Below are positions 1 to 64,000 of a stretch of 64,000 bases of DNA, in pieces. This DNA is from Streptomyces eurythermus (GTDB lineage: Bacteria > Actinomycetota > Actinomycetes > Streptomycetales > Streptomycetaceae): NCBI RefSeq assembly GCF_014649115.1, contig NZ_BMSK01000030.1:1-64000 (forward strand), read 5' to 3'. Every line of letters starts with the position of its first letter. The stretch's first letter is position 1. The notes under the pieces are model-generated. The model worked only from the letters and a program-made list of their open reading frames with translations, searched no databases and was not told the origin of the DNA. Both the position numbers and the translations under genes were made by a program.

Positions 1-1
1 G

Positions 2-133
2 ATGGCCTCCGCCGGCTCCGACTGGAAGACCAACCCGGCCACCCAGATCAAGTGGGGCCTGGACTACATGAACTCCCGCTACGGCAGCCCCGTCAAGGCC
101 TGGAACTTCTGGCAGGCCAACGGCTGGTACTGA
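2..133 (+). CDS. Lytic transglycosylase (SLT-domain), C-terminal fragment cut by window edge
   Basis: Only the last 43 codons are in the window; the gene begins before position 1, so the ATG at 2 is probably internal. The visible end contains NPATQIKWGLDYMNSRYGSP and finishes KAWNFWQANGWY. This is the usual C-terminus of secreted Streptomyces transglycosylase-SLT proteins, where glycan strands are cleaved outside the membrane and the chain ends in a conserved aromatic NGWY/NNWY. Nothing upstream can be seen, so signal peptide and domain order are unknown. A strong hairpin follows the stop. Confidence 0.7.
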   Translation: MASAGSDWKTNPATQIKWGLDYMNSRYGSPVKAWNFWQANGWY

Positions 134-164
134 GCCGAGCCGACAGCACCCCACAACGCATCCC

Positions 165-191
165 GCGCCCCCGCCCACCCGGCGGGGGCGC
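165..191. terminator. Bidirectional hairpin terminator
   Basis: A perfect 11-bp stem (165-175 with 181-191, GCGCCCCCGCC) and 5-nt loop lie between the convergent transglycosylase and esterase genes. There is no T-tract, which is common for actinobacterial terminators. Confidence 0.65.
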
Positions 192-206
192 TTCGCGTGC
201 GTACGG

Positions 207-1295
207 TCAGGAGGTGAACGCCCGCTCCAGCCTGGGGATCAGGTCCCGCAGATCCTGCTCCCAGCAGCCGCCGTTGTGGCCGCCGTTGCACTGGGTGCCC
301 CAGGTGGAACCGTTGCCGTAGTCGACGTAGTGGTACGGCATACCGAGCGCGTCCATGCTGTCCTTGACGTGCCGGGCCGCGCCTTCGAGCCAGAACTCCG
401 GTTCGGTGGGTACGCCGCCGCCGTTGCCCACGTAGACGGAGACGCCGATCCCGGCCAGCTTGTCCATGTGCGCGGCCGGATCGACCTCGTTCCACCGCCA
501 GTCGGCGTTGAACACCGGGTAGGGCGAGCCGAACAGGGCGTCGCTGTCCACGCCGGGCTTGTAGGGCGAGTTGTCGGGGTCGCAGGCGCCGGAGGACGAG
601 CCGCAGATCGCTCCGAGCGCGTCGGTGACGGAGGCGACGACGGCCAGCCGCAGGTCCATGGAGCGGACCGACAGGTCGATGTCCCCGGACAGGGACGCCG
701 TCTGGCTGAACAGGTCGGGCCGGACCTGCGCGTAGTGCAGGGCACCGAACCCGCCCATGGAGACACCGGCGACGGCCCGGGCCTTCTTGGTGGGGATGGT
801 CCGCAGGTTCGCGTCGATGAACGGGATCACCTGCTTGAGGTGGAAGTTCTCCCAGTTCTGGGCACCGAGCCGCGTCTTCTGGTTCAGCCAGTTGGCGTAC
901 CAGCCCCGGGCGCCGCCGTCCGGAACGACGGTGATCATCGAGTCGGACATGGTCAGCGCCGGATAGTTCTGCCGGATCGGGTCGTCGGGCGAGCCGTGCA
1001 GGAAGTACAGCACGGGGTAGCGCCTGCTCGGGTCGGCGTAGTAGCCGCTCGGCAGGATGATCTTGATGTGGTGCTTGCCCGTGACCTCCGGCGTGGTCAC
1101 CGTGATGGTGAAGTTCGTGGGACCGCCCACGGCCGTGTCGACCTGCGTCAGTCCGAATCCGTTCGTCAACGGCGGCGGTGCGGTGTCGTCGGCGGCCTGC
1201 GCGGGACCGCCCGACAGGGCCAGGGCCAGGGCCAGGGCGGCGGCGGTGACCATCCCGGTCACCGTCAGTCGCCGACGGTTCGATGTCCTTGCCAC
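207..1295 (-). CDS. Secreted alpha/beta-hydrolase esterase (esterase D / antigen 85-like)
   Basis: This 362-residue exported hydrolase likely cleaves ester bonds outside the cell. The GTG at 1295 is chosen because GAGGAGG lies 8 nt upstream and the protein then opens with a signal peptide (VARTSNRRR, hydrophobic run, cleavage near GPAQA). The mature part has the hydrolase core: PVLYFLHGSPDD near residue 110, the nucleophile elbow GVSMGGFGALHYA near residue 187, and a late histidine in NGGHNGGCW. Four cysteines in the C-terminal half could form disulfides. The family includes tributyrin and feruloyl esterases and mycolyltransferase-like proteins, so the substrate is unknown. It is a single gene converging on the preceding one. 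Confidence 0.8.
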   Translation of the reverse strand: MARTSNRRRLTVTGMVTAAALALALALSGGPAQAADDTAPPPLTNGFGLTQVDTAVGGPTNFTITVTTPEVTGKHHIKIILPSGYYADPSRRYPVLYFLHGSPDDPIRQNYPALTMSDSMITVVPDGGARGWYANWLNQKTRLGAQNWENFHLKQVIPFIDANLRTIPTKKARAVAGVSMGGFGALHYAQVRPDLFSQTASLSGDIDLSVRSMDLRLAVVASVTDALGAICGSSSGACDPDNSPYKPGVDSDALFGSPYPVFNADWRWNEVDPAAHMDKLAGIGVSVYVGNGGGVPTEPEFWLEGAARHVKDSMDALGMPYHYVDYGNGSTWGTQCNGGHNGGCWEQDLRDLIPRLERAFTS

Positions 1296-1610
1296 AGCAG
1301 GGGCCTCCTCGTGAGTACGGGCGGTGCGGTGTCTCCCGGACACGGTCACGCTAGGGAAGGCCGATGAAATTCCCATGACACCGCTGTGGGGGCGCGGAGG
1401 CCGAGGTCGGCGGGTGACGGCTCCCCGACGGCTTTCCGACGGCTCCTCCGCCGAGGCTCCACGAACTCGAATCCGCTCGCTGAACGGGCATTTCATCGAT
1501 TTTTCAACGCTCCCCGCCAGGATGAGCCAGCCACCGCGGGCCCTACGGCCCGTATCTTCGCGGCGAACCGCCCCGGTCGACCGCGGCCGACCGACCCCGA
1601 AGGGACCACC

Positions 1611-2801
1611 ATGCCCGACTCCGCACACCCCGACCGCCGTCCGCCCACCCGCCGAACCCTGCTCAAGGCCGGCGCGGGAGCCGCCCTGACCGCCGGTGCG
1701 CTCGGCGGCTCCCTCGCCGCCGCGCCGTCCGCCGCCGCGGCCCAGAACGGCGCGCCGCTGTGCGAACAGCCGGGCGACTCGGCCCGTGCGCAGGGGCTGG
1801 GATCGGGCGACCTCGCGATCCCCTACCACCGGGAGCACGACAACACCTGGGGCTATGTCTTCGGTGACTCCTTCAGCGAACCCGCGCTGGGAGGGGAGTA
1901 CCTCGGCTCCCCGGTCATGCTGAACCAGGCCTCCTTCGACGCCTCCGGCTCCACCCCGATCTCGTTCATCTGGGCCATGCCCACGGCGGGCGACGCCCGG
2001 CAGCTCTTCGACTACCGGCACAACGCCGACAACGGATACGGCTTCGAGGTCAGCCGCATCCCGAACGACTGCATCGAGTTCGGCGGCCGCACCTACATCC
2101 AGTACACCTCCGTGGAGGTCTGGCAGCCGCCCGCGGGCTACGACGGTTCGCGGATGTCCGGCGTCGCCTACTCCGACGACCACGGCGTCACCTGGCACGA
2201 CTACCCCTACCACTGGGCGGGGGACACCCAGGGCGTCAACCAGTCGCTGTACGGCATGTGGTCGTTCGCGGGCATCGACCCCGACGGCTGGCTCTACATC
2301 TTCTCCAAGCGCTGGAACGGCAGCCACGTCAACACCGGTGACGGCGGCGCCATCCAGCTCTTCCGCATCCGGCCGGAGGAGTTCCGCGCAGGCAACTTCG
2401 GTGCGCAGGAGAACTGGGCTCACCTGGACGGCCGATGGCAGTGGACCCGCGCGGTCCAGCCGTCCGTGATCCTCTCCGGGAACAACATCGGCGAGTTCTC
2501 CGTCAAGCGCGTCGGCGGCACGTACTGCATGAGCTACTTCGACGTCACCGACTACTCGATCCGCACCCGCACCGCCCCCCGGCCCGACGCCGTGTGGAGC
2601 GCGCCGAAGACGCAGATCGCCGGCGACACCGCCTGGCCGCCCGACCACTGGGGCAAGCCCCAACTCCCTTTCCTCTACGGCGGGTACATCCACCCGGGCA
2701 GCGCCGGTCCCACCTCCCTGACCCTGATCGTCTCGCAGTGGAACGGCCGGCCCCACGAGTCGCCCTACCGCGTTCTGCAGTACGACGGCATCAACCCGTG
2801 A
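1611..2801 (+). CDS. Tat-exported DUF4185 domain protein
   Basis: The 396-residue protein begins MPDSAHPDRRPPTRRTLLKA: a twin-arginine signal (RRTLLK) followed by an alanine-rich hydrophobic stretch to about residue 43. The ATG at 1611 has GAAGGGA upstream and places the Tat motif at the N-terminus; longer in-frame starts would bury it. The mature domain resembles DUF4185 proteins, predicted beta-propeller secreted proteins related to glycoside hydrolases. Visible motifs include WGYVFGDSFS, YSDDHGVTWHD and LTLIVSQWNG. Function is not established for the family; an extracellular carbohydrate-related role is inferred. It converges on the NACHT gene. Confidence 0.7.
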   Translation: MPDSAHPDRRPPTRRTLLKAGAGAALTAGALGGSLAAAPSAAAAQNGAPLCEQPGDSARAQGLGSGDLAIPYHREHDNTWGYVFGDSFSEPALGGEYLGSPVMLNQASFDASGSTPISFIWAMPTAGDARQLFDYRHNADNGYGFEVSRIPNDCIEFGGRTYIQYTSVEVWQPPAGYDGSRMSGVAYSDDHGVTWHDYPYHWAGDTQGVNQSLYGMWSFAGIDPDGWLYIFSKRWNGSHVNTGDGGAIQLFRIRPEEFRAGNFGAQENWAHLDGRWQWTRAVQPSVILSGNNIGEFSVKRVGGTYCMSYFDVTDYSIRTRTAPRPDAVWSAPKTQIAGDTAWPPDHWGKPQLPFLYGGYIHPGSAGPTSLTLIVSQWNGRPHESPYRVLQYDGINP

Positions 2802-2817
2802 GCCACGCCCCGCACGC

Positions 2818-2832
2818 CCCGGGAAACCCGGG
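2818..2832. terminator. Short hairpin between convergent genes
   Basis: CCCGGG-AAA-CCCGGG forms a compact stem-loop midway between the stops of the DUF4185 and NACHT genes. The stem is only 6 bp, so terminator function is tentative. Confidence 0.35.
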
Positions 2833-2853
2833 ACGAAGGGCAGCCCCGCCCGC

Positions 2854-5169
2854 TCATCCTCGTCGGCGGTTCTGCGCGAGCCGGCTCTGCAGCCGGGCGT
2901 GGCGGAACTGGTACACCGCACCCGCCTGGCGCAGGACGCCGCGCTGGTAGGCGTCGTCCAGGAAGGCGGCGGCGGCCCAGGGGAGGCGTCCGGTCAGCGG
3001 CAGCCAGATGCGGGCGAGCAGACACCACTGGCCCCAGGCGGTCAGGGTCAGCGTGTAGCCGAGCGCGCCGCCCAGACCGCTGATGGTGCCGAGCAAGAGA
3101 CTGGCCATGGGATCCATGGCGAGCCGGCCCAGGTGCCCTTGCAGCAGATCCACCACCAGCCCGGCCCCGAGCCCGACCGCCGTGCCGAACACGGGTGCCC
3201 AGAAGCACAGTCGGATGAGCACCGTCCGGCGGTCGGCGCGCAGGACGCTGCCCGGGCTGACGGCGGAGACGATGTCGAGGGGCGTTTCGAGGAGGCCGAG
3301 GAGGCAGAAGGAGAGGCCCGCGGCGCCGCCGAAGACCAGCCCGAACACGATCGCGTTGATCAGCCCGTTCTCCAACACCAGCGCCGGCCCGGCACGCTGG
3401 CTGAGCGCACGCAGCAGGCCGACCATGAACCCGTAGGCGAACCCGAAGAATGCGCCGCCCAGAGTGCCGATCACCAGCCGGGGACCCGCCCGCCACGTGG
3501 TGGTGTCCGGCCGGCCGCGGATGCGCAGCCGCACAGCGGACGGCTGGACGTCCTTGCCCGTGACCGTGTACGTGAACCAGTGCACCAGCCCGAACATGAG
3601 TCCGGCCAGCAGGCCGACGATCGTGCCGTCCAGTACGCCGCCGGCCAACGAGCCGCTGAAAGCGGCGGACATGGCGCCGTCGACCAGCCCGATGACCAGC
3701 GCGGTGACGAGTGCGGTGACCAGAGTGCGAGTGGAACCGCGCAGACCGTGACCGAGCCGCCACCAGGCCAGGTCCGGAGTCTTGAGTTCCGTCAGATGGC
3801 GGGCGAGATGACCGAGCCAGCGCTGGACCCGCTCGGGCTCCCAGCCGTGCGTACCGGGCCGGGAGCGGCGATAGACGGTCGGCAGGAAGTTGTCGAGCAG
3901 GTGCTCCTCCAACTCCCGCACTCCGGGGAACAGTTCGGTGTCGAGCAGCTCGGCCGGATCGTGCTCCGGTGTGTCGCTGTAGACGGTGCGGGCGAGCGCC
4001 ACCATCAGCGGCGTCGAGAGAACCGTGGCGAGCGGGGCCGGTGACCCGTCCGGCGAGGGCTCGCGCAGTTTCTTCAGCACGGGCTGCCAGGCGCCCGCCG
4101 CCGGGTCCGAGCGGTCCGCCTTGCGGGTGGTGCGGGGCAGGTAGTCGTCCAGGTCGTCCAGGGTGAGATCGGTGAGCTCGATCGGCGCGGCCGAGGTCAG
4201 CACATCCGTCTCCGCGACCGCGGCGGCGTACTCGGCGGGGCGGCTGGTGAGCACGAGCGGCAGCGTGGTGGCGTTGAGGGCCTCGAGCGCGGGGCGGCGC
4301 AGCCCGTCGGCCATCTCGTCGAAGCCGTCCAGCACCGGCAGCACGCGACCGGAGTCGACGAGCGCGGAGGCCAGGCTGACCTTGCCGGGCCCCGGTGCGG
4401 CCGTACCGGGATGGTCCCGCGTCAACTGCTCGGTCAGCCAGTCGCGCAGGGTGACGGCCGTGGGGTCCCAGGCGCCGATGCTGAAGATCACCGGGACGGG
4501 CTCGGCGGGCGTCCGCGACCTCAGATGGTCGAGGACGAAGCGCAGGGTCAGGACCGTCTTCCCGGACCCGGACCTGCCGAGGACCACCAGCCGCCCGGAG
4601 GGGACTCTCCGGTAGGTCTCCGCGATGCCCTCCAGCCGGCCGCTCAGATCCAGCGGGGCGCTCGGGGCGCCCGGCGGGAGGCGGCGGATGTTGGCCCAGT
4701 GGTCGGTGAGCGTCTCGCAGGCGGCCTTCCAGCAGACCGGCAGCGGGTACGGGTCCTGGATCCGCCGCTGCTCCTCCTCGCGCTGCCAGCGGGCCGCCAC
4801 CGCCTTCGCCAGTTGCTCGGCCGCCTCCGCCGGCGCGGCCCGCACCGCCGACACCGACGGAGGCACCGCGGGCGTCGCCACGGCGGGCCCGCCCACTTGT
4901 GCCGCCCCCGTGTCGGGCCCGCCCGCGTCCGCGCCGCCGCCTCGGAACCCCGGGACGGCAGCACCGAGTAACTCCTCGCGGTCCTCGCCGCCCAGGGCGA
5001 GCGCGTCGGCCAGCCGCCGCACCGTGGTCATCCGCGGGTTGCCGCGCTTGCCGGTCTCCAGACCGCGGATGGTGCTCACGCTGACACCGGAACGCCGCTC
5101 CAGCTCCTCCTGGGTCAGTCCCGCCTTCTCACGCAGCCGGCGCAGTACCGCGCCGAACTCACCGGCCAC
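2854..5169 (-). CDS. XRE-NACHT membrane ATPase
   Basis: A 771-residue protein with three parts. Residues 5-60 form an XRE helix-turn-helix (LRRLREKAGLTQEELERRSG). Residues 190-320 carry a NACHT-type STAND NTPase: Walker A GRSGSGKT at 198-205, Walker B LPVLDGFDEM at 277-286 and LTSRP at 307-311. From about residue 515 there are several hydrophobic glycine/alanine-rich segments likely to span the membrane. The GTG at 5169 follows GGGAAGGG with good spacing and starts just before the HTH. STAND ATPases act as switches that oligomerise on ligand sensing; some bacterial NACHT proteins defend against phage, but no effector domain is recognised here. It diverges from a SARP regulator, so it may sense a membrane or cell signal. 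Function is inferred from architecture only. Confidence 0.75.
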   Translation of the reverse strand: MAGEFGAVLRRLREKAGLTQEELERRSGVSVSTIRGLETGKRGNPRMTTVRRLADALALGGEDREELLGAAVPGFRGGGADAGGPDTGAAQVGGPAVATPAVPPSVSAVRAAPAEAAEQLAKAVAARWQREEEQRRIQDPYPLPVCWKAACETLTDHWANIRRLPPGAPSAPLDLSGRLEGIAETYRRVPSGRLVVLGRSGSGKTVLTLRFVLDHLRSRTPAEPVPVIFSIGAWDPTAVTLRDWLTEQLTRDHPGTAAPGPGKVSLASALVDSGRVLPVLDGFDEMADGLRRPALEALNATTLPLVLTSRPAEYAAAVAETDVLTSAAPIELTDLTLDDLDDYLPRTTRKADRSDPAAGAWQPVLKKLREPSPDGSPAPLATVLSTPLMVALARTVYSDTPEHDPAELLDTELFPGVRELEEHLLDNFLPTVYRRSRPGTHGWEPERVQRWLGHLARHLTELKTPDLAWWRLGHGLRGSTRTLVTALVTALVIGLVDGAMSAAFSGSLAGGVLDGTIVGLLAGLMFGLVHWFTYTVTGKDVQPSAVRLRIRGRPDTTTWRAGPRLVIGTLGGAFFGFAYGFMVGLLRALSQRAGPALVLENGLINAIVFGLVFGGAAGLSFCLLGLLETPLDIVSAVSPGSVLRADRRTVLIRLCFWAPVFGTAVGLGAGLVVDLLQGHLGRLAMDPMASLLLGTISGLGGALGYTLTLTAWGQWCLLARIWLPLTGRLPWAAAAFLDDAYQRGVLRQAGAVYQFRHARLQSRLAQNRRRG

Positions 5170-5352
5170 AGGCCATGGCCCTTCCCCCTTGAATTGTCCG
5201 TTTCCGCAGGCCGGGACTCTAGCGCGGCCACCGGTCACATATGACCGGTTGAATGCTCTGTCCACATTTCCTGCACGACGGCCAGCCTCGACCACATCGA
5301 CGTGAGCGACCGGGACGAGGGGATCGACCGGTCCCGAGAACAGGGAGTGGCC

Positions 5353-6423
5353 ATGCCGACGACGACCGCGGGCAGGTGCGACCGGGGCGTCACATGCCTC
5401 ACCGCCGAGGAACGCGAAGTGCTCTACGCGCTCGGCTGCGGGCTGGAGGACGCCGAGATCGCCGCCGCCCTGACCCTGCCCGAACACGCGGTGGCCGAAC
5501 GGCTCGGCCGCGTGCTCGGGAAACTGGGGCTGCGCGACCGGGCCGCCGCCATCGTGCACGCCTTCGACTGCGGTCTGGTCCTGCCGGGCCAGGGACCGCG
5601 CCGGCCGCTGCCGGGGAACACCGCGGCACGCCGTACCGGCACCGCGTCCGGCCCCTGGCTACGGGTGTCGGTACTCGGCCCGCTCCGGACGACGCTCGCG
5701 GGCCGGCCCCTGGACATCGGCCCCGTGCGGCAGCAGGCCGTGCTGGCGGCGCTCGCCCTGAGCCCGAGCCCTTCCGTCAGCCGGCCACGCCTGCTGGAGG
5801 ACGTCTGGGGCAGGGAGATGCCGGACGGCAATGTCGTACCCGTCTACGTGTACCGGCTGCGCAAGATCCTGCGTCTCGGGGAGCGCCCGGACTCGGTGAT
5901 CCGGCGCGACCGGTACGGATACGGACTGGTCCAGGGCATCGCCGAGGTGGACGCGCTGTGCGTCGACGACCTGGCCGGCCGGGCCGACGAGGCCGAACGC
6001 ACCGGCGACCTGCCGGAGGCCGAGCGGCTGTGCGCCCGGGCGCTGGAGCTGTTCCGCGGCGAGCCGCTGGCCGCACTGCCCGGGCCGTTCGCCGAGTCGG
6101 AGCGGGTGCGGCTCGTGCGGCGCAGGGTCGCCCTGGCACAGCGGAGGGCGGACCTGCAGCTGAGGCTGGGCCGGCGTGCGGAGGCCATCACCGCGCTGTC
6201 CGCCCTGGCGCTGGAGGAGCCGCTGAACGAACCGGTCGCCGCGATGCTGATGCGGGCGCTGCGGCGCGACGGGCGGCGGGCCGAGGCGCTGGCCGTCTTC
6301 GACCGCACCGCCCGGCGGCTGTCCGACGACCTCGGGGTCGCCCCGGGCGACCTGCTCCTGCGCGCCCGGCGGGCGGCACTGTTCGGGGTGGACGCCGATC
6401 CGGGCCGGGCGGACGCGGCGTGA
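5353..6423 (+). CDS. LuxR-HTH/SARP fusion transcriptional regulator
   Basis: A 356-residue DNA-binding regulator. Residues about 15-80 resemble a LuxR-type HTH (LTAEEREVLYALGCGLEDAE to the GLRDRAAAIVHAF helix). After a linker comes a SARP module: an OmpR-like winged helix (LRVSVLGPLRTTLAGRPLDI, then VPVYVYRLRKIL) and a bacterial transcriptional activation domain with TPR-like helices to the end. The ATG at 5353 is preferred because GGGAG sits 7 nt upstream; an in-frame GTG at 5302 has no ribosome site. SARPs usually activate secondary metabolism or morphological genes. The next gene starts on its stop codon, and the NACHT gene diverges from it. Confidence 0.8.
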   Translation: MPTTTAGRCDRGVTCLTAEEREVLYALGCGLEDAEIAAALTLPEHAVAERLGRVLGKLGLRDRAAAIVHAFDCGLVLPGQGPRRPLPGNTAARRTGTASGPWLRVSVLGPLRTTLAGRPLDIGPVRQQAVLAALALSPSPSVSRPRLLEDVWGREMPDGNVVPVYVYRLRKILRLGERPDSVIRRDRYGYGLVQGIAEVDALCVDDLAGRADEAERTGDLPEAERLCARALELFRGEPLAALPGPFAESERVRLVRRRVALAQRRADLQLRLGRRAEAITALSALALEEPLNEPVAAMLMRALRRDGRRAEALAVFDRTARRLSDDLGVAPGDLLLRARRAALFGVDADPGRADAA

Positions 6424-7118
6424 ACGGGCCGGCGGGGGACCGCCAGCGCGCCGAGGAACTGCTGTTGGCGCGGATCTCCGCGACCGCCGGGCGGGCCCGA
6501 CTGGGCAGACGACGCGTCACCTACCGGGCGCCGCCCACCGAGCCCCGGCGGCGCCGGTCGCCCACCGTGTGGATGCGGCGCCTGCTGCGCGCCGGCGGTG
6601 GACCGGCCGGGAGCCCCGGTGCCCGGCTGGACCTGTACGAGCACGGTCTGACAGCCGCCGTCGGCCGGCGGATCCATGCCGTCCGCTTCGACACGACGGA
6701 GGTGCGCCGGTGCACGGTGCTCACCTCCCGAGGTGTCACCGGCACCCTCGTGCTGGTCGACGTCCACGGCGAACGGGTCGTGCTGCGCCGCGGCGACTTC
6801 GCCCGGCCGCAGGAGTGGTGGCCGGCGATCTGCGGGGCCGTCGTCGCCGCGCAGGCCCCACGGGCGCTGGCCGCGCTGCGGCAGGGCACGCGGCTGGCCT
6901 TCGGCCCCCTGTGGGTCACGGCGGACGCCGTCGGTTCCGCCCGGACGTCCCTGCGCTGGACCGAGGTCCAGCGGATCGAGGTCCGCAACGGTTTCGTCGC
7001 CGTCCGCGCCGACGGCCGCCGGCTGGTGTGGGCCACCGCCGCCTCCGGGACCCCGAACCTCTGCGTCTTCCGGTCCCTCGCCGAACACCTCGCCCGCGCC
7101 GGGCGGGACGACGACTGA
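6420..7118 (+). CDS. DUF6585-like protein
   Basis: A 232-residue protein whose GTG start overlaps the SARP stop (GTGA), so the two are translationally coupled. The middle reads LDLYEHGLTAAVGRRIHAVR and later SLRWTEVQRIEVRNGFVAVR, the alternating beta-strand pattern of DUF6585-type proteins that resemble PH-like folds. No signal peptide, membrane segment or catalytic motif is visible. Coupling to a SARP suggests co-regulation, but no function can be assigned. The family name is a judgement from pattern rather than alignment. Confidence 0.55.
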   Translation: MNGPAGDRQRAEELLLARISATAGRARLGRRRVTYRAPPTEPRRRRSPTVWMRRLLRAGGGPAGSPGARLDLYEHGLTAAVGRRIHAVRFDTTEVRRCTVLTSRGVTGTLVLVDVHGERVVLRRGDFARPQEWWPAICGAVVAAQAPRALAALRQGTRLAFGPLWVTADAVGSARTSLRWTEVQRIEVRNGFVAVRADGRRLVWATAASGTPNLCVFRSLAEHLARAGRDDD

Positions 7119-7133
7119 ACCAACGATCACAGA

Positions 7134-7161
7134 ACGACCAACGACCAACGACCAACGACCA
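7134..7161 (+). repeat. Four tandem copies of ACGACCA
   Basis: Four perfect 7-bp repeats sit in the 58-nt gap between the DUF6585-like gene and the next start codon, immediately before the AGAAGGAG ribosome site. They are plausible for replication slippage or a leader that changes spacing. Confidence 0.9.
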
Positions 7162-7176
7162 CAGAAGGAGACAGTC

Positions 7177-7407
7177 ATGGCCGACAGCTACCGGTACCGG
7201 TGCGGTGAGTGCGGGCACCACACCTCCTGGGGGAGCGAATCCCAGGGGGAGAACGCGATCGAGGAGCACTACCGCAACCGCCACCCGGCCGTCGTCCCCG
7301 GCGGGATGGTCGAGTTCCGCAAGGGATCGTCCGGCGGCGGTGGCGGCGGATGCCTGCTCGCCCTGGGCATCCTCGTCATCATCCTGATCATCGCCTCCCG
7401 GCACTGA
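7177..7407 (+). CDS. Small zinc-ribbon-like tail-anchored membrane protein
   Basis: A 76-residue protein beginning MADSYRYRCGECGHHTSW. The CGEC and HH residues look like a small zinc-binding knuckle (residues 9-15), with a second His pair in EEHYRNRH. A glycine run (SSGGGGGGC) leads into one C-terminal hydrophobic segment, LLALGILVIILIIASRH, a predicted tail anchor. AGAAGGAG lies 8 nt before the ATG. It follows the SARP/DUF6585 pair and may share their transcript. Function is unknown. Confidence 0.7.
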   Translation: MADSYRYRCGECGHHTSWGSESQGENAIEEHYRNRHPAVVPGGMVEFRKGSSGGGGGGCLLALGILVIILIIASRH

Positions 7408-7534
7408 TCGAGCACAGCTCGGTCCGTACGGCGAGACAGCGCCATGTTTACCGGATATCGCAGCAAAGTCGACATGTCGCGAAAGTAAGCGGCCGGTATA
7501 TGGCGCAAACCGGACCCGAGACGTCCGAACCCGC

Positions 7535-7574
7535 CACCCCGGGCGCCCCCGACATTCATGGGGCCCCCGGGGTG
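7535..7574. terminator. Strong hairpin terminator
   Basis: A 15-bp stem with one mismatch (7535-7549 with 7560-7574) and 10-nt loop separates the small membrane protein from the large binding-protein gene, so the latter is probably transcribed separately. Confidence 0.65.
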
Positions 7575-7647
7575 CAGCGGCGCTCGGGTCTGGGTATTCC
7601 CATCGAACTCGATGTTCGATGAGGTCGATGCGACGGGGGCGGAGCAT

Positions 7648-10593
7648 ATGGGCAGACGGGTCTGGACGGGCAGCGCCGGGGTGGAGGCCGCCGACGCGGT
7701 CTTCGCGCTGATGAGACGGCTCATCGACGGTTACCGGGCGAACCCTCCGGTGACCCCGCTGGTGGTGCTGCAGGCCACCGAGGAGGACGAGACCGGCATC
7801 CTCGACCGACGGGTCGCCCAGGTGGTGGAGTTCGTCCGCCAGAGCCAGCAGCCGCGGGGGCTGATCGCGAAGCGGCTCGACGGCGGAGGGGGCCCGGACC
7901 CGTACTCCTCGGCCGTCGACATGGTGCGCCAGCTGTGCGAGCACTCCTGGGACAACGCGCGGCAGTCGCAGTACAAACCCTTCGGCTTCCCGCGCTCACG
8001 CCTGCTGCGGGCCATCGAGCAGGCCGCGCCCGAGGTCGGCGCCGGGGTCACGACGGTGTGGACGGCGGCGGAGCGCCGCGAGCGTCTGATGCGCCGGCTG
8101 GCCGAGCTGCGCTGGCGTCCCGACGGTGGCTCCGGCGGCGAGGAGGGCCGGCGCCGCGTTCCGGCACTCGCGCAGACCATCGGCGCCGTCGTCAACCCCT
8201 CCGGATTCGCGGGTGCCATGTTCATCGCCTGCCTCAGCGTGCTGCTGGGCGAGGGCGGCTGGCGTACGGCGCTGTGGGGCGGCGTCCTGGCGCTGACGGG
8301 GTTCGGCCTGGTGCACCTGCTCGCGCGCAGCGCGCCGCCGCTGCTGTGGTTGCGCCGGGCCACCCGCTGGTTCGCGACGACCACCTTCCTGGCCCCGCTC
8401 AGCGACCGGCCGGCCGCCGCCGACTGGTCGCGCTGGCGACCGGCGAAGTCCTGGGAGACCATCCGGGGCCGCGCCTTCGCCGTCGCCCAGCAGGTGGTCG
8501 CGGCACAGGCGGGCGACGCGACGGCACGTCAGTTCCACCTGGAATTACGTGTGCTGGCGCTGCTGGAGGACCTGCGCGAGAACTACCGCCCGCGGGCGCT
8601 GGACCTGCGCCGCCGCAAGCGCACCGTGCCGCCCGTGGTGTATCTGCCCAGGGCCACCGAGGAGGACGGCGGTCTGCTCCTGCTGCGCACCATCAGCGAC
8701 GTGCGCAGCCGCCGCAGCGAGGTCGACCCGCTGCTCGTGCTGGCCGCGGTCCCGGCGGCGGAACGCCTGCGGCCGCAGGCCCCCGCCGTCCCGGAGCCGG
8801 CCCCCCTGCCGGGCCGCTCCCACGCCGACGACGAGGAAGAGGCCTTCGGAGCGGACGCCAGATACCAGCGGTGGGTGACCAACCTCAGCGCCGGCCAGTC
8901 CCCGGGCCGGGCCGCCACCCTGCCGTGGATCCTGTACATACCGATGCCCGGTGACGAGCTGCGCCACCGGCACTCCGCACAGCACTCCACCGACCGCATC
9001 CGCCGGACGCCCGCCTGGCTCCTGTGGTCCCGGCCCTGCCTCGCCGTGCTCCTCGCCCTCGGCCTGGCCGCGGGCTTCCTCGGCAACCATTACCTCGCCG
9101 GACGCTACTGCGAGGGCCGGCTGCTCGGCTCCAACACCGACTCCGGCCTCTACGACGGCCGGTGCGTCGGCGTCGCCACCGGGAACGTACGGCTCGCGCA
9201 GGGCAACACGCTGAGCCTGTCCGGCGCCGGCAAGGGCGTCACCTTCGACGCGGTGGAGCGGGCGATCAGGGCCGAGAACGCGGCCATCGGACCGCGCGAC
9301 GCCCACGTGACGATCGTCTACGCCGGCCCGGTCACCGCCGCGAAGCAGGCCGACACCCGCAAGGGGCTGGAGGAGATCACGGGGGTGTACCTCTACCAGC
9401 ACTACGCCAACGTCAGCACCGATCAGCCGACCAAGATCAAGATCCTGCTCGCCAACGCCGACCAGAACATGCTGCACGTGGTGCCCATGGCCCGGCACAT
9501 CGCGGACCTGGCGCGCCGCGACCGCTCCGTCGTCGGCGTCGTGGGCATGGGTCGCGACACCACCGAGACCGAGCAGGCCGCCCGGATCCTCAAGGGGGCC
9601 GGTCTGCCCGTGGTGAGCACCACCAACTCCGGCAGCCACCTGGCGCGCAGGCTGTCCAACTGGTTCGGGCTGGCCGCCACCGACGAGGAGGAGGCGAACG
9701 CCCTGTGGGTCGTCGCCCGTCAGCTGGCCGCTCGGGAGAAGGGCGCCCAGGGCGCCGTGCTGTCCCGGTCGGTCGGCAGCGAGAAGGACTTCTACACCAC
9801 CGAACAGGCCAGGGTGGGCAAGCAGATGCTGGCCGAGGCGGGCTTCGCCGCGGCGCCCTCGCGGACGTACCGGCTCAGTGCCGAGGGTGAGCCCGAACTG
9901 ACGACGCCCATCGGCGAGATCTGCGGCAGCCGGCAGGTGCCGAAGGCCCTCTACTTCGCCGGCCGGGTCGAGGACGTGCCCAACCTGATGTCCCAGCTCG
10001 GCTCCACCCCCGGCTGTTCGGGACGCGGCATCACCGTGTTCACCGGCGACGACCTCACCAAGAGCAACTACGAGGAGGGTGAGGCCCTCCGCATCCCCGA
10101 CGAGGTCACCCTCTACCACTTCGCCCTCGCCCCCATGGACCTGGCGGCGACGACCGGTTTCTACATCGACGCCCACCGCGTCCTCATGGACTTGCTGCCC
10201 GCCGGAGCACGGCGGACGGCGCTCGCCGACCCCGCCCGGCCCTGGACCGACGCGCTGTTCTCCAACGGGCAGACGGTGCTGTCCTACAGCGCCACGGCCG
10301 TCCTGTACCGGGCCGCGCGCAACGGCGACGTCCCGCAGACCGCCGCGGAGACCTGGGCCGACCTGCGCTGGCACCCCGTCCCGAACCTGCCGGTCGGCAC
10401 GGTCGGCTTCGCCGGCAGCCGGCCCTACGCCGACCAGCGCGGCCACGGTTACGAGATCGTGCGGGTGAGCTACGACGGCGGTGAGGTGCGGTCGGAGAAC
10501 GTGTGCGGGCGGCCCGCGGGCAGCGAGGCGCCGCTCATCGCACCCCCCGGCCCCAAGGGAGCCGACCCGCACACGGTCTGCCGCCTGCGCTGA
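7648..10593 (+). CDS. Membrane-anchored periplasmic-binding-protein type 1 domain protein
   Basis: A large 981-residue protein. The ATG at 7648 has GGGGCGGAG upstream and removes about 30 non-conserved upstream codons. Residues 1-170 are soluble and predicted cytoplasmic. Hydrophobic segments lie near 186-202 and 208-226, and a third near 455-475 (LAVLLALGLAAGFLGNHYLA). The region after about 540 resembles a type 1 periplasmic ligand-binding fold (Leu/Ile/Val-binding type): VTIVYAGPVTAAKQADTRKG, DRSVVGVVGMGRDTTETEQA and a second lobe with PKALYFAGR. No permease or ATPase genes are adjacent, so it is more likely a sensor than a transporter component; that is inference. No Walker motif is seen in the N-terminal part. 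Confidence 0.7.
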   Translation: MGRRVWTGSAGVEAADAVFALMRRLIDGYRANPPVTPLVVLQATEEDETGILDRRVAQVVEFVRQSQQPRGLIAKRLDGGGGPDPYSSAVDMVRQLCEHSWDNARQSQYKPFGFPRSRLLRAIEQAAPEVGAGVTTVWTAAERRERLMRRLAELRWRPDGGSGGEEGRRRVPALAQTIGAVVNPSGFAGAMFIACLSVLLGEGGWRTALWGGVLALTGFGLVHLLARSAPPLLWLRRATRWFATTTFLAPLSDRPAAADWSRWRPAKSWETIRGRAFAVAQQVVAAQAGDATARQFHLELRVLALLEDLRENYRPRALDLRRRKRTVPPVVYLPRATEEDGGLLLLRTISDVRSRRSEVDPLLVLAAVPAAERLRPQAPAVPEPAPLPGRSHADDEEEAFGADARYQRWVTNLSAGQSPGRAATLPWILYIPMPGDELRHRHSAQHSTDRIRRTPAWLLWSRPCLAVLLALGLAAGFLGNHYLAGRYCEGRLLGSNTDSGLYDGRCVGVATGNVRLAQGNTLSLSGAGKGVTFDAVERAIRAENAAIGPRDAHVTIVYAGPVTAAKQADTRKGLEEITGVYLYQHYANVSTDQPTKIKILLANADQNMLHVVPMARHIADLARRDRSVVGVVGMGRDTTETEQAARILKGAGLPVVSTTNSGSHLARRLSNWFGLAATDEEEANALWVVARQLAAREKGAQGAVLSRSVGSEKDFYTTEQARVGKQMLAEAGFAAAPSRTYRLSAEGEPELTTPIGEICGSRQVPKALYFAGRVEDVPNLMSQLGSTPGCSGRGITVFTGDDLTKSNYEEGEALRIPDEVTLYHFALAPMDLAATTGFYIDAHRVLMDLLPAGARRTALADPARPWTDALFSNGQTVLSYSATAVLYRAARNGDVPQTAAETWADLRWHPVPNLPVGTVGFAGSRPYADQRGHGYEIVRVSYDGGEVRSENVCGRPAGSEAPLIAPPGPKGADPHTVCRLR

Positions 10594-10594
10594 C

Positions 10595-10620
10595 CCCGTG
10601 CCGCCTCGGCGGTTCACGGG
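10595..10620. terminator. Hairpin terminator after binding-protein gene
   Basis: CCCGTGCCGCC pairs with GGCGG-TT-CACGGG (11 bp, one TT bulge), starting two bases after the stop codon and lying between convergent genes. Confidence 0.55.
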
Positions 10621-10691
10621 CGGTGCGGTGACGCCGGGGCGGTGCGGTGGGCGGAGCGGAAGCGCCCTGCCCGCGCCGGCCGCCCACGGCG

Positions 10692-11198
10692 TCACAGCTC
10701 CCTGCGCATGCACACGCGCGGCCACCGGTCCAGGCCGTGGGCCGCCTCGCGCTCGCGAATCTCCCGCAGGCCGGGCGTGAGCATGTTCTCGGCCAGGACC
10801 CGGAAGCCGCAGCGCGTGTAGTAGGCGGCGTTCCACGGGACGTCGGCGAACGTGGTGAGGGTCAGGGCGGGCACCTGCCGGCTCCTGGCGTGGCCGGCCA
10901 GATGCTCCAGCAGGGACCTGCCCACCCCCCGCCGAGCGCTGCCGGGGTGCACCGAGACCTGCTCGACATGGAAATTGCCGTCGACGAGGTCGGCGATCAG
11001 GTAGCCGACCGGGGTGCCGGCCGCGTCGACCGCCACCCAGGCCCTCCCGTCGCGCCGGTACCGGTCGAGCTCGTCCAGCGGAAGCGGCTCGTCCTCGGCG
11101 ATCTCCGGCATGCCTATGTCGTGGAACCGCTGACCGGCGGCCCTCTCGATGTCCTGGAGAAGGGGCAGCTCGCTCACATGAGGGGATCGAATGTGCAT
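10692..11198 (-). CDS. GNAT family N-acetyltransferase
   Basis: A 168-residue single-domain acetyltransferase that transfers an acetyl group from acetyl-CoA to an unknown amine. The fold shows as VEQVSVHPGSARRGVGRSLL: strand 4 followed by the acetyl-CoA loop R/Q-x-x-G-x-G/A (RRGVGR). It is followed by ALTLTTFADVPWNAAYYTRC, typical of strand 5 and the following helix. The ATG at 11198 gives a complete N-terminal strand (MHIRSPHVSELPLLQDIE). It is a monocistronic gene near unrelated neighbours, so the substrate cannot be predicted. Confidence 0.85.
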   Translation of the reverse strand: MHIRSPHVSELPLLQDIERAAGQRFHDIGMPEIAEDEPLPLDELDRYRRDGRAWVAVDAAGTPVGYLIADLVDGNFHVEQVSVHPGSARRGVGRSLLEHLAGHARSRQVPALTLTTFADVPWNAAYYTRCGFRVLAENMLTPGLREIREREAAHGLDRWPRVCMRREL

Positions 11199-11291
11199 GC
11201 GCTCATTGTCCGCAACGGAGCAGCCGGTCTACGGGTCGGCTCCCGGCGAGACGTGCCGTCGGTGCCGTCGGTGCCCGCGCGGTTCGGCCGG

Positions 11292-12431
11292 TCACAGCGC
11301 GCAGAACGCGTCCCGCATCCCCTTGTCGGTGTCCGTCTGGCCCCGGGTCGGTGCCTGCAGGTGGTATTCGGTGTTGGCTTCCAGCACCTGCTTGCTGCCG
11401 TCGTCGTCGGCGTACCACGTGCTGAAGTAGCCGAGCACGGCCCCGTTGTGGGACCAGACCCACTGGCCGCACGGCAGTTGGAACCGGCTGATGCCCAGCC
11501 CGTAGCGGATGTCGCCGCTCCCGGTGGCGACCGTGGTCTTCAGCTCGGCCTCCTGCGCGGGCGGCAGCAACCGACCGCCCAGCAGCGCCCGGGTGAAGGT
11601 GGCGAGGTCGTCCAGGGTCGACACCATCGCGCCTGCCGAGCCCATCGCCTGGACGTTGGAGACCGTGACGTCCGTGAGCACCATGCCGAGCCACCCGTAC
11701 GCGTAGCCGTGCAGATAGTTGCCTCGCAGGGCCGGGTCGGTGGTGGGGAAGAAGGTGTTCCGCAGGCCGAGAGGCTCGATGATCCGCCGGGTGACCTCGA
11801 TGGCAGGGTCGTTGCCCGTGACCGCCTTGATCACCATGCCGGCCAACACGTAGTTGGTGTTGGAGTACGCCCACTTCTCGCCCGGCTCGGCGGAGGGCCG
11901 CCGCAGCGCGAGACCCAGGTCCACGAGGGTCTGCGGCGGCCAGGCCCGGCCGGGCTCGCGGTTGGAGGCGTAGGAGTTGTAGAACGACGTGTCGTGAACG
12001 TAGTCCGGGAGGTCGGAGGTGTGGTTGAGCAGCTGCCTCAAGGTGATCCGGCTGCCGTCATAGCCGTTGGCGTCGACGGCGCCCGGCAGCCACCGGGCGA
12101 CGGAGTCGTCCAGGGAGAGCCTGCCCTCGGCTTCCAGTTGCAGCAGCACGGTCGCGATGAACGCCTTGGTGTTGCTGCCCATCCGGAACTGCGCCTGCGG
12201 ATCGGCGGGCACCTTGGTGGCGGTGTCGCCGGTGCCCGCCGATACGTACTGCGCGCTGTCACCGGAACGGACCAGGCCGACCACACCCGGGTAGCCGTCG
12301 GCGATGCCTTTCTGCGCCCCGGACCGCAGGATGCTCGCCGCCGTCGGTGTGTCGGCGTGGACCGGGGCGGCGGGGGTGAGTACCGCGAGCGTCAGCGTCG
12401 CGCCGACGGCCATCAGACGTACGGATTTCAT
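11292..12431 (-). CDS. Secreted serine hydrolase (class C beta-lactamase / DD-peptidase family)
   Basis: A 379-residue exported penicillin-recognising enzyme. The signal peptide is MKSVRLMAVG with a hydrophobic core and an APVHA cleavage site near residue 26. The catalytic set is complete: S86-N-T-K89 (SxxK), Y189-S-N191 (YxN) and a C-terminal HNG in VWSHNGAVLGY. The overall layout matches Streptomyces R61-type D-alanyl-D-alanine carboxypeptidases, which trim peptidoglycan stem peptides, but esterases and peptidases share the fold. The ATG at 12431 was chosen because it starts the signal peptide. It is a single gene. Confidence 0.85.
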   Translation of the reverse strand: MKSVRLMAVGATLTLAVLTPAAPVHADTPTAASILRSGAQKGIADGYPGVVGLVRSGDSAQYVSAGTGDTATKVPADPQAQFRMGSNTKAFIATVLLQLEAEGRLSLDDSVARWLPGAVDANGYDGSRITLRQLLNHTSDLPDYVHDTSFYNSYASNREPGRAWPPQTLVDLGLALRRPSAEPGEKWAYSNTNYVLAGMVIKAVTGNDPAIEVTRRIIEPLGLRNTFFPTTDPALRGNYLHGYAYGWLGMVLTDVTVSNVQAMGSAGAMVSTLDDLATFTRALLGGRLLPPAQEAELKTTVATGSGDIRYGLGISRFQLPCGQWVWSHNGAVLGYFSTWYADDDGSKQVLEANTEYHLQAPTRGQTDTDKGMRDAFCAL

Positions 12432-12851
12432 GAGACCTCGTCTCGTCACGGGGTGGCCGTGAAGGCCGCGCCGGGCGGTGGTGCCCGGCGCCATGGCGAG
12501 ACTCGGGTAAGGGCGGCCCCGCGAACAGATCATTCGACCGGCCATATATGACCGGTCGTCACCGCGAAGCGCGTGCCAGCGCGCTGACCTGCACGGGACG
12601 TCCCGAAAGAAAGACCGCCCGCCGCGGGGGCGGACGGAGCGGGGGTATGGAGGCCCCCGTCGCGGGCCGCAGAGAGTGCCCAGCGCCGCAGGTGACGTGA
12701 GCGGGCAGCGCCGCCCAGGCGGCCACCGACCGCGCTGGCCACGTTCGTGTCAGCGGTCATCTCCCAGAGCGGAGAGTCCTGCGCCGGCAAACCCCCGGCG
12801 CCGAAGATCCGGGCCTCGGCCTCCCGTTCGAACCGGACGTCGGGATCAGTG

Positions 12852-12950
12852 ATGCGCGGTCCGGAGGCCAAGTACCTGATGACCTACCAGGGCTTCCTCG
12901 CCGACCTCATGATGGCCGAGCGCGACGACCGTGCACGGTGCCGCCCGAAC
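12852..12950 (+). pseudogene. IS21-type istB ATPase fragment
   Basis: About 30 codons read KYLMTYQGFLADLMMAERDD, close to the N-terminal region of IS21 helper proteins (a pattern like YQGFLAELLMAE-DDRA). The P-loop region is absent and the frame soon ends, so this is a remnant. The identification rests on a short motif. Confidence 0.45.
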
Positions 12951-13028
12951 GGTGGATCACCGGCACCGACTCCTACCGCCTAGCCGGCACCCGAGCCCGA
13001 GCCGAGGAGTCGGCCAAGGCCAGCTGAA

Positions 13029-13062
13029 TGCTCCAGGTTCCCTCGATTGCTCCAGGTTCCCT
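13029..13062. repeat. Two direct copies of TGCTCCAGGTTCCCT
   Basis: Perfect 15-bp direct repeats separated by 4 bp lie in a gap beside an IS fragment. They could be a regulator site or an old insertion footprint. Confidence 0.85.
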
Positions 13063-13116
13063 ATGCTCGGCCCGCCGCACTCTGGGCGTCGGGCCGCCAC
13101 CACGCACTGCTGGCGC

Positions 13117-13722
13117 TCATCCGCTTCGGGCTGCTGTTGATTCCCTGCTGATGCGGTCGAGGAAGCCGAGCACCCGATGGTTGACCTGCATGGCGGCCTG
13201 TTCGTCGTAAGAGGGCAGACTGCTGTCGGTGAACAGGTGCCTGTCGCCGGGATAGAGGAACAGCTCCGCATCCGTCACCGTCTTGACCACTGCGCGGGCA
13301 GCGTCCGCATCACCCTCCCCGGCGAAGAACGGATCTGCGTCCATGCCGTGGATCTGGACTGGGACGTCCTGGGGCCAGGCCGCACCGAACTCCGAGACCG
13401 GGACGCACGCCTCGAGCAACAGTGCACCCTTTGCTCCGGGGCGAGTCTGAGCCAGCTTCTGCGCCGGCAGGACGCCGAGCGAGAAGCCAACATAGATGAG
13501 GTCCGCAGGCATCCCCTCGGCGGCGACGGCTCCGCGCGCGGTGATCGCGTCGAACCCGACACTCTCGGCATAGGCGGCGCCCTCCTCAAGGCTGCCGAAT
13601 ACCTGCCCTTCGTACAGATCTGGAGCGTGGACGGTGTGTCCGGCCCGGCGCAACTGCTCGGCGAAACTGCGAACGCCGGCGGTCAGCCCGTGTCCATGGT
13701 GGAAGACCAGCACCTCAGCCAT
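13117..13722 (-). CDS. Dienelactone hydrolase family protein
   Basis: A 201-residue cytosolic alpha/beta-hydrolase of the dienelactone hydrolase type. The start ATG at 13722 follows GAGGGGAGC; the protein opens MAEVLVFHHGHGLTAGVRSF. The nucleophile elbow is GFSLGVLPAQ near residue 97, with Ser where many dienelactone hydrolases have Cys. Late motifs are IHGMDADPFF for the acid and YPGDRHLFTDSS for the histidine. The substrate is unknown; the family hydrolyses lactones and small esters. The gene stands alone beside IS relics. Confidence 0.8.
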   Translation of the reverse strand: MAEVLVFHHGHGLTAGVRSFAEQLRRAGHTVHAPDLYEGQVFGSLEEGAAYAESVGFDAITARGAVAAEGMPADLIYVGFSLGVLPAQKLAQTRPGAKGALLLEACVPVSEFGAAWPQDVPVQIHGMDADPFFAGEGDADAARAVVKTVTDAELFLYPGDRHLFTDSSLPSYDEQAAMQVNHRVLGFLDRISRESTAARSG

Positions 13723-13969
13723 GTTGCTCCCCTCGTACCGCGTGCCCGGGTGGCGCCGCGGGACGAGTATGGACCGCAGCACTGACATCCACGGGCCTCG
13801 GCCGGACAGGGTCAGGCCGGTGGCCACTGTCAGGTGAGGCGAACTTCGAGGCAGGCCTCGCCGGTTTAGGAAGCGCAGGTTCGAGCGGGCGGCCCGCGTC
13901 CGCGGCGACAGGGCCAACTCCAGCCGTGACAACCACGCTTACCTGCGTCAAAGGGGGATCAAGGCGACC

Positions 13970-14200
13970 ATGACCCAGCCGGACGGCCAGCCGCAGGCGC
14001 AAGGGCCGGGTCCGCGTCCGTCGGCTTTCGGTGAGGCCCAGTACTGCCGCCGCAATGCCGTCGAGCGATGTGTCAGCAAGTGGAAGCAGTACTGGGCGGT
14101 GGCCAGGCGGTACGACAGGCGCGACTACGTCTTCAACGGCACCCTGGCCGTCACCGCGATCATCATCTGGCTCCGAGACACGGTCCAAGAGCCATCAGAA
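13970..14200 (+). pseudogene. IS5-family transposase C-terminal remnant
   Basis: The frame reads RRNAVERCVSKWKQYWAVA, then RRYDRRDYVFNGTLAVTAII and WLRDTVQE. This is the typical C-terminal end of Streptomyces IS5-type DDE transposases (VERC..KWKQ..AVATRYDK...IIIWLRD). The DDE core and N-terminus are missing, so it is non-functional. No terminal inverted repeats were found around it. Confidence 0.7.
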
Positions 14201-14211
14201 GCGCCCTGGTG

Positions 14212-14478
14212 TCAGCCGGCCTTGCGCAGTGGATGAACGGTGCCGGTGAGGGTGCCGTCCTGCTGCTCGTAGTGGGACAGGGCGAGGCCGAGACCGAAGA
14301 AGGTGGGTGCCCATTCGCCGACGAAGAGGCCCCAGCGGTCGGCGCGGGCCAGACCGGTGCCCGGCTCCATCTTGAGGGAGCCGGCCCACGAGGCGACGCT
14401 CAGGCCGATGGAGGCGAAGGCGGCCATGTAGGCGTGTTCACTGCGGATGCCCAGGTCGTGCATCTTCTGGATGATCAT
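14212..14478 (-). CDS. Small hypothetical membrane-associated protein
   Basis: An 88-residue protein starting MIIQKMHDLGIRSEHAYMAA with GGAG 8 nt before the ATG. Two weakly hydrophobic stretches (YMAAFASIGLSVASWAGSL and FVGEWAPTFFGLGLALSHYE) suggest membrane association. No known domain is recognised. Its good ribosome site and codon bias support a real gene; its 3' end abuts the IS5 relic, which may have trimmed downstream sequence. Confidence 0.6.
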   Translation of the reverse strand: MIIQKMHDLGIRSEHAYMAAFASIGLSVASWAGSLKMEPGTGLARADRWGLFVGEWAPTFFGLGLALSHYEQQDGTLTGTVHPLRKAG

Positions 14479-14596
14479 CGGGCGTCTCCGTTCTTCCGGA
14501 TGTCCCTGCTGGAGTAACCTCCCGCTATCGTCCTATTCATCACATATGCCCTATTGGGGGAGGCGGGGGCGACGCGTCCCGCGCCCCCGCGGCCGC

Positions 14597-15604
14597 TCAG
14601 CCCGGAAAGCGGCCCGTGGACCGCAGGTGCCAGCGCCGCTCCGCGTAGGCCAGGTCGTCCCGCCACAGGCGGCCGGCCGTGGCACGTACCAGGGGGCGCA
14701 GCAGCGGTGCGGCCCGGCGGGCGGCCGCGAAGCCCGGGCGGGCGGAGACGGCCACCACCGCCTCGATGACGGCGGTGCGGGGCCGCCCGGCCCCGTCCGC
14801 ACCGAGCGGCGTGGCGTGGGTCTCCACGACGGACCCCGCGCCCTCGCCCTCGCAGACGCGCATGACGACCGTACGGGGGCCGGGCGCGGTGAAGACGGCG
14901 CGGACCGGTACGACGATCCGGCCAGCCACCTTGAAGGACACGTCGACGGTCAGGGCGTCCGGACCGTCGTCCATCGCACCGGCCGGGTCGCCGGGTGCGT
15001 CCACCACGGTCAGATCGACGAACGCGTACGGGTGCAGCCACGCCCCGTGCCACGGATCGAGCCGGTTGGCCACCACGTCCTCCGGCTCACAGACACCCAC
15101 GCCGGTGTAGACGGCCGTCAGGGCGCGCGAGGGCTCGGGCCGGGGCGGTACGACCGGTGCGTCCAGGGGTTCCTCACCGCCCACCGCGTCCAGCCGCGCC
15201 CACACCAGCACCCCGTCGTCGTGCACCGGCAGCGGCGACCAGCCCGCGTACGGGTTGCCGTCCAGGGCCAGCCCGTGCCAGTGGCACACCAGCGTGCCGC
15301 AGCGCACCGGACTGTCCCGCAGCGGCGCCCCCAGGTGCGGGCAGATCGCCGGGCCGCCGACGGGCCGGCCGTCGGGCCCCCGCCACACGACGATCTCCTG
15401 CCCCGCCACGGTCCCCGCCAGTTTGCCCTCCCCGCGCAGCGCCCGGGAGGCGCCGACGACGTACCAGTTCCCCGACGGCCGCGTCCGCGCCCGCTTCAGC
15501 GCCCCGGCGATCAGCGCGGGCCGCGCCTCGCGCCACGTGGGCCGCTGTCCCTCCCAGGGCACGGCACGGCGGCGCAACGACAGCGGCAGGCGACGGCGGC
15601 TCAC
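14597..15604 (-). CDS. crtV: Rieske 2Fe-2S protein, fourth gene of the carotenoid operon (crtV position)
   Basis: A 335-residue protein with an N-terminal Rieske domain: C88-P-H90 and C107-H-W-H110 form the 2Fe-2S ligand set CxH...CxxH, in ICPHLGAPL and VCHWHGLAL. The rest resembles the DUF5914 region of Streptomyces proteins encoded next to crtB. The GTG start overlaps the crtB stop (GTGA). Oxidation or electron transfer in carotenoid tailoring is plausible. The name crtV is given by operon position in the crtEIBV layout; the biochemical role is not shown by the sequence. It ends the minus-strand carotenoid operon. Confidence 0.75.
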
Positions 15605-16632
15605 GCGACGCCCTCGGCAGAGGGGAGGGCCGTCGTCGGCGCGAGCGGGGCCGCGGGCAGCGCGCGGGCGCGAGCGGCGCCCGTCGGCGGCGGAGCGGTC
15701 CGCGCCCGCAGCCGGACCGCCGCCACCCGGACCAGCCCGTCGGCGGCGACCACCGCCCTGCGCCGCCGCGACACCGCCGACCGCCGGTGCAGCACGGCGT
15801 AGCCGTCCCGGGCGACGGCGTCCAGGATGCCGCCGTACAGGACGGCCGCGGTGCGGATGCAGGGCCGGGCCACAGGTTCGAGCAGCCCGATGCCGGGCAT
15901 CGCCTCCCGGTACACCCCGCGGGTCAGCTCCGCGAACTCCCTGAGCGCGGCGGTGATCCGGCGGTCCGGGCGGCTCGTCGCGCGGCTCCAGAGGAGCAGT
16001 TCCCGGTCGACGCCGTGCCCGGCGAGCAGGTCGGCGGGCAGGTAGACACGCCCGCGGTCCAGGTCCTCGCCGACGTCCCGCAGGAAGTTGCTCAGCTGGA
16101 AGGCGACGCCGAGCGCGGCGGCGTACGGCTCGGCTTCCTCCCGCGGCGCCACCGTGCCCAGTACGGGCAGCATCTGGAGCCCGATCACCGCGGCCGAGCC
16201 GTGCATGTACGCGCGCAGGTCGGCGTAGGTGGGATAGCCCGTCACGACCAGGTCGGAGCGCATGGCGGTCATGAAGTCCCGGAAGTGGGCGTGGCCGATG
16301 GCGTAGCGCCGGGCGGTGTCGGCGAGCGCGCGCACCACCGGCTCGCCGCTGCCGCCCCGCCGCAGTCCCTCCGCCAGTTCCTCCTGGAGCCGGGCCAGGG
16401 CCCGCACCCGTACGTCCGTCCCGGTGCCGGGGTCGAGGGAGTCGACGATGTCGTCGGCCCAGCGGGCGAAGCCGTACAAGGCGTGCACGGCGGGCCGGCG
16501 TGCGATGGGCAGCAGCCGGGTGGCGAGGAAGTACGTCCTGCCGTGACGGGCGTTGAGGGCACGGCAGCGGTGGTAGGCCGCGCGCAGCGCCGGATCGTCG
16601 ATTCCCGCCGCGTCCAGCTCTCGATCGGTCAT
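15601..16632 (-). CDS. crtB: Phytoene synthase
   Basis: A 343-residue squalene/phytoene synthase family enzyme that condenses two geranylgeranyl diphosphates to phytoene. Both Mg-binding Asp motifs are present: D60-D-I-V-D64 in [10 protein letters not shown] and the second in [14 protein letters not shown] near 186-192. The C-terminal 60 residues are Arg/Ala/Pro-rich and probably disordered. The ATG start overlaps the crtI stop by 4 bp and its stop overlaps the next start, so it is the third gene of a coupled crtE-I-B-V operon. Confidence 0.93.
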
Positions 16633-18323
16633 CCGGTCCTGCCTTCGGTCGCGGGGGCCGTGGGTTCGGCCGGGGGGCTCCCCGGCGGCGGGGACTGCCG
16701 TGCGGCAGCCGGAAAGTCAGGGGAGGCGGCCGACGGCCCGGCGAGGCGGTGGGGAGGTCGCTCATGCGCCCGTGGCGCGGCCCGTACGCCCGTGGGGGCC
16801 GCGGCGGCCGGAGAGGAGCGCGGGCGGCTGCCGCCGCGCCCGGGTACGCCCGTGATGCGAGCCGCGGCCAGCTTCCCCGACAGCAGCACGGTCGGCACGC
16901 CGACACCGGGCGTGGTGCCGCAGCCGGCCAGGACCGCGTTCTCCGTGCCGCGTACCAGGTTGCGCGGCCGGAACGGCCCGGTCTGCGCGAAGGTGTGGGC
17001 GGCCGAGAAAGGCGTTCCGGCGGCGTGCCCCCGCGCGTGCCAGTCGGCCGGGGTGACCAGGCACTCCTCCTCGATGGCCGCCTCGATGCCGGCCAGTCCG
17101 CGCCGCTCCAGCTCCCGCAGCAGCGTGTCCCGGTAGCGCGGACCGAGGCCGGACCAGGCCGCGGGGCCCGGGCCGATGTCGGTGTTGGGGCAGGGGGCGA
17201 GGATGTAGTGCAGGTGGCGGCCGGGTGGCGCGAGACCGGGATCGGTCGCGGTCGGGCGGGTGACGAGCAGCGACGGGTCGCTCATCAGGCGTCCGGCGCG
17301 GGTGAGTTCGTCGAAGGTGGTGTGCCACGCCGCGCCGAAGGAGATCGTGTGGTGGGCGAGGTGGGGCCAGGTGCGGTCCGTGCCGGCGTGCAGCACGACC
17401 GCGGAGGGGGAGTGGCGCAGCGCGAGCGGCCGGCGCGGCCGACGGCCGAGCAGCCGGTAGGCGACGGGCAGGTCCGGGGTGAGGACGACCGCGTCGCACG
17501 GGATGCGGCCGGCGTCGGTGACGACGGCCGTGACCCGCTCGCCGGACCGCTCCAGGCGGGTCACCGGCTGCCCGAACCGCAGGTCGGCCCCGGCCGCGGC
17601 GGCCGCCTCCGCCATGGCCCGCGGCAGGGCGTGCATGCCGCCCCGGGGAAAGTACACGCCGGCGACGGTGTCCATGTAGGCGATCACCGCGTAGGCGGCC
17701 AGCGCCCGCGCCGGCGGCACACCCGCGTACAGGGCCTGGAAGGAGAACACCCGGCGCAGCCGCTCGTCGCTCAGGAAACGGCCGATCCGGGCGTCCAGGC
17801 GGCCGAAGCCGCCCAGGGCGGCCAGCCGGACGAGATCGGGGTGCAGCAGACCGAGCGGCGAGTCGAAGTCGGCGTCGATGAACCGGCGCAGCTGCGCCCG
17901 GTACAGCCGCTGGAGCCACTCGCGCAGCCGCCGGTAGCCCGCGGCCTCCGCCGCCCCGGCGAACCGCTCCACCTCCGCGGCCATCGCGTCCGCGCCGCTG
18001 TGCACGTCGAGGCTGCTGCCGTCCGCGAAGCAGGCCCGGTAGGCGGGGTGCAGGGGGATCAGCTCCACCCGCTCGTACAGGCTCGTCCCGACGGCGGCGA
18101 ACGCCTCGTCGGCCAGGTCGGGCATGGTCAGCACGGTCGGTCCGGTGTCGATCCGGTAACCGGCCAGGTCCATGCGTCCGGCCCGGCCGCCGGGCAGCTC
18201 CTCGCGCTCGACGACCGTGACCCGGCGTCCGGCGCCCAGCAGGTGCAGTGCCGCCGACAGCCCGGCGAGTCCGGCACCGACGACCACCACCCGGTCCGTG
18301 GGGCCGGGCACGGTACGCGTCAC
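16629..18323 (-). CDS. crtI: Phytoene desaturase
   Basis: A 564-residue FAD-dependent CrtI-type desaturase converting phytoene to lycopene. The N-terminus has the dinucleotide motif [20 protein letters not shown] and [13 protein letters not shown], typical of bacterial CrtI; the FAD C-terminal motif is at [20 protein letters not shown]. After about residue 495 comes a roughly 70-residue tail rich in Pro, Arg and Ala with no counterpart in short CrtI proteins. It overlaps crtE and crtB by 4 bp at each end, so translation is coupled along the operon. Confidence 0.93.
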
Positions 18324-19645
18324 CGGTCGCCCCCCGCGCCACCGCGGGCACGGGCAGCGTCACGTACCGCGGGATCCGCGTCCGGCCGCACCCCCGCCGT
18401 GGCGAGCAGCAGATCGCGCAGCGGCCCGGCGCCCTCCGGATCGAGGACGGCGCCGTCGAAGTGCCGCAGCCCCTGCCCGGCCAGCCGGTCCACCTCGGCC
18501 TCCACGGTGGCGCGCGCGCCCGTCGCGACCAGCACGTCCCGCACCTCCTCCAGGCCGCGCTCGGTGAGGGCCCCGTCACCCAGCCACCGGTCCAGCACCG
18601 CCAGCGCGGCACCGTCACCGGCGGCCTCCGCCCGCGCGCGGGCGACCGCGACCAGGTACGTGGGCTTGCCCTCCCGGATGTCGTCGCCGCACACCTCGCC
18701 GGTCACCCGCGGGTCCCCGAAGACGTCGTCCAAATCGTCGCGCAGCTGGAACGCCATGCCGACACAGCGTCCGGCGTCACCCAGCCGGCGCAGCGTCACC
18801 CGGTCGGCGCCCGCCACGGCGGCCCCCAGGGCGAGGGGCCGCTCGACCGAGTACAGGGCGCTCTTCAGGCAGGCGGCGCGCAGCACACGGGGCAGCGACC
18901 GCGCCCCGGAGACCTGCCCCTGTACGTCCAGGAACTGGCCCGCCACCATCTCCGTGCGCATGTCGCCCCACAGCCGTCGCACCACCTCCCCCGTCTCCGG
19001 CGGCAGCGGCGTCTCCGCCATCAGATCGTCGGCCCAGGCCAGCGCGAGGTCCCCGGCGAGGACCGCCGCCGACTGCCCGAACCGCTCGGCCCGCCCGGGC
19101 CCGGCCCGGCCGGCGTACCGGTCGGCCAGCTCCGTGTGCAGCGCGGGCCGGCCACGCCGCAGTACGGCCCGGTCCATCACGTCGTCGTGGACGAGCGCGC
19201 ACGTCTGGAGCAGTTCCAGGGCGCCCCCGATCCGCAGAGCCGCCGCCGCGGACGCCGCGTCCCGGCCGGCGCAGGCCCGAAAGGCCCACCACAGCAGCCG
19301 CGCACGCGTGCGCTTGCCACCCTGGAGGGTGAAGCGTGCCACCCGTTCGGCCAGTTCCTCACCGAACAGGGGATCCGCCAGCCGTGCGCGGCGCAGCCGC
19401 TCCGCCAGCACCTGGCCGAGCACCCGGCCGACGGCGCCGGGTACGTCGGCGTCGATCCGCCGCACCTCGGCGGGCCCGCCCGGCAGGGGAACGCTCTCGC
19501 GGACGCCATGTCCCTCCCCGTCGTCGGCCACCGTCCCGTGCGGATGCGACCCCACGGGCCCGGCCGCGCCCGGCGGCGCCGTCGCCGGGTGGTCCTTCGC
19601 GGGGACAGGCCGCATCCCGATTCCCCTCGCGTGGACAGGCCGCAT
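18320..19645 (-). CDS. crtE: Geranylgeranyl diphosphate synthase
   Basis: A 441-residue (from 19645) trans-prenyltransferase supplying C20 diphosphate. It has LQGGKRTRARLL, the first Asp-rich motif D154-D-V-M-D158, and the second, DDLDD at 303-307. Two starts are nearly equal: ATG 19645 with GGAGG 9 nt upstream, and ATG 19615 with GAGGGG. They arise from a 30-bp in-frame duplication, so the first 50 residues may vary and look disordered. It is the first gene of the minus-strand crt operon, coupled to crtI. The promoter lies in the 290-bp divergent gap. Confidence 0.92.
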   Translation of the reverse strand: MRPVHARGIGMRPVPAKDHPATAPPGAAGPVGSHPHGTVADDGEGHGVRESVPLPGGPAEVRRIDADVPGAVGRVLGQVLAERLRRARLADPLFGEELAERVARFTLQGGKRTRARLLWWAFRACAGRDAASAAAALRIGGALELLQTCALVHDDVMDRAVLRRGRPALHTELADRYAGRAGPGRAERFGQSAAVLAGDLALAWADDLMAETPLPPETGEVVRRLWGDMRTEMVAGQFLDVQGQVSGARSLPRVLRAACLKSALYSVERPLALGAAVAGADRVTLRRLGDAGRCVGMAFQLRDDLDDVFGDPRVTGEVCGDDIREGKPTYLVAVARARAEAAGDGAALAVLDRWLGDGALTERGLEEVRDVLVATGARATVEAEVDRLAGQGLRHFDGAVLDPEGAGPLRDLLLATAGVRPDADPAVRDAARARGGAGGDR

Positions 19646-19649
19646 CCCG
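19603..19649. repeat. 30-bp period duplication at the crtE start
   Basis: The 17-bp sequence GGACAGGCCGCATCCCG occurs at 19603-19619 and 19633-19649. Each copy carries one in-frame crtE ATG and codes MRPV, giving two candidate starts. Confidence 0.9.
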
Positions 19650-19935
19650 GTGTCCCTCCGTCGTGCTCGTACCGTCGTGCCGTCACCCGTCCGCCCGCGC
19701 GCGGACGGACACGTGAACGCCCCACGCGATCGCCGAGACCACCGGGGACCCGCCCCCTCAGCGTGCCGTGTCCGGCGCCCGGCCGCTCGCCGCCGAGGGG
19801 CGCCCTGCATCCGCCGGGGTACACAATCCGCGATACCGGGCGGGGACGACGCGACCCCCGACGGCCGGACCGGGCACGCGTCGGGCGCCGCGACGGTCCG
19901 CGACCGGAGGAAGGACACCGAGGAGAGGAGGCGCC
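19646..19935. promoter_or_regulatory. Divergent regulatory region between crtE and crtY
   Basis: This 290-bp gap must hold the promoters of both carotenoid operons. It has a GC-rich inverted sequence, CCGTCCGCCCGCGCGCGGACGG near 19689-19710, and a strong GAGGAAGG/GAGAGGAG leader before crtY. Consensus -35/-10 elements are not obvious, consistent with an alternative sigma factor. Streptomyces carotenoids are often light-induced through LitR/LitS, but no lit genes are in the window. Confidence 0.5.
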
Positions 19936-21189
19936 GTGCCGGACACGGACGTGGCCGTCGTGGGCGCGGGCGCCGCCGGGCTGTCGCTGGCCCACCGGCT
20001 CGCCGGACACGTCCCCGGCCTGCGGACACCGTCCGTCGTGCTGGTCGACGCGCCGCCCGGCCCGCTACGGCCACCCCCGCGGACCTGGTGCTACTGGGCG
20101 GCGGGACCGGGACGGTTCGACGCGGCGGTGCGGGCCGAGTGGCGGCGGCTGAGGGTGCGCCCGCGCACCGGCGCCCCGGGCGAGGGCGACATCGACCCGC
20201 TGCGGTACCGCATGATCCGCTCCGACGACTTCGAGCGCCTCGTCTCCCGGGACCTGGCCCGCAGCCCCAACGTGCGGCGCCTCGAAGCGACCGTCGGCAC
20301 GGTGGAGGACGTGCCCGGCGGCGCGCACGTCCACCTGAGGGACACCGACGGCCGGACGCGGGTGCTCAGCGCCCGCTGGGTGTTCGACTCCCGCCCCCCG
20401 GGCAGCCTCCCGGCCGCCCGTACCACCCTGTTCCAGCACTTCCACGGCTGGTTCGTGCGCACCGCCCGGCCCGTCTTCGACCCGTCCGCCGTCGAACTGA
20501 TGGACTTCCGTACCCCGCAGCCCGCCCACGGCCTGTCCTTCGGCTACGTCCTGCCGACCGGGCCGTACGAGGCGCTCGTGGAGTACACCGAGTTCTCCCG
20601 GCGCATCCTCGAACCGGACCGCTACGAGGCCGCCGTGCGGCACTACGCCGACGAGGTGCTGCGGCTCGGCGAACGGCAGGTCCTGGCCACCGAGACCGGT
20701 GTCATCCCGATGACCGACGCGCCGATCGCCCGGCAGACCGGGGCCTCGGTCTTCCGCGTCGGCGCCGCCGGCGGAGCGACCCGCCCCGCCACCGGTTACA
20801 CCTTCGCCGGACTGCAACGCCAGACCCGGGCCGTCGCCGCCGCCCTGCGCCGCGGCCGCCGCCCCGTGCCGCCCGCCGCCCACCCGGCGCGCCACCGCGC
20901 CATGGACGCCGTCCTGCTGCGCGCCCTGGACAGCGGCCGGGCCGACGGCCCGGACCTGTTCGGCCGCCTCTTCACCCGCGTGCCCATGACACGGCTGCTG
21001 CGCTTCCTCGACGGGGACACCCGCCCGCACGAGGACCTGTCCATCGGCCTGCGCACCCCCGTCGGACCGATGCTGCGCTCCGCCCTGGAACTGCCCCGCC
21101 TGCCCCGCCGCCCCCACGACCTGCCCCCGGCACCGCGTCCGCCGGCGCTTCGGGCCACCCCGCGCCTTCCCCCGACGGAGACCGCATGA
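19936..21189 (+). CDS. crtY: Lycopene beta-cyclase
   Basis: A 417-residue FAD-binding CrtY-type cyclase that converts lycopene to beta-carotene. The GTG at 19936 follows GAGAGGAG. The N-terminal dinucleotide motif is VAVVGAGAAGLSLAHRL. Family hallmarks include RTWCYWA, FQHFHGWFVRT and LPTGPYEALVEYTEFS, plus GAAGGATRPATGYTF near the flavin C-terminal site. It leads the plus-strand operon; the crtT start overlaps its stop. It diverges from crtE across a 290-bp gap. Confidence 0.9.
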   Translation: MPDTDVAVVGAGAAGLSLAHRLAGHVPGLRTPSVVLVDAPPGPLRPPPRTWCYWAAGPGRFDAAVRAEWRRLRVRPRTGAPGEGDIDPLRYRMIRSDDFERLVSRDLARSPNVRRLEATVGTVEDVPGGAHVHLRDTDGRTRVLSARWVFDSRPPGSLPAARTTLFQHFHGWFVRTARPVFDPSAVELMDFRTPQPAHGLSFGYVLPTGPYEALVEYTEFSRRILEPDRYEAAVRHYADEVLRLGERQVLATETGVIPMTDAPIARQTGASVFRVGAAGGATRPATGYTFAGLQRQTRAVAAALRRGRRPVPPAAHPARHRAMDAVLLRALDSGRADGPDLFGRLFTRVPMTRLLRFLDGDTRPHEDLSIGLRTPVGPMLRSALELPRLPRRPHDLPPAPRPPALRATPRLPPTETA

Positions 21190-21914
21190 CACTGCTGCGC
21201 GACGAGCGACTCGCCGCCGCCTTCGACCACGCCGCCCGCGGCTACGACACGCTCGTGGCCGCCAACCCCGGCTACCACGCCCACCTGCGCCGCTCGGTGC
21301 GCCGGCTCGGCCTGCCCGGCAAGGGCCGGGGGCTGCGCCTGCTCGACCTCGGCTGCGGTACCGGCGCCTCCACGGCCGCGCTGCGGTCCGTCCTGCCCGC
21401 CGCCCGCGTCACCGCCGTGGACGCCTCCGCCGGCATGCTCCGGCGGGCCGCGGCCAAACCGTGGGCGGACACGGTGACCTTCGTGCACGCCCCCGCCGAG
21501 CGGCTGAGCGAGGCCGGGGTGTCCGGCCCGTTCGACGCGGTGTTCGCGGCCTATCTCCTCCGCAACGTCACCGACCCCGACGCCGTGCTCGCCACCGTGC
21601 GCGGACTGCTGCGCCCCGGCGGCCGGCTCGGCGTGCACGAGTACACCCTCAGCGGGCGGCGCGCGGACCGCGCGGTGTGGACCCTGGTGTGCCGGGGTGT
21701 CGTACAACCCGCCGCGACCCTGCTGGGGGACGGGCCGCTGTACCGGCACCTGTGGCGCAGCGTCGTGGACTTCGACACCGCCGGACGGTTCGCGCGGCGG
21801 CTCGGCGCGGCAGGCTTCGACCAGGTCCGCGCCCTGCCGCTGCCGGGCTGGCAGACCGGCATCACCCACACCTTCGTCGCCCGCCGGGCGCACGCCCCGA
21901 AGGGGGACGCATGA
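21186..21914 (+). CDS. crtT: SAM-dependent methyltransferase of the carotenoid cluster
   Basis: A 242-residue class I methyltransferase with motif I LDLGCGTG at 53-60, followed by VTAVDASAGML and the post-motif DAVFAAYLLRNVTDPD. It resembles UbiE/CrtT proteins. In Streptomyces crtYTU operons this gene lies between cyclase and aromatase; its exact step is not certain and may involve methyl transfer during ring aromatisation. ATGA overlaps exist at both ends (with crtY and crtU), so its translation is coupled. Confidence 0.85.
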   Translation: MTLLRDERLAAAFDHAARGYDTLVAANPGYHAHLRRSVRRLGLPGKGRGLRLLDLGCGTGASTAALRSVLPAARVTAVDASAGMLRRAAAKPWADTVTFVHAPAERLSEAGVSGPFDAVFAAYLLRNVTDPDAVLATVRGLLRPGGRLGVHEYTLSGRRADRAVWTLVCRGVVQPAATLLGDGPLYRHLWRSVVDFDTAGRFARRLGAAGFDQVRALPLPGWQTGITHTFVARRAHAPKGDA

Positions 21915-23497
21915 GGACCCCGGGCCGGCGCGCCGCGCGCCCGGGCCGTGACCGGCGGGCCCGCGTCCTGCCCGCCCGGCCCGGCGCCCCCCGCGTGCAG
22001 GGCGCCCCGCCGTCGGTGGCGGTGGTCGGCGCGGGCATCGCCGGCCTGGCCGCCGCCACCGTCCTCGCCGAACGCGGGGTGAGCGTCACCCTGTACGAGA
22101 AGCGGCCCTACCTCGGCGGACGGGTCGGCGGATGGCCGGTGGAACTACGCGACGGCACCACGGTCACCATGAGCCGCGGTTTCCACGCCTTCTTCCGCCA
22201 GTACTACAACCTGCGCGGGCTGCTGCGCCGGACCGACCCCGGCCTGGAGCGGCTCACCGGCCTTCCGGACTACCCGCTGCGCCACGCCACCGGCCTGCGC
22301 GACAGTTTCCGGCACGTCCCTCGGACCCCGCCGCTCAGCGCGCTCGGCTTCGTCGCGCTCAGTCCCTCCTTCCGATTCGCGGACCTGCGCGCGATGAACC
22401 CGCGGGCCGCCCTGCCCCTGCTCGACGTGCGCGTGCCGGAGGTGTACGACCGTCTGGACGGCACCAGCGCCCACGCCCTCCTGGACGCCGTGGGCTTCCC
22501 CGAAAGCGCCCGCCACCTGGCCTTCGAGGTGTTCTCCCGCAGCTTTTTCGCCGATCCCCGGGAGCTGTCGGCGGCCGAGATGGCGCTGATGTTCCACATC
22601 TACTTCCTGGGCTCCGCCGAGGGACTGCTGTTCGACGTGCCCCGCGCCCCCTTCCCGGCCGCGCTGTGGGATCCGCTCGCCCGCCACTTGGCCCGGCACC
22701 ACGCCGAGGTGCGCGCCGGAACAGCCGTCGAGCACATCGCGCCCACCCGGGACGGCGGCTTCGTGGTCGCCACCGGCCGCGACGAGCGCCGCTACGACGG
22801 GGTCGTCCTCGCCCTCGACACCGCAGGGCTGCGCTCACTGGCCGGCCGCTGCGGAGAGCTGGGCGACGCGGCCTGGCGCGAGCGGATCGGACGGCTGCGG
22901 ACCGCCCCGCCGTTCCTGGTCAGCCGGCTGTGGCTGGACCGGCCCGTCGCACGCGACCGGCCCGGCTTCCTCGGGACCAGCGGTTTCGGCACCCTGGACA
23001 ACATCAGCGTGCTGGAACGCCACGAGGACGAGGCGGCCCGCTGGAGCGCGCGCACCGGAGGCTCCGTCGTCGAGCTGCACGCCTACGCCGTACCGCCCGG
23101 AGCCGCTCGGGACGTCGAAGAGAAGCGTCTGCTCGAACAATTGCGCCGCGTCTACCCGGAGACCGGCACGGCGACGGTCCTCGACGCCCGTCACGAGTGG
23201 CACGAGGACTGCCCCCTGTTCCCGGTGGGCGGCTACGGCGACCGCCCCACCGTCCGCACCCCGCACCCCCGGCTGGTCGTGGCGGGCGACCTGGTCCGCA
23301 CCGGCCTGCCCGTGGCCCTCATGGAACGGGCCGCCACGAGCGGTTTCCTCGCGGCCAACACCCTGCTGGAGCGGTGGGGTGTACGGGGCCAGACACTGTG
23401 GACGGTGCCGGACCGGGGGCGCAGCGCCCTCCTCAGGGCCCTGGCCACGTGGGGGCGCCCGCCCGCCGCCCGCGAACGAGCGGTGGGACGCGCGTGA
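21911..23497 (+). CDS. crtU: Beta-carotene desaturase/methyltransferase (isorenieratene synthase)
   Basis: A 528-residue FAD-dependent enzyme that shifts a methyl group and desaturates beta-ionone rings to aromatic rings, giving isorenieratene. After a 35-residue basic leader comes VAVVGAGIAGLAAATVLAER, then YLGGRVGGWPVELRDG and SRGFHAFFRQYYNLRGLLRR, all typical of CrtU. The flavin C-terminal segment is RLVVAGDLVRTGLPVALMER. No Rieske cluster is present in this protein; the separate crtV-position gene encodes one. It ends the plus-strand operon and is followed by a hairpin. Confidence 0.9.
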   Translation: MRTPGRRAARPGRDRRARVLPARPGAPRVQGAPPSVAVVGAGIAGLAAATVLAERGVSVTLYEKRPYLGGRVGGWPVELRDGTTVTMSRGFHAFFRQYYNLRGLLRRTDPGLERLTGLPDYPLRHATGLRDSFRHVPRTPPLSALGFVALSPSFRFADLRAMNPRAALPLLDVRVPEVYDRLDGTSAHALLDAVGFPESARHLAFEVFSRSFFADPRELSAAEMALMFHIYFLGSAEGLLFDVPRAPFPAALWDPLARHLARHHAEVRAGTAVEHIAPTRDGGFVVATGRDERRYDGVVLALDTAGLRSLAGRCGELGDAAWRERIGRLRTAPPFLVSRLWLDRPVARDRPGFLGTSGFGTLDNISVLERHEDEAARWSARTGGSVVELHAYAVPPGAARDVEEKRLLEQLRRVYPETGTATVLDARHEWHEDCPLFPVGGYGDRPTVRTPHPRLVVAGDLVRTGLPVALMERAATSGFLAANTLLERWGVRGQTLWTVPDRGRSALLRALATWGRPPAARERAVGRA

Positions 23498-23510
23498 CGG
23501 GAGAACGGCA

Positions 23511-23540
23511 CAGGACCCCGGGCAAGCGGCCGGGGTCCTG
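23511..23540 (+). terminator. Terminator of the crtYTU operon
   Basis: CAGGACCCCGG (23511-23521) pairs perfectly with CCGGGGTCCTG (23530-23540) across an 8-nt loop, 13 bp after the crtU stop. Confidence 0.75.
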
Positions 23541-23557
23541 CGCGATGGTCGGGGTCG

Positions 23558-23754
23558 GTGACGTGGGCGAGGCGGGCGACCCGCTTGGCTCTCGACGCCG
23601 ACGAGCGCGAGGCCCTGCTGGAGCGCGTACGGACCTACGAGCGGGCCGTGGCCGAGCAGGTGGAGAAGCGCGTGTCCAGCTGGCCCGTGCAGAGGACTTC
23701 GCCGCAACCCTGGGCGCCCGCCTGGAGCAGAACACTCCGACCGCCCACACCTGA
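23558..23754 (+). pseudogene. Frameshifted small-gene remnant
   Basis: One frame reads LALDADEREALLERVRTYER with good codon bias; the continuation RAEDFAATLGARLEQNTP and a stop at 23754 lie in another frame. Joined by one frameshift, the two parts look like the end of a small helical protein. The family is not recognised. It may be a sequencing indel or true decay. Confidence 0.35.
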
Positions 23755-23910
23755 AGCCCTGTCGGATCGCTCCCGGCTGTCCAGCGTGGAGCCGTAGCCG
23801 ACACCGCTCCGGACCGCCTCCGGGACAGGGTGGACGCCCTGCCGCTGCGAGCAGGGCCTGGTGGCCTCACGCTGGAGGAGCAGTCCCGCCGTCCGCGAAG
23901 GAGATGCTCG

Positions 23911-24141
23911 ATGGCGAAGAACCGTGACGAGGGCAGGGAGCTCGAGAAGGGCGACAAGGTGGCCTGGAAGAGCCACGGCGGCCAGGCCGAGGGCGACGTG
24001 GAGAAGAAGATCACGGAACGTACCGAGGCGGCCGGCCGCACGGTGGACGCGTCACCGGACGCACCGCAGTACCAGGTCCGCAGCGACAAGTCCGGCAGGC
24101 CCGCGGTCCACAAGCCGTCCGCGCTGAGGAAGAAGAAGTGA
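23911..24141 (+). CDS. DUF2945 (hypervirulence-associated TUDOR-like) protein
   Basis: A 76-residue basic protein. It has LEKGDKVAWKSHGGQAEGDV at its N-terminus, the hallmark of DUF2945 proteins with a small TUDOR-like barrel, and ends with a lysine run (ALRKKK). The ATG at 23911 follows GAAGGAG at good spacing; the longer open frame upstream lacks a ribosome site. The family is common in actinobacteria and its role is not established. The DUF3140 gene follows after 6 bp, so the pair is an operon. Confidence 0.8.
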   Translation: MAKNRDEGRELEKGDKVAWKSHGGQAEGDVEKKITERTEAAGRTVDASPDAPQYQVRSDKSGRPAVHKPSALRKKK

Positions 24142-24147
24142 GGCGGC

Positions 24148-24480
24148 GTGGACGACGAGGAACGCAAGGAGATCTGGAAGGGCTTCCGGGACCTGGTGAA
24201 CATGACACCGGCCGAGCTGGACACGTGGCTGGAGTCGGAGGAGTCCCGCGCCGCCGGGCAGCACAAAGGGGGAGGGGAGTCCACCGGGCACGCCTCCGGC
24301 CGGCGCATCACGCAGATCCTGCGGGCAAGGAAGAGCGACCTCACGGACGACGATTATCTGCACATGCGCAAGGTGGTGGGCTACATCCGCCGCCACCTGG
24401 CCCAACGGCCGTCGGGAGACGTACGGGACACCCGCTGGCGGCACTCCCTGATGAACTGGGGCCATGACCCGCTGGCCTGA
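24148..24480 (+). CDS. DUF3140 domain protein
   Basis: A 110-residue protein starting at a GTG 6 bp after the DUF2945 stop. It opens VDDEERKEIWKGFRDLVNMT and ends DTRWRHSLMNWGHDPLA, both recognisable from DUF3140 proteins, which frequently sit beside DUF2945 genes. A helical segment (DDYLHMRKVVGYIRRHLAQR) is conserved. It is presumably a DNA-associated or stress protein, but no function is established. Confidence 0.8.
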   Translation: MDDEERKEIWKGFRDLVNMTPAELDTWLESEESRAAGQHKGGGESTGHASGRRITQILRARKSDLTDDDYLHMRKVVGYIRRHLAQRPSGDVRDTRWRHSLMNWGHDPLA

Positions 24481-24528
24481 CGGCTGACGGTGAGGTGGGC
24501 TCGTGGCACCCGAGACCCGGTGACAACT

Positions 24529-24547
24529 CGGCTCATCGTGTGAGCCG
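24529..24547. terminator. Short hairpin between convergent DUF3140 and AraC genes
   Basis: CGGCTCA (24529-24535) pairs with TGAGCCG (24541-24547) across 5 nt. The short stem makes terminator function likely but not strong. Confidence 0.45.
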
Positions 24548-24560
24548 CTGACAGGATCCT

Positions 24561-25307
24561 TCAGCCCGCCGGGTGGGAGCCCGGGGTGTGGCCGAAGGTG
24601 CGGCGGAAGACATCGATGAAGGCGCTGGTGGACGACCACCCGCACTGGTGTGCCACCGCGGTCACCGGCATCCGCTCGGTCAGGAGGACCAGCGCGTGCT
24701 GGAGACGGAGTTGTGTGCGCCACTGCGGAAAGGTCATGCCGAGATCACTGCGGAACAGCCTGGACAGGGTACGGTCGCTCGCCCCGACCTCGCGGCCGAG
24801 TTCGGCGAGGGTGCGGCCGTCGCCCGGGGCGGCCCGCAGGATGTCACACAGCGTGCGCAGCAGGGGTGCGGTGGGGGTGGGCAGGTGCAGCGGCTGCTGG
24901 GGGGATGCCCGTAGCTGGTCGAGGAGCACGGCGCGCAGGCGGGCCCGTTCGGGGCTGTCGTCGTCCTCGACGCGGGTGTAGGCGATGATCAGTTCGCGCA
25001 GCAATGGGCTGACGGCCAGCACGGTCGGAGCGTCGAGACCGAGCGGGTTCTCGGTGGCGGGCAGCCCTACCAGGTGCAGGTCGAGTTCGCCGTAGGCCCG
25101 GTGCGCGTGCACGGTGCCGGCGGGCACCCAGATGGCACGCGTGCCCGGGGCGACCCAGGATCCCTCGCTGGTCGTGACGGCCAGCACACCGCGGCCCGCA
25201 TAGACGATCTGGTGATCGTCGTGCCTGTGGGCACCGATCGAGCCGCCGGACGCCAGCGACTGGGTGCGGGTCGGGGCTACGGGATCGTGGCGGACTTCCG
25301 TCATCAT
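24561..25307 (-). CDS. AraC-family transcriptional regulator
   Basis: A 248-residue regulator. Residues 20-90 form a cupin sensor (SIGAHRHDDHQIVYAGRGVL, then VPAGTVHAHRAYGELDLHLV). Residues 150-248 form the AraC double HTH (LAELGREVGASDRTLSRLFR and VTAVAHQCGWSSTSAFIDVF). Two tandem ATGs (25307, 25304) begin the protein and no clear ribosome site precedes them. It is transcribed away from an MFS pump whose start is only 27 bp off, so it probably controls that pump and itself. Confidence 0.88.
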   Translation of the reverse strand: MMTEVRHDPVAPTRTQSLASGGSIGAHRHDDHQIVYAGRGVLAVTTSEGSWVAPGTRAIWVPAGTVHAHRAYGELDLHLVGLPATENPLGLDAPTVLAVSPLLRELIIAYTRVEDDDSPERARLRAVLLDQLRASPQQPLHLPTPTAPLLRTLCDILRAAPGDGRTLAELGREVGASDRTLSRLFRSDLGMTFPQWRTQLRLQHALVLLTERMPVTAVAHQCGWSSTSAFIDVFRRTFGHTPGSHPAG

Positions 25308-25334
25308 GTGGCAGTTTATCGGAAGCGCGACACG

Positions 25335-26573
25335 ATGCCGGGCCCGGAACATGACGGGATGCGAAGGAACACATCGATCATTCTGCTGGCCGTGGGTCAC
25401 GCGTGTGTCGACATCTACCAAGGTGCCGTGGCGGCCCTGGTGCCCTTCTTCATCGCCGAGCGCGCCTACACCTACTCGGTCGCCTCGGGCATCGTGCTGG
25501 CCGCCTCGCTGCTGTCCTCGGTGGCGCAGCCGGTGTTCGGCGCGCTCACCGACCGCTGGGCCATGCCCTGGCTGCTGCCGGTCGGCACGTTCCTCGGCGG
25601 GGTCGGTATCGCGCTGAGCGGCCTCAGCGGCTCCTACCCGCTCACCCTCGCATTCGTCGCGATATCGGGGCTCGGCGTGGCCGCCTACCACCCCGAATCC
25701 GCCCGCGTCGCCCGCATCGCCGGCCAGGGCAGCCACCGCGCCATGAGCTGGTTCTCGACGGGCGGCACCATCGGCTTCGCGCTGGCCCCGCCCCTGGTCG
25801 CCGCCGTGACGGCCACCGGAGGACTGAGCCGGACACCCCTGCTGGTGGTGCCGGCCCTCGCCGGTACCGCGATGTGCCTGCCCGTCGTGCGCGCCCTGCG
25901 GCGCGGGCAGGCCACCGGGTCCCGCATGACGAGGCCCGCCGGAAACGACGACACCGCTTCCTTCGTGAAGCTGTCACTGGCCGTCGTTTTCCGGTCGATC
26001 GCGTTCATCGGTCTGAGCACTTTCCTCTCGCTGTACGCCCGCCAGCGCCTGGGCGGCGGCACGGCCGCGGGCACCGCGGCCCTGACCGTGCTCTACCTCG
26101 GCGGCGCGATCGGCTCGGTGCTCGGCGGGGCCCTGGCCGCCCGCTGGGACCGGGTGACGGTCTCGCGCTGGTCGTACCTGATCACGGCCGCGGCCATCGC
26201 AGGCGTGGTGTGGGTGCCCGGCCCGGCCCTCTACGTGTTCGTGGCACTGACCTCGGGCGGCCTGTATGTGCCCTTCTCGTTGCAAGTCACGCTGGGCCAG
26301 GACTACTTGCCGTCCCGTGTCGGCACCGCCGGCGGGATCACCCTCGGCCTGGCCGTCAGCATCGGCGGCCTGGCCGGCCCCGCCCTCGGCAGCCTCGCCG
26401 ACGCCACGTCCCTGCACACCGCCCTGGCACCTCTCGTCCTGATGCCCGTGCTGAGCTGGCTGCTCTTTCGCACCCTGCCCGAACCGGACGTGCCGCGGTT
26501 TCGGCCCGAGGCCCCTACGAAAGAAGGCGCCGCCGCTGCCGCCACCGATCCCACCCCTGCCGACTCCCGATGA
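25335..26573 (+). CDS. MFS transporter, fosmidomycin-resistance-like
   Basis: A 412-residue 12-helix major facilitator. The ATG at 25335 has GGAAG 8 nt upstream. The first helices read SIILLAVGHACVDIYQGAVA and ALVPFFIAERAYTYSVASGI, a pattern of Fsr-like drug efflux proteins, and the motif GALTDRWAMP matches the MFS loop 2-3 signature. The second half carries ALAARWDRVT. It likely exports a small hydrophilic compound by proton antiport. The AraC gene diverges from it. The substrate is not predictable. Confidence 0.82.
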   Translation: MPGPEHDGMRRNTSIILLAVGHACVDIYQGAVAALVPFFIAERAYTYSVASGIVLAASLLSSVAQPVFGALTDRWAMPWLLPVGTFLGGVGIALSGLSGSYPLTLAFVAISGLGVAAYHPESARVARIAGQGSHRAMSWFSTGGTIGFALAPPLVAAVTATGGLSRTPLLVVPALAGTAMCLPVVRALRRGQATGSRMTRPAGNDDTASFVKLSLAVVFRSIAFIGLSTFLSLYARQRLGGGTAAGTAALTVLYLGGAIGSVLGGALAARWDRVTVSRWSYLITAAAIAGVVWVPGPALYVFVALTSGGLYVPFSLQVTLGQDYLPSRVGTAGGITLGLAVSIGGLAGPALGSLADATSLHTALAPLVLMPVLSWLLFRTLPEPDVPRFRPEAPTKEGAAAAATDPTPADSR

Positions 26574-26767
26574 CCACTCCCTACGACGAGGCCGTCATCA
26601 CCCGTCAGATCGGGGCCGCGCGCGAAGAGAGAAGAGGCCGCCGGTTTTCGCTGATGAACGTGCACGGACGCCTCCGCTGCGCATACCGTCGAAGGCGACT
26701 GACGGAACGGTTCGGGGCCGGGTACCGCACCCGGCTGACCGGCCCCACTACAAGGAGCGGCTGAGTC

Positions 26768-27562
26768 TTGGGACTTGACAGGAAGAAGGAACGTGGCGAG
26801 CGGGAAGAGAAGGCCCTGCCGCCCCGGACCTCAGCGCCCCAGAGCACCGAAGCGGCGCCCTTCTTGGGGAATCGCCAGGTGGGGCAGCCGTCCCTCATGG
26901 CCGTCCAACGTACGGCGGGGAACGCTGTCGCCGCCGCGCGCGTGCAGCGGGTGACCGACGAGGAACGCGAAAAGGCCAACGCTCGGCGAGAGCGTTGGGC
27001 CAAGCGCGCCGACAACCGCGGCGGTACCCAGCCGGCGGCGAGCTTCACCACGCACCAGACCCCGTTCGGGCCGTACAACGAACGCCCCGGGCGCGGAGGG
27101 GCTCCGTTCATCAGCAGCAACAGGGAGCAGTATCCGGGAACCCAGGGCGACGACCGCTATGTCCGCGAGGGACAGAACCAGTTCGACGGCCTGATCCCCG
27201 CACTCGACGCCGAGCATTTCGACATTCTGGTCGAGGCGCTGAAGGGGGGTCAGCTGAGCGAAGAGCAGATCGACCAGCTGAGCGACGAGCAGTGCCGGGC
27301 GGCGGCGATGCTCATGGGCATCGCCAAAGCCGAAGAGGTGCGCGAGCCGGGAGCGATCAAGCACATCCGCAGCGCGCTCCGCCGGCAGGCCAACCCGGAA
27401 CACGAGGCACCGGAGTTCCTCAACGACTTCCCACAGGCCCGTATCGGCGGAGCCCAGCATGAGAAGCGCGTCCGATCGGGCAAGGCGCGGCGGGCCTCGC
27501 CCGAGGTCGAGACGATCCTGGAGGCATCGTCCTCGTCGGACGAGGCCATGTCCGACCACTGA
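26768..27562 (+). CDS. AGN-motif protein of the contractile-injection-system-associated type
   Basis: A 264-residue hydrophilic protein starting at TTG 26768, with AAGGAG 10 nt upstream. Residues 43-61 read LMAVQRTAGNAVAAARVQR, the (L)QR-x-AGN-x-A...(V)QR motif common at the N-terminus of DUF4157 and other proteins linked to extracellular contractile injection systems. No protease HExxH or other effector domain is visible. The middle is rich in Gly, Asn and Pro, and a helical part near 125-210 has LSEEQIDQLSDEQCRAAAML. The C-terminus is Ser/Asp-rich. A cargo or adaptor role is an inference from one motif; no injection machinery genes are in the window. Confidence 0.65.
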   Translation: MGLDRKKERGEREEKALPPRTSAPQSTEAAPFLGNRQVGQPSLMAVQRTAGNAVAAARVQRVTDEEREKANARRERWAKRADNRGGTQPAASFTTHQTPFGPYNERPGRGGAPFISSNREQYPGTQGDDRYVREGQNQFDGLIPALDAEHFDILVEALKGGQLSEEQIDQLSDEQCRAAAMLMGIAKAEEVREPGAIKHIRSALRRQANPEHEAPEFLNDFPQARIGGAQHEKRVRSGKARRASPEVETILEASSSSDEAMSDH

Positions 27563-28191
27563 CGCCGAGTCGGCGGCCGCCTCCTTCCACCGGGATACCC
27601 GAGCCGAGCCGCGAACGCGCGAGGGCCGGTACCCCGTCGGAGCCAAGTCACCGGGGGGAGCGGGACCGGCCCTTCGCGGCGGCGATGAACTGCTTCCCGA
27701 GGGCGCTGCCGCTGTGGGCCGTGCGGGCCGGTGTGGCCTGGTGGGCGGCCCCGGCCTGCGGCTGCGACTCGCCGCCGGGACCGCCGGTGGACCATCGTCG
27801 CCCACGGCCACGAGCCGACCGTGCTGCTCGCCGGCGCTGTCCGCGCGACCACTGCCGACCGCACCAGCCACGGGAGAAGAAGATCGGGAGTCGGCCGCGG
27901 GCACCGGGAACACCGGGCCGCGCGGCCAGGCCACCGGTCCTTCGCGGTGGCCGGGGCCGCGCCATCGGCTGCCTCGTGGCAGACGGTCGCCGTTACGGCG
28001 GCGACCGCGAGCCCGGTGGCGGAGCCGGCACCGGTTGCGACGGCGGCACGTGAGAGCGAGGTGGTGCGCCCGGTGCCGGAACGCATGCTTCCGTCATATG
28101 AGCGTCATGAGCCTGCCAGCCTTCTGCCCCGTCGTCGTGGTCACGGCCCTGTCAACTGCCCCTGCACCGACCGCGACAGGGGAGAGACCGG
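27563..28191. other. Gap of about 630 bp with decayed coding-like sequence
   Basis: No intact gene. On the minus strand, stretches with coding bias lie in successive frames: about 28086-27925 (MRSGTGRTTSLSRAAVATG, a possible signal sequence) and then two other frames down to about 27650 (ending ALGKQFIAAAKG). This fits a frameshifted secreted-protein relic of unknown family. The last 20 bp hold the phoD ribosome site (GGGGAGAG). Confidence 0.4.
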
Positions 28192-29832
28192 ATGACACCC
28201 GCAGCACGCCCGTCCCAGCACGCCCCCGAACTGCGCGCCGCCGCCAGGCACCTCGGCCGGCGCCGCTTCCTCACCGTCACCGGCGCCGCCGCCGCGCTCG
28301 CCTTCGCCGTGAACCTGCCCGCCGCCGGTACGGCCGCCGCCTCCGAGCTCGACGCCCGGAGAATCACTGACGACCCCTTCACGCTGGGCGTGGCCTCCGG
28401 CGACCCGCTTCCGGGCTCCGTCCTGCTGTGGACCCGGCTGGCCCCGCAGCCGTACCAGCCCGACGGCGGACTGCCCGCGCAGCGCGTCACCGTGCACTGG
28501 GAACTGGCCCACGACGCGAACTTCCGCCGGATCGTCAGGCGCGGCACCGCGCCCGCACACCCCGAGTTCAGCCACACCGTCCACGTCGAGGTGCCCCACC
28601 TGCCGGCGGACCGCGTGTTCTTCTACCGCTTCCGGGCCGGCGCGTGGCTGAGCCCCACCGGCCGCACCCGCACCGCCCCGCTGCCCGGCACCCGCCCCGC
28701 CGCGCTCACCCTGGGTGCCGTCTCCTGCCAGGCCTACGCCGACGGCTACTACACCGCCTACCGCCACCTCGCGGAGGACGACGTGGACGTCGTCTTCCAC
28801 CTGGGCGACTACCTGTACGAGTACGCCGTCAACGCCACCGGCAACGACCGCAAGTACACCGACCGCACCCTGCCGTCCCACTACAACCGCGAGACGGTGA
28901 CGCTGGAGGACTACCGGCTGCGCTACGCCCTGTTCAAGTCCGACCCGGACCTGATGGCCGCGCACGCCGCACACCCCTTCGTCGTCACCTGGGACGACCA
29001 CGAGACGGAGAACAACTACGCCGATGACACCCCGGAGGACGGCGGCTCCTCCGAGGAGTTCCTGCTGCGCCGCGCCTCCGCCTACCGCGCCTACTGGGAG
29101 AACCAGCCGCTGCGCCGGCCCCAGCTGCCCACCGGCTCCGACATGCGGCTCTACCGCCGCCTGCACTGGGGACGGCTCGCCCAGTTCGACGTCCTGGACA
29201 CCCGTCAGTACCGCTCGGACCAGGCCTACGGCGACGGCTGGCAGTACCCCGGCCCGGAGTCCGAGGACCCGGCGCGCACGCTCACCGGTGCCACGCAGGA
29301 GCGCTGGCTGATCGACGGCTGGCATGCCTCGCGGGCGCTGTGGAACGTCGTACCGCAGCAGGTCACCTTCTCCCGGCGGTACAACACCACCGCCACACCC
29401 TCCAAGGTCTCCATGGACTCCTGGGACGGCTACCCGGCCTCCCGCGAGCGGCTCCTGGCGGGGGCCGAGGCCGCCGGCGTGGAGAACCTCATGGTCCTCA
29501 CCGGAGACGTGCACGTGCACTACGCGTTCGACATCAAGCGCGACTTCGACGACCCCGCATCCCGGACCGTGGGCACGGAGATCGTCACCACGTCCATCAC
29601 CAGCGGACGCGACGGAGCGGACCGGCCGGGCAACTGGGCCACCTACCTCGCGGCCAACCCGCACATGAAGTTCTACAACGGACGGCGCGGCTACGTGACC
29701 GTCACACTCGGCCAGGAAGCGGCCCGCGCCGACTTCAAGACCGTCCCCTACGTCACCAGGCCCGGCGCACCCGTCACGACCGCGGCGTCCTTCATCACGG
29801 AAGCCGGCGCCCCAGGCCTCAAGCCGGCCTGA
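28192..29832 (+). CDS. phoD: Tat-exported PhoD-type alkaline phosphatase
   Basis: A 546-residue secreted phosphomonoesterase/phosphodiesterase using Ca/Fe. The Tat signal is HLGRRRFLTVTGAAAALAFA near residues 21-40. An N-terminal PhoD domain starts FTLGVASGDPLPGSVLLWTR, followed by the metallophosphatase core: LGAVSCQAYADGYYTAYRHL, VVFHLGDYLYEYA, VTWDDHETENNY and late LTGDVHVHYAFD. All metal-binding positions appear intact. ATG 28192 follows GGGGAGAG. It is monocistronic and in Streptomyces would be expected under PhoP control, but no clear PHO box was identified. Confidence 0.9.
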   Translation: MTPAARPSQHAPELRAAARHLGRRRFLTVTGAAAALAFAVNLPAAGTAAASELDARRITDDPFTLGVASGDPLPGSVLLWTRLAPQPYQPDGGLPAQRVTVHWELAHDANFRRIVRRGTAPAHPEFSHTVHVEVPHLPADRVFFYRFRAGAWLSPTGRTRTAPLPGTRPAALTLGAVSCQAYADGYYTAYRHLAEDDVDVVFHLGDYLYEYAVNATGNDRKYTDRTLPSHYNRETVTLEDYRLRYALFKSDPDLMAAHAAHPFVVTWDDHETENNYADDTPEDGGSSEEFLLRRASAYRAYWENQPLRRPQLPTGSDMRLYRRLHWGRLAQFDVLDTRQYRSDQAYGDGWQYPGPESEDPARTLTGATQERWLIDGWHASRALWNVVPQQVTFSRRYNTTATPSKVSMDSWDGYPASRERLLAGAEAAGVENLMVLTGDVHVHYAFDIKRDFDDPASRTVGTEIVTTSITSGRDGADRPGNWATYLAANPHMKFYNGRRGYVTVTLGQEAARADFKTVPYVTRPGAPVTTAASFITEAGAPGLKPA

Positions 29833-30075
29833 CCCCCGACACGGCAGCGAGGCACACAACCCCACCCGAGCCCCCGACGCGAACGCCCCCGGCCCTGCGG
29901 CCAACCTCCCGTCTGCCGCGCGACATCGGGAAGGACGGGAACCACTCACTACCCTGTCGCCGGAACCCGGGCCGTACGCGGGCACCGGCCACTCCTCGAT
30001 GCGGGCACAGGACCTGCCCCGGTCACGGCTGGGGGTGAGATCGGCCGGTGCCGGCGCGGCATAGACGAGCGGGAT

Positions 30076-30843
30076 GAGGGGGGTGGGGGCCCGGCGGCAC
30101 CGCAGGGGGTGGATGCCGTAGCCGAAGGCACGATGACGACGGGCCGAGCGGTGCGGGTCGAGGGTGTGCGGATCGCTGATGACGGCCGTGACCCGGCTGT
30201 CGGCGATGGTGGTCACGGTCTGCCTGGCGACCTCCGCGGCCCGGGCGGCGGACCGCAACACCCCGTCGGCGCTCGACAGCAGGTCCAGCAGCTCCTCCGC
30301 CATACCGGAGACGAGTACCGAATCCCGGCCCCGACTCCTCGGGGGGCGCTGGGATGTTCCAGCAGCGTCAGCACACCGAGCGCGATGGTGTTCGCCATGT
30401 ACGAGCGGATGCCGGCGCATGCCCACGCGCTCTCCTCCCGGCTGGACTCACCGGGTACGATCCGCCGTGACTCCTCCCCGGCGAAGCCGTGGTCGCCCAG
30501 GACGCGGCAGATCGCCATCGACGGCGCCGCCGACGCGAACGCGGGCCCAGGGCACCTGGTCTGCCGGCGGGAATCTCGGATGCGGCCTGATGGGTGCGCA
30601 GGCGGAGACGGTCGTGTCGGTGTGGGGGAGTCCGCTGCGCGGCCCCGCGATTCCCCGGACGGGAGACGGCGGTCTGCGGCATACCGAGGGCTTCCCCTGT
30701 GCCGCTTGCGTCATCTGCCGCGCCGTGCCCGCCAGTTCCGTGACGCGTCCGAGCGCGGCGCCCACTGCGTCGGCTGCGTCCTCCTTGGATGACAGCACGC
30801 TGCCGTCACCACCGAAGAGGTTGGCCGTCCAGTACCCGCACAT
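30076..30843 (-). pseudogene. Cytochrome P450 relic scattered over three frames
   Basis: Successive minus-strand frames give recognisable P450 pieces in the right order. About 30843-30650: SKEDAADAVGAALGRVTELA. About 30400: NTIALGVLTLLEHPS, following the I-helix. About 30300-30090: MAEELLDLLSSADGVLRSA, then [20 protein letters not shown] and GIHPLRC. The last part is the heme-loop region, where FGYGIHxCLG would normally follow; here the Cys-ligand context is broken. Several frameshifts separate the pieces, so no functional P450 can be made. Confidence 0.7.
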
Positions 30844-31035
30844 TCTGCCGGAGCAGCAAGGGGAGGGCGTATCACACGGAACATATCGGGATGACCCAGT
30901 TGAAGAGGAAGGCCGGGGTGCTGCCGGTCGGGTCGGCGTGCGGTTGACGCGTGTGGTCGCCGGTACAAGGCTCTTCTTGATCGACGCATTCTGGTGTCGG
31001 GTGGATACGTAACCGGGCAACCGTGGGGGTTCGGA

Positions 31036-32130
31036 ATGGGCGTGGACCTGGAGGTTCTGGAGAAGGGCGCTGTCCTCGGCGATCCGTGGGAGGGCGTGGA
31101 CGCGGCCGGTCTGGCACGGGCCGCCCGCGAGCAGTCCGAGCGGCCCGTGCCCGGGGTGGATGACATGGCGTCCTATTTGGCGGCGCAGGTGTCGGACGCT
31201 TCTCACCGGGAGGTAGTCGGCCCCTTGCTGAACGGGCAGGGTGCCAGCGGTGTCGTCGTGCGGCGCGGCACGGTGATCGCGGCGTGGGGGGACCCGACGC
31301 GGGAGGAGATGGCGTACAGCGCGACCAAGAGTGTGCTGTCGCTGGTGGCGGGGATCGCCTACGACGACGGGCTGTTACGGCTGGACGAGCCGGTGTCCGC
31401 CTCCCTGGACCTGGCGCAGTTCGCGGACGCGCACGGGTGTGCGATCACCTGGCGCCACCTGCTGGAGCAGACCAGCCAGTGGGAGGGCGAGCTGTGGGGG
31501 AAGCCGACGTCGGTGGACGCGCAGAGCACCCGGGAGGGCACGGAGTCGGCGGGCGGCCCGCCGGGGGAGGGCTGGGCGTACAACGACGTCCGCGTGAACC
31601 TGACCGCGCTGGCTCTCACAGTGCTGCTGCGGCGCTCCCTGCCGGAGGTATTGGGGGAGCGGATCATGACGGCGATCGGCGCGTCACCGTCCTGGTCCTG
31701 GCACGGCTACACCGACTCCGTCGTGGACCTCGGCGGCACCCGCGTACCGGTGGTGTCCGGCGGCGCGCACTGGGGCGGCGGCCTGTGGATTAGCGCCCTC
31801 GACCTGGCCCGCATCGGCCACCTCTGTCTGCGCGGCGGGATGTGGGGTGACCGGAGGGTCCTCTCTCGCCGGTGGATCGAGGAGATGTGGACACCCTGCC
31901 GGGTCAAGCCCAACTACGGCCTGTCCTGGTGGCTGAACGACGACCGTACGGTCTGGCCCGCGGCCCCGTCGACCGGCCGCTGCGCCCGCGGCAACGGCGG
32001 CGGCCATCTGCTGTGGGTCGACCCGGCCCGCGACCTGGTGGTCAGCTCCCGCTGGGGCGCGGAGGTCGAGACCCTCCTGGCCGCGGTGTCGCAGGCCGTG
32101 ACGCCTCACGCGCGACCCTTCACCACGTGA
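31036..32130 (+). CDS. Serine hydrolase (beta-lactamase superfamily), cytosolic
   Basis: A 364-residue protein without a signal peptide. SxxK is seen in YSATKSVLSLVAG near residue 97 and the YxN-like motif in WAYNDVRVNLTAL. The third KTG/HxG-type motif is less clear (GNGGGHLLWVDPARDLVV). The fold matches EstB/6-aminohexanoate-dimer-hydrolase-like esterases and peptidases. ATG 31036 follows GGGGG at short spacing; other in-frame GTGs exist upstream. It is oriented away from the P450 relic and not in an obvious operon. Confidence 0.78.
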   Translation: MGVDLEVLEKGAVLGDPWEGVDAAGLARAAREQSERPVPGVDDMASYLAAQVSDASHREVVGPLLNGQGASGVVVRRGTVIAAWGDPTREEMAYSATKSVLSLVAGIAYDDGLLRLDEPVSASLDLAQFADAHGCAITWRHLLEQTSQWEGELWGKPTSVDAQSTREGTESAGGPPGEGWAYNDVRVNLTALALTVLLRRSLPEVLGERIMTAIGASPSWSWHGYTDSVVDLGGTRVPVVSGGAHWGGGLWISALDLARIGHLCLRGGMWGDRRVLSRRWIEEMWTPCRVKPNYGLSWWLNDDRTVWPAAPSTGRCARGNGGGHLLWVDPARDLVVSSRWGAEVETLLAAVSQAVTPHARPFTT

Positions 32131-32930
32131 GGCCCAGCACCGCCCATACCGCTGTGGATGGTCGAGCACCGCGGTCGGCATGTGCTGCGCGTCCGGGTGG
32201 GTGCCGACGCCGAGGCGGCGGTCGCGGCCCGGGCCGCCTTGAACGACGAGGAGTACCGGGGACGCGAAGACTTGAACCGACGGGCGGGGCGAGAGCCAGG
32301 CGGAGCGGCCGGAGTCAGTCCCGGAAGGGGCAGCCGCTGTGCGGGTGGTCGTCGGCAGTCCGGGCCGGGGCAGGGACGGGGACCTCTGGCCGTACGGTGA
32401 TCTGGGCCGGGCGTCCGACGACGGCGCGGCGGCGCAGGGACAGGCCGCGCAGCGTGAAGCGGACAGGAGCATCCAGGCGGGGACGGCGAGTCCGGCCGTG
32501 ACGGGGCGGCCGGAATGCGGGGTGGCTACCGGGGAAGGGACAGCGTACCGACCCTGCGCAATCCGGCGTGCGGGCACCGGCGCACCTGCCTCGCCCGGTA
32601 CTGGCTCAGGTGCCCCTGTGCATGCGGCTCCCTGAAGGAGCGGAAACAGCGTGCCGCGACGTCGCTCTGATACTGCGCTCGGACGCGTGATCACGCTTTC
32701 GTCTCCGCACCGGTGTTGCCCCGTCGACAGGGCTGCTGAAAACGGACGCGTGCCGAATCCGAGACCCCGGGACGGGGCCTGGACCGTTGTGCGAGCATGC
32801 CTCGCTACCCGGTAGGAGGATCGATGCCAGATGGGCGCCGGAGTGGGCCGCCGCACGGGTGAGCCGCCGGCCTACTTGATACCGCGCCGCCTTCTGATGG
32901 AAGGCGGCGCGGGTTCCGGCCTGCTCGCGT
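32131..32930. other. Gap of about 800 bp with gene fragments
   Basis: No intact gene. Plus-strand codons from 32158 (VEHRGRHVLRVRVGADAEAA) have coding bias for about 45 codons. On the minus strand around 32520-32315, coding-like sequence crosses frames and ends ADDHPHSGCPFRD with a stop at 32315. Neither family is recognised. A strong hairpin at 32882-32912 closes the next gene. Confidence 0.45.
32882..32912 (-). terminator. Terminator of the SAM methyltransferase gene
   Basis: A perfect 13-bp stem, CCGCGCCGCCTTC with GAAGGCGGCGCGG, and 5-nt loop lie 19 bp beyond the methyltransferase stop on the minus strand. Confidence 0.8.
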
Positions 32931-33728
32931 TCACGCGATGCGCGCCACCCCGCCCCAGCCGGCGCGGTCGGTCAGGCGGCCGGTGTTCGCGTCGGGACGC
33001 CAGCGAGGCCAACTGGTGAAGCCGGGTTCGACGAGTTCCGTGCCTTCGAAGAGTTCCACGGCCACCGACGGTTCACGGAAAATGTACGGGATGGCCCCGG
33101 ACCGGTTGTATTCGTCCTGCACCACTTGGTGTTCCGGGTCGGAGGCGGTCGAGTGGCTCAGGGAGAGATAACTTCCCGAAGGGAGCCGGTCCACCAGCCT
33201 GCGTACGAGCCCGCGCGCCTCGTCCCAGTCCACGATGTGGCCCAGGACATCGTTGATGACCAGAGCGATCGGCTTGTTCATGTCGAGCGTCCTGGCCGCG
33301 CCGTCCAGGACGGCGTCAGTATCCCGCATGTCGCTCTGCACGTAGGCGGTAGCCCCCTCGGGAGTGCTGGTGAGCAGCGCATGGACGTGGAGCAGCACGA
33401 TGGGGTCGTGATCCACGTACACCACTCGGGAGTCGGGCGCGATCCGCTGTGCGACTTCGTGGGTGTTGTCGCGCGTGGGCAACCCGGCCCCGAGGTCGAT
33501 GAACTGACGAATACCGGCGTCCCGGGCCAGGAACGTGATGGTGCGCCGAAGAAAGTCCCGTGATTCGCCCGCGAACGGCACGATATTGGGGTATTTGCTG
33601 CTGTAGGCGTCACCGGCCGCCTGGTCTGCCGGGTAGTGGTCTTTCCCGCCCAGCCAGTAATTCCAGACGCGAGCGCTGTGAGGAACGGACGTGTCGATCC
33701 GGGGGGACGGACGCGTGGGTTCGGTCAT
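32931..33728 (-). CDS. S-adenosyl methyltransferase, PF04672 (DUF574) family
   Basis: A 265-residue protein beginning MTEPTRPSPRIDTSVPHSAR, then VWNYWLGGKDHYPADQAAGD, the unmistakable start of this Streptomyces-enriched family. The SAM-binding site is seen in QFIDLGAGLPTRDNTHEVAQ and VVYVDHDPIVLLHVHALL. GAAGGAAG precedes the ATG. Family members are often encoded near regulators and DUF397 genes; substrates are unknown. It is monocistronic, with a strong terminator. Confidence 0.92.
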   Translation of the reverse strand: MTEPTRPSPRIDTSVPHSARVWNYWLGGKDHYPADQAAGDAYSSKYPNIVPFAGESRDFLRRTITFLARDAGIRQFIDLGAGLPTRDNTHEVAQRIAPDSRVVYVDHDPIVLLHVHALLTSTPEGATAYVQSDMRDTDAVLDGAARTLDMNKPIALVINDVLGHIVDWDEARGLVRRLVDRLPSGSYLSLSHSTASDPEHQVVQDEYNRSGAIPYIFREPSVAVELFEGTELVEPGFTSWPRWRPDANTGRLTDRAGWGGVARIA

Positions 33729-34600
33729 GCCGGCACTTCCTTCGACTCATCAGGGTGTATGGCGATGACGCAGGCGTGTTCCAGAAGTACGTGACACACC
33801 ATCATCACATGGAGACTACTTGGCACTCGACGGTTCCGGGCAGCTCTCCTTCACGAACCACGTGGTCAGGGATCTCCGGCACATCGCCCCGATACGGAGT
33901 GACCCTCGGCTGCCGGACATGACATGTACGGGGCCATCCAGGGGGTGGGCCTGCAGGGTGACATCGGGGCGTTCTGTGGCCGCCGGCAGCGCCTGCCGCT
34001 GCCGGACCGTCCCTCGCTACCTGCCTATCGAGCAGGAGGCCCGTGTCCGCCCCGCCCACAGCACCGACGAGCGTCGCTTCGGTGTCCGCCGGACACCCGG
34101 TCCCCACAATCCCGCATCAGTCAATAGCCGTATGAGCCGGCGACCGCCCAGGCGCGAGTCCACAAGCTGGAGTGGGAGTGGATCTGCGGCCGGTAGGCCG
34201 ACCGCGAAGACCCACACGAAGTGGCGGCCGCGCGGGTCACCTTCCCGGCTGAGCCTGTCACGTTCGTCATCGTGCCCGTGCCGCGTCCGGCCGTCGACGA
34301 CATCGACCAAGAGCTGGATCTCGTCCCTCGAGGACCTGGCCTCGGGAACACTGCTACAGCGCGTCCGAGCCCGCCGGTCATCTCCGGCCGTGGCGTTTGA
34401 CGCGGAACCGCGCCGTCTCGACGTGGCCCCCGACGCCCCGGCGAGCGGCACGAGGCCGCGGGGGAGCACGCCGAAGCTGGTCGCGGCCGCTGACGAGGAG
34501 GTGATGCCCGTACGCTGACACGTGCTGGCGCTCGTGCCTGTGGAGACCGCTCCCGTCAGGGCGGCTGCCAGCCGGAGAACCGATCACGGAGGGAGACGAG
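33729..34600. other. Gap of about 870 bp, decayed sequence
   Basis: No intact gene recognised. Plus-strand codons from about 34142 to 34385 have coding bias (ATAQARVHKLEWEWICGR, stop, then HEVAAARVTFPAEPVTFVIV), but with an in-frame TAG near 34196 and no start. The family is not recognised. The methyltransferase promoter must lie in the first 100 bp. Confidence 0.4.
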
Positions 34601-34790
34601 CTGTCGAAAGGGCGAGCAGGTCACGGGTGCGGCGCGTGAGAAGCTCGCGCGGGAGATGGAGGAGCAGTACGAGGGCGGCAGGTCGATACGGGCCAGCGCC
34701 GAGGCGTACGGCCGGTCGTACGGCTTCGTCCATCGCGTCCTGACCGAGCCGGGCGTCTCCTTGCGCCGACCGGGGCGGGGAGAACCCGCA
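34601..34790 (+). pseudogene. Frameshifted small helix-turn-helix protein
   Basis: Codons from 34608 read KGEQVTGAAREKLAREMEEQ, then YEGGRSIRASAEAYGRSYGF and VHRVLTEPGVSLR. This matches the ~65-residue actinobacterial HTH proteins of the form MSKGEQLTG...YGRSYGFVHRML. The natural start region GAGCTGTCGAAAGGGCGAG has CTG where ATG is expected and one extra G that shifts the frame, and the C-terminus runs into unrelated sequence. It is therefore probably inactive. Confidence 0.6.
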
Positions 34791-35701
34791 GGGGCGCCTC
34801 GGGCCGGCCGCCTACTCAGGCCGGTAGCCGTCCTCCGCCGGGTGGCCCGCCGCTCCGGTGCAGCGGTGGATCGCCGGCCGGCAAGCGCCGTGCCGACGAA
34901 GGGCACCATCCGGCTGCCAAGCCGTCCCGGCCCGATCCCGCAGAGGAAGGCGAGGAGCCGCAGCACTCGCCCGCCAGGGCGTCCGGCCCCGGGGCCGGAC
35001 TGGGCGACGCAGGTCCGACTGGAGCAGAGCATGCCCGCATCATCGCGGCCGCCAGCAAGTCGGCCGACCGCACGGTGGTGTACGCCTCGCGTGCCGTTCT
35101 TCGAGCCGGCCGACCCCGCAAGACCTCGGGCGGCAGCCACCGCACTCGTCCGCATCACCAACCACCAGCAAGCCGCAGTCGAACCGCCACTGCTCCACCG
35201 CGCCGTCGCCGAACTCACCACAGCGGCCGACAACCCCGCGCCCACCCGAGTGACCGACTACAACGAAGGCGACTTCCACGGTCACATCGAACGAACCCTG
35301 CGCAGCGCGCCTATGGATGCGCCGCAGACGGCCCTCGCGGCCTGTCTGCCCCGCGTCGAGCGCGACCGCGACGGCCGCCGCACACGCACCGCCCTCAAGG
35401 AACTGTTCCCCGCTCCGGGGAGCTTGGAGCAGAAGTGCGCCCGGACAGCCCCTGACGGCTTGCCCAACGTCATGGAGCGCGAAGAACGACGGGGCCCGGG
35501 CCGCCGTCATCCCCTCCGCGCTGAGCGGCAACGAGACCGAGATCATCAAGAACGGCAGATCGCTCGGCGGGGCCACGCTGGTCGACCCGAAGGGCAAGAA
35601 GCGGTCTTGATCGCGGCCCGTCTCGCCCGGCGGGTGGACGCGGGGATCGAGCTGTCGCCGTACGACCCGCTGCGCTGACCCGGCAGTTGCTGCGGCCTTC
35701 C
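34791..35701. other. Gap of about 910 bp with unrecognised coding-like relics
   Basis: Frame-shifting plus-strand segments keep coding bias: 35200-35460 (TDYNEGDFHGHIERTLRSAP, then RTRTALKELFPAPG), 35470-35610 (KNDGARAAVIPSALSGNETE, ending DPKGKKRS and a stop) and 35610-35678 (IAARLARRVDAGIELSPYDP, stop 35678). They may be parts of one broken gene. The family is not recognised and no start is evident. Confidence 0.4.
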
Positions 35702-36237
35702 TCAGGAGGCGGGCACGCCGGCCGCACCCGTCCCGGTGGTGGTGTTCGGGGAGGGGAAGTGGGGCAGTACCGTCTCGGCGAGTTCTTGGAGGACCTCCTC
35801 CACGGGCCGGTCGCCCGGGCGGAGATTGAACGAGACGTGGGCGACGCCGAGTTCGCCCATCGCGCGCAGATGCTCGACGAGGGCGCGGCTCCCGGTGCGC
35901 AGGCCGAGCCGGATCGGGGTCGCGGCCGTCGCCGGGTCACGGCGGCCAGGTGCCCGAGGTGGGTGAAGGTCTCGAAGACCGAGCCGGCGTCGCCGAATTG
36001 CTCGGGGTCGTAGAGCGGCACGTCCCGTACCCACAGGCCCGCGAAACCCGATGTGTCGGCGAGGCGGGCCAGTTCGGTGTGGCGGGTCAGGTCGGGGACG
36101 CCGAAGGGCTTGCCGGCGGCCTGGCCGGCACGCAGCCGGGTGGCGCCCCAGTCGTTGTCGAGGGGCAGTTCGAGACCCAGGGTCGGCAGGCCCGCGGGGT
36201 TCACGAGCCGGTCCAGGGCGGTAGGAGTGGGGGACAT
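35702..36237 (-). pseudogene. LLM-class flavin-dependent oxidoreductase with internal deletion
   Basis: From 36237 the frame encodes a normal N-terminus (MSPTPTALDRLVNPAGLPTL, then FAGLWVRDVPLYDPEQFGDA) up to about HLGHLAAVT. Near 35935 the sequence jumps frame and resumes with a C-terminal part (RALVEHLRAMGELGVAHVSF, then LQELAETVLPHFPS), ending at 35702. About half of the expected 330-350 residues is missing, so the flavin barrel cannot form. It lies downstream of the aldo/keto reductase and a terminator. Confidence 0.75.
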
Positions 36238-36358
36238 GGCCAGGGGAGTCTTTCAGCGTCGCGAGGAGGCAGGAGCGGTGGGGGCGCGCACGAGGCGGGG
36301 AGGGACGGCTCGCGCGGGCGGGACCTGCCCTCCGCGCCCGCGCGAGCCGGGGCAACCC

Positions 36359-36390
36359 GGCGGGGCGGCGCGAAGGGGCGCCGCCCCGCC
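36359..36390 (-). terminator. Terminator after the aldo/keto reductase
   Basis: GGCGGGGCGGCGC (36359-36371) pairs perfectly with GCGCCGCCCCGCC (36378-36390), 6-nt loop, 24 bp beyond the stop. Confidence 0.8.
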
Positions 36391-36413
36391 CGGGCCGGCC
36401 GGTAGGAGCCGGG

Positions 36414-37247
36414 TCAGTTGAGCTGGTCGGGGTGCGGGCCCGTGCGCAGGTCGCGGTCCAGTCCGGCGATCGCGGTCATCTCGTCGTCGGTGAGGGTGAA
36501 GTCGAAGACGTCGAGGTTCTCGCGGATGCGGGCGGGCGTCACCGACTTGGGGATGACGACGTTGCCGAGCTGGAGGTGCCAGCGCAGGACGACCTGGGCG
36601 GGCGACTTGCCGTGGCGGGCCGCGATCGTGGTGATCGCCTCGTCCTTGAGGACGGCACCCTGCGCCAGCGGGCTCCACGCCTCGGTGACGATGCCCAGTT
36701 CGGCGTGGACCGCGCGCAGTTCGCTCTGCTGCAGGCCGGGGTGCAGCTCGATCTGGTTGACCGCCGGGACCAGCTCGGAGTCGGCGAGGAGGCGCTTGAG
36801 GTGGTCGGGCTGGAAGTTCGACACGCCCGCGGCACGGATCCGGCCCTCGGCGACGAGCTTCTCGATGGCCTTCCAGGACTCGCGGTACAGGTCGCGGGCG
36901 GGGGTGGGCCAGTGGATCAGGTACAGGTCGACGTGGTCCAGGCCCAGCTTGGCCAGGCTGGTGTCAAAGGCCTTGAGCGTGGCGTCGTAGCCCTGGTCGG
37001 CGTTCCACAGCTTCGTGGTGATGAACAGGTCCTCGCGGGCGATCCCGGAGTCGGCGAGGGCGCGGCCGACGCCTGACTCGTTCCCGTAGATCGCGGCGGT
37101 GTCGATGCTGCGGTAGCCGGCCTCCAGGGCGGAGCTCACCGCGGCGGTGGTCTCCGCGTCGGGGACCTGGAAGACGCCGAAGCCGAGCTGCGGGATCTCG
37201 ACGCCGTTGTTGAGGGTGACGGTGGGGATGCTGCTGTGCGTTGCCAT
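36414..37247 (-). CDS. Aldo/keto reductase
   Basis: A 277-residue NADPH-dependent TIM-barrel reductase of the diketogluconate reductase type. It shows GYRSIDTAAIYGNESGVGRA with catalytic Asp and Tyr, LFITTKLWNADQGYD with catalytic Lys, and LDHVDLYLIHWPTP with catalytic His. The C-terminal NADP signature is VVIPKSVTPARIRENLDVFD. It reduces aldehydes or ketones; the substrate is unknown. It follows a SnoaL-like gene by 15 bp within a four-gene minus-strand operon (MFS, heme-binding-like, SnoaL-like, AKR). Confidence 0.92.
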   Translation of the reverse strand: MATHSSIPTVTLNNGVEIPQLGFGVFQVPDAETTAAVSSALEAGYRSIDTAAIYGNESGVGRALADSGIAREDLFITTKLWNADQGYDATLKAFDTSLAKLGLDHVDLYLIHWPTPARDLYRESWKAIEKLVAEGRIRAAGVSNFQPDHLKRLLADSELVPAVNQIELHPGLQQSELRAVHAELGIVTEAWSPLAQGAVLKDEAITTIAARHGKSPAQVVLRWHLQLGNVVIPKSVTPARIRENLDVFDFTLTDDEMTAIAGLDRDLRTGPHPDQLN

Positions 37248-37262
37248 GGTGCGGGTGGCCTT

Positions 37263-37619
37263 TCAGGCGGTACGGGTCGTACGGGGGGTCAGGGTGTAGT
37301 GGACGGTCTGGGCGCTGATGAGTCCGTCGCGGAAGACGAACGTGTCGACGCCGTCGGTGACCTCGTGGGTGTCGGTGGTGGCGCTCCACTGAAGGAACAG
37401 CACGTCACCGGCGAACTGCGGGGTCAGCTGCCAGTCGGCGTCCGGCAGATCGGCGAGCAGGGCGCTGATGCCCCGTCGTGCTCCCTCGCGTCCCCTGAGG
37501 GTCCCCTCGGGGGTGAGGAAGACGGCGTCCTCGGTGTAGTTCTGGCTGATCAGGTCGAGGTCGCCGGTGCCGAGCCGGTTGCTGTGGTCGGCGAAGACCT
37601 CCTGCGGAGTGCGGCTCAC
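37263..37619 (-). CDS. SnoaL-like/NTF2-fold protein
   Basis: A 118-residue protein of the cone-shaped NTF2/SnoaL fold: TPQEVFADHSNRLGTGDLDL, YTEDAVFLTPEGTLRGREG and a C-terminal FRDGLISAQTVHYTL. Its GTG start overlaps the stop of the preceding gene (GTGA), so they are coupled. Members act as cyclases, isomerases or simple binding proteins; with an aldo/keto reductase downstream, a small redox or detoxification role is likely but unproven. Confidence 0.82.
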   Translation of the reverse strand: MSRTPQEVFADHSNRLGTGDLDLISQNYTEDAVFLTPEGTLRGREGARRGISALLADLPDADWQLTPQFAGDVLFLQWSATTDTHEVTDGVDTFVFRDGLISAQTVHYTLTPRTTRTA

Positions 37620-38050
37620 CGGGCGAGTGCGGCGAGCGCGGCGGTGGCGAAGCCGTGGTCCTGCTCGGGGGCGCCGCCACCGACACCGATCGCGCCGATC
37701 AGCCGGCCGTCGCGGTGGACGGGGATGCCGCCGGCGATGAAGAGCAACGGCTTGTCGAGGGCGGTGGGCAGCGAGTGGAAGAGGCCGCCGGGCTGGACGG
37801 CGTCGACGAGGTCGGCGGTGGGCGCGTTCAGCTGGAGGGCGGTGTAGGCCTTGCGGGTGCTGGTCTCGCCGGAGATCAGGACGGCCCGGTCGTCGCGGCG
37901 GAAGGCTAGCAGGTGGCCGCCCGCGTCCAGGACGGTGACGCTGACCGTCACTCCGGCGGCCTCGGCGGCGCGCCGGGCGGAGTCGACCAGCAGCTCGGCG
38001 TCCCGCGTGGTCAGCGGGGCGACAGGGGCCGGTGCGGTGGTGGTGCTCAC
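37616..38050 (-). CDS. GlcG/HbpS family heme-binding-like protein
   Basis: A 144-residue GlcG/HbpS domain protein. The GTG at 38050 has AAGGA 8 nt upstream and starts VSTTTAPAPVAPLTTRDAEL. Core features are VSVTVLDAGGHLLAFRRDDR and LLFIAGGIPVHRDGRLIGAI, then GVGGGAPEQDHGFATAAL. HbpS proteins in Streptomyces bind heme and sense redox stress outside the cell; this one lacks a signal peptide, so a cytosolic role is more likely. It is coupled to the SnoaL-like gene. Confidence 0.85.
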   Translation of the reverse strand: MSTTTAPAPVAPLTTRDAELLVDSARRAAEAAGVTVSVTVLDAGGHLLAFRRDDRAVLISGETSTRKAYTALQLNAPTADLVDAVQPGGLFHSLPTALDKPLLFIAGGIPVHRDGRLIGAIGVGGGAPEQDHGFATAALAALAR

Positions 38051-38118
38051 GAGGAATTCCTTCTCGGGAATGTATCGGGGATCTATCGGGGGAACTCGGG
38101 GACAGGACTGGGAGCGGG

Positions 38119-39324
38119 TCAGACCGTTGCCGGGGCGGGCTCGGCCGCCGTGGAGTCGGCGACCACGCGGCTCCCCGTACGGGTGCGCCGGTCCAGGCGG
38201 GCCGCGAGGAAGGCGAGCAGCAGCGCCGTACCGGAGAGGATCGCGCCGACCCAGTTCGGGGCGGTGAAGCCGAGGCCCGCGGCGATCACGACACCGCCGA
38301 GCCAGGCGGCGAGGGCGTTGCCGAGGTTGAAGGCGCCGATGTTTGCGGCGGAGGCAAGGGTCGGTGCGGCGGCGGCCTGGTCGAGCACCCACTTCTGCAG
38401 CGGCGGCACGGTCGCGAAGCCGAGCGCGCCGATCAGGGAGAGCGTGATCGCGGCGAGGATCTTGCTGTGCGCGGTGGCCGTGAACAGCAGGAGGGCGGCG
38501 GTGAGGGCGGCGAGCGCGGTGAAGAGCATCGGCATCAGGGCGCGGTCGGCGAACTTCCCGCCGAGCAGGTTGCCGAGGAACATGCCGATGCCGAACAGGA
38601 CGAGCAGCCAGGTCACAGCGCCTTCGGTGTACCCGGCGACCTCGGTCATCATCGGCGTGATGTAGGTGATCGCGGCGAACACACCGCCGTACCCGAGGAC
38701 GGTCATCGCCATCGCGAGCCAGACCTGGACGTTTCGAAAGGCAGTGAACTCGCCGCGGACGCTCACCGACTCCGGGCGGCCGGTCTCGGGGACGAGCTTG
38801 GCCACACCCAGCAGGCCGATCACGCCCAGCGCGGCGACGAGGGCGAACGTGACGCGCCAGCCGGCGGCCTGTCCGATGTAGGTGCCGCCGGGGACGCCGA
38901 CGATGTTGGCCACGGTCAGTCCCATGAACATCAGGGAGATCGCGGAGGCCTTCTTCTGCGGGGCGACCAGGTCGGCGGCGACGACGGAGCCGATGCCGAA
39001 GAACGCGCCGTGCGCGAGGGAGGCGACGATCCGTCCCGTCAGCATGAGGCCGAAGCTGGGGGCGGCGGCGGAGAGGGCGTTGCCGGCGATGAACAGGCCC
39101 ATGAGGAACATGAGCATCTTCTTGCGGGAGACCCGGGTGCCGAGGACCGTCAGCAGCGGGGCGCCGATCACGACGCCGAGCGCGTAGCCCGAGACCAGAT
39201 AGCCGGCCGTCGGGATGGTGACGCCGAAGTCTCCTGCGACCTGGGGCAGCACACCCATGATCACGAATTCGGTGGTGCCGATCCCGAAGGCCCCGATGGC
39301 AAGGGCCAGGAGCGCGAGGGGCAT
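38119..39324 (-). CDS. MFS sugar/drug efflux transporter (AraJ/YdhP-like)
   Basis: A 401-residue 12-helix transporter. ATG 39324 follows GGAAGGT. The first helix reads ALAIGAFGIGTTEFVIMGVL, diagnostic for AraJ/YdhP efflux pumps. Motif A is degenerate (TVLGTRVSRKKMLMFL). It heads the minus-strand operon with the HbpS-like, SnoaL-like and aldo/keto reductase genes and diverges from a MarR repressor; paired operators lie in between. It probably exports a toxic small molecule sensed by MarR. Confidence 0.9.
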   Translation of the reverse strand: MPLALLALAIGAFGIGTTEFVIMGVLPQVAGDFGVTIPTAGYLVSGYALGVVIGAPLLTVLGTRVSRKKMLMFLMGLFIAGNALSAAAPSFGLMLTGRIVASLAHGAFFGIGSVVAADLVAPQKKASAISLMFMGLTVANIVGVPGGTYIGQAAGWRVTFALVAALGVIGLLGVAKLVPETGRPESVSVRGEFTAFRNVQVWLAMAMTVLGYGGVFAAITYITPMMTEVAGYTEGAVTWLLVLFGIGMFLGNLLGGKFADRALMPMLFTALAALTAALLLFTATAHSKILAAITLSLIGALGFATVPPLQKWVLDQAAAAPTLASAANIGAFNLGNALAAWLGGVVIAAGLGFTAPNWVGAILSGTALLLAFLAARLDRRTRTGSRVVADSTAAEPAPATV

Positions 39325-39369
39325 GGGAGTACCTTCCAGATGATTGCGTGCGGCGGTTACGTGACACAA

Positions 39370-39443
39370 CAATAGTTGCAGGCGCTGGATAAGTGCAAAC
39401 GGGGTCAACCGTGGTATGCATTAGTCGGCGTGTGCAACTATTG
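39370..39443. promoter_or_regulatory. Paired MarR operator candidate
   Basis: CAATAGTTGCA (39370-39380) and TGCAACTATTG (39433-39443) are perfect reverse complements 52 bp apart in the MFS/marR intergenic region. One copy lies near each divergent start, as expected for autoregulation plus pump repression. Confidence 0.65.
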
Positions 39444-39470
39444 GGAGGATGGTCCGACGAAGGAGACCCG

Positions 39471-39944
39471 ATGACCGCCACCGCCCCCGCACTCACCGCC
39501 CTGGCCCACGGCTGGTGCGCCCTTTCCCTGCTGCACGGTCGGATCGAGTCCCACCTGGAGCACGCCCTCCAGACCGGACATGGCCTGAGCGTGCGTGAGT
39601 ACTCCCTGCTCGACGTGCTCAGCCGCCAGCACGACGGAGAAGGCGGTCACCTGCAGATGAAGCAGGTCGCCGACGCCCTCGTCCTCAGTCAGAGCGCCAC
39701 GACCCGCCTGGTCACCCGCCTCGAGACCCGCGGCCTGCTCGCCCGCTACCTGTGCCCCACCGACCGCCGGGGCATCTACACCGACGTCTCCCAGGAGGGC
39801 CTGACGCTCCTCGAGGAGGCGCGCCCCACCAACGAGGCCGCGCTGCGCGAAGCCCTCACCGAAGCCGCCGAGAACCCGCAGCTCACGCCCCTTGTCCAGG
39901 TGGTCGAGGCCATCCGCACGCCGGCGGTGGTGGCCACAGCGTGA
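39471..39944 (+). CDS. MarR-family transcriptional regulator
   Basis: A 157-residue winged-helix repressor. ATG 39471 follows AAGGAG. The HTH and wing are LSVREYSLLDVLSRQHDGEG, LVLSQSATTRLVTRLETRGL and LARYLCPTDRRGIYTDVSQE. It diverges from the efflux operon and likely represses it until a ligand binds. A truncated oxidoreductase starts on its stop codon. Confidence 0.92.
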   Translation: MTATAPALTALAHGWCALSLLHGRIESHLEHALQTGHGLSVREYSLLDVLSRQHDGEGGHLQMKQVADALVLSQSATTRLVTRLETRGLLARYLCPTDRRGIYTDVSQEGLTLLEEARPTNEAALREALTEAAENPQLTPLVQVVEAIRTPAVVATA

Positions 39945-40060
39945 AGGCCATCGCCCTGAACGCATACGGCGCGGTCCGGACGATCTGCGGTACACCGAGC
40001 CGCCGGACCCGAAGGCCGCGCACGGCGAGGTCCTGACTGAAGCGCATCTGCCCCTCACAT
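39941..40060 (+). pseudogene. Truncated zinc-type alcohol dehydrogenase/quinone oxidoreductase
   Basis: A GTG overlapping the marR stop begins VKAIALNAYGA; after one frameshift near 39975 the sequence continues GPDDLRYTEPPDPKAAHGEV, a standard MDR N-terminus. After about 40 codons homology stops. The catalytic and NADP domains are missing, so the gene is dead. Confidence 0.7.
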
Positions 40061-40072
40061 CACAGGAGTCGT

Positions 40073-40210
40073 GTGACCACGGCTTTCGCACAGTCCACGG
40101 AGACTGCCGCTCGTGTCGCCACGGAAGGCCGGGTTATTACCAGGGATCGGCCGGACGCCGATGAGGTCCACAACCCTCGGACCTTGATCGCCGCACTTTC
40201 GGTCAGACAA
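40073..40210 (+). pseudogene. Short N-terminal remnant, possibly FAD-linked oxidase
   Basis: Codons from GTG 40073 (CAGGAG upstream) read MTTAFAQSTETAARVATEGR, then VITRDRPDADEVHNPRTLIA. The pattern G-R-V-I-T-x-x-x-x-D-x-DEV is like the start of berberine-bridge-type FAD oxidases, but only this short part exists before the frame runs into another fragment. Confidence 0.3.
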
Positions 40211-40214
40211 GGGC

Positions 40215-40520
40215 GTGTTCCTCAATGGGGCGAAGGTGCGGCCGGCCGGGGACCTGGTGGTGTTCGACGTGAGAATCCCCCATGCCGGTGCCATGACTCC
40301 CCGCCCGGACTCGCCCGAGCTTGACGCGCTGCGCGAGCGAGTTTCGGCCTTTGTCGCCTTCGGCCGAGGCGGTGAACGCACGAGGATGTTCTCGCAGGGG
40401 AACATGAGGCGACAGCGACGTCAGCTCGGCCTTTCCGGGAAGGAGGCGGTGATGGCTGTGGACGGAGGGCATGCGGCTCTCCTCGCCCCACAGGGTGTCC
40501 TTGTGTGGGAGGAGAGTTGA
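40215..40520 (+). pseudogene. C-terminal fragment resembling a PhyH-type dioxygenase
   Basis: A 101-codon open frame reads VRPAGDLVVFDVRIPHAGAM, then LRERVSAFVAFGRGGERTRM. This looks like the last strands of phytanoyl-CoA dioxygenase-like Fe(II)/2OG enzymes, with IPHAG supplying the distal His. The N-terminal two thirds, including HxD, are absent. It may still be translated from GTG 40215, but no function is likely. Confidence 0.4.
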
Positions 40521-40581
40521 GTTCACCGACGCGCAAAGCGCGGCCTGATCGCTTCCGGCGGGGACCTGGTCGGGTGATGCG

Positions 40582-41904
40582 GTGACCAAGTCCGGGAAGC
40601 CACCGGCGCCAGGTGGAGTGCAGCCGGTCGCTCAACCCCTCGGTCGAGCCTGGGTGGCATGGGCGGCCGGCGCGCTGGTCTACGTCATCGCCATCTTCAA
40701 TCGGGGCAGTCTCGGCGTCGCCGGGCCGATGGCCGTAGACCGCCTCGGAATCGACGCCACGGCTCTGGCCACGTTCAGCGCGGTACAACTCGGCGTTTTC
40801 GCCGCCACCCAGATCCCCGTCGGCCTCTTCGTCGACCGCTACGGGCCGCGGAAAATGCTGACCACGAGTCTGTCGGTCATGGCAGCCGGGCAGACGATGG
40901 TGGCCGTCGGTGAGAATTTCTCCACGGTGCTGATCGGCCGCGCCCTGCTGGGCTGCGGTGACGCCATGGTGATGATCAGCGTACTGCGGTTGATCGCCGC
41001 GTGGTTCCCTGCCGCGCGTACTCCCGTTCTCGCCCAGGTCACCATCGTGGCGGGCAGCGCAGGCGGCCTCGCCGCCGCGTCCCCGTTGTCCGCCGCGCTG
41101 CGGGCGTTCGGGTGGGAGCCTGTCTTCTCCTCCATCGCGCTGATGACCGCGTGCATGATCGCCGTGGTATGGCTGACCGTGCAGGACACACCACCCGGCA
41201 GTCCGCTGTCCGGGCCACGCGACGCCGCCGCAGGCGGCACTCTGCGAACCGGCCTGGCCGAGGCGTGGCGGCAGCCTACGACTCAGCTCGGCCTGTGGCT
41301 GATGTTCACGGTTCACTTCCCCGTCCAGGTGTTCGTCCTGCTGTGGGGCTATCCCTTCCTGACCCAGAGCCAAGGGCTCTCCGAGACGACGGCCGGCTAC
41401 GTGACCGCGGTGCCCCTGGTCATGACCATGGCACTCGGCCCTGTGTTCGGCGTCATCTCCGGCCGGCGTCCCCACTGGCGCATGCCCATGGTGCTCGGCA
41501 TCGCGTCGGCCACCACCCTGACGTGGGCCATGGTGCTGTTGTGGCCCGGCGCGCAGGCGCCCCTTCCCGCCCTGTTCCTGCTGGCAACGATCCTCGGCCT
41601 GGGCAACCCGGCTGCGGCATTCGGTCTGGACATCGCGCGCGCCGGCAGCCCGCCGCACCGTGTCGGCGCCGCTTCGGGCATCGCCAACATCGGCGGCTAC
41701 ATAGCTGCCTTGCTGGCCATGATGCTCATCGGCGTTACGCTCGACCACACACACGCCCCCTCCACGGACCCCAGCCCTGCAGACTTCCGCATCGCTTTGG
41801 CCACCCAGATCCTGGTTCAGCTGCTGGGAGTCGGCCTCCTGCTGCGGCGTATACACCGCCGGCCGGGCTCGCCCGCCGAAGGGCCCCACCGTCGATCAAC
41901 ATGA
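40582..41904 (+). CDS. MFS transporter (nitrate/sialic-acid-type fold)
   Basis: A 440-residue 12-helix MFS permease starting at GTG 40582. Helix 1 is AWVAWAAGALVYVIAIFNRG, followed by the MFS signature VGLFVDRYGPRKML. The later helix LLWGYPFLTQSQGLSETTAG resembles transporters of the anion:cation symporter and glycerol-3-phosphate groups. The substrate is unknown. A DUF6817 gene follows 51 bp downstream and may be co-transcribed. Confidence 0.85.
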   Translation: MTKSGKPPAPGGVQPVAQPLGRAWVAWAAGALVYVIAIFNRGSLGVAGPMAVDRLGIDATALATFSAVQLGVFAATQIPVGLFVDRYGPRKMLTTSLSVMAAGQTMVAVGENFSTVLIGRALLGCGDAMVMISVLRLIAAWFPAARTPVLAQVTIVAGSAGGLAAASPLSAALRAFGWEPVFSSIALMTACMIAVVWLTVQDTPPGSPLSGPRDAAAGGTLRTGLAEAWRQPTTQLGLWLMFTVHFPVQVFVLLWGYPFLTQSQGLSETTAGYVTAVPLVMTMALGPVFGVISGRRPHWRMPMVLGIASATTLTWAMVLLWPGAQAPLPALFLLATILGLGNPAAAFGLDIARAGSPPHRVGAASGIANIGGYIAALLAMMLIGVTLDHTHAPSTDPSPADFRIALATQILVQLLGVGLLLRRIHRRPGSPAEGPHRRST

Positions 41905-41955
41905 CGACAAGGACGTACCGGCCGGCCGAGACCATCGCTGAGAGGACACCCGACC

Positions 41956-42522
41956 ATGGCACCAGCCCGGCAACAGTCCCCGGCCGAGAAGCACCGGGCA
42001 GCAATCGAGGCATTTCTGCGCGACCGCGGAGCCGCCCGGATGCCTCATCCGGGCGGCACGCTCCTGGAGCACCTACGGCGCGTTCAGCAGCTGCTGGCCG
42101 AATGGGGGGCGAGTCCCGTCGTCCAGACCGCAGGGCTCTGTCATGCGACCTACGGAACCGACGGCTTCGCACCATCACTGCTGCCCCACACCGACCGAGC
42201 GACGCTCGTCGCCCTGATCGGCGAACCGGCGGAGGCGCTGGTCTACCTGTACGCCAGCTGCGACCGCGCGACCGTCTACCCGCGCATCGACGGCACCACG
42301 GTAGTCGCCTTCCGGGACCGCTTCACCAGCCGTGAGCACCGTCCCACGCCCAGCGACCTGCGGGCGTTTCTCGAGATCACGGCCGCCAACGAACTCGACG
42401 TGCTGGCGCACAACGCGGAACTGGCCAGGCAGCACGGACCCGAACTGTACGGCTTCCTCAAACGGGTCGGCTCGCTGCTGTCCCCGGCCGCACAGGACGC
42501 TGTCGCCCGACGGCTGGCATAG
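41956..42522 (+). CDS. DUF6817 domain protein
   Basis: A 188-residue helical protein. The segment MPHPGGTLLEHLRRVQQLLA, followed by VQTAGLCHATYGTDGF, is typical of DUF6817, an HD-like fold with conserved His residues (H51 and H64 region). DRATVYPRIDGTTVVAFRDR follows. Some members lie in natural-product loci as tailoring or hydrolase-like proteins; the function is not established. It follows an MFS gene in the same direction. Confidence 0.75.
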   Translation: MAPARQQSPAEKHRAAIEAFLRDRGAARMPHPGGTLLEHLRRVQQLLAEWGASPVVQTAGLCHATYGTDGFAPSLLPHTDRATLVALIGEPAEALVYLYASCDRATVYPRIDGTTVVAFRDRFTSREHRPTPSDLRAFLEITAANELDVLAHNAELARQHGPELYGFLKRVGSLLSPAAQDAVARRLA

Positions 42523-42709
42523 GTCTCCGCGCCGACCCGCCCCGCAAGGCGTCCGTCCGGCCGGACGTGCCTCCGTGGGAGGCCGTGGACGCCCTTGGGC
42601 GTCTTGCCGCACAGGAGGGCGGCCGGCTGCGGGCGCTGAGGCATGTGGCCGCGGCCGGGCAATCGGTGCTGGGATCGGCGCGGCTTCCGGACCAGGTCGA
42701 GGAGGCTGC

Positions 42710-43127
42710 GAAATGTTGCGCACACCTGGTTCCCAGTGGCCCGGGTCGCCGGCTTCCTGGACGGTGTCGCCGGCGGCGCCAACCTGGGCGAGGAACTGGT
42801 GGTGTACGGCGACGGGCGGGACGTGACGGTCGCGGAGGGTTTCTGTCCGCACCGCGGTGTCGCGCTGCGGCTCGGCAGGACCCGCGACGGAGCGCTGGAG
42901 TGCCCCGTACCACGGCTGGCTGTTCACTGGGGGAGCGGGCGGTGCACGCGCGTGCCCCCCCTGCCGCCGGGCAGGACCAGCCCGGGACGCCGACCATGAC
43001 CTCGTCGGCTACCTCACCGGCGACCCGCGCATCGCCGCCGGGCGCCTGGTCGGCGACGCCGTGCGGCGAACGGAGTGCCCCGTACGCGGACAACGCCACC
43101 GCCCTCGTCGCCCGCATCACGTACTGA
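42710..43127 (+). pseudogene. Rieske non-heme oxygenase N-terminal relic
   Basis: One frame reads RNVAHTWFPVARVAGFLDGV, then NLGEELVVYGDGRDVTVAEG and FCPHRGVALRLGR, which includes the Rieske CxH. A 1-nt shift near 42905 puts the second half, YHGWLFTGGAGG, into another frame, and downstream codons (DNATALVARITY, stop 43127) lie in a third. The cluster-binding halves cannot be joined, so it is inactive. Confidence 0.7.
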
Positions 43128-43140
43128 GGAGACCTCACCG

Positions 43141-43335
43141 ATGGACACCCCGCCCGCCCCTGCTACCGACACCCACGATCAGCACATCATCGACCTGCGT
43201 GCCGCGATCCAGCGCGCCATGCCCCTGCTCAGCTTCGCTGCCGGACGGGAGAGGGCCACCCCCCGGCAGGCCGGTCTGCTGCTGGCCGCCGCCGCCGACG
43301 ACATGACGGAGCTCCTGAACCGCACCGCCCCCTGA
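43141..43335 (+). CDS. Small hypothetical protein
   Basis: A 64-residue protein with GAGGAG 10 nt before its ATG: MDTPPAPATDTHDQHIIDLR, then AAIQRAMPLLSFAAGRERAT and a C-terminal helix. No domain is recognised. The codon bias and ribosome site are good, so it is probably real despite lying among relics. Confidence 0.55.
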   Translation: MDTPPAPATDTHDQHIIDLRAAIQRAMPLLSFAAGRERATPRQAGLLLAAAADDMTELLNRTAP

Positions 43336-43753
43336 ATCCGGACCTTTGGAGGGCCGCCATGCTCCGCCGCCGTCACCGTGGCGGTGCGCCGGGGCGGATT
43401 TCCGGGTTCGGGTGCTGAGGGCGGGGGAGACGCGGAATGCCGGCGCCGGCAGCGCCGCACATCCTCGGTGATCGACGGTGCGGTCGAGGCCCCCTCCGAC
43501 ACCGTCCAGCAGCTCGCGCAGGTCGGCGGCCGCGGGCTCACCGGCCTGCGCACGTTGGAACACGGCCAGGACCTGCCAAAGGTGGTCCAGCTCCCATCCC
43601 GGCAGCCGGCGGCGCGCGTACGAGGACGCTCGGTTCTCGTACCCGCGGCCGGGCCGTGTGCGCTGGGTCCGTACAGCGGGGGCGCCGTGACGCTGGACCA
43701 CGCCGGCTCAGCGGCCGGATGAAGCATTCGGTGGGTTCAAGGGCCGCCGCAGG
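43336..43753. other. Gap of about 420 bp with a minus-strand relic
   Basis: Minus-strand codons around 43655-43480 have coding bias (YENRASSYARRRLPGWELDH, then LWQVLAVFQRAQAGEPAAAD) but no clear start or conserved end, and the frame runs antisense into the small gene at 43141. The family is not recognised. Nothing else is seen. Confidence 0.4.
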
Positions 43754-44167
43754 TCAGCCGGCGGTGGCCTCGCTGTCGTAGCGGGCGCGGTTCGCGGTGA
43801 TCTCGTCGTGGTGGGTGCCCGCCCAGTCGACGAGGGCGGTGACGGCGTCGAGGAGGGTGGTGCCCAGGTCGGTCAGGGCGTATTCGACGCGTGGGGGCAC
43901 TTCGGGGTAGGCGGTGCGGGTGACCAGGCCGTCGCGCTGGAGCTGGCGCAGGGTGTGGGTGAGCATGCGCTGGGAGATGCCGGTGACGGCGTTCTGCAGG
44001 TCGGTGTAGCGCAGGGGGCCGTGCTCCAGGGTGCCGATGACGAGCACGGTCCACTTGTCGCCGGCCCGGTCCACGATCTGCTGGATGGTCTCGCCCTGCT
44101 CGGCAGGCCAGCGGGCACACGGCCCGGACAGTGCGGCGGCCCGCTCGTCCTTTGCGTCGGCCTGCAT
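43754..44167 (-). CDS. HxlR-family transcriptional regulator
   Basis: A 137-residue winged-helix regulator. ATG 44167 follows AGGTG. Near the N-terminus SGPCARWPAEQ provides a Cys that could sense redox. The family core is IVDRAGDKWTVLVIGTLEHG, ISQRMLTHTLRQLQRDGLVT and RVEYALTDLGTTLLDAVTAL. It diverges from an NADPH:quinone-oxidoreductase-like gene, which it probably represses until quinone or aldehyde stress. Confidence 0.92.
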   Translation of the reverse strand: MQADAKDERAAALSGPCARWPAEQGETIQQIVDRAGDKWTVLVIGTLEHGPLRYTDLQNAVTGISQRMLTHTLRQLQRDGLVTRTAYPEVPPRVEYALTDLGTTLLDAVTALVDWAGTHHDEITANRARYDSEATAG

Positions 44168-44392
44168 GACGCACCTGCCTTTCCGGTTCCGCACACGCGT
44201 GTGCCTTTTGTAGACCTCTCCGTGGCGACGCACGATGGCGTTGCGCACCAATCGTACGTAACGACTTCATCGGTGCGTAGCGGGACATCGGCCCGGCGTG
44301 AACCGCGCGCGGGGCGACGCCGGCGCCCGCGAGAGAGAACGTCACCCCCATCACCGTTCGGGCGGCACCCACCCGCCTTCTGGAGGAAAATC

Positions 44393-45292
44393 ATGACCAT
44401 GCGCGCCGCGACCGTTTCCCGCTTCGGCGGTCCCGAGGCCGTCGAGATCACCGAGCACCCGCTCCCCGTACCGGGCGAGGGGCAGGTGCGCGTCAAGGTG
44501 AAGGCTGCCGCGATCAACCCGGTGGATGTCGCCATGCGTTCCGGCGTCTTCGGCGGCCAGGGCCCCGTCGGGCTCGGCTTCGATGTGGCCGGTGTGGTCG
44601 ACGCCGTCGGCCCCGGCGCCGACTGGAAGGTGGGCGAGCGCGTCTTCGCGGTGGTGACCGGACACCACAAGCCGCTGGGAACCCACGCGGACTACATCGT
44701 CGTGGACGCCGGCATCCTCGCTCCGTCCCCCGCCTCCCTCGACGACGTCCATGCCGCCACCCTGCCGCTGAACGCCACGACCGCTTCCCAGGCGCTCGAC
44801 CTGCTCGACCTGGCTCCGGGGCAGACCTTGCTGGTCGTCGGCGCGAACGGCGGGGTGGGCGCCCACGCGGTGGAACTGGCCCACCAGCGGGGACTGAAGG
44901 TCACCGGGGCGGGGGACGCGGCCTTCGAGGACTTCGTCCGTGCCCGCGGCGCCGATCACTTCCTGGCCCGCGGTGAGACCTTCGAGCCGGCGTCCTTCGA
45001 CGGCGTCCTGGACACCGCGAGCCTGGGTGCCGCCGCGCTTGCCGCCGTCCGTGACGGCGGCGCCTACGCCGGCCTGTGGCCGGGCAGCGAACCCGCCTCC
45101 GAGCGCGGCATCCGTGTGGAGGCCGTCAGCGTGCGGTCCGACGCCGCCCTCCTCGACGACCTGTCCCGCCTGGCCGACCAGGGCGTGCTCTTCGCCCGCG
45201 TCGCCAGGACCGATCACCTGACCGCCGCGGCCGAGGCCCACGCACGACTCGCCGAGGGCGGCCTGCCCGGACGCATCGTCCTCGTGCCGTGA
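44393..45292 (+). CDS. NADPH:quinone oxidoreductase-like MDR protein
   Basis: A 299-residue medium-chain reductase without structural zinc. ATG 44393 follows TGGAGG; a second ATG is 6 nt on. Features include MRAATVSRFGGPEAVEITEH, NPVDVAMRSGVFGGQGPVGL and the NADP site TLLVVGANGGVGAHAVELAH. It likely reduces quinones or activated alkenes. It diverges from the HxlR regulator; an NmrA-like gene lies 220 bp downstream in the same direction. Confidence 0.9.
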   Translation: MTMRAATVSRFGGPEAVEITEHPLPVPGEGQVRVKVKAAAINPVDVAMRSGVFGGQGPVGLGFDVAGVVDAVGPGADWKVGERVFAVVTGHHKPLGTHADYIVVDAGILAPSPASLDDVHAATLPLNATTASQALDLLDLAPGQTLLVVGANGGVGAHAVELAHQRGLKVTGAGDAAFEDFVRARGADHFLARGETFEPASFDGVLDTASLGAAALAAVRDGGAYAGLWPGSEPASERGIRVEAVSVRSDAALLDDLSRLADQGVLFARVARTDHLTAAAEAHARLAEGGLPGRIVLVP

Positions 45293-45512
45293 ACCGCTCG
45301 CCCGCCGACGACGGCCCCGACGGCGCCCTGTGCATGTGCCGCCGAGGCGCCCACCCCGCCCGGTTCCCGCACACTCCCAGCCGCGTCGACCGCCTCGGCG
45401 GTCCTGGCAGCAGCGCCGCCATCCTCACCGACGCCCCGGGCGAGGACCTCGCCCTCCGTCGCCTGATCCACATCCACCGCACGCCCGCACCACGAACCAC
45501 GGAGGACATCCC

Positions 45513-46163
45513 ATGACGAAGATCGCTGTCTTCGGCGCCAATGGCACCATCGGCTCCGCCATCGTGCGCGAGGCCCTGCGCCGAGGCCACCGCGTCACCG
45601 CGGTCGTCCGCGACCCCGCGAAGGTCACCGAACGGCACGCCGACCTGACCGTCACCACGGGCGACGTCCTGGACCCGCAGTCGGTCACCGCCGCCGCGAA
45701 GGGCCAGGACGTCGTCGTCAGCGCCGTCGGCGGCGGTGACGGCCCCGGCCACCTCGCCACCATCCGGCCCGCCGCCGAAGCCCTCACCGAAGGTCTGCGC
45801 GCCCTCGGCGACCGGTCCCCCCGCCTGATCACCGTCGGCGGCGCCGGCTCCCTGCGCACCCCCGACGGCAAGCAGGTCTGGGACGCCCCCGGGCTGCCCG
45901 ACTTCCTCCTGCAGATCATGCACGCCCACGGCGACGCCCTCGACCACTACCGCACCGTCACCGACGTCGACTGGACCAACCTCAGCCCCGCGGCGACGAT
46001 CGCCCCCGGCGACCGCACCGGCGTCTACCGGACCGCCCTGGACGACCTCGTCACGGACGAGAACGGCGACAGCACCATCTCCGTCGAGGACTACGCCGTC
46101 GCCCTCCTCGACGAGATCGAGCAGCCCCGCCACCACCGCCAGCGCTTCACCGTCGGCTACTGA
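45513..46163 (+). CDS. NAD(P)-binding NmrA/SDR-a5-like oxidoreductase
   Basis: A 216-residue Rossmann protein. ATG 45513 follows GGAGG. The NAD(P) motif is KIAVFGANGTIGSAIVREAL and RRGHRVTAVVRDPAKV; later come DVVVSAVGGGDGPGH and LITVGGAGSLRTPDGKQVW. It is the same type as YwnB-like proteins frequently controlled by HxlR regulators. No catalytic YxxxK is obvious. It probably belongs to the HxlR-controlled redox set. Confidence 0.88.
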   Translation: MTKIAVFGANGTIGSAIVREALRRGHRVTAVVRDPAKVTERHADLTVTTGDVLDPQSVTAAAKGQDVVVSAVGGGDGPGHLATIRPAAEALTEGLRALGDRSPRLITVGGAGSLRTPDGKQVWDAPGLPDFLLQIMHAHGDALDHYRTVTDVDWTNLSPAATIAPGDRTGVYRTALDDLVTDENGDSTISVEDYAVALLDEIEQPRHHRQRFTVGY

Positions 46164-46186
46164 CCTCCGACCCGCGCGACCAAACC

Positions 46187-46217
46187 TCGGCCCGCCCCCG
46201 GCAGGACGGCGGGCCGA
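46187..46217 (+). terminator. Hairpin terminator after the NmrA-like gene
   Basis: TCGGCCCGCC (46187-46196) pairs with GGCGGGCCGA (46208-46217), loop 11 nt, 23 bp after the stop. Confidence 0.65.
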
Positions 46218-46320
46218 ATCGCGTACCGCGACGCCCGGCGCCCGACGCAGCCGCCGGGCGATGGGTCAGCCGACTATGACTGGTCGTAATGAACACCCGC
46301 CTGCTACAACAACTTTGCGG

Positions 46321-46533
46321 CTACAGAACCGCAGCACCTCCACACAAGGTGCACAGCCATGCCCCCGGGTTCTCGGCGATGTCCAGCGCGTGCTCCACAT
46401 CGAGCAGCAGCGCGCCCCGCGGGGCGTCCTCGCAGTCCGGCGCGCGCAGCACACCCCGGGCCGGGCCTCGCCCCCACTGGACGGCCCTTGCCCTATGTCC
46501 GCGCTGCCTGCACGGCTGTGCATGCGTGGACAC
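46321..46533 (-). pseudogene. DUF6233-like C-terminal remnant
   Basis: The minus-strand frame ends APDCEDAPRGALLLDVEHAL, then DIAENPGAWLCTLCGGAAVL and a stop. The xDC...CTLCGA pattern resembles the zinc-finger-like tail of Streptomyces DUF6233 proteins. The N-terminal half is missing. The identification is from a short pattern. Confidence 0.4.
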
Positions 46534-46689
46534 GGTGGATCAACGGTGGCGGTGACGGTACCCGGCGCCGGCTGGAGTCCTGGGCGCGCCGCTTCCGGGG
46601 AACCCGCCGCACGGCCGGGGCGGGTGGTGGCCGTCTGGACGACGGCCTCTTGTGTCCAGGTAGGAGGTGATCCGCTCGCGGTCGTGGCA

Positions 46690-46911
46690 CATCACCCGTC
46701 GGCTGGAGTCGACCTGGTCGGCACGATCGGCCGCGCGGCCCTGGGCGACCTCCTGCCCGCACGCCGACGGCAACGGGTGAAGGCCCGCACCCGAAAGCAC
46801 CCCACCAGCAAGTACGGCCCGAACGCGGGACAACACCCCCACAAGGCCCAGAACCGCACCGTCCGTACCACCGTCTTGTTCTTCGCCCACGGCCTCAAAA
46901 GCCGCTCATGA
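46690..46911 (+). pseudogene. IS4-type transposase C-terminal remnant
   Basis: The frame reads LGDLLPARRRQRVKARTRKH, then PTSKYGPNAGQHPHKAQNRT and ends at 46911. A basic KARTRKxPTSKYGPNAGQ tail is familiar from Streptomyces IS4-like transposases. The DDE core is absent. No inverted repeats were identified. Confidence 0.5.
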
Positions 46912-46959
46912 CCCCGACGCAACGGTGCTGAGGCCCCAGCTCGTGGTGACGAGGGGCCT

Positions 46960-48174
46960 TCACCACGGCGCGCCCGGCCCGAACGGTTCGAAGAACATGA
47001 CGTCCAGCGGATGCAGGTCCCGGCCGGTCAGACCGGGGAATCCGGATTCGGCGGGGCCGCCGCGCAACCACGTGAGCAGGGTTGCCGTGAAGTCGCCCGG
47101 CAGGGGCGGTCCTTGGTCGCAGTGGCGTGGGTTGACGGCTACGCGCCACGTCTCGGGCGGGCCGTCCGCGCACCAGCCGATCTGGTCCCCGTCGATCGTC
47201 GACGCGAACGGCAGGAAGCCGCCGGGCTCGGGCCACGCGGGCATCGGGTAGTACTGGGGATGGGCGGCGCGCAGTTGGCGGTATCCGTCAAGCATGCCCT
47301 CGACGGTGGCCGCGAGCCCCTGATCCCGTGGCCGGTCCAGGGACAGTGGGGCGCTCATGTCCAGCCACCAGCTCCAGTTGCCCGCCCCGTACCGCTCCGT
47401 GAGCGCCACGAAGTCCGGCGGCAGCCGGGTGCCGAGCCGCTCGAAGACCTGCTCCCATGTGCCCTCGCCCATGTACGGCTCCAGGGGCGGTGGGACCAGC
47501 GCCATGACGGCGTCAAGGCCCGAGCCCTCGGTGAGCGCCGCGTGCTGCCGCGCGTCCACGGCGGTGCCCGCAGGCGGTGGCGACCAGGGGGCGGCCCCGG
47601 CCAGCGGCGGCCAGACCCGTATCTGTGAGGACAGCGGGCCCAGCAGCCCGCCGGGCTCGCCCGGGTGCGGCACGCCGGTACGCAGCAGCGTGAACAGCAG
47701 TTCCAGGAGCGGGACTTCGTAGTCCACCCAGGGCTCGCTCACCCCGACTGCCACATTCGTGGTCATGAGCGTGACCGGCCACTCGTCGGGGTCGTCCGAC
47801 GCACCCGTGTTCCAGAAGAGGTGGTCGCCGCTCCTCGTCGTGGCGAAGGCGAGCAGGCCGCCCTCCTCGGGCAGGAAGGGGCGCCGCCGCGCGGTGAACA
47901 TGCCGGGCCGGATCGCCGAGTGCCGGCGCGTCTCGACGATCCATGCTGCGTACTCGAAGCGGCCGTCGGTGCTGACGCACGGGGGGTGCAGCCGGATCGC
48001 CGCATCCGGGCCGCCTATCTCGGCCGCACCGTACGCCGACACGAGCGCCTTGTAGTCACCGGGCAGCGCGGTGCCGAGCCAGCCCTCGACCGCCGCCCAG
48101 TCGACGGCGGGCGCCGGGCCGGGCGGCGGTCCGACGAGACCTGTGAACGCGGTGATCCGCGCAGAGTGATCCAT
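46960..48174 (-). CDS. Tandem SMI1/KNR4 domain protein
   Basis: A 404-residue protein with two SMI1/KNR4 (SUKH) folds. The first spans residues 15-170: VEGWLGTALPGDYKALVSAY, then GGLLAFATTRSGDHLFWNTG. The second spans about 230-400: FERLGTRLPPDFVALTERYG, then PFASTIDGDQIGWCADGPPE. Each ends with the family's acidic strand turn. ATG 48174 is the most likely start although its ribosome site is weak; in-frame starts to 48204 are possible. SUKH proteins often act as immunity proteins to secreted toxins, but no toxin gene is adjacent. A housekeeping binding role is also possible. Confidence 0.82.
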   Translation of the reverse strand: MDHSARITAFTGLVGPPPGPAPAVDWAAVEGWLGTALPGDYKALVSAYGAAEIGGPDAAIRLHPPCVSTDGRFEYAAWIVETRRHSAIRPGMFTARRRPFLPEEGGLLAFATTRSGDHLFWNTGASDDPDEWPVTLMTTNVAVGVSEPWVDYEVPLLELLFTLLRTGVPHPGEPGGLLGPLSSQIRVWPPLAGAAPWSPPPAGTAVDARQHAALTEGSGLDAVMALVPPPLEPYMGEGTWEQVFERLGTRLPPDFVALTERYGAGNWSWWLDMSAPLSLDRPRDQGLAATVEGMLDGYRQLRAAHPQYYPMPAWPEPGGFLPFASTIDGDQIGWCADGPPETWRVAVNPRHCDQGPPLPGDFTATLLTWLRGGPAESGFPGLTGRDLHPLDVMFFEPFGPGAPW

Positions 48175-48393
48175 GGAGCCGAGGATGACATGCCCCACCG
48201 ACATCGAGACTGGGACCTGGCACCGCTCGGGCGTCTGGCCCGCCCACTGACTGACGCTTCGGCTGTCCTCGGGTTGAATCGCTCGGCTCCCGGGCGGTGC
48301 CACAGCGCGCGTGACCGGCCGGTCCACCATGGCCTCATTGCCTCGCCCAACCCCCTTGCCCCGCAGGCCACAGCGTTGACGCAACGGTGTTGA

Positions 48394-48860
48394 TCAGCAC
48401 CTTCCGGTGTGATCTTGTACTCGAAGCGGTCGTAGCGCAGCCGCAGCGCGGCGGTACGGTCCCGGGCTTTCAGGAGCACCGGGCCGAGGCTGCCCCCGGG
48501 TGACAGGTCGCGGTGCCCGTAAAGTTCCAGCGGCAGGCCGTGGTCGGGATCCACTCGCCGCCGTCGGGGGGATGGGGTGGGGCGTCGAGGAAGACGACAA
48601 GGGCGTAGGGGTAGTCGTCGGTGTGGGAGCCGTGGGTGTCGTCTTGGTGGTGCAAGGTGATCATGTGGCGCGGTCGCCTGGCTGTGGCCAGGCCCCGCCT
48701 CGTCGAAGGCGCCGGTGAAGACGAGCCCGCCCGTGGAGGAACTCCACCTTCTGCGCGGTGGTGCGCCACCGGCACAGCAACACCTGAGGGGTCACGGGCT
48801 CGGCTGCCAGCGGCAGGTCAGGCCCGGACATGCGCGGCATCCGCTGAATCGGTGAGCGAA
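48394..48860 (-). pseudogene. Fe(II)/2-oxoglutarate dioxygenase-like relic (ArpA/HalD type)
   Basis: Minus-strand segments in different frames assemble an oxygenase. About 48840-48730: PDLPLAAEPVTPQVLLCRWR, then AQKVEFLHG. 48665-48560: MITLHHQDDTHGSHTDDYPY, then ALVVFLDAPPHPPDGG, containing HxD iron ligands. 48550-48420: PDHGLPLELYGHRDLSPG, then RYDRFEYKITPEG. At least two frameshifts break it. The HTDDYPYALVVFLDAP pattern is typical of ArpA/HalD-like proteins. Confidence 0.5.
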
Positions 48861-49036
48861 CGCGCCGCACGTCGGGGTGACGTCGAAACGGCGGTGTACG
48901 ATCCGCGGATCGCGGACCAGTTGGCCCTCTTCGGGAGTCCCGCCTACCGACCGCCGGGGCCGATTCACCTTCGAGTGCGCTCCAGCAGCCACACTGACTG
49001 CGAGATCGAGTGCACGGCACAGAACGGCGGCTGCAG

Positions 49037-49846
49037 ATGACGACGACGAACCGGGCGGGGCACCCCCTGCCGTACGACACCTACCGTGAGGCGATCGGGC
49101 GGGAGACCCGCCGCTTCGCCGACGCGGTGCGGGACGCCGACCCAGCCGGCGCCGTGCCGTACTGCCCCGGTTGGACCCTGGCCGATCTCACCCGGCACGT
49201 GGGAGCGCTGCAGCGCTGGTTCTGCGTCCTGCTGTCCCGGCGGGTGCAGGAGGTTCCCCGTGACCGGGACGTCGAGCTGGGGCTTCCCGAGGACGTGCGG
49301 GATTACGCCGACTGGCTGACGGCGGGCGTGCCCGCGGTGGCCGCTGTGCTGCGGGACACCGATCCCGGCGCGACGATGTGGACCTGGGGCGCCGATCCGC
49401 ACGCCCGGTTCTGGGCCCGGAGGATGCTGTTCGAGACGCTGGTGCACCGGGTGGACGCGGAGCGTGCCGTCGGCCGCGACGCCGATGTCGACCCGGAGCT
49501 GGCCGCGGACGGCGTCGACGAGTTCCTGGTCAACCTGCCGTACGCGGGTCTCTTCGCGCCGGGGGTGACCGAACTGCGCGGCGACGGCGAGATCCTTGCG
49601 TTCGGGTGCACGGACGCCGGTGGCGCGGCCGGCGAGGAGTGGCGGGTACGGCTGGAGCCGGACGGCTTCCGGCCGGTGGCGGGCGGCGGGAGCGACCCCG
49701 GGGCGGCGGACTCCGCGGCCGTCCGGGCTCCGGCCGCGGACCTCCTGCTGCTGCTCTACGGCCGCCGGTCCCACCGGGAACCGGTCTTCGAGGTGTCGGG
49801 GGACACCGGGCTCCTGGACCGGTGGTTCGCGCACACGGCGTTCTGA
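49037..49846 (+). CDS. Maleylpyruvate isomerase/mycothiol-dependent (TIGR03083-like) protein
   Basis: A 269-residue DinB-fold protein. The N-terminal metal-binding helix region is TRRFADAVRDADPAGAVPYC, PGWTLADLTRHVGALQRWFC; the conserved His in LTRHVG and later HRVDAERAVGR provide the usual triad. The C-terminal SCP2-like part is present (LLLLLYGRRSHREPVF). ATG 49037 was used; an ATG at 49010 in frame is an alternative. Such proteins may be mycothiol-dependent transferases; the substrate is unknown. Confidence 0.85.
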   Translation: MTTTNRAGHPLPYDTYREAIGRETRRFADAVRDADPAGAVPYCPGWTLADLTRHVGALQRWFCVLLSRRVQEVPRDRDVELGLPEDVRDYADWLTAGVPAVAAVLRDTDPGATMWTWGADPHARFWARRMLFETLVHRVDAERAVGRDADVDPELAADGVDEFLVNLPYAGLFAPGVTELRGDGEILAFGCTDAGGAAGEEWRVRLEPDGFRPVAGGGSDPGAADSAAVRAPAADLLLLLYGRRSHREPVFEVSGDTGLLDRWFAHTAF

Positions 49847-49877
49847 CCCGGGCGCCGAGGCTCGTGTCGCCCGCTGG

Positions 49878-50170
49878 TCATCCGTACGTTCGCCGGTGCG
49901 GCTTTCCGGCGGCGAGGTGGGCGGCGAGCGCCGCGATGTCGTTCTGCAGCCGGTCGCCGCTGTGGGCGAGCAGGTCGTGGCGGAGCCGCTCCGGCAGCGC
50001 TTCCGGCGGCAGGGCGCACCAAGCACGCAGCCGCCGCAGCAGGGGTAGAAGGCCCCCCTAGGCGTCGCGCATTTCGGTGGTGCCGTGCGTGTCCAGCAGG
50101 AGCTGGTCGCCGGGGCGCAGCGGGTAGGCGTCGACGTGGTAGGGCTCCTCGAACCACGTGCTCCCCGGCG
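49878..50170 (-). pseudogene. SpoIIE/PP2C phosphatase C-terminal relic
   Basis: From about 50170 the frame gives FEEPYHVDAYPLRPGDQLLL, then DTHGTTEMRDA and a stop at 50058. The sequence picks up in another frame with AWCALPPEALPERLRHDLLA, then HSGDRLQNDIAALAAHLAAG and a stop at 49878. The first part is the PP2C motif LRPGDxLLxYTDGxTEARD; the second is the normal C-terminus. A frameshift and loss of the N-terminus make it inactive. Confidence 0.65.
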
Positions 50171-50715
50171 GGGATCGCGGCGAACACGGCGCTAGGCACT
50201 GCCGGTCCGCCACCGCGCCTACGACTCGCCCGAGATGCTGCGGCACGCCCTCCACCACGTTCTGACCGCCACGCCCCTGCCCGGGGAGGCGCGGGCCACC
50301 GCGGCCCCGGTGACGGCGCCGACCGGGGAGCACGACCTGCGCCCCAAACCCGGTGCGACCGGGCCACCTGCTCCCCGCTGGAGGCCCCGAACGCGTGGAG
50401 ACGTGAAGACCGTCACGGACGGCACCCTGTCGGTCGCGGCCCCGGGCAAGAGGAACTTCCGGGCGTACGTGCCAGGCGGTGCCGGCCGGATCGGCAGTGA
50501 TGGCCCCCTACGTGAAGCGACCTCTGGGCGGCGGCACGCCGCGGGCCCGGAACACAGCTGCACCTGGAACCGGGCGCGGAGCGACAGCCGACGTCCCGTC
50601 CGGATGGCCCGGCCTCGTCCCGGCATGACGACGGATCCGCCAGGCACGCTTCGACCTGGACACCGCGGGTACTCCCCGCCCGGTACGACACACACGTAGC
50701 GCCGGGAGGTACCTC
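50171..50715. other. Gap of about 545 bp without a convincing gene
   Basis: An open plus-strand frame at 50235-50699 starts with coding-like MLRHALHHVLTATPLPGEAR but then loses bias and has no ribosome site. No conserved family is recognised. The last 15 bp contain the GGGAGG ribosome site for the antitoxin gene. Confidence 0.4.
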
Positions 50716-50898
50716 ATGGGCAAGCTGGGAGACATGGCGAACAAGGCCAAGGGGATGGCGAAGGCCCATCCGGACCAGGCCGACAAGGGTGTCGACAGCG
50801 TCGAGCGAATGGTCGACGAGCGTACAGGGGACAAGTACGACGCGCAGACCGACAAGGCCGCCGACGCCGTGCACCGTTCCTATGGCGGCGGCGAGTGA
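50716..50898 (+). CDS. MT0933-type small antitoxin-like protein
   Basis: A 60-residue helical protein MGKLGDMANKAKGMAKAHPD, then QADKGVDSVERMVDERTGDK and YDAQTDKAADAVHRSYGGGE. This is the actinobacterial Rv0909/MT0933 antitoxin family, often paired with a SRPBCC-type toxin. No toxin partner is nearby, as is common in Streptomyces, so a general stress role is possible. GGGAGG precedes the ATG. Confidence 0.8.
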   Translation: MGKLGDMANKAKGMAKAHPDQADKGVDSVERMVDERTGDKYDAQTDKAADAVHRSYGGGE

Positions 50899-51099
50899 CG
50901 GACCGCTGAACCCGCGGCACCCGGAACCGGGCTCCGGCGTCGATCGCCGGGGCCCGGTCGTGTTCCGGACGCGGAGCGGCGGCTAGTAGTGCTTCGTTAC
51001 GTCGGGTGATCTCGCCTGGTGGCGGGCATCTGTCGGGCATGAGGCTGGGGGAGTGGAACGGCTCCGGGGTGAGTTTTCGCAAGTTCGTGGCCGATGTGT

Positions 51100-51540
51100 T
51101 CGGGGTCGCTGCAGGAAGTCACCTGGCGGCAGGGCAGCAAGAGCACGACGACCTCGCAGTTCGCCGTGCTGCAGGTGCGGCCGACGGGCAAGGAAGCCTG
51201 CCGCACCGCCCAAGAGAAGGCCGACGGACGAAGCCGCTGGAACGGCGTGCTGCCGCTGCGGACCCTGCTGGTCGAGCGATCCCGGGAAGCCGGTGGTGAG
51301 CCGACCGGTTACTGGATGACCAACCTGCCCGCCACCACGCCCGTCGCCGATCTGGTGCGGTGGGCCAAGATGCGCTGGCAGACCGAGCACGACTACCGCG
51401 AACTCGAGCACGGCCTGGGCCTGGACCACGTCGAAGGCCGCACCTGGCGCGGCTGGCACCACCACGTCACCCACGTCACCGCCGCCCAGGCCTTCCTCAC
51501 CCTCCGGCGGCTCGACACAAAAGCCCAGACGCCGGCCTGA
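51100..51540 (+). pseudogene. IS701-family transposase, C-terminal third
   Basis: The frame reads LQEVTWRQGSKSTTTSQFAV, then TGYWMTNLPATTPVADLVRW, AKMRWQTEHDYRELEHGLGL, DHVEGRTWRGWHHHVTHVTA and ends LDTKAQTPA at 51540. These are characteristic of the last 150 residues of IS701-type transposases (YRELKxGLGLDHxEGRxxxGWHHH). The N-terminal two thirds are gone; the break near 51100 adjoins unrelated sequence. It is non-functional. Confidence 0.88.
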
Positions 51541-51621
51541 CCCTCTACCAGCCTTGATGAGTCGATCCACCGACCGGCACCGCCTGAATGCCTGCGGCAT
51601 CGTGTATGGAAGCCTGTCCAC

Positions 51622-52083
51622 ATGGACACATTCGCGGACCGATTCGACGGCGGGTGCAAGTGGTGGGAAGCCGCCATCGAAGAAGCGCAGGAAGGGCGCT
51701 GGGTCCGTGATGCCGTGGAACGGCAAGTCATCAAGGACATCGGCGCCGCCACAAACCCTCTTCATGGCGGACGGATGGCCCCGTTCACCGAGGACTCGTG
51801 GCACGTACGCATCGGGAGGATCGCGAACTGGGCCGGGGTGCTGCGGCTCGCGGCCCGGTCGGGCGGATGGGAGCTCCAACCCGTCGCCGGACGCATCCCG
51901 TCAAAACCTGCCGGCATGACCGAGCTGCTGTCTGGCATCTATGCGGTCGGCGAGCAAGGAGAAATTTGGATGCGGCAGCTCCCGAAGGGTGAACTGCCAC
52001 CAGAAGACGAGATTGCGAAGGCTGAGGGCTTCCTCACTGGGCCGGGATCCGTCGAGGACCTTGAGCTCTTCTTCTACGACTGA
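51622..52083 (+). CDS. Hypothetical protein, possible immunity-like protein
   Basis: A 153-residue protein starting MDTFADRFDGGCKWWEAAIE, with later SGIYAVGEQGEIWMRQLPKG and an acidic end (EDLELFFYD). Acidic, no signal or membrane segment. Small acidic orphan proteins beside IS elements are sometimes immunity proteins, but there is no direct evidence. GGAAG lies 9 nt before the ATG. Its intact frame between two IS relics suggests recent arrival or selection. Confidence 0.55.
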   Translation: MDTFADRFDGGCKWWEAAIEEAQEGRWVRDAVERQVIKDIGAATNPLHGGRMAPFTEDSWHVRIGRIANWAGVLRLAARSGGWELQPVAGRIPSKPAGMTELLSGIYAVGEQGEIWMRQLPKGELPPEDEIAKAEGFLTGPGSVEDLELFFYD

Positions 52084-52101
52084 AAGGCCGTCGCTTCGCC
52101 G

Positions 52102-52235
52102 TCACCGCCGTGCCCGGACGAGGATGGCGGCGACGTGGAGTGCGGCCTGGTAGGCGATGGCGAGCTTGTCCGTTCGCATGGCCAGGCCGCGCCACTGCTT
52201 CAGCCGGTTGGTTGGGTGATGTCGGGCCCGCTCCT
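52102..52235 (-). pseudogene. IS5-family transposase C-terminal fragment
   Basis: Minus-strand codons read NRLKQWRGLAMRTDKLAIAY, then QAALHVAAILVRARR and a stop. This is the classical IS5 end (NRLKQWRGLAMRTDKLAxxYQAALxLAAIxxWxR). Only about 45 codons remain. Confidence 0.8.
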
Positions 52236-52267
52236 CTGACGGTGGCCGGTTCGGTCCGATCACATCG

Positions 52268-52807
52268 TTACGCGGGATATGTGCAGGGTGGAGGGACGAG
52301 GGCCAGGTGGTATCGGGTGTAGGTCTCGAAGACCTCGGCGACCTTGAAGCGGAGCCGGGTCAGCACGGCGCCACTCTTTCCGTTTCCGTGGGTGACGCCC
52401 GCGAACACGTCGGTGGCGCCCAACGTAGTGGCTCCGTACTCGATCAGCGCACGGCAGGCCGCAGTGGCGTACCCATGTCCCGTTGCCTCGTGGTCGAGCC
52501 AGTATCCGAAGCCGTACTTGGATGGGTTGACGGCCACAAGGTCGACGCGGCCGATGAGGGCGCTGTGAAGGAGGACGCCGCAGCGGAGGGACGGGCTGGG
52601 GTCGTTGAGCAGCTCGGCATGTGCCGTCTTGTAGTCCGATGCGGCCAGCGCCTGGTAGTCGCCGTGCTGGGTGAGGTGTTCGCGATTTCGGTCGATGAGC
52701 GCGTAATATTCATCGGCTTGCTCAGCAGTGAGTGCACACAGCGTCAATCCGGAGACGTGGGTTTTGAGTTCGGGAAAGATGTGCTTGTCGTGATGACTAC
52801 CGGCCAT
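52268..52807 (-). CDS. GNAT family N-acetyltransferase (RimJ/RimL-like)
   Basis: A 179-residue acetyltransferase. ATG 52807 starts MAGSHHDKHIFPELKTHVSG. GNAT features are YGFGYWLDHEATGHGYATAA, followed by CRALIEYGATTLGATDVFAG and THGNGKSGAVLTRLRFKVAE, as in protein N-terminal alanine or diamine acetyltransferases. The upstream in-frame sequence to 52993 belongs to an IS630 relic and is not part of this gene. Its substrate is unknown. It sits between IS5 and IS630 fragments, so it is possible cargo of past transposition. Confidence 0.88.
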   Translation of the reverse strand: MAGSHHDKHIFPELKTHVSGLTLCALTAEQADEYYALIDRNREHLTQHGDYQALAASDYKTAHAELLNDPSPSLRCGVLLHSALIGRVDLVAVNPSKYGFGYWLDHEATGHGYATAACRALIEYGATTLGATDVFAGVTHGNGKSGAVLTRLRFKVAEVFETYTRYHLALVPPPCTYPA

Positions 52808-52879
52808 GTCGGCTGACCCTACGACGGGGGCCGGGCCCCTGCCATGGCTTTTGGTGGCGTGCAGCGACTGAATGCCGCT

Positions 52880-53135
52880 CAGCCGTCCATGATCAGGCCG
52901 GTGCCGGTGAGCCAGCCGTCGACCAGGTCCGGCTGCGATGAACTTCCGCAGCGGGGCGGTCGGGCGGATGCGGACGTTGTCCCACACCAGCACGATCGGG
53001 CCGCCAAGCTGGATACGGGCCCGGATGAGCAGGCCACGGAAGTCACGCCATCCGAACCCTTCGGCCGGTCCTTGCGTCCGTTGTACTCGCGGACCGCGTA
53101 GAACATCCGAGAACGCTCGCCCGGCCCCACCGATA
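52880..53135 (-). pseudogene. IS630-family transposase central fragment
   Basis: Minus-strand pieces read GPGERSRMFYAVREYNGRKD, then LIRARIQLGGPIVLVWDNVR in the next frame. WDN with GGPI is the second catalytic-Asp region of IS630 DDE transposases. The C-terminus is interrupted near 52880, and a frameshift splits it. It is fused directly to an IS5 N-terminal fragment at about 53130. Confidence 0.7.
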
Positions 53136-53431
53136 CGGTCCAGCTGATGTCGTCAGTACCCTCGGCCGCTGCCGGGCCCCACGGCAAGCGCAAGGATGCG
53201 TTCCCAGGTGCCCTCCACGGCCCACCTGATCAGTCGTTTGTGGGCCGTACGAAACGAGCCGGGCTCGTCGGGCAGGTCCCGCCAAGGCGAGCAGGTTCGG
53301 TACTTCCACGCGATGGCCTCCACGGTTCGGCGGTGATCGTCGACCCACCACCGGCCACGGACCGGATCGGCCGACGTCAGCGGCTCGATCCGGTCCCACA
53401 TCGCATCAGTGATGACTAACCGGACGGACAC
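53130..53431 (-). pseudogene. IS5-family transposase N-terminal fragment
   Basis: From 53431 the frame gives MSVRLVITDAMWDRIEPLTS, then RRTVEAIAWKYRTCSPWRDL and RLIRWAVEGTWERILALA, the DUF4096 N-terminus of IS5 transposases. The next expected segment, DDISWTVSV, is present in another frame and is where IS630 sequence begins. The rest of the element is missing. Confidence 0.82.
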
Positions 53432-53575
53432 ACGTCTGATCGACTGACCAACCCATCAAGGGACACGCTCTAGACGAGTTGTTCCTAATGTCGCCGGGGT
53501 AAAAGGGCTGATCCACTTCGCCTCAGTCTTGGTCATTAGCAGCTGATACGGCGCCGTCTGCCCAGATCTGTGCTT

Positions 53576-54133
53576 TCAGGTCGCGTCGCCAAGCAGGGTT
53601 TGGAGGGCCTGCCGGAAGGCGGCGGTGTCGATGTCCTGGCCGATGGCCAGGCGCTGCGAATATCCCGTGAGCATGGCGAGCAGTGCGCCGGCCACGCCGG
53701 AGGGGTCCGGCGAGTCGGGCAGGCCGCGGGCGCAGCGGTCCTGGCGGATGAGCCCGGCGACCTTCTCCTGGTCCTTGGCCAGTTGCGCCCGGATCTGGGC
53801 GGCGAGGTCGGGCGAGACGGCGGCCTCGGCCCAGACCTGCGCCATCAGCCGGGCGTGGCCGCCGTGGCGGGCGCGGACCCGGTCGAGCAGTTCGGCAGCG
53901 TCGCGGATGCTGGCGAGGTCGATGAGATTATCCACGGCGTCCTCGCAGACGGCCGCCACCAGGTCGTTCTTGCTGGGGAAGTAGCTGTAGACCGCTCCGG
54001 TGGACAGTCCGCTGGCGGCGACGATCTCACCGGTGGAGGTCTGGGCGAAGCCCTTGGCCGCGAACACCTCGCGGGCGGCGGCCAGGATCTGCCGGCGCCG
54101 GGCGTCGCGGTGCTCCTGGGTAACCTTGGGCAT
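53576..54133 (-). CDS. TetR-family transcriptional regulator
   Basis: A 185-residue repressor. The N-terminal HTH is RRQILAAAREVFAAKGFAQT, then STGEIVAASGLSTGAVYSYF with YFPSKNDLVAAV. The helical ligand domain is less conserved. It diverges from an SDR gene 98 bp away, and a 21-bp near-palindrome lies in the gap, so it probably represses the SDR and itself. The downstream side is IS debris. Confidence 0.92.
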   Translation of the reverse strand: MPKVTQEHRDARRRQILAAAREVFAAKGFAQTSTGEIVAASGLSTGAVYSYFPSKNDLVAAVCEDAVDNLIDLASIRDAAELLDRVRARHGGHARLMAQVWAEAAVSPDLAAQIRAQLAKDQEKVAGLIRQDRCARGLPDSPDPSGVAGALLAMLTGYSQRLAIGQDIDTAAFRQALQTLLGDAT

Positions 54134-54158
54134 AAAAAGAACGACCTCTCGTTTTATT

Positions 54159-54179
54159 GTAGAGTGAGGCTCACCCTAC
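54159..54179. promoter_or_regulatory. TetR operator candidate
   Basis: GTAGAGTGAG-G-CTCACCCTAC is an imperfect palindrome (9 of 10 arm positions pair) in the tetR/SDR intergenic gap, next to the TTTTATTGTAGAGT AT-rich stretch that may contain a -10 element. Confidence 0.6.
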
Positions 54180-54231
54180 CCGACCGCCGACTCCCGGAAG
54201 GCGGCGCCCTCCGACGAAGGAGTTGTGTCTC

Positions 54232-55032
54232 ATGACATCCACCACCGTGACATCCGCCTCTGGGCCAGCTGGCGAGTTTGCCGGCGTTCGAGTCCTGGTC
54301 ACCGGCGGCACGAAGGGAATCGGCGCGGCTGTCGCGGTCCGGTTCGCCGAGGCCGGGGCCGACGTCGTCGTCGCGGCCCGCACGCCGGTCGACGAGCCGC
54401 CGGCCGGCAGGTTCGTCGCCGCCAACCTCGCCACCGCCGACGGGGCCGCCGCCCTCGCCGCGCAGGCGACGCAGTTGCTCGGAGGAATCGATGTCCTGAT
54501 CAACAACGCCGGCAGCCAGACGCACATCCCAGGCGGGGCGCTCGACGCGGCCGACGACGACTGGTACCGCGACCTCGACACCAACCTGATGTCCGCGGTC
54601 CGCCTGGACCGGGCCCTGTTGCCGGGGATGATCGCGCAAAACCGCGGAGTCATCATCCACGTCACATCGGGCCAAGCCCGCCTGCCCGGCCCCGCGTCCC
54701 TCCCGTACGCGGCGGCGAAGGCCGCGACGACCGTCTACAGCAAGGGCCTGGCCAACGAGGTCGGCAAGCACGGGATCAGAGTGAACACCGTCGTCCCCGG
54801 ACTCATCGAGACCCCGGCCGTCACCCGGCGTCTGAACCAGATCACCGCCGACAGCGGCCAGGACGCCGAAACGGCCCGCCGGCAGCTGATCGACCGGGTC
54901 GGCATCCCGCTCGGGCGCCCCGGCCAGCCCACCGACGTCGCCGAACTCGTCGCGTTCCTCGCCTCCGACCGCGCGGCGTTCCTCACCGGCAGCCAGTACG
55001 TCGTCGACGGCGGCAGCATTCCGACGGTCTAG
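54232..55032 (+). CDS. Short-chain dehydrogenase/reductase
   Basis: A 266-residue NAD(P)-dependent SDR. ATG 54232 follows AAGGAG at 10 nt. The cofactor motif is VLVTGGTKGIGAAVAVRFAE, the active site is IIHVTSGQARLPGPASLPYA with YAAAK, and NNAG is in DVLINNAGSQTH. The C-terminal ends FLTGSQYVVDGGSIPTV. It oxidises or reduces an unknown alcohol or ketone and is probably controlled by the divergent TetR. An IS982 element starts within 10 bp of its stop. Confidence 0.93.
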   Translation: MTSTTVTSASGPAGEFAGVRVLVTGGTKGIGAAVAVRFAEAGADVVVAARTPVDEPPAGRFVAANLATADGAAALAAQATQLLGGIDVLINNAGSQTHIPGGALDAADDDWYRDLDTNLMSAVRLDRALLPGMIAQNRGVIIHVTSGQARLPGPASLPYAAAKAATTVYSKGLANEVGKHGIRVNTVVPGLIETPAVTRRLNQITADSGQDAETARRQLIDRVGIPLGRPGQPTDVAELVAFLASDRAAFLTGSQYVVDGGSIPTV

Positions 55033-55037
55033 CCAGG

Positions 55038-55996
55038 CGCGAAGTTCCTGATCGGTTCAGTGGTCGTAGGCGATCAGTGATCGGGAGACGGTTGCACCGG
55101 TCTTGTTGTTGTGCCAGATCGCTGCGGCCAGGGCCAGGACGCGCTGGGCGACGCGGACCGCCACACCTTCGATGGCGCGTGCACCGTGTTGCTCCAGGTC
55201 GAGCTGACCCTTGAGGGTGTCGTTGACCGACTCGATCAGTTGGCGGACCTTCTTGAGCACCGGCTCGCCGTACCGCTGCCTCTCCCGCTTGCGCGAGGGC
55301 CGCAGCAGCTCGATGCCTTGCCCGGCGAGGCCTTTTCGAATGGCTTGGACGCGAAGCCCTTGTCCGAGATCAGCACGATGCCCTCGCGGTCGGCGACCAG
55401 GTCGGCGTCGACCTCCAGCATCGCCGCAAGGACCTCGCGCTCGCCTATCTTCGGGTTGGCCAGCGCCCACATGATCGGCATTCCGGTCGGGGTGCACACC
55501 AGGTACAAGCGTAGGCCCCAAAAGAACCGGGAGTGGGAGGCGCAGTAGCCGTAGCCGGCCCAGCCCGCGAGATTGGAACGCTGCACGGTCGGGCGCGACA
55601 TCCCGCACGGCACCGGAGTCGAGTCGGTGATGCAGAGGTTGTCGAACCAGAAGTCGCTATCCATCCCCAGTTCCCGGATCATGCGCTTGACCAGCCCGAG
55701 CGTGGAGCGGAGCCGCTTGTTGTAGCCCGCGCGCTGCGGCAGGTACGGGAACATACCCGTCAGGTGCTTGTTCGCGTAGCGCAACCAGCGCGACTCAGAG
55801 TGGTAGCCGAGCAGGGCCTGGGCCACGGCCAGGCAGACGAGTTCGGAGTCGCTGAGCAGCGGCGGCCTGCCCATGCATCGGGTTCCCCCGATCTCGTCGT
55901 CGATCTTCACATACAGTGCGGTCAAGAGGGTGTTCAGGTCTGTCGTCACACACGGATCTTGGACACCCTCGCCCCTTTGACGGGCCGAAACTTCGG
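55038..55996 (-). mobile_element. IS982-family insertion sequence
   Basis: A roughly 960-bp element whose ends share CGAAGTT in inverted orientation (55040-55046 and about 55989-55995) and which encodes one IS982 transposase. It sits between the SDR stop and the PLP-lyase stop. GTCTAG occurs just outside both ends (55027-55032 and 56005-56010) but not at equal distance, so a target duplication is uncertain. Confidence 0.7.
55057..55949 (-). pseudogene. IS982 transposase, two frames joined by a -1 shift
   Basis: From GTG 55949 the first frame encodes VTTDLNTLLTALYVKIDDEI, then DSELVCLAVAQALLGYHSES and SLAGWAGYGYCASHSRFFWG, through ISDKGFASKPFEK. Just past GAAAAGG (minus strand; 55333-55337) the reading must move -1 to continue GLAGQGIELLRPSRKRERQR and VLKKVRQLIESVNDTLKGQL to the stop at 55057. 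Together they give a full-length (about 297-residue) IS982 transposase. This may be a one-base deletion or programmed -1 slippage on the A4G run; most IS982 members use a single frame. Confidence 0.8.
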
Positions 55997-56006
55997 ATCA
56001 ACTCGT

Positions 56007-57221
56007 CTAGGTCACGCGGTGCCCGGCCCGTCCCCGCAGCAGCACCTCGAAGCCCGCCCGCAGGTCCTGCTTCAGATCGGCCAGGGCCTCGAAACCGACG
56101 TGCACCCGGATCAGGGGTCCCCTCCCCGCCCATGTGCCGGGCAGCCGGTGGGAGACGGGATCGGCGGGCACGATCAGGCTCTCGTAGCCGCCGTAGCTGT
56201 GGCCGAGACCGAACAGGCGCAGCCGGTCCAGCATCGCGTCGACGTCCGGTTTGCCGAAGTCCGGGTCGAGCTCCACCCCGAACAGGCCGGCCGCGCCCGT
56301 GAAGTCCCGGCGCCACAGATCGTGGCCGGGGTCCCCGGGCAGCCCCGGGTGCAGGACCGCCGCCACGCCCTTCTGGCCGGCGAGCCAGCGCGCCAGTTCC
56401 AGGCCTTGCTCCTGGTGGCGGGCCAGGCGCACGTCGAGGGTGCGCAGCCCGCGCAGGCCCAGATAGACGTCGTCGGCCCCCGCGCACTGGCCGAGGCGCA
56501 TCGCCGCGCCCCGGATGAGCGGGTAACTCTCCTCGGTGCAGACGACCGCGCCGAGGATGCTGTCCGCGTGGCCCGTCAGGTACTTGGTCGCGGAGTGCAC
56601 CACCGCGTCCACGCCCGCGCCCAGGGCCAGCGGGCGGTGGAACGCCGGTGTGGCCCAGGTGTTGTCGGCGACGGTGGCCACCCCGTGCGCCCGGCAGACG
56701 GCGGTGATCGCCGGGATGTCCTGCACCTCGAAGGTGGTGGAACCCGGGGACTCGAGGTACAGCAGCCTCGTCCGCGGGCGGATCAGCCGGGCGACGGCGG
56801 CGCCGTCCGCGGTCGGGCGGTAGTACTCGGTCTCCACACCCAGCGCGGCGAGCGAGTCGCAGAACCTCCGGGTCGGCAGGTACACCGAGTCGCTGACCAG
56901 GATGTGGTCGCCGGCCTGGACGTACGCGAGGATCGTCGTGGTGATCGCGGAGAGGCCGGAGCAGGTCACCACCGCGGCGTGGCCGCCCTCCAGCTCGGTC
57001 AGCGCCTCCTCGAAGGCGCGGCTGGTGGGCGTGCCGAACCGGCCGTAGACCGGGCCGCCCCGCTTGAGCGGGTCGGCCTGGGAGGCGTCCATCTCGGCCA
57101 CGTCCCGGTAGAGGACCGTGGAGGCGTGGTGCACGGGCGGGTTGACGTAGCCGCCCTGCCGGCGCGGGTCCGCACCGGCGTGCACGTACCGTGTCTCCGG
57201 CGCGTCGACGGGCTCGTTCAC
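56007..57221 (-). CDS. PLP-dependent Cys/Met-metabolism lyase (MetC-like)
   Basis: A 404-residue fold-type I PLP enzyme. The Schiff-base lysine is K213 in VVHSATKYLTGHADS. Other landmarks are VYGRFGTPTSRAFEEALTEL, VTCSGLSAITTTILAYVQAG, YLESPGSTTFEVQDIPAI and VADNTWATPAFHRPLALGAG. The ESPGS motif favours cystathionine beta-lyase-type proteins, though gamma-elimination enzymes look similar. The GTG overlaps the MFS stop (GTGA). It is the last gene of the radical SAM/ATP-grasp cluster and likely performs an elimination or C-S bond step. Its stop is 11 bp from an IS982 end, so former downstream genes could be lost. Confidence 0.9.
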   Translation of the reverse strand: MNEPVDAPETRYVHAGADPRRQGGYVNPPVHHASTVLYRDVAEMDASQADPLKRGGPVYGRFGTPTSRAFEEALTELEGGHAAVVTCSGLSAITTTILAYVQAGDHILVSDSVYLPTRRFCDSLAALGVETEYYRPTADGAAVARLIRPRTRLLYLESPGSTTFEVQDIPAITAVCRAHGVATVADNTWATPAFHRPLALGAGVDAVVHSATKYLTGHADSILGAVVCTEESYPLIRGAAMRLGQCAGADDVYLGLRGLRTLDVRLARHQEQGLELARWLAGQKGVAAVLHPGLPGDPGHDLWRRDFTGAAGLFGVELDPDFGKPDVDAMLDRLRLFGLGHSYGGYESLIVPADPVSHRLPGTWAGRGPLIRVHVGFEALADLKQDLRAGFEVLLRGRAGHRVT

Positions 57222-58480
57222 CGGCCCACCGCCGGTTCGGGCAGCGGCGGTTGGGCGACCGCCGGCCGCCGGTTGCGGCCCAGCGCCAGGGCGAGCAGTG
57301 CCGCGACCGCGCACTGCGCCGCCACCACCAGCCAGAACGCGCCCAGCCGGCCGTCGGACTTGTAGTGGGCGAAGACGAAACCGCCGACGACACCGGCAAG
57401 GAGCCCGCCGACACCGCCCGTGAGCCGCTGCACACCGAAGGCGAACGCCGCGTTGCGGGGCAGGAGTTCGACCAGCTCCAGGTCGCAGCGTAGGAAGAGG
57501 AAGATCTCGCCCATGGTGAACAGCGCGGTGCCGGCCAGCAGGGCCGGGGTGCCGCCGACCGCCATGACCGCCATGCCGGCCGCCATCACCGCGAACGAAC
57601 CGGCCATCAGCAGCCGGTAGTCGGCCTTGGCGATACGGTCGGCCAGCACCGGCTGGAGCACCACCACCATGGCGCAGTTGAGCAGCATCACCCAGCCCAG
57701 CGCCCGGATGTCGGACACCCCGGCCGCGTACAGGCCGATGAAGCTCTGGAAGAAGAAGTACAGGTAGTAGGCGAGCGCGGTGAACAGCACCGGGCGCAAT
57801 GCCCCCCGCAGCGCCGCCCACTTCCCGGCGGGCCCCTCCGCCTCGGCCGTTCCCGGCGCCGCGGCCGGCCGGCGCTCGACCGGTTTCAGGGTGATCTGGT
57901 GGGCCACGGTGATCAGCGCGAAGAGCCCGGCCAGCCCGATGAGCAGTGCTATCGGGTCTGCGTCGACCAGCAGCGCGGCCAGCAACGGGCCCAGGCCCAT
58001 ACCGGCGTTGAGCGCGGCACTGCTCACCCCGAGGAACAGCGGGCGCAGTTCGTCGGAGACGCTGGTGACGATGTACGCCTTGTTCGCCGGGAGGTACAGC
58101 GCCGGACCGCCGGCCACGAGGACGACGGCCGGGTACGCCACCCACGGCAGATGGACGGCCACCCCGAGCAGCACCAGACCGGCCGTGCGCAGGGTCAGCG
58201 CGAACACCATGGTCCGCTTGAGCCCGAGCCGGTCCACGACCGCGCCGCCCAGGATGCTGCCGCCGAACTGGATGAACGTGGCCACCGCCACCAGCACCGC
58301 GGCCACCCGGACGTCCAGGCGGACGGCCTCGACCATGAGCACCCCGATGAACGGGGTGACCATGTAACTGCCCAGCGCGACGACGAACGACAAGGCGATC
58401 AGGGCCTTCAGCGCGGACGGCAGCGCGGTGAACGTCCGGTACTTGGCGGCGAGTCCGCCGCCGACGCGCCCCCCGCTCAC
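57218..58480 (-). CDS. MFS transporter of the ATP-grasp/radical SAM cluster
   Basis: A 420-residue 12-helix permease. The GTG at 58480 overlaps the sulfurtransferase stop (GTGA). Helices include LKALIALSFVVALGSYMVTP and GGSILGGAVVDRLGLKRTMV with the MFS loop motif; the second half has LFTMGEIFLFLRCDLELVEL. It probably exports the cluster product, providing self-resistance. A comparable exporter is present in dipeptide/amino-acid antibiotic clusters such as bes. Confidence 0.88.
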   Translation of the reverse strand: MSGGRVGGGLAAKYRTFTALPSALKALIALSFVVALGSYMVTPFIGVLMVEAVRLDVRVAAVLVAVATFIQFGGSILGGAVVDRLGLKRTMVFALTLRTAGLVLLGVAVHLPWVAYPAVVLVAGGPALYLPANKAYIVTSVSDELRPLFLGVSSAALNAGMGLGPLLAALLVDADPIALLIGLAGLFALITVAHQITLKPVERRPAAAPGTAEAEGPAGKWAALRGALRPVLFTALAYYLYFFFQSFIGLYAAGVSDIRALGWVMLLNCAMVVVLQPVLADRIAKADYRLLMAGSFAVMAAGMAVMAVGGTPALLAGTALFTMGEIFLFLRCDLELVELLPRNAAFAFGVQRLTGGVGGLLAGVVGGFVFAHYKSDGRLGAFWLVVAAQCAVAALLALALGRNRRPAVAQPPLPEPAVGR

Positions 58481-59349
58481 GGTGAATCGCTCCCGCCGGT
58501 GGCCACCGGGCGCTTCGAGGGCAGGCCCCACTCGCTCCACGAGCCGTCGTACACCGCGAGTTCGCGGTAGCCGGCCAGGGTGGCGCCGAGCGCGAGGACG
58601 CAGGCGGTGACGCCGGAGCCGCAGCTGAAGTACAGCTGCTCCCGGTCCCCGGCCGCCGCCTTGAACGCCGTACGCAGCTCCTCCGCCGGACGCATCACGC
58701 CGCCGTCGCGCTGGAGTTCGCCGAAGGGCAGGCTGACCGAGCCGGGCATGTGGCCGCCGCGCAGGCCCGGGCGGGGCTCGGGGGCGGTGCCCGCGTAGCG
58801 TTCCCGGGTGCGCGCGTCGAGCACCGCGGCACGCGGGTCGGCGAGGGCGGCGGCGACGGTGTCGGCGTCCACGATCAGCCCGGGCCGGGGCCGGGCCGTG
58901 AACGTGCCGCGCGGTCCGTCGTACGCGGCGGGCTCGTCCTCGACCGGGTGGCCGGCCGCGGTCCAGGCGGGCAGCCCGCCGTCCAGCACGGCGACCCGGT
59001 CGAAGCCCATGGCGCGCAGCATCCACCAGGCGCGGGCGCTGGAGTAGACGCCCTGGGCGTCGTAGACGACGACCGTGTCGGTGTCGTGCAGGCCGAGGGC
59101 GCGCAGCGCCTCGGTGAACTCCGCGGGGCCGGGCATGGTGTGCGGCACCGCGCTGGTGTGGTCGGACAGGTCCCCGTCCAGGTCGAAGGGGCGGGCCCCG
59201 GGGATGCGCGCGGCGGCGCCCCGGCGGGCGCCGACGGAGGCGTCGAAGAGGACCAGGCCCTCCCCGAGCCGACCGGCCACCCAGTCGGCGTCCACGAGCG
59301 GCCCGGCCGGCTCGACGGTGGTGTGCTCAGGGGGCGTTGTGGCGCTCAC
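58477..59349 (-). CDS. Sulfurtransferase, 3-mercaptopyruvate type (tandem rhodanese)
   Basis: A 290-residue two-domain rhodanese. The N-terminal domain is inactive (ARAWWMLRAMGFDRVAVLDG). The C-terminal domain has the catalytic loop C243-G-S-G-V-T, the signature of mercaptopyruvate sulfurtransferase rather than thiosulfate sulfurtransferase (CRKGVT). GGAGG precedes the GTG, which overlaps the ATP-grasp stop. It would accept a persulfide from 3-mercaptopyruvate and pass sulfur on, or release sulfide. In this operon a sulfur-delivery role for the product is plausible. Confidence 0.9.
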   Translation of the reverse strand: MSATTPPEHTTVEPAGPLVDADWVAGRLGEGLVLFDASVGARRGAAARIPGARPFDLDGDLSDHTSAVPHTMPGPAEFTEALRALGLHDTDTVVVYDAQGVYSSARAWWMLRAMGFDRVAVLDGGLPAWTAAGHPVEDEPAAYDGPRGTFTARPRPGLIVDADTVAAALADPRAAVLDARTRERYAGTAPEPRPGLRGGHMPGSVSLPFGELQRDGGVMRPAEELRTAFKAAAGDREQLYFSCGSGVTACVLALGATLAGYRELAVYDGSWSEWGLPSKRPVATGGSDSP

Positions 59350-60566
59350 GCGGTACCTCCGCAGGACTGGGCGGGCCGCCACCGGGAGTTGTCGGAGAAC
59401 CAGCCCGCCACGTGTTCGAGATTGGCAGCCACATCCTCCTCGCTGTCCCCGTCGACCACATAACCGGCCAGGAACAACCCGGACTTCACCCCGCCGTGGA
59501 ACTCCTGGCCGACACTCCCGGTGAGCATCACCTCGCGGACGCACCGGGGCTGCTCGGCCGTCGCGGTGGGCAGCTGCTCCAGCACCCCGTTCTGCGGCGG
59601 GATGCACAGCGCGCCGGCGGGCCGGTACTCCGGGGTGCCCAGCGTCGAGGGCAGACCGCACTCGGCGTACAGCCACTCCTTGTCCAGGTCGATCCCGAAG
59701 GCGTGCCGGACCAACGCGCTGATCATGCCGCCACCGGTACGGCTGGCGATCTCGCAGAAGACCAGCCGGTCGTCCGGCGTGATCCAGAACTCGGCGTGGA
59801 AGGCGGTCCGGGGCGGCGTCGGCAGCTCGGCCAGCACCGCCCGTGCCGCCTTGACCAGCCGGTCGTACAGCGGGTCCTCGCGGGTGAGCGGCAGGTTGGC
59901 CACCCAGTCGTTGCTGCGGAAGGACAGGCAGTCGTTGAGGTAGCGGAAGGGGTGGACGAAGACGACCTCGCCGCCGGCCACCAGCCCGTCCACGTGGTAC
60001 ATCTGCCCGGGTACGAACACCTCGATCTCGCTGCTTCCCCGCCACGGGCTGGCCAGGTAGGCGTCCAGTTCCGCCTCGTCACGGATGATCGCCGCGCCCA
60101 GCGAGCCCGACTCGGACACCGGCTTGATCACGACCGGGTAGCCGTGCTCGGCAACGAAGCCCAGGGCGGTGTAGGCCGAGTCGAGCCGGCGGTAGGCCGG
60201 CACGTCGACGGGGCCGCCCGCGAGGTGGTCCTTCATCACGACCTTGTCGCGGAAGGCCAGCGCGCTCGCGGTGTGCTGGCCCGGCAGTCCGAGCAGCTCC
60301 CGCAGCTGGGCGGCGCGCACGACGTCGGCCTCGGCACGGGCGAAGACCGCCTCGACCGCGAACTCGCGGGCCAGCCGCAGCGCGGTCTTCTCGACCAGCT
60401 GGTTGGTGTCGTACGCGTCGAAAGCGTGCACGTGCGGGAGGTGGGAGTAGCCCTCCGCGTACTCCCGCGCGGTCACGATGACCGGGACGATCCCCGAGCC
60501 GGCCAGCCACTGGTCGTACGGGGTCTTGGCGTAGGGCGTCTTGGCGAAGACGAGGATGTGGCGCAT
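59346..60566 (-). CDS. ATP-grasp ligase 2
   Basis: A 406-residue ATP-grasp enzyme. The N-terminal Rossmann-like part starts MRHILVFAKTPYAKTPYDQW, with a direct AKTPY repeat at residues 8-17. ATP-binding features are FRDKVVMKDHLAGG, YPVVIKPVSESGSLGAAIIR and FVPGQMYHVDGLV. The Mg-binding end is LVFCEIASRTGGGMISALVR. It joins a carboxylate to an amine through an acyl phosphate; substrates are unknown. It lies 20 bp after the radical SAM gene and is coupled to the sulfurtransferase. Confidence 0.9.
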   Translation of the reverse strand: MRHILVFAKTPYAKTPYDQWLAGSGIVPVIVTAREYAEGYSHLPHVHAFDAYDTNQLVEKTALRLAREFAVEAVFARAEADVVRAAQLRELLGLPGQHTASALAFRDKVVMKDHLAGGPVDVPAYRRLDSAYTALGFVAEHGYPVVIKPVSESGSLGAAIIRDEAELDAYLASPWRGSSEIEVFVPGQMYHVDGLVAGGEVVFVHPFRYLNDCLSFRSNDWVANLPLTREDPLYDRLVKAARAVLAELPTPPRTAFHAEFWITPDDRLVFCEIASRTGGGMISALVRHAFGIDLDKEWLYAECGLPSTLGTPEYRPAGALCIPPQNGVLEQLPTATAEQPRCVREVMLTGSVGQEFHGGVKSGLFLAGYVVDGDSEEDVAANLEHVAGWFSDNSRWRPAQSCGGTA

Positions 60567-60586
60567 GGCGGGGTCTTTCTCTCGGT

Positions 60587-61828
60587 TCAGGACGCGGAGT
60601 CGGTGAGGAGCGGCAGCCGGCGCCGCTCCGGGACCCGGGAGATCAGGCCGAGCTCCTCGGACAGCTCGGTGGCGAAGCAGCCGTCCTTGTACGTGCCGGC
60701 GAGCCGCTTGGCGGTGAACGCCTCGATCCCGTCGTGATCGAACTCCACGTCGTACGTGGTGGCGTCGGCCGTGACGGTGCGGGTCAGGATGCCGAGGTGC
60801 GGCTCGAAGGTGTTGACGCAGCCGACGATGTCGCCGATCTTCTCACGGCGGCCCTCCGGACCCTCCGAAAGCACCTCCTCCGGGGCGGGAATGGCGGCGA
60901 AGAGCTGACGGCCGGCCCGGCACCAGCCGACGTGGCCGGGGAAGCCCATGGCCTTGATGCCGAAGGTGCCGAAGTCCTCGCTGACGCCCAGCTGGAAGTG
61001 CAGCGGGACCGTCTCGTGCAGCCACTTGAAGTCGCGGTAGGCCTGCTCGACCTCCTCGCGGCTCAGGCGCAGTTCGGGGTGGCGGTTGCCGTGGTCGGTG
61101 AAGTTGTTGAACCGGACGGTGGCCACGCCCAGCTTGTTGAAGTAGTGGGCGTAGCGCTCCAGCGAGGTGCGGCCGTGGTTGTGGCGGCCGATGGTGACAC
61201 CGATGTTGACGCGGAAGGCGTCCTCGGGGGCGATGCCCTCGTTGTACTCGGCGATCCGGCGCAGCACCTCCTCGGTGTCCGCGCCCGAGAAGACGCCCTT
61301 GATGGGGTAGGTCCTGTGGTCCCGGACGCGGAGGTTCTCGTCGATCACGCCGTGGTAGGTGATGGAGATGGTGCCGTAGCCGTTCTCCACCGCCCGGTCG
61401 AGGAGTTCCCGCCAGTTGTCGGCGAGCAGCGGGCGGCCGCTGGTCCAGGCGTCGCCCTTCTCCATGGTCGCGGTCGGCGTGTGGTCCAACTCCTGCCGGA
61501 ACTCACGGTTGTTGGCCGGGCCGTACAGGTTCATGAACTCGCCGTCGTAGGCGAAGCTGTCCACGTAGCGCGGGTAGACGTGGTACCCGTGCGACCGCAG
61601 GCCCTCCAGGATGCGGGGGCCCTCCTCCATGGCGAAGGACTTGTCGTAGACCTTCTCGTAGTTGACGAACCAGCAGTGCGCGCACTTCTGGCCGCAGGTG
61701 TTCTTGCCGACCTTGGTGTCGAGGTCGAGGTAGATGTGGATGTCGTCGGGCTTGATGTCCTTGAAGGGAGTGGAGAACGGGACATCGCCGTGGAAATCGT
61801 AAGAAACCGGTGCGTTCTGGACGGACAT
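60587..61828 (-). CDS. Radical SAM enzyme
   Basis: A 413-residue protein. The 4Fe-4S motif is C45-G-Q-K-C49-A-H-C52 (CX3CX2C) in VGKNTCGQKCAHCWFVNYEK. The SAM-binding core follows: DGEFMNLYGPANNREFRQEL, GYGTISITYHGVIDENLRVR and NIGVTIGRHNHGR. The C-terminal 100 residues contain two Cys in GWCRAGRQLF and GDIVGCVNTF, not enough for a SPASM domain. The ATG at 61828 is preceded by GGGGGCC. The reaction is unknown; it is likely a carbon-centred modification of an amino acid. It lies between two ATP-grasp genes and behind an 11-bp hairpin. Confidence 0.9.
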   Translation of the reverse strand: MSVQNAPVSYDFHGDVPFSTPFKDIKPDDIHIYLDLDTKVGKNTCGQKCAHCWFVNYEKVYDKSFAMEEGPRILEGLRSHGYHVYPRYVDSFAYDGEFMNLYGPANNREFRQELDHTPTATMEKGDAWTSGRPLLADNWRELLDRAVENGYGTISITYHGVIDENLRVRDHRTYPIKGVFSGADTEEVLRRIAEYNEGIAPEDAFRVNIGVTIGRHNHGRTSLERYAHYFNKLGVATVRFNNFTDHGNRHPELRLSREEVEQAYRDFKWLHETVPLHFQLGVSEDFGTFGIKAMGFPGHVGWCRAGRQLFAAIPAPEEVLSEGPEGRREKIGDIVGCVNTFEPHLGILTRTVTADATTYDVEFDHDGIEAFTAKRLAGTYKDGCFATELSEELGLISRVPERRRLPLLTDSAS

Positions 61829-61910
61829 GTGGCCCCCGATGCGGTGTTCGTCGTCTGAAAGGAGACAAGGAGACGGGAAGGAAGGGCGGAACCGGCGTTG
61901 CCGGGAGGTA

Positions 61911-61935
61911 CGGGGAGCCGCGGCGCGGCTCCCCG
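61911..61935 (-). terminator. Intercistronic hairpin between ATP-grasp 1 and radical SAM
   Basis: CGGGGAGCCGC (61911-61921) pairs perfectly with GCGGCTCCCCG (61925-61935), loop GGC, one base past the stop of ATP-grasp 1. It may attenuate or stabilise the transcript within the operon. Confidence 0.65.
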
Positions 61936-63156
61936 TCACAGATGTGGCTCGGGCGCGGTGGTGACCACCGGGCGGGCGGTGAGTTCCGCGACGGCCGCCG
62001 TGCAGGCGTCGGTGCCGGCCGCGGTCAGGACGGCCATGCCCAGCCGGTCGGCGGAGGAGCGCAGCGGGCGCACCTCGTCCCCGGGCCGGACGGTGAGGTC
62101 CCAGGCGTGCACCCGTCCCTGCGTGAGGGCGGGCGGCGGCGCGACGGCCGTCACGCGTCCGGGCGGGGCGGTGAGGAAGACGGTGGCGGCCGCGACGGCC
62201 GCGGCGGGGCCCCGCCGGATTTTGTCGCCGATCGCCCAGCCGAGGGCGGCGCGCCGCCACTCGACCCCGGTGGTGAGCTGGACCAGGTCCGCGATGCCGT
62301 CGCCGCCGAGCCGGGTGTGGGTCTCGATCACGACGATCTTGTCGCCGTCGACCATGACCTCGGTGTGGCTGGGACCGTCGGTGAGCCCGAGGGCGTCGAG
62401 CAGTTCGCCGACCGCCCGGGCGACCAGCTCCTGGCGGCGCGGGTCCAGGGAGGGCGGCGGCATCATATGGCTGACCTCGACGAAGCCGTCCGTGGTGCCC
62501 TTCTCGGCGATGCCGATGACGGTGTGCCGCCCGCCCGCGGAGAGGGCCTCGACACTGAACTCCCGCCCCTCGGCGAACTGTTCGAACAGGGTGGCGGCCG
62601 TACGGCGGTCCGCCGGGAGCGCGTCGGCGCTCTCCACCAGGGCGATGGAGGCGCTGCCGACCCCGTCGACCGGCTTGGTCACGACCCGGCCGTGGACGGC
62701 GAACAGCCGGTCCACCGCCGCCGTGTCGTCGCCGGCGGCGAAGGCCGGGTTCAGATGCGGTGCCTCGCGCTCCAGGATCCGCCGCATGGCGAGTTTGTCG
62801 CGGGTGGCGTGCACCACGGCCGGGTCGACTCCGGTGACACCGAGCAGGCGGGCGGCCAGCGCGGCCGGCTCCAGGCCGAACTCGGTGAGCGAGACGACGG
62901 CGGTGGGCCGCAGGGGGCGCAGCACCTCGTCGGTGAAGGTCAGGAAGGCGGGCAGGTCCCGGAAGTCGGCCGTCAGCACCCGGGTGCCCGGGTCGAGGGC
63001 GGGTGTGCCGGGCAGCTGTACGTGGACCAGTTCGCCGGGCAGGGACGCCGCCGCCCGCGCCACGGTCGGGTTGGCGCCGACGATCACCAGAGTGGAGACG
63101 TCGTCCGTGTTGCCCGGACAGTCCTCGTCCGGACCCCCCGCGTTCACTGCGTCCAC
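61936..63156 (-). CDS. ATP-grasp ligase 1 (L-amino-acid-ligase-like)
   Basis: A 406-residue ATP-grasp enzyme of the L-amino acid ligase type. GTG 63156 has GGGGAGG just upstream; a TTG 17 codons earlier lacks a ribosome site. Features: VSTLVIVGANPTVARAAASL, TRDKLAMRRILEREAPHLNP, GRVVTKPVDGVGSASIALVE and EQFAEGREFSVEALS. The metal-binding end is SHTEVMVDGDKIVVIETHTR, then LGGDGI. BacD/BesA-type enzymes make dipeptides or gamma-glutamyl peptides. It is the first gene of the cluster, with a promoter about 45 bp upstream. Confidence 0.88.
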   Translation of the reverse strand: MDAVNAGGPDEDCPGNTDDVSTLVIVGANPTVARAAASLPGELVHVQLPGTPALDPGTRVLTADFRDLPAFLTFTDEVLRPLRPTAVVSLTEFGLEPAALAARLLGVTGVDPAVVHATRDKLAMRRILEREAPHLNPAFAAGDDTAAVDRLFAVHGRVVTKPVDGVGSASIALVESADALPADRRTAATLFEQFAEGREFSVEALSAGGRHTVIGIAEKGTTDGFVEVSHMMPPPSLDPRRQELVARAVGELLDALGLTDGPSHTEVMVDGDKIVVIETHTRLGGDGIADLVQLTTGVEWRRAALGWAIGDKIRRGPAAAVAAATVFLTAPPGRVTAVAPPPALTQGRVHAWDLTVRPGDEVRPLRSSADRLGMAVLTAAGTDACTAAVAELTARPVVTTAPEPHL

Positions 63157-63207
63157 TTTTCCTCCCCGTCCCGCGTCGAGCGCTGGTTCGGCCGACGCGG
63201 CGAGCAA

Positions 63208-63600
63208 GACAATCGCAAGCGTGCTCGGAGGATGTCAATAGGATCACGCACCGTGATCATCGCGCCCGCCGGCCGGGCCTGACCTGGCATAGGCCGTCCC
63301 CACGAGGGACGCTTCACGCCTCGTACGGCCGGCCGGCGGCTCCCGCCGGCCCGCGCGCGGATACCCCCCTCGTCACGTCATTCCGGCCAACTATCCGGCC
63401 ACTGCGACACACTCCGTTCACAAAACCCCAGCACGACCTGCGTAACGTCGGTGGTTTCCGGCCAATCACCGGGTCGGAGCGACGTGCGACGACGATTCGG
63501 GGGAAGCGGACCGTTTCCGGCGAGGTCGGAGCGGCACCGGGGCCACGCCCGGCACGGGCGGCGGGGTTCTCCCGCACCCCGGACGCGGGGTGGCCCGGCG
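63208..63600. other. Intergenic region of about 390 bp
   Basis: It holds the cluster promoter and palindrome at its left end. No gene is visible in 63260-63600; open frames crossing it have no codon bias or ribosome site. Confidence 0.5.
63209..63258 (-). promoter_or_regulatory. Promoter with adjacent palindromic operator for the ATP-grasp/radical SAM operon
   Basis: On the minus strand TTGACA (63238-63233), an 18-nt spacer and GATTGT (63214-63209) resemble a sigma-70-type promoter, predicting a start near 63202. The perfect palindrome GATCACG-CAC-CGTGATC lies at 63242-63258, just upstream of the -35, where a regulator would bind. Confidence 0.6.
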
Positions 63601-64000
63601 CTACCGGCCGGCGGCCGCGGCGTCCGCCCGGTCGGACCGCAGCCGTGCGGCCGGCCGGGCCACCTCGGCGTACAGCGGATCGTCGTGCGCCACTCCCCAG
63701 CGGTGCAGATGGACGAGCAGCCGGGTGATCACGGTGTCGTACTCCACGAGCACGGAGACTCTTCTTCGCGGTGAGCGGCTCGACGCGCATCAGGTACTGG
63801 TGGGTGGGCTCGTCGATCTTGCCGTGCGACTTGGAGCTCGCGGCGTAACGGCCGACCCCCTTGTGCGGGTCGCTCGCGTAGTCGAGCTTCGCCCTGACGA
63901 GGCCGCTCTGAGCGGCGGTCAGTGTCCCTCCGACCTGTTCCAGCAGGCCCCTCAGAAGGTCGATCCCCGCATTCCGTTCCTCGGCCGGCCGGCGGATCCC
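63601..64000 (-). pseudogene. Partial gene at window edge with apparent frameshift
   Basis: From the window end the minus-strand frame reads AEERNAGIDLLRGLLEQVGG, TLTAAQSGLVRAKLDYASDP and DEPTHQYLMRVEPLTAKKS. Near 63755 the coding bias moves to another frame: VLVEYDTVITRLLVHLHRWG, VAHDDPLYAEVARPA and a stop at 63601. One indel joins them into a smooth product. An alternative is that GTG 63758 starts a second small gene (AAGAAGAG upstream). The family is not recognised and the N-terminus is outside the window. Confidence 0.5.

What the first reader, a model, noticed from the sequence alone, without database searches (positions are those of the whole stretch)
59346..60566. Two non-identical ATP-grasp ligases in one locus
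The two proteins differ in length of N-terminal region and in metal-binding motif (IETHTRLGGDG versus CEIASRTGGGM), so they are not a recent duplication. Two successive ligations would give a tripeptide-like product, or one may activate a non-amino-acid carboxylate. The second also carries a direct AKTPY repeat at its N-terminus.
Basis: partly seen in the sequence, partly recalled or inferred. Interest (0 to 1): 0.5.

Follow-up and report, generated by a model that had tools for sequence, protein, structure and literature searches.

The report
Two ligases in mobile antimetabolite operon
The two unlike ATP-grasp ligases are real and belong to a compact six-gene operon that recurs in scattered Streptomyces, and in altered form on an enterobacterial plasmid; it probably makes and exports a small peptide whose unusual amino acid is built by a radical-SAM-like enzyme that matched none of the protein-family models searched.

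Summary
In detail: two full-length, distantly related (29% identity) ATP-grasp ligases lie in one locus, at 61936-63147 and 59346-60566. They fall on opposite sides of a deep split in a tree, so they are not a recent duplication. Two details fail: the regions before the motif are equally long, and the AKTPY repeat is exact in only 6 of 12 orthologs.

The unit is a six-gene minus-strand operon: ligase 1, radical-SAM-like protein, ligase 2, rhodanese-type sulfurtransferase, MFS exporter, MetC-type cystathionine beta-lyase. Eleven other Streptomyces loci carry it in the same order in different surroundings; 9 of 11 have all six genes. The radical-SAM-like protein has six invariant cysteines and no Pfam match at E = 5. 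In 392 genomes of the genus, it and an above-cut-off MetC-type lyase occur in the same 8. A Providencia plasmid has a related radical-SAM gene followed by one ligase, another MFS and a PatB-type C-S lyase.

Best reading: a mobile operon for a di- or tripeptide antimetabolite, with a radical-SAM-made amino acid, capped by ligases and exported. The C-S lyase either protects the host or takes part in sulfur chemistry. Product, target and all activities are untested. New variant of a known kind.

The parts
63209..63238 (-). promoter-like site TTGACA-N18-GATTGT; GATTGT begins 67 bases before the ligase 1 start codon
   Evidence: coordinates and spacing; TTGACA within 300 bases upstream of ligase 1 in 11 of 11 sequences (window included), followed after 17-18 bases by GATTGT or GATGTT in 8 of 11; activity untested
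61936..63147 (-). ligase 1 (ATPg1), ATP-grasp L-amino-acid-ligase type, 403 aa, GTG start
   Evidence: Pfam LAL_C2 and ATP-grasp_4 above cut-off; best solved relative 3vot L-amino acid ligase, E 3.9e-15; ortholog in 10 of 11 related loci
60587..61828 (-). radical-SAM-like protein, 413 aa, CX3CX2C at C45/C49/C52 plus invariant C303, C337, C384
   Evidence: six invariant Cys in 11 aligned sequences including Providencia; no Pfam at E up to 5, no NCBIfam at E up to 0.001; VIA-align rows led by radical SAM enzymes, best Z 10.1, on a low-confidence model (pLDDT 59)
59346..60566 (-). ligase 2 (ATPg2), the finding; ATP-grasp, RizA-like, 406 aa
   Evidence: phmmer best 4wd3 E 4.5e-18; Foldseek best RizA 4wd3 E 5.2e-20 on a pLDDT-57 model; ortholog in 11 of 11 related loci
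58477..59349 (-). rhodanese-type sulfurtransferase (3-mercaptopyruvate sulfurtransferase-like), overlaps ligase 2 by 4 bases
   Evidence: Pfam Rhodanese 87.5 bits; NF008557 203.5 bits, below its 250 cut-off; present in 10 of 11 loci
57218..58480 (-). MFS transporter, overlaps the sulfurtransferase by 4 bases
   Evidence: Pfam MFS_1 89.7 bits; present in 11 of 11 loci, though split in L001
56007..57221 (-). MetC-type cystathionine beta-lyase (PLP enzyme), overlaps the transporter by 4 bases
   Evidence: TIGR01324 446.9 bits, cut-off 365.9; Tyr56, Tyr111, Lys210, Ser339, Arg372 positions kept in 12 of 12 operon copies, Trp340 position is Tyr in 11 of 12

Best explanation
A self-contained, horizontally spread six-gene operon that makes, protects against and exports a short peptide antimetabolite. 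Step 1 (inferred): the radical-SAM-like enzyme turns a common amino acid or related metabolite into an unusual amino acid, the warhead. Step 2 (inferred from family): ligases 1 and 2 join it to one or two ordinary amino acids through acyl-phosphate intermediates, giving a di- or tripeptide that is less toxic to the maker and can enter competitors through peptide uptake. Step 3 (inferred): the MFS protein exports it. Step 4 (inferred, least certain): the C-S lyase is a cystathionine-beta-lyase isozyme that the product does not inhibit, or that destroys it, so the maker keeps its methionine pathway; the sulfurtransferase is an accessory that at least one strain has lost. Shown: the genes, their order, their co-conservation, the conserved catalytic residues of the lyase, and the presence of counterparts from other families (lyase, transporter) beside the Providencia radical-SAM homolog. 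Not shown: any activity, substrate, product or target.
For: Same gene order in 11 of 11 related Streptomyces loci, all six genes in 9 of 11. Flanks of up to 7 kb share no match of 250 bases or more on the same side except 263 bases next to the promoter between L001 and the window (blastn, E 1e-10). Tight packing: 4-base overlaps at the last three junctions, 107 and 20 bases at the first two. Radical-SAM-like gene in 8 of 392 genomes of the window's genus and above-cut-off MetC-type lyase in 8 of 392, the same eight handles (in both searches at most four candidates per genome were scored). In a 61-genome sample with all candidates scored, the MetC-type lyase passes cut-off in 1 of 61, the window's own genome. 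Providencia pR33-1: radical-SAM homolog (50% identity), one ligase, a different MFS and a PatB-family C-S lyase (TIGR04350, 409.9 bits, cut-off 340) in one run of genes: a C-S lyase is kept while the protein family changes. Precedents: PnaB/PnaC (PMC11867202, passages); RizA makes Arg-X dipeptides (PMC9321006, passages); APPA of rhizocticin targets threonine synthase and the peptide is described as a Trojan horse (PMC13302981, passages).
Against: No product or activity is known. E. coli rings for both the MetC and the PatB model, so 'the operon carries the isozyme type that the host lacks' holds for the Streptomyces sample but not cleanly for enterobacteria; the Providencia chromosome was not available. 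The degraded Enterobacter stretch keeps sulfurtransferase and MFS but neither type of C-S lyase is found in its 20 kb. Ligase 1 is missing in L008 and the sulfurtransferase in L002, so not every part is essential. A biosynthetic role for the lyase would give the same gene pattern. The radical-SAM assignment rests on motif, the annotation of the Providencia homolog and a low-confidence model; Foldseek alone ranks an ene-reductase first and lists many other TIM barrels, and VIA-align's own note says that best Z values of 7 to 8 are common for models without a clear match.
Confidence: 0.45

Rival explanations
1. Same peptide pathway, but the C-S lyase and the sulfurtransferase are biosynthetic: they deliver sulfur (thiol or persulfide) that the radical-SAM enzyme, with its extra cysteines, builds into the product as a new C-S bond, or the lyase cleaves a cysteine-S-conjugate intermediate to a free thiol.
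For: Two sulfur enzymes in one operon; lyase present in the window and 11 of 11 loci; a C-S lyase of another family in the Providencia stretch; three invariant cysteines beyond CX3CX2C could bind an auxiliary cluster; operon lyases differ from 12 MetC-like comparison sequences at the Trp340 position, as a new substrate might require.
Against: The sulfurtransferase is deleted in L002, where a C-terminal tail remains, and none is found in the Providencia stretches read.
Confidence: 0.32
2. A sulfur-metabolism or detoxification operon, not an antimetabolite pathway: the ligases make a protective gamma-linked or dipeptide thiol, the lyase and sulfurtransferase manage sulfur.
For: Lyase and sulfurtransferase are close to families of ordinary cysteine and methionine metabolism.
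Against: Rare and patchy (8 of 392 genomes of the genus), different integration sites, transporter present, a radical-SAM-like enzyme without catalogued family: the pattern of specialised metabolism (inference).
Confidence: 0.12
3. A ribosomal peptide (RiPP) system in which the radical-SAM enzyme and ATP-grasp proteins modify a gene-encoded precursor.
For: VIA-align rows include peptide-modifying radical SAM enzymes SuiB and SkfB.
Against: Little room for a precursor gene between the window's six genes (largest gap 107 bases; in the ten other loci with ligase 1 the gap before the radical-SAM gene is 90-209 bases); upstream regions align well only near the promoter; ligases are closest to free-amino-acid ligases. 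Small ORFs were not searched systematically.
Confidence: 0.06
4. The two ligases are chance neighbours or one is inactive.
For: Ligase 1 missing in L008; one ligase only in the Providencia stretch.
Against: Ligase 2 in 11 of 11 and ligase 1 in 10 of 11 loci in the same order; the motif's Glu and Arg are kept in 12 of 12 and 11 of 11 sequences.
Confidence: 0.03

Closest known systems
Phosphonoalamide pathway of Streptomyces (PnaB and PnaC; PMC11867202)
   Same: [quoted passage not shown] ligation proposed also as self-protection (passages read).
   Different: There the warhead is a phosphonate whose synthesis starts with phosphoenolpyruvate mutase; here no operon protein matched such an enzyme by family (the mutase appears only among weak TIM-barrel rows of the radical-SAM-like model), and the warhead step would be the radical-SAM-like protein. 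PnaB and PnaC sequences were not compared.
Rhizocticin and its ligase RizA (4wd3; PMC9321006, PMC13302981)
   Same: Ligase 2 is closest to RizA by sequence and by fold. Rhizocticin is a peptide-borne inhibitor of an enzyme of amino acid synthesis; a self-resistance paper stands in a review's reference list (title seen only; paper not held).
   Different: Only 22% identity in the fold alignment; RizA's Arg specificity cannot be carried over. The putative target here would be in transsulfuration, not threonine synthesis.
Bacilysin-type (BacD ligase) and dapdiamide-type (DdaF) clusters
   Same: Ligases 1 and 2 match the BacD model weakly, ligase 2 also DdaF. That those clusters pair a ligase with an exporter and an unusual amino acid is recalled.
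   Different: Far below those models' cut-offs (for example 28 against 840 bits for DdaF).
Aminoethoxyvinylglycine and rhizobitoxine (inhibitors of cystathionine beta-lyase; recalled)
   Same: Natural amino-acid antimetabolites acting on the enzyme type encoded in the operon.
   Different: No link by sequence was tested; the nine papers listed for aminoethoxyvinylglycine and gene clusters did not by title or abstract start describe such an operon (listing only).

Membership tests
ATP-grasp L-amino acid ligase (ligase 2) | ATP-grasp domain | tested here: met
   CPSase_L_D2 24.5 bits over 19.8; ATP-grasp_4 25.7, just under 27
ATP-grasp L-amino acid ligase (ligase 2) | fold of solved L-amino acid ligases | tested here: met
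   Foldseek rank 1 RizA 4wd3 E 5.2e-20, next BacD and 3vot E 1.3e-12; model mean pLDDT 57, TM 0.45, so supportive rather than precise; other ATP-grasp enzymes follow closely
ATP-grasp L-amino acid ligase (ligase 1) | ATP-grasp and LAL C-terminal domain | tested here: met
   LAL_C2 47 bits over 29.4, ATP-grasp_4 45.8 over 27
ATP-grasp L-amino acid ligase (both) | ATP-dependent peptide bond formation between amino acids | not testable with these tools
   needs an enzyme assay
Radical SAM superfamily | CX3CX2C cluster motif after the first barrel strand | tested here: met
   C45, C49, C52 invariant in 11 of 11 aligned; strand 31-35 precedes it in the model
Radical SAM superfamily | partial TIM-barrel fold | tested here: inconclusive
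   VIA-align: 14 of 1000 chains with Z 8 or more, rows led by DesII 10.1, SkfB 9.9, SuiB 9.2; Foldseek alone none at E 0.001 or better, first row an ene-reductase; model pLDDT 59
Radical SAM superfamily | match to a catalogued profile (Pfam at E 5, NCBIfam at E 0.001) | tested here: not met
   0 families; a profile match is not what defines the superfamily, hence 'radical-SAM-like'
Radical SAM with SPASM or twitch domain | C-terminal auxiliary cluster cysteines | tested here: inconclusive
   C303, C337, C384 invariant; no auxiliary-domain profile matched
MetC-type cystathionine beta-lyase (TIGR01324) | score over the curated cut-off | tested here: met
   446.9 bits over 365.9
MetC-type cystathionine beta-lyase (TIGR01324) | catalytic Tyr56, Tyr111, Lys210, Ser339, Arg372 (E. 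coli numbering counted on the alignment; roles recalled) | tested here: met
   kept in 12 of 12 operon copies
MetC-type cystathionine beta-lyase (TIGR01324) | Trp340, present in 12 of 12 comparison sequences | tested here: not met
   Tyr in 11 of 12 operon copies, Trp in L008; not a defining residue, but the pocket differs
3-mercaptopyruvate sulfurtransferase (NF008557) | score over the curated cut-off | tested here: not met
   203.5 bits, cut-off 250; called rhodanese-type here
Graspetide or other RiPP cluster | precursor peptide gene | tested here: inconclusive
   no gap over 107 bases inside the window's operon; short ORFs outside not searched systematically

The most novel reading that the evidence does not exclude
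A new class of minimal, mobile peptide-antibiotic operon aimed at transsulfuration: one radical-SAM enzyme of an uncatalogued family makes, in a single step, an amino-acid warhead against cystathionine beta-lyase; ligases mask it as a peptide; the operon brings an insensitive cystathionine beta-lyase of whichever family is to hand (MetC type in Streptomyces, PatB type in Providencia) as self-resistance.
Probability: 0.3. Interest if true: 0.78.

Novelty: new variant of a known kind. Interest (0 to 1): 0.52.

Why it matters
Pathways built from ATP-grasp ligases and an unusual amino acid are known, but a radical-SAM-like enzyme as the maker of the warhead, from a family that no Pfam or NCBIfam model picked up, would be new chemistry in a six-gene package small enough to express and test. 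If the lyase is a resistance gene, the operon names its own target: methionine synthesis through cystathionine beta-lyase. The Providencia copy shows that the radical-SAM gene is found, with comparable partners, in another phylum.

Tried and rejected
Paper searches for the gene combination listed no paper that by title or abstract start describes this operon (searches returned none at all); only listings were seen for those. The library lacks most subscription journals, so this is no proof of absence. The E-64 pathway paper (PMC12568646) was opened at outline and abstract only and is not used.

Viral contigs: no relative of the radical-SAM-like protein. E. coli genomes: no DNA match to the Providencia radical-SAM and ligase genes. 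Plasmids at E up to 1 with the Providencia protein: only the same two records. An Rfam scan of 55900-64000 gave one match, psaA, at 24.2 bits against a 50-bit gathering score, on the opposite strand inside ligase 1: taken as chance; no SAM or methionine riboswitch was reported.

Considered and dropped: inferring Arg specificity for ligase 2 from RizA (identity too low); inferring an arginine link because the operon lies between arg-like genes in L009 (one locus, genes judged by eye from the translations); the idea that ligase 2 and the sulfurtransferase form an obligate thiocarboxylate pair (L002 keeps ligase 2 without the sulfurtransferase); calling the lyase residues at E. coli positions 59 and 116 operon-specific, since these positions vary among the 12 comparison sequences as well. 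A further check for this report searched the enterobacterial stretches by tblastn at E 1e-3: no sulfurtransferase or MetC-type lyase in the Providencia stretches, both ligase queries hitting the one ligase there, and neither lyase type in the Enterobacter stretch.

Limits of counts: at most four first-look candidates per genome were scored; one search listed only matches at E 1e-100 or better. The genome-contig scan used exact peptide patterns of the window's protein. PLSDB's gene tables are incomplete by its own note.
Full report
WHAT IS THERE. The finding's ORF, 59346-60566 on the minus strand, is a 406-residue ATP-grasp protein (ligase 2), and 61936-63147 is a second one of 403 residues (ligase 1). 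They share 29% identity over 240 aligned positions. The quoted motifs sit at residues 274 (ligase 1) and 271 (ligase 2), so the claimed difference in N-terminal length is not there; it may have come from reading ligase 1 from an upstream start. AKTPYAKTPY is exact in 6 of 12 sequences. The first-stage coordinates cover ligase 2 only.

THE UNIT. Between and beyond the ligases lie four more genes on the same strand: a radical-SAM-like protein (60587-61828), a rhodanese-type sulfurtransferase (58477-59349), an MFS transporter (57218-58480) and a cystathionine beta-lyase (56007-57221). Gaps are 107 and 20 bases, then three 4-base overlaps. A promoter-like TTGACA-N18-GATTGT lies upstream of ligase 1. 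TTGACA occurs within 300 bases upstream of ligase 1 in 11 of 11 sequences, followed after 17-18 bases by GATTGT or GATGTT in 8 of 11.

RECURRENCE. A genome scan with the radical-SAM-like protein found 11 Streptomyces loci, 78-96% identical. All 11 have the same gene order; 9 of 11 have all six genes, L002 lacks the sulfurtransferase and L008 lacks ligase 1. L002 retains a C-terminal tail of the sulfurtransferase reading frame in front of the transporter, a deletion scar. In L008's genome the best match to ligase 1 has 33% identity. In L001 the transporter gene is split, with an inverted piece in between, either damage or an assembly fault. Flanks of up to 7 kb on each side were compared for the window and the 11 loci (blastn, E 1e-10, matches of 250 bases or more): the only match on the same side is 263 bases beside the promoter (L001 and window); L004-left and L007-right share three segments. 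So the operon appears to move as a unit. In L008 a tRNA-Ser gene lies 488 bases upstream of the radical-SAM gene; no tRNA gene was found in the ten other loci.

RARITY AND THE LYASE. The radical-SAM-like protein is in 8 of 392 sampled genomes of the window's genus and in 2 of 396 genomes across the phylum, both of the same genus. The MetC-type lyase model TIGR01324 passes its cut-off in 8 of 392, and the handles are the same eight (G000, G064, G095, G149, G218, G249, G330, G364), each on the same contig within about 5 kb. In a wider sample with all candidates scored it passes in 1 of 61, the window's own genome, though weaker relatives (other Cys/Met-metabolism enzymes) ring in 61 of 61. The MetC-type lyase thus looks foreign to the genus and comes with the operon. 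The window's genome has two PatB-like proteins (330 and 318 bits, cut-off 340); PatB-like matches at 1e-60 occur in 41 of 61 genomes, over the cut-off in 5 of 61.

OUTSIDE STREPTOMYCES. Of 72,556 plasmid records, two match the radical-SAM-like protein. Providencia sp. R33 plasmid pR33-1 has a homolog at 50% identity, annotated as radical SAM protein, followed by one ATP-grasp ligase, an MFS transporter and a PatB-family C-S lyase (409.9 bits, cut-off 340). In the stretches read, 114000-124159 and 1-14348, no sulfurtransferase, second ligase or MetC-type lyase is annotated or found by tblastn. The Providencia ligase lies on the ligase-1 side of the tree, on a long branch. Its MFS shows no BLAST match at E 1e-3 to the window's. 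Only the radical-SAM gene is clearly orthologous; the other roles are filled by distant relatives or counterparts. An Enterobacter cloacae plasmid keeps a C-terminal piece of the radical-SAM gene, a sulfurtransferase (44% identity) and an MFS, with neither lyase type in the 20 kb read.

THE RADICAL-SAM-LIKE PROTEIN. Six cysteines are invariant in 11 aligned sequences: C45, C49, C52 (CX3CX2C) and C303, C337, C384. It matches nothing in Pfam even at E = 5, nothing in NCBIfam at E 0.001 and no solved chain by sequence below E 0.1. The AlphaFold2 model is weak (mean pLDDT 59). Foldseek alone finds nothing at E 0.001 or better; its first row is an ene-reductase and many rows are other TIM barrels, with SuiB, SkfB and viperin-like enzymes among the top rows. 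VIA-align, a second look at those rows, puts radical SAM enzymes first (DesII Z 10.1, SkfB 9.9, SuiB 9.2, biotin synthase 8.8, MoaA 8.2), but by its own note a best Z of 7 to 8 is common without kinship. I call it radical-SAM-like; that the extra cysteines bind an auxiliary cluster is inference.

THE LIGASES. Ligase 2 is closest to RizA by sequence (4wd3, E 4.5e-18) and by fold (E 5.2e-20, next 1.3e-12; model pLDDT 57). Ligase 1 is closest to 3vot. In a 34-row tree each forms one group and a 100/100 branch parts them (long branches are present and the bootstrap had not settled). RizA makes Arg-X dipeptides (PMC9321006, passages), but the specificity cannot be transferred at this distance. Several ligases in one locus are not unique: the one S. 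zaomyceticus plasmid locus read carries three ATP-grasp genes, and phosphonoalamides are made by two such ligases (PMC11867202, passages).

THE LYASE POCKET. Twelve MetC-like homologs were fetched, chosen from the 136 plasmid records that match (6 of the 12 are annotated as cystathionine beta-lyase, the other records had no annotation there). Against them, the 12 operon lyases keep the catalytic positions listed above, but carry Tyr at the Trp340 position in 11 of 12, where 12 of 12 comparison sequences have Trp, and His at the Tyr338 position in 12 of 12, where the comparison sequences vary and none has His. This fits an isozyme with an altered pocket: insensitive to an inhibitor, or tuned to another substrate. 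It does not tell which.

MECHANISM. The arrangement of a maker of an unusual amino acid, amino acid ligases, an exporter and a second copy of a metabolic enzyme resembles peptide antimetabolite clusters such as rhizocticin, where the warhead APPA hits threonine synthase and the peptide is described as a Trojan horse (PMC13302981, passages). By analogy the product here would be a di- or tripeptide and its target would lie at cystathionine beta-lyase. I give this whole reading 0.45; the peptide part alone deserves more, the protective role of the lyase less. The main rival makes the lyase and sulfurtransferase part of the synthesis (0.32).

LIMITS. No activity was tested. Enterobacterial chromosomes other than E. 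coli could not be searched. The genome-contig scan used exact peptide patterns of the window's protein, so diverged relatives were missed. E. coli rings for both lyase types, so the mismatch argument is clean only for Streptomyces.

Noticed in passing
window 55236-55949 (-) and 53153-53431 (-): Transposase remnants beside the operon: an IS982-family ORF (122 bits, cut-off 130) whose near end lies 57 bases from the lyase stop, and an IS4/5 DUF4096 piece.
   Followed up: partly
L001:13349-15057: In Streptomyces misionensis the operon's MFS gene is split by about 540 bases that include an inverted copy of part of the gene; real damage or assembly fault.
   Followed up: no
L068:4607-14720: Streptomyces zaomyceticus plasmid locus with three ATP-grasp genes (one annotated NikS), serine acetyltransferase, cysteine synthase-like, AMP-binding and tyrosine 2,3-aminomutase genes: an unassigned peptide-like cluster; other S. 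zaomyceticus and S. goshikiensis plasmids have similarly spaced ligase hits (not read).
   Followed up: no
G000:C38:572-2672 (L017, L014): The window's genome has two further adjacent ATP-grasp matches on another contig, perhaps a second ligase-based pathway.
   Followed up: no
L022:8707-12521: Enterobacter cloacae conjugative plasmid with a degraded copy: transposase, radical-SAM C-terminal piece, sulfurtransferase, MFS.
   Followed up: partly
window 15601-20074 (-): Carotenoid-type genes: squalene/phytoene synthase, amine-oxidase/desaturase-like and polyprenyl synthetase.
   Followed up: no
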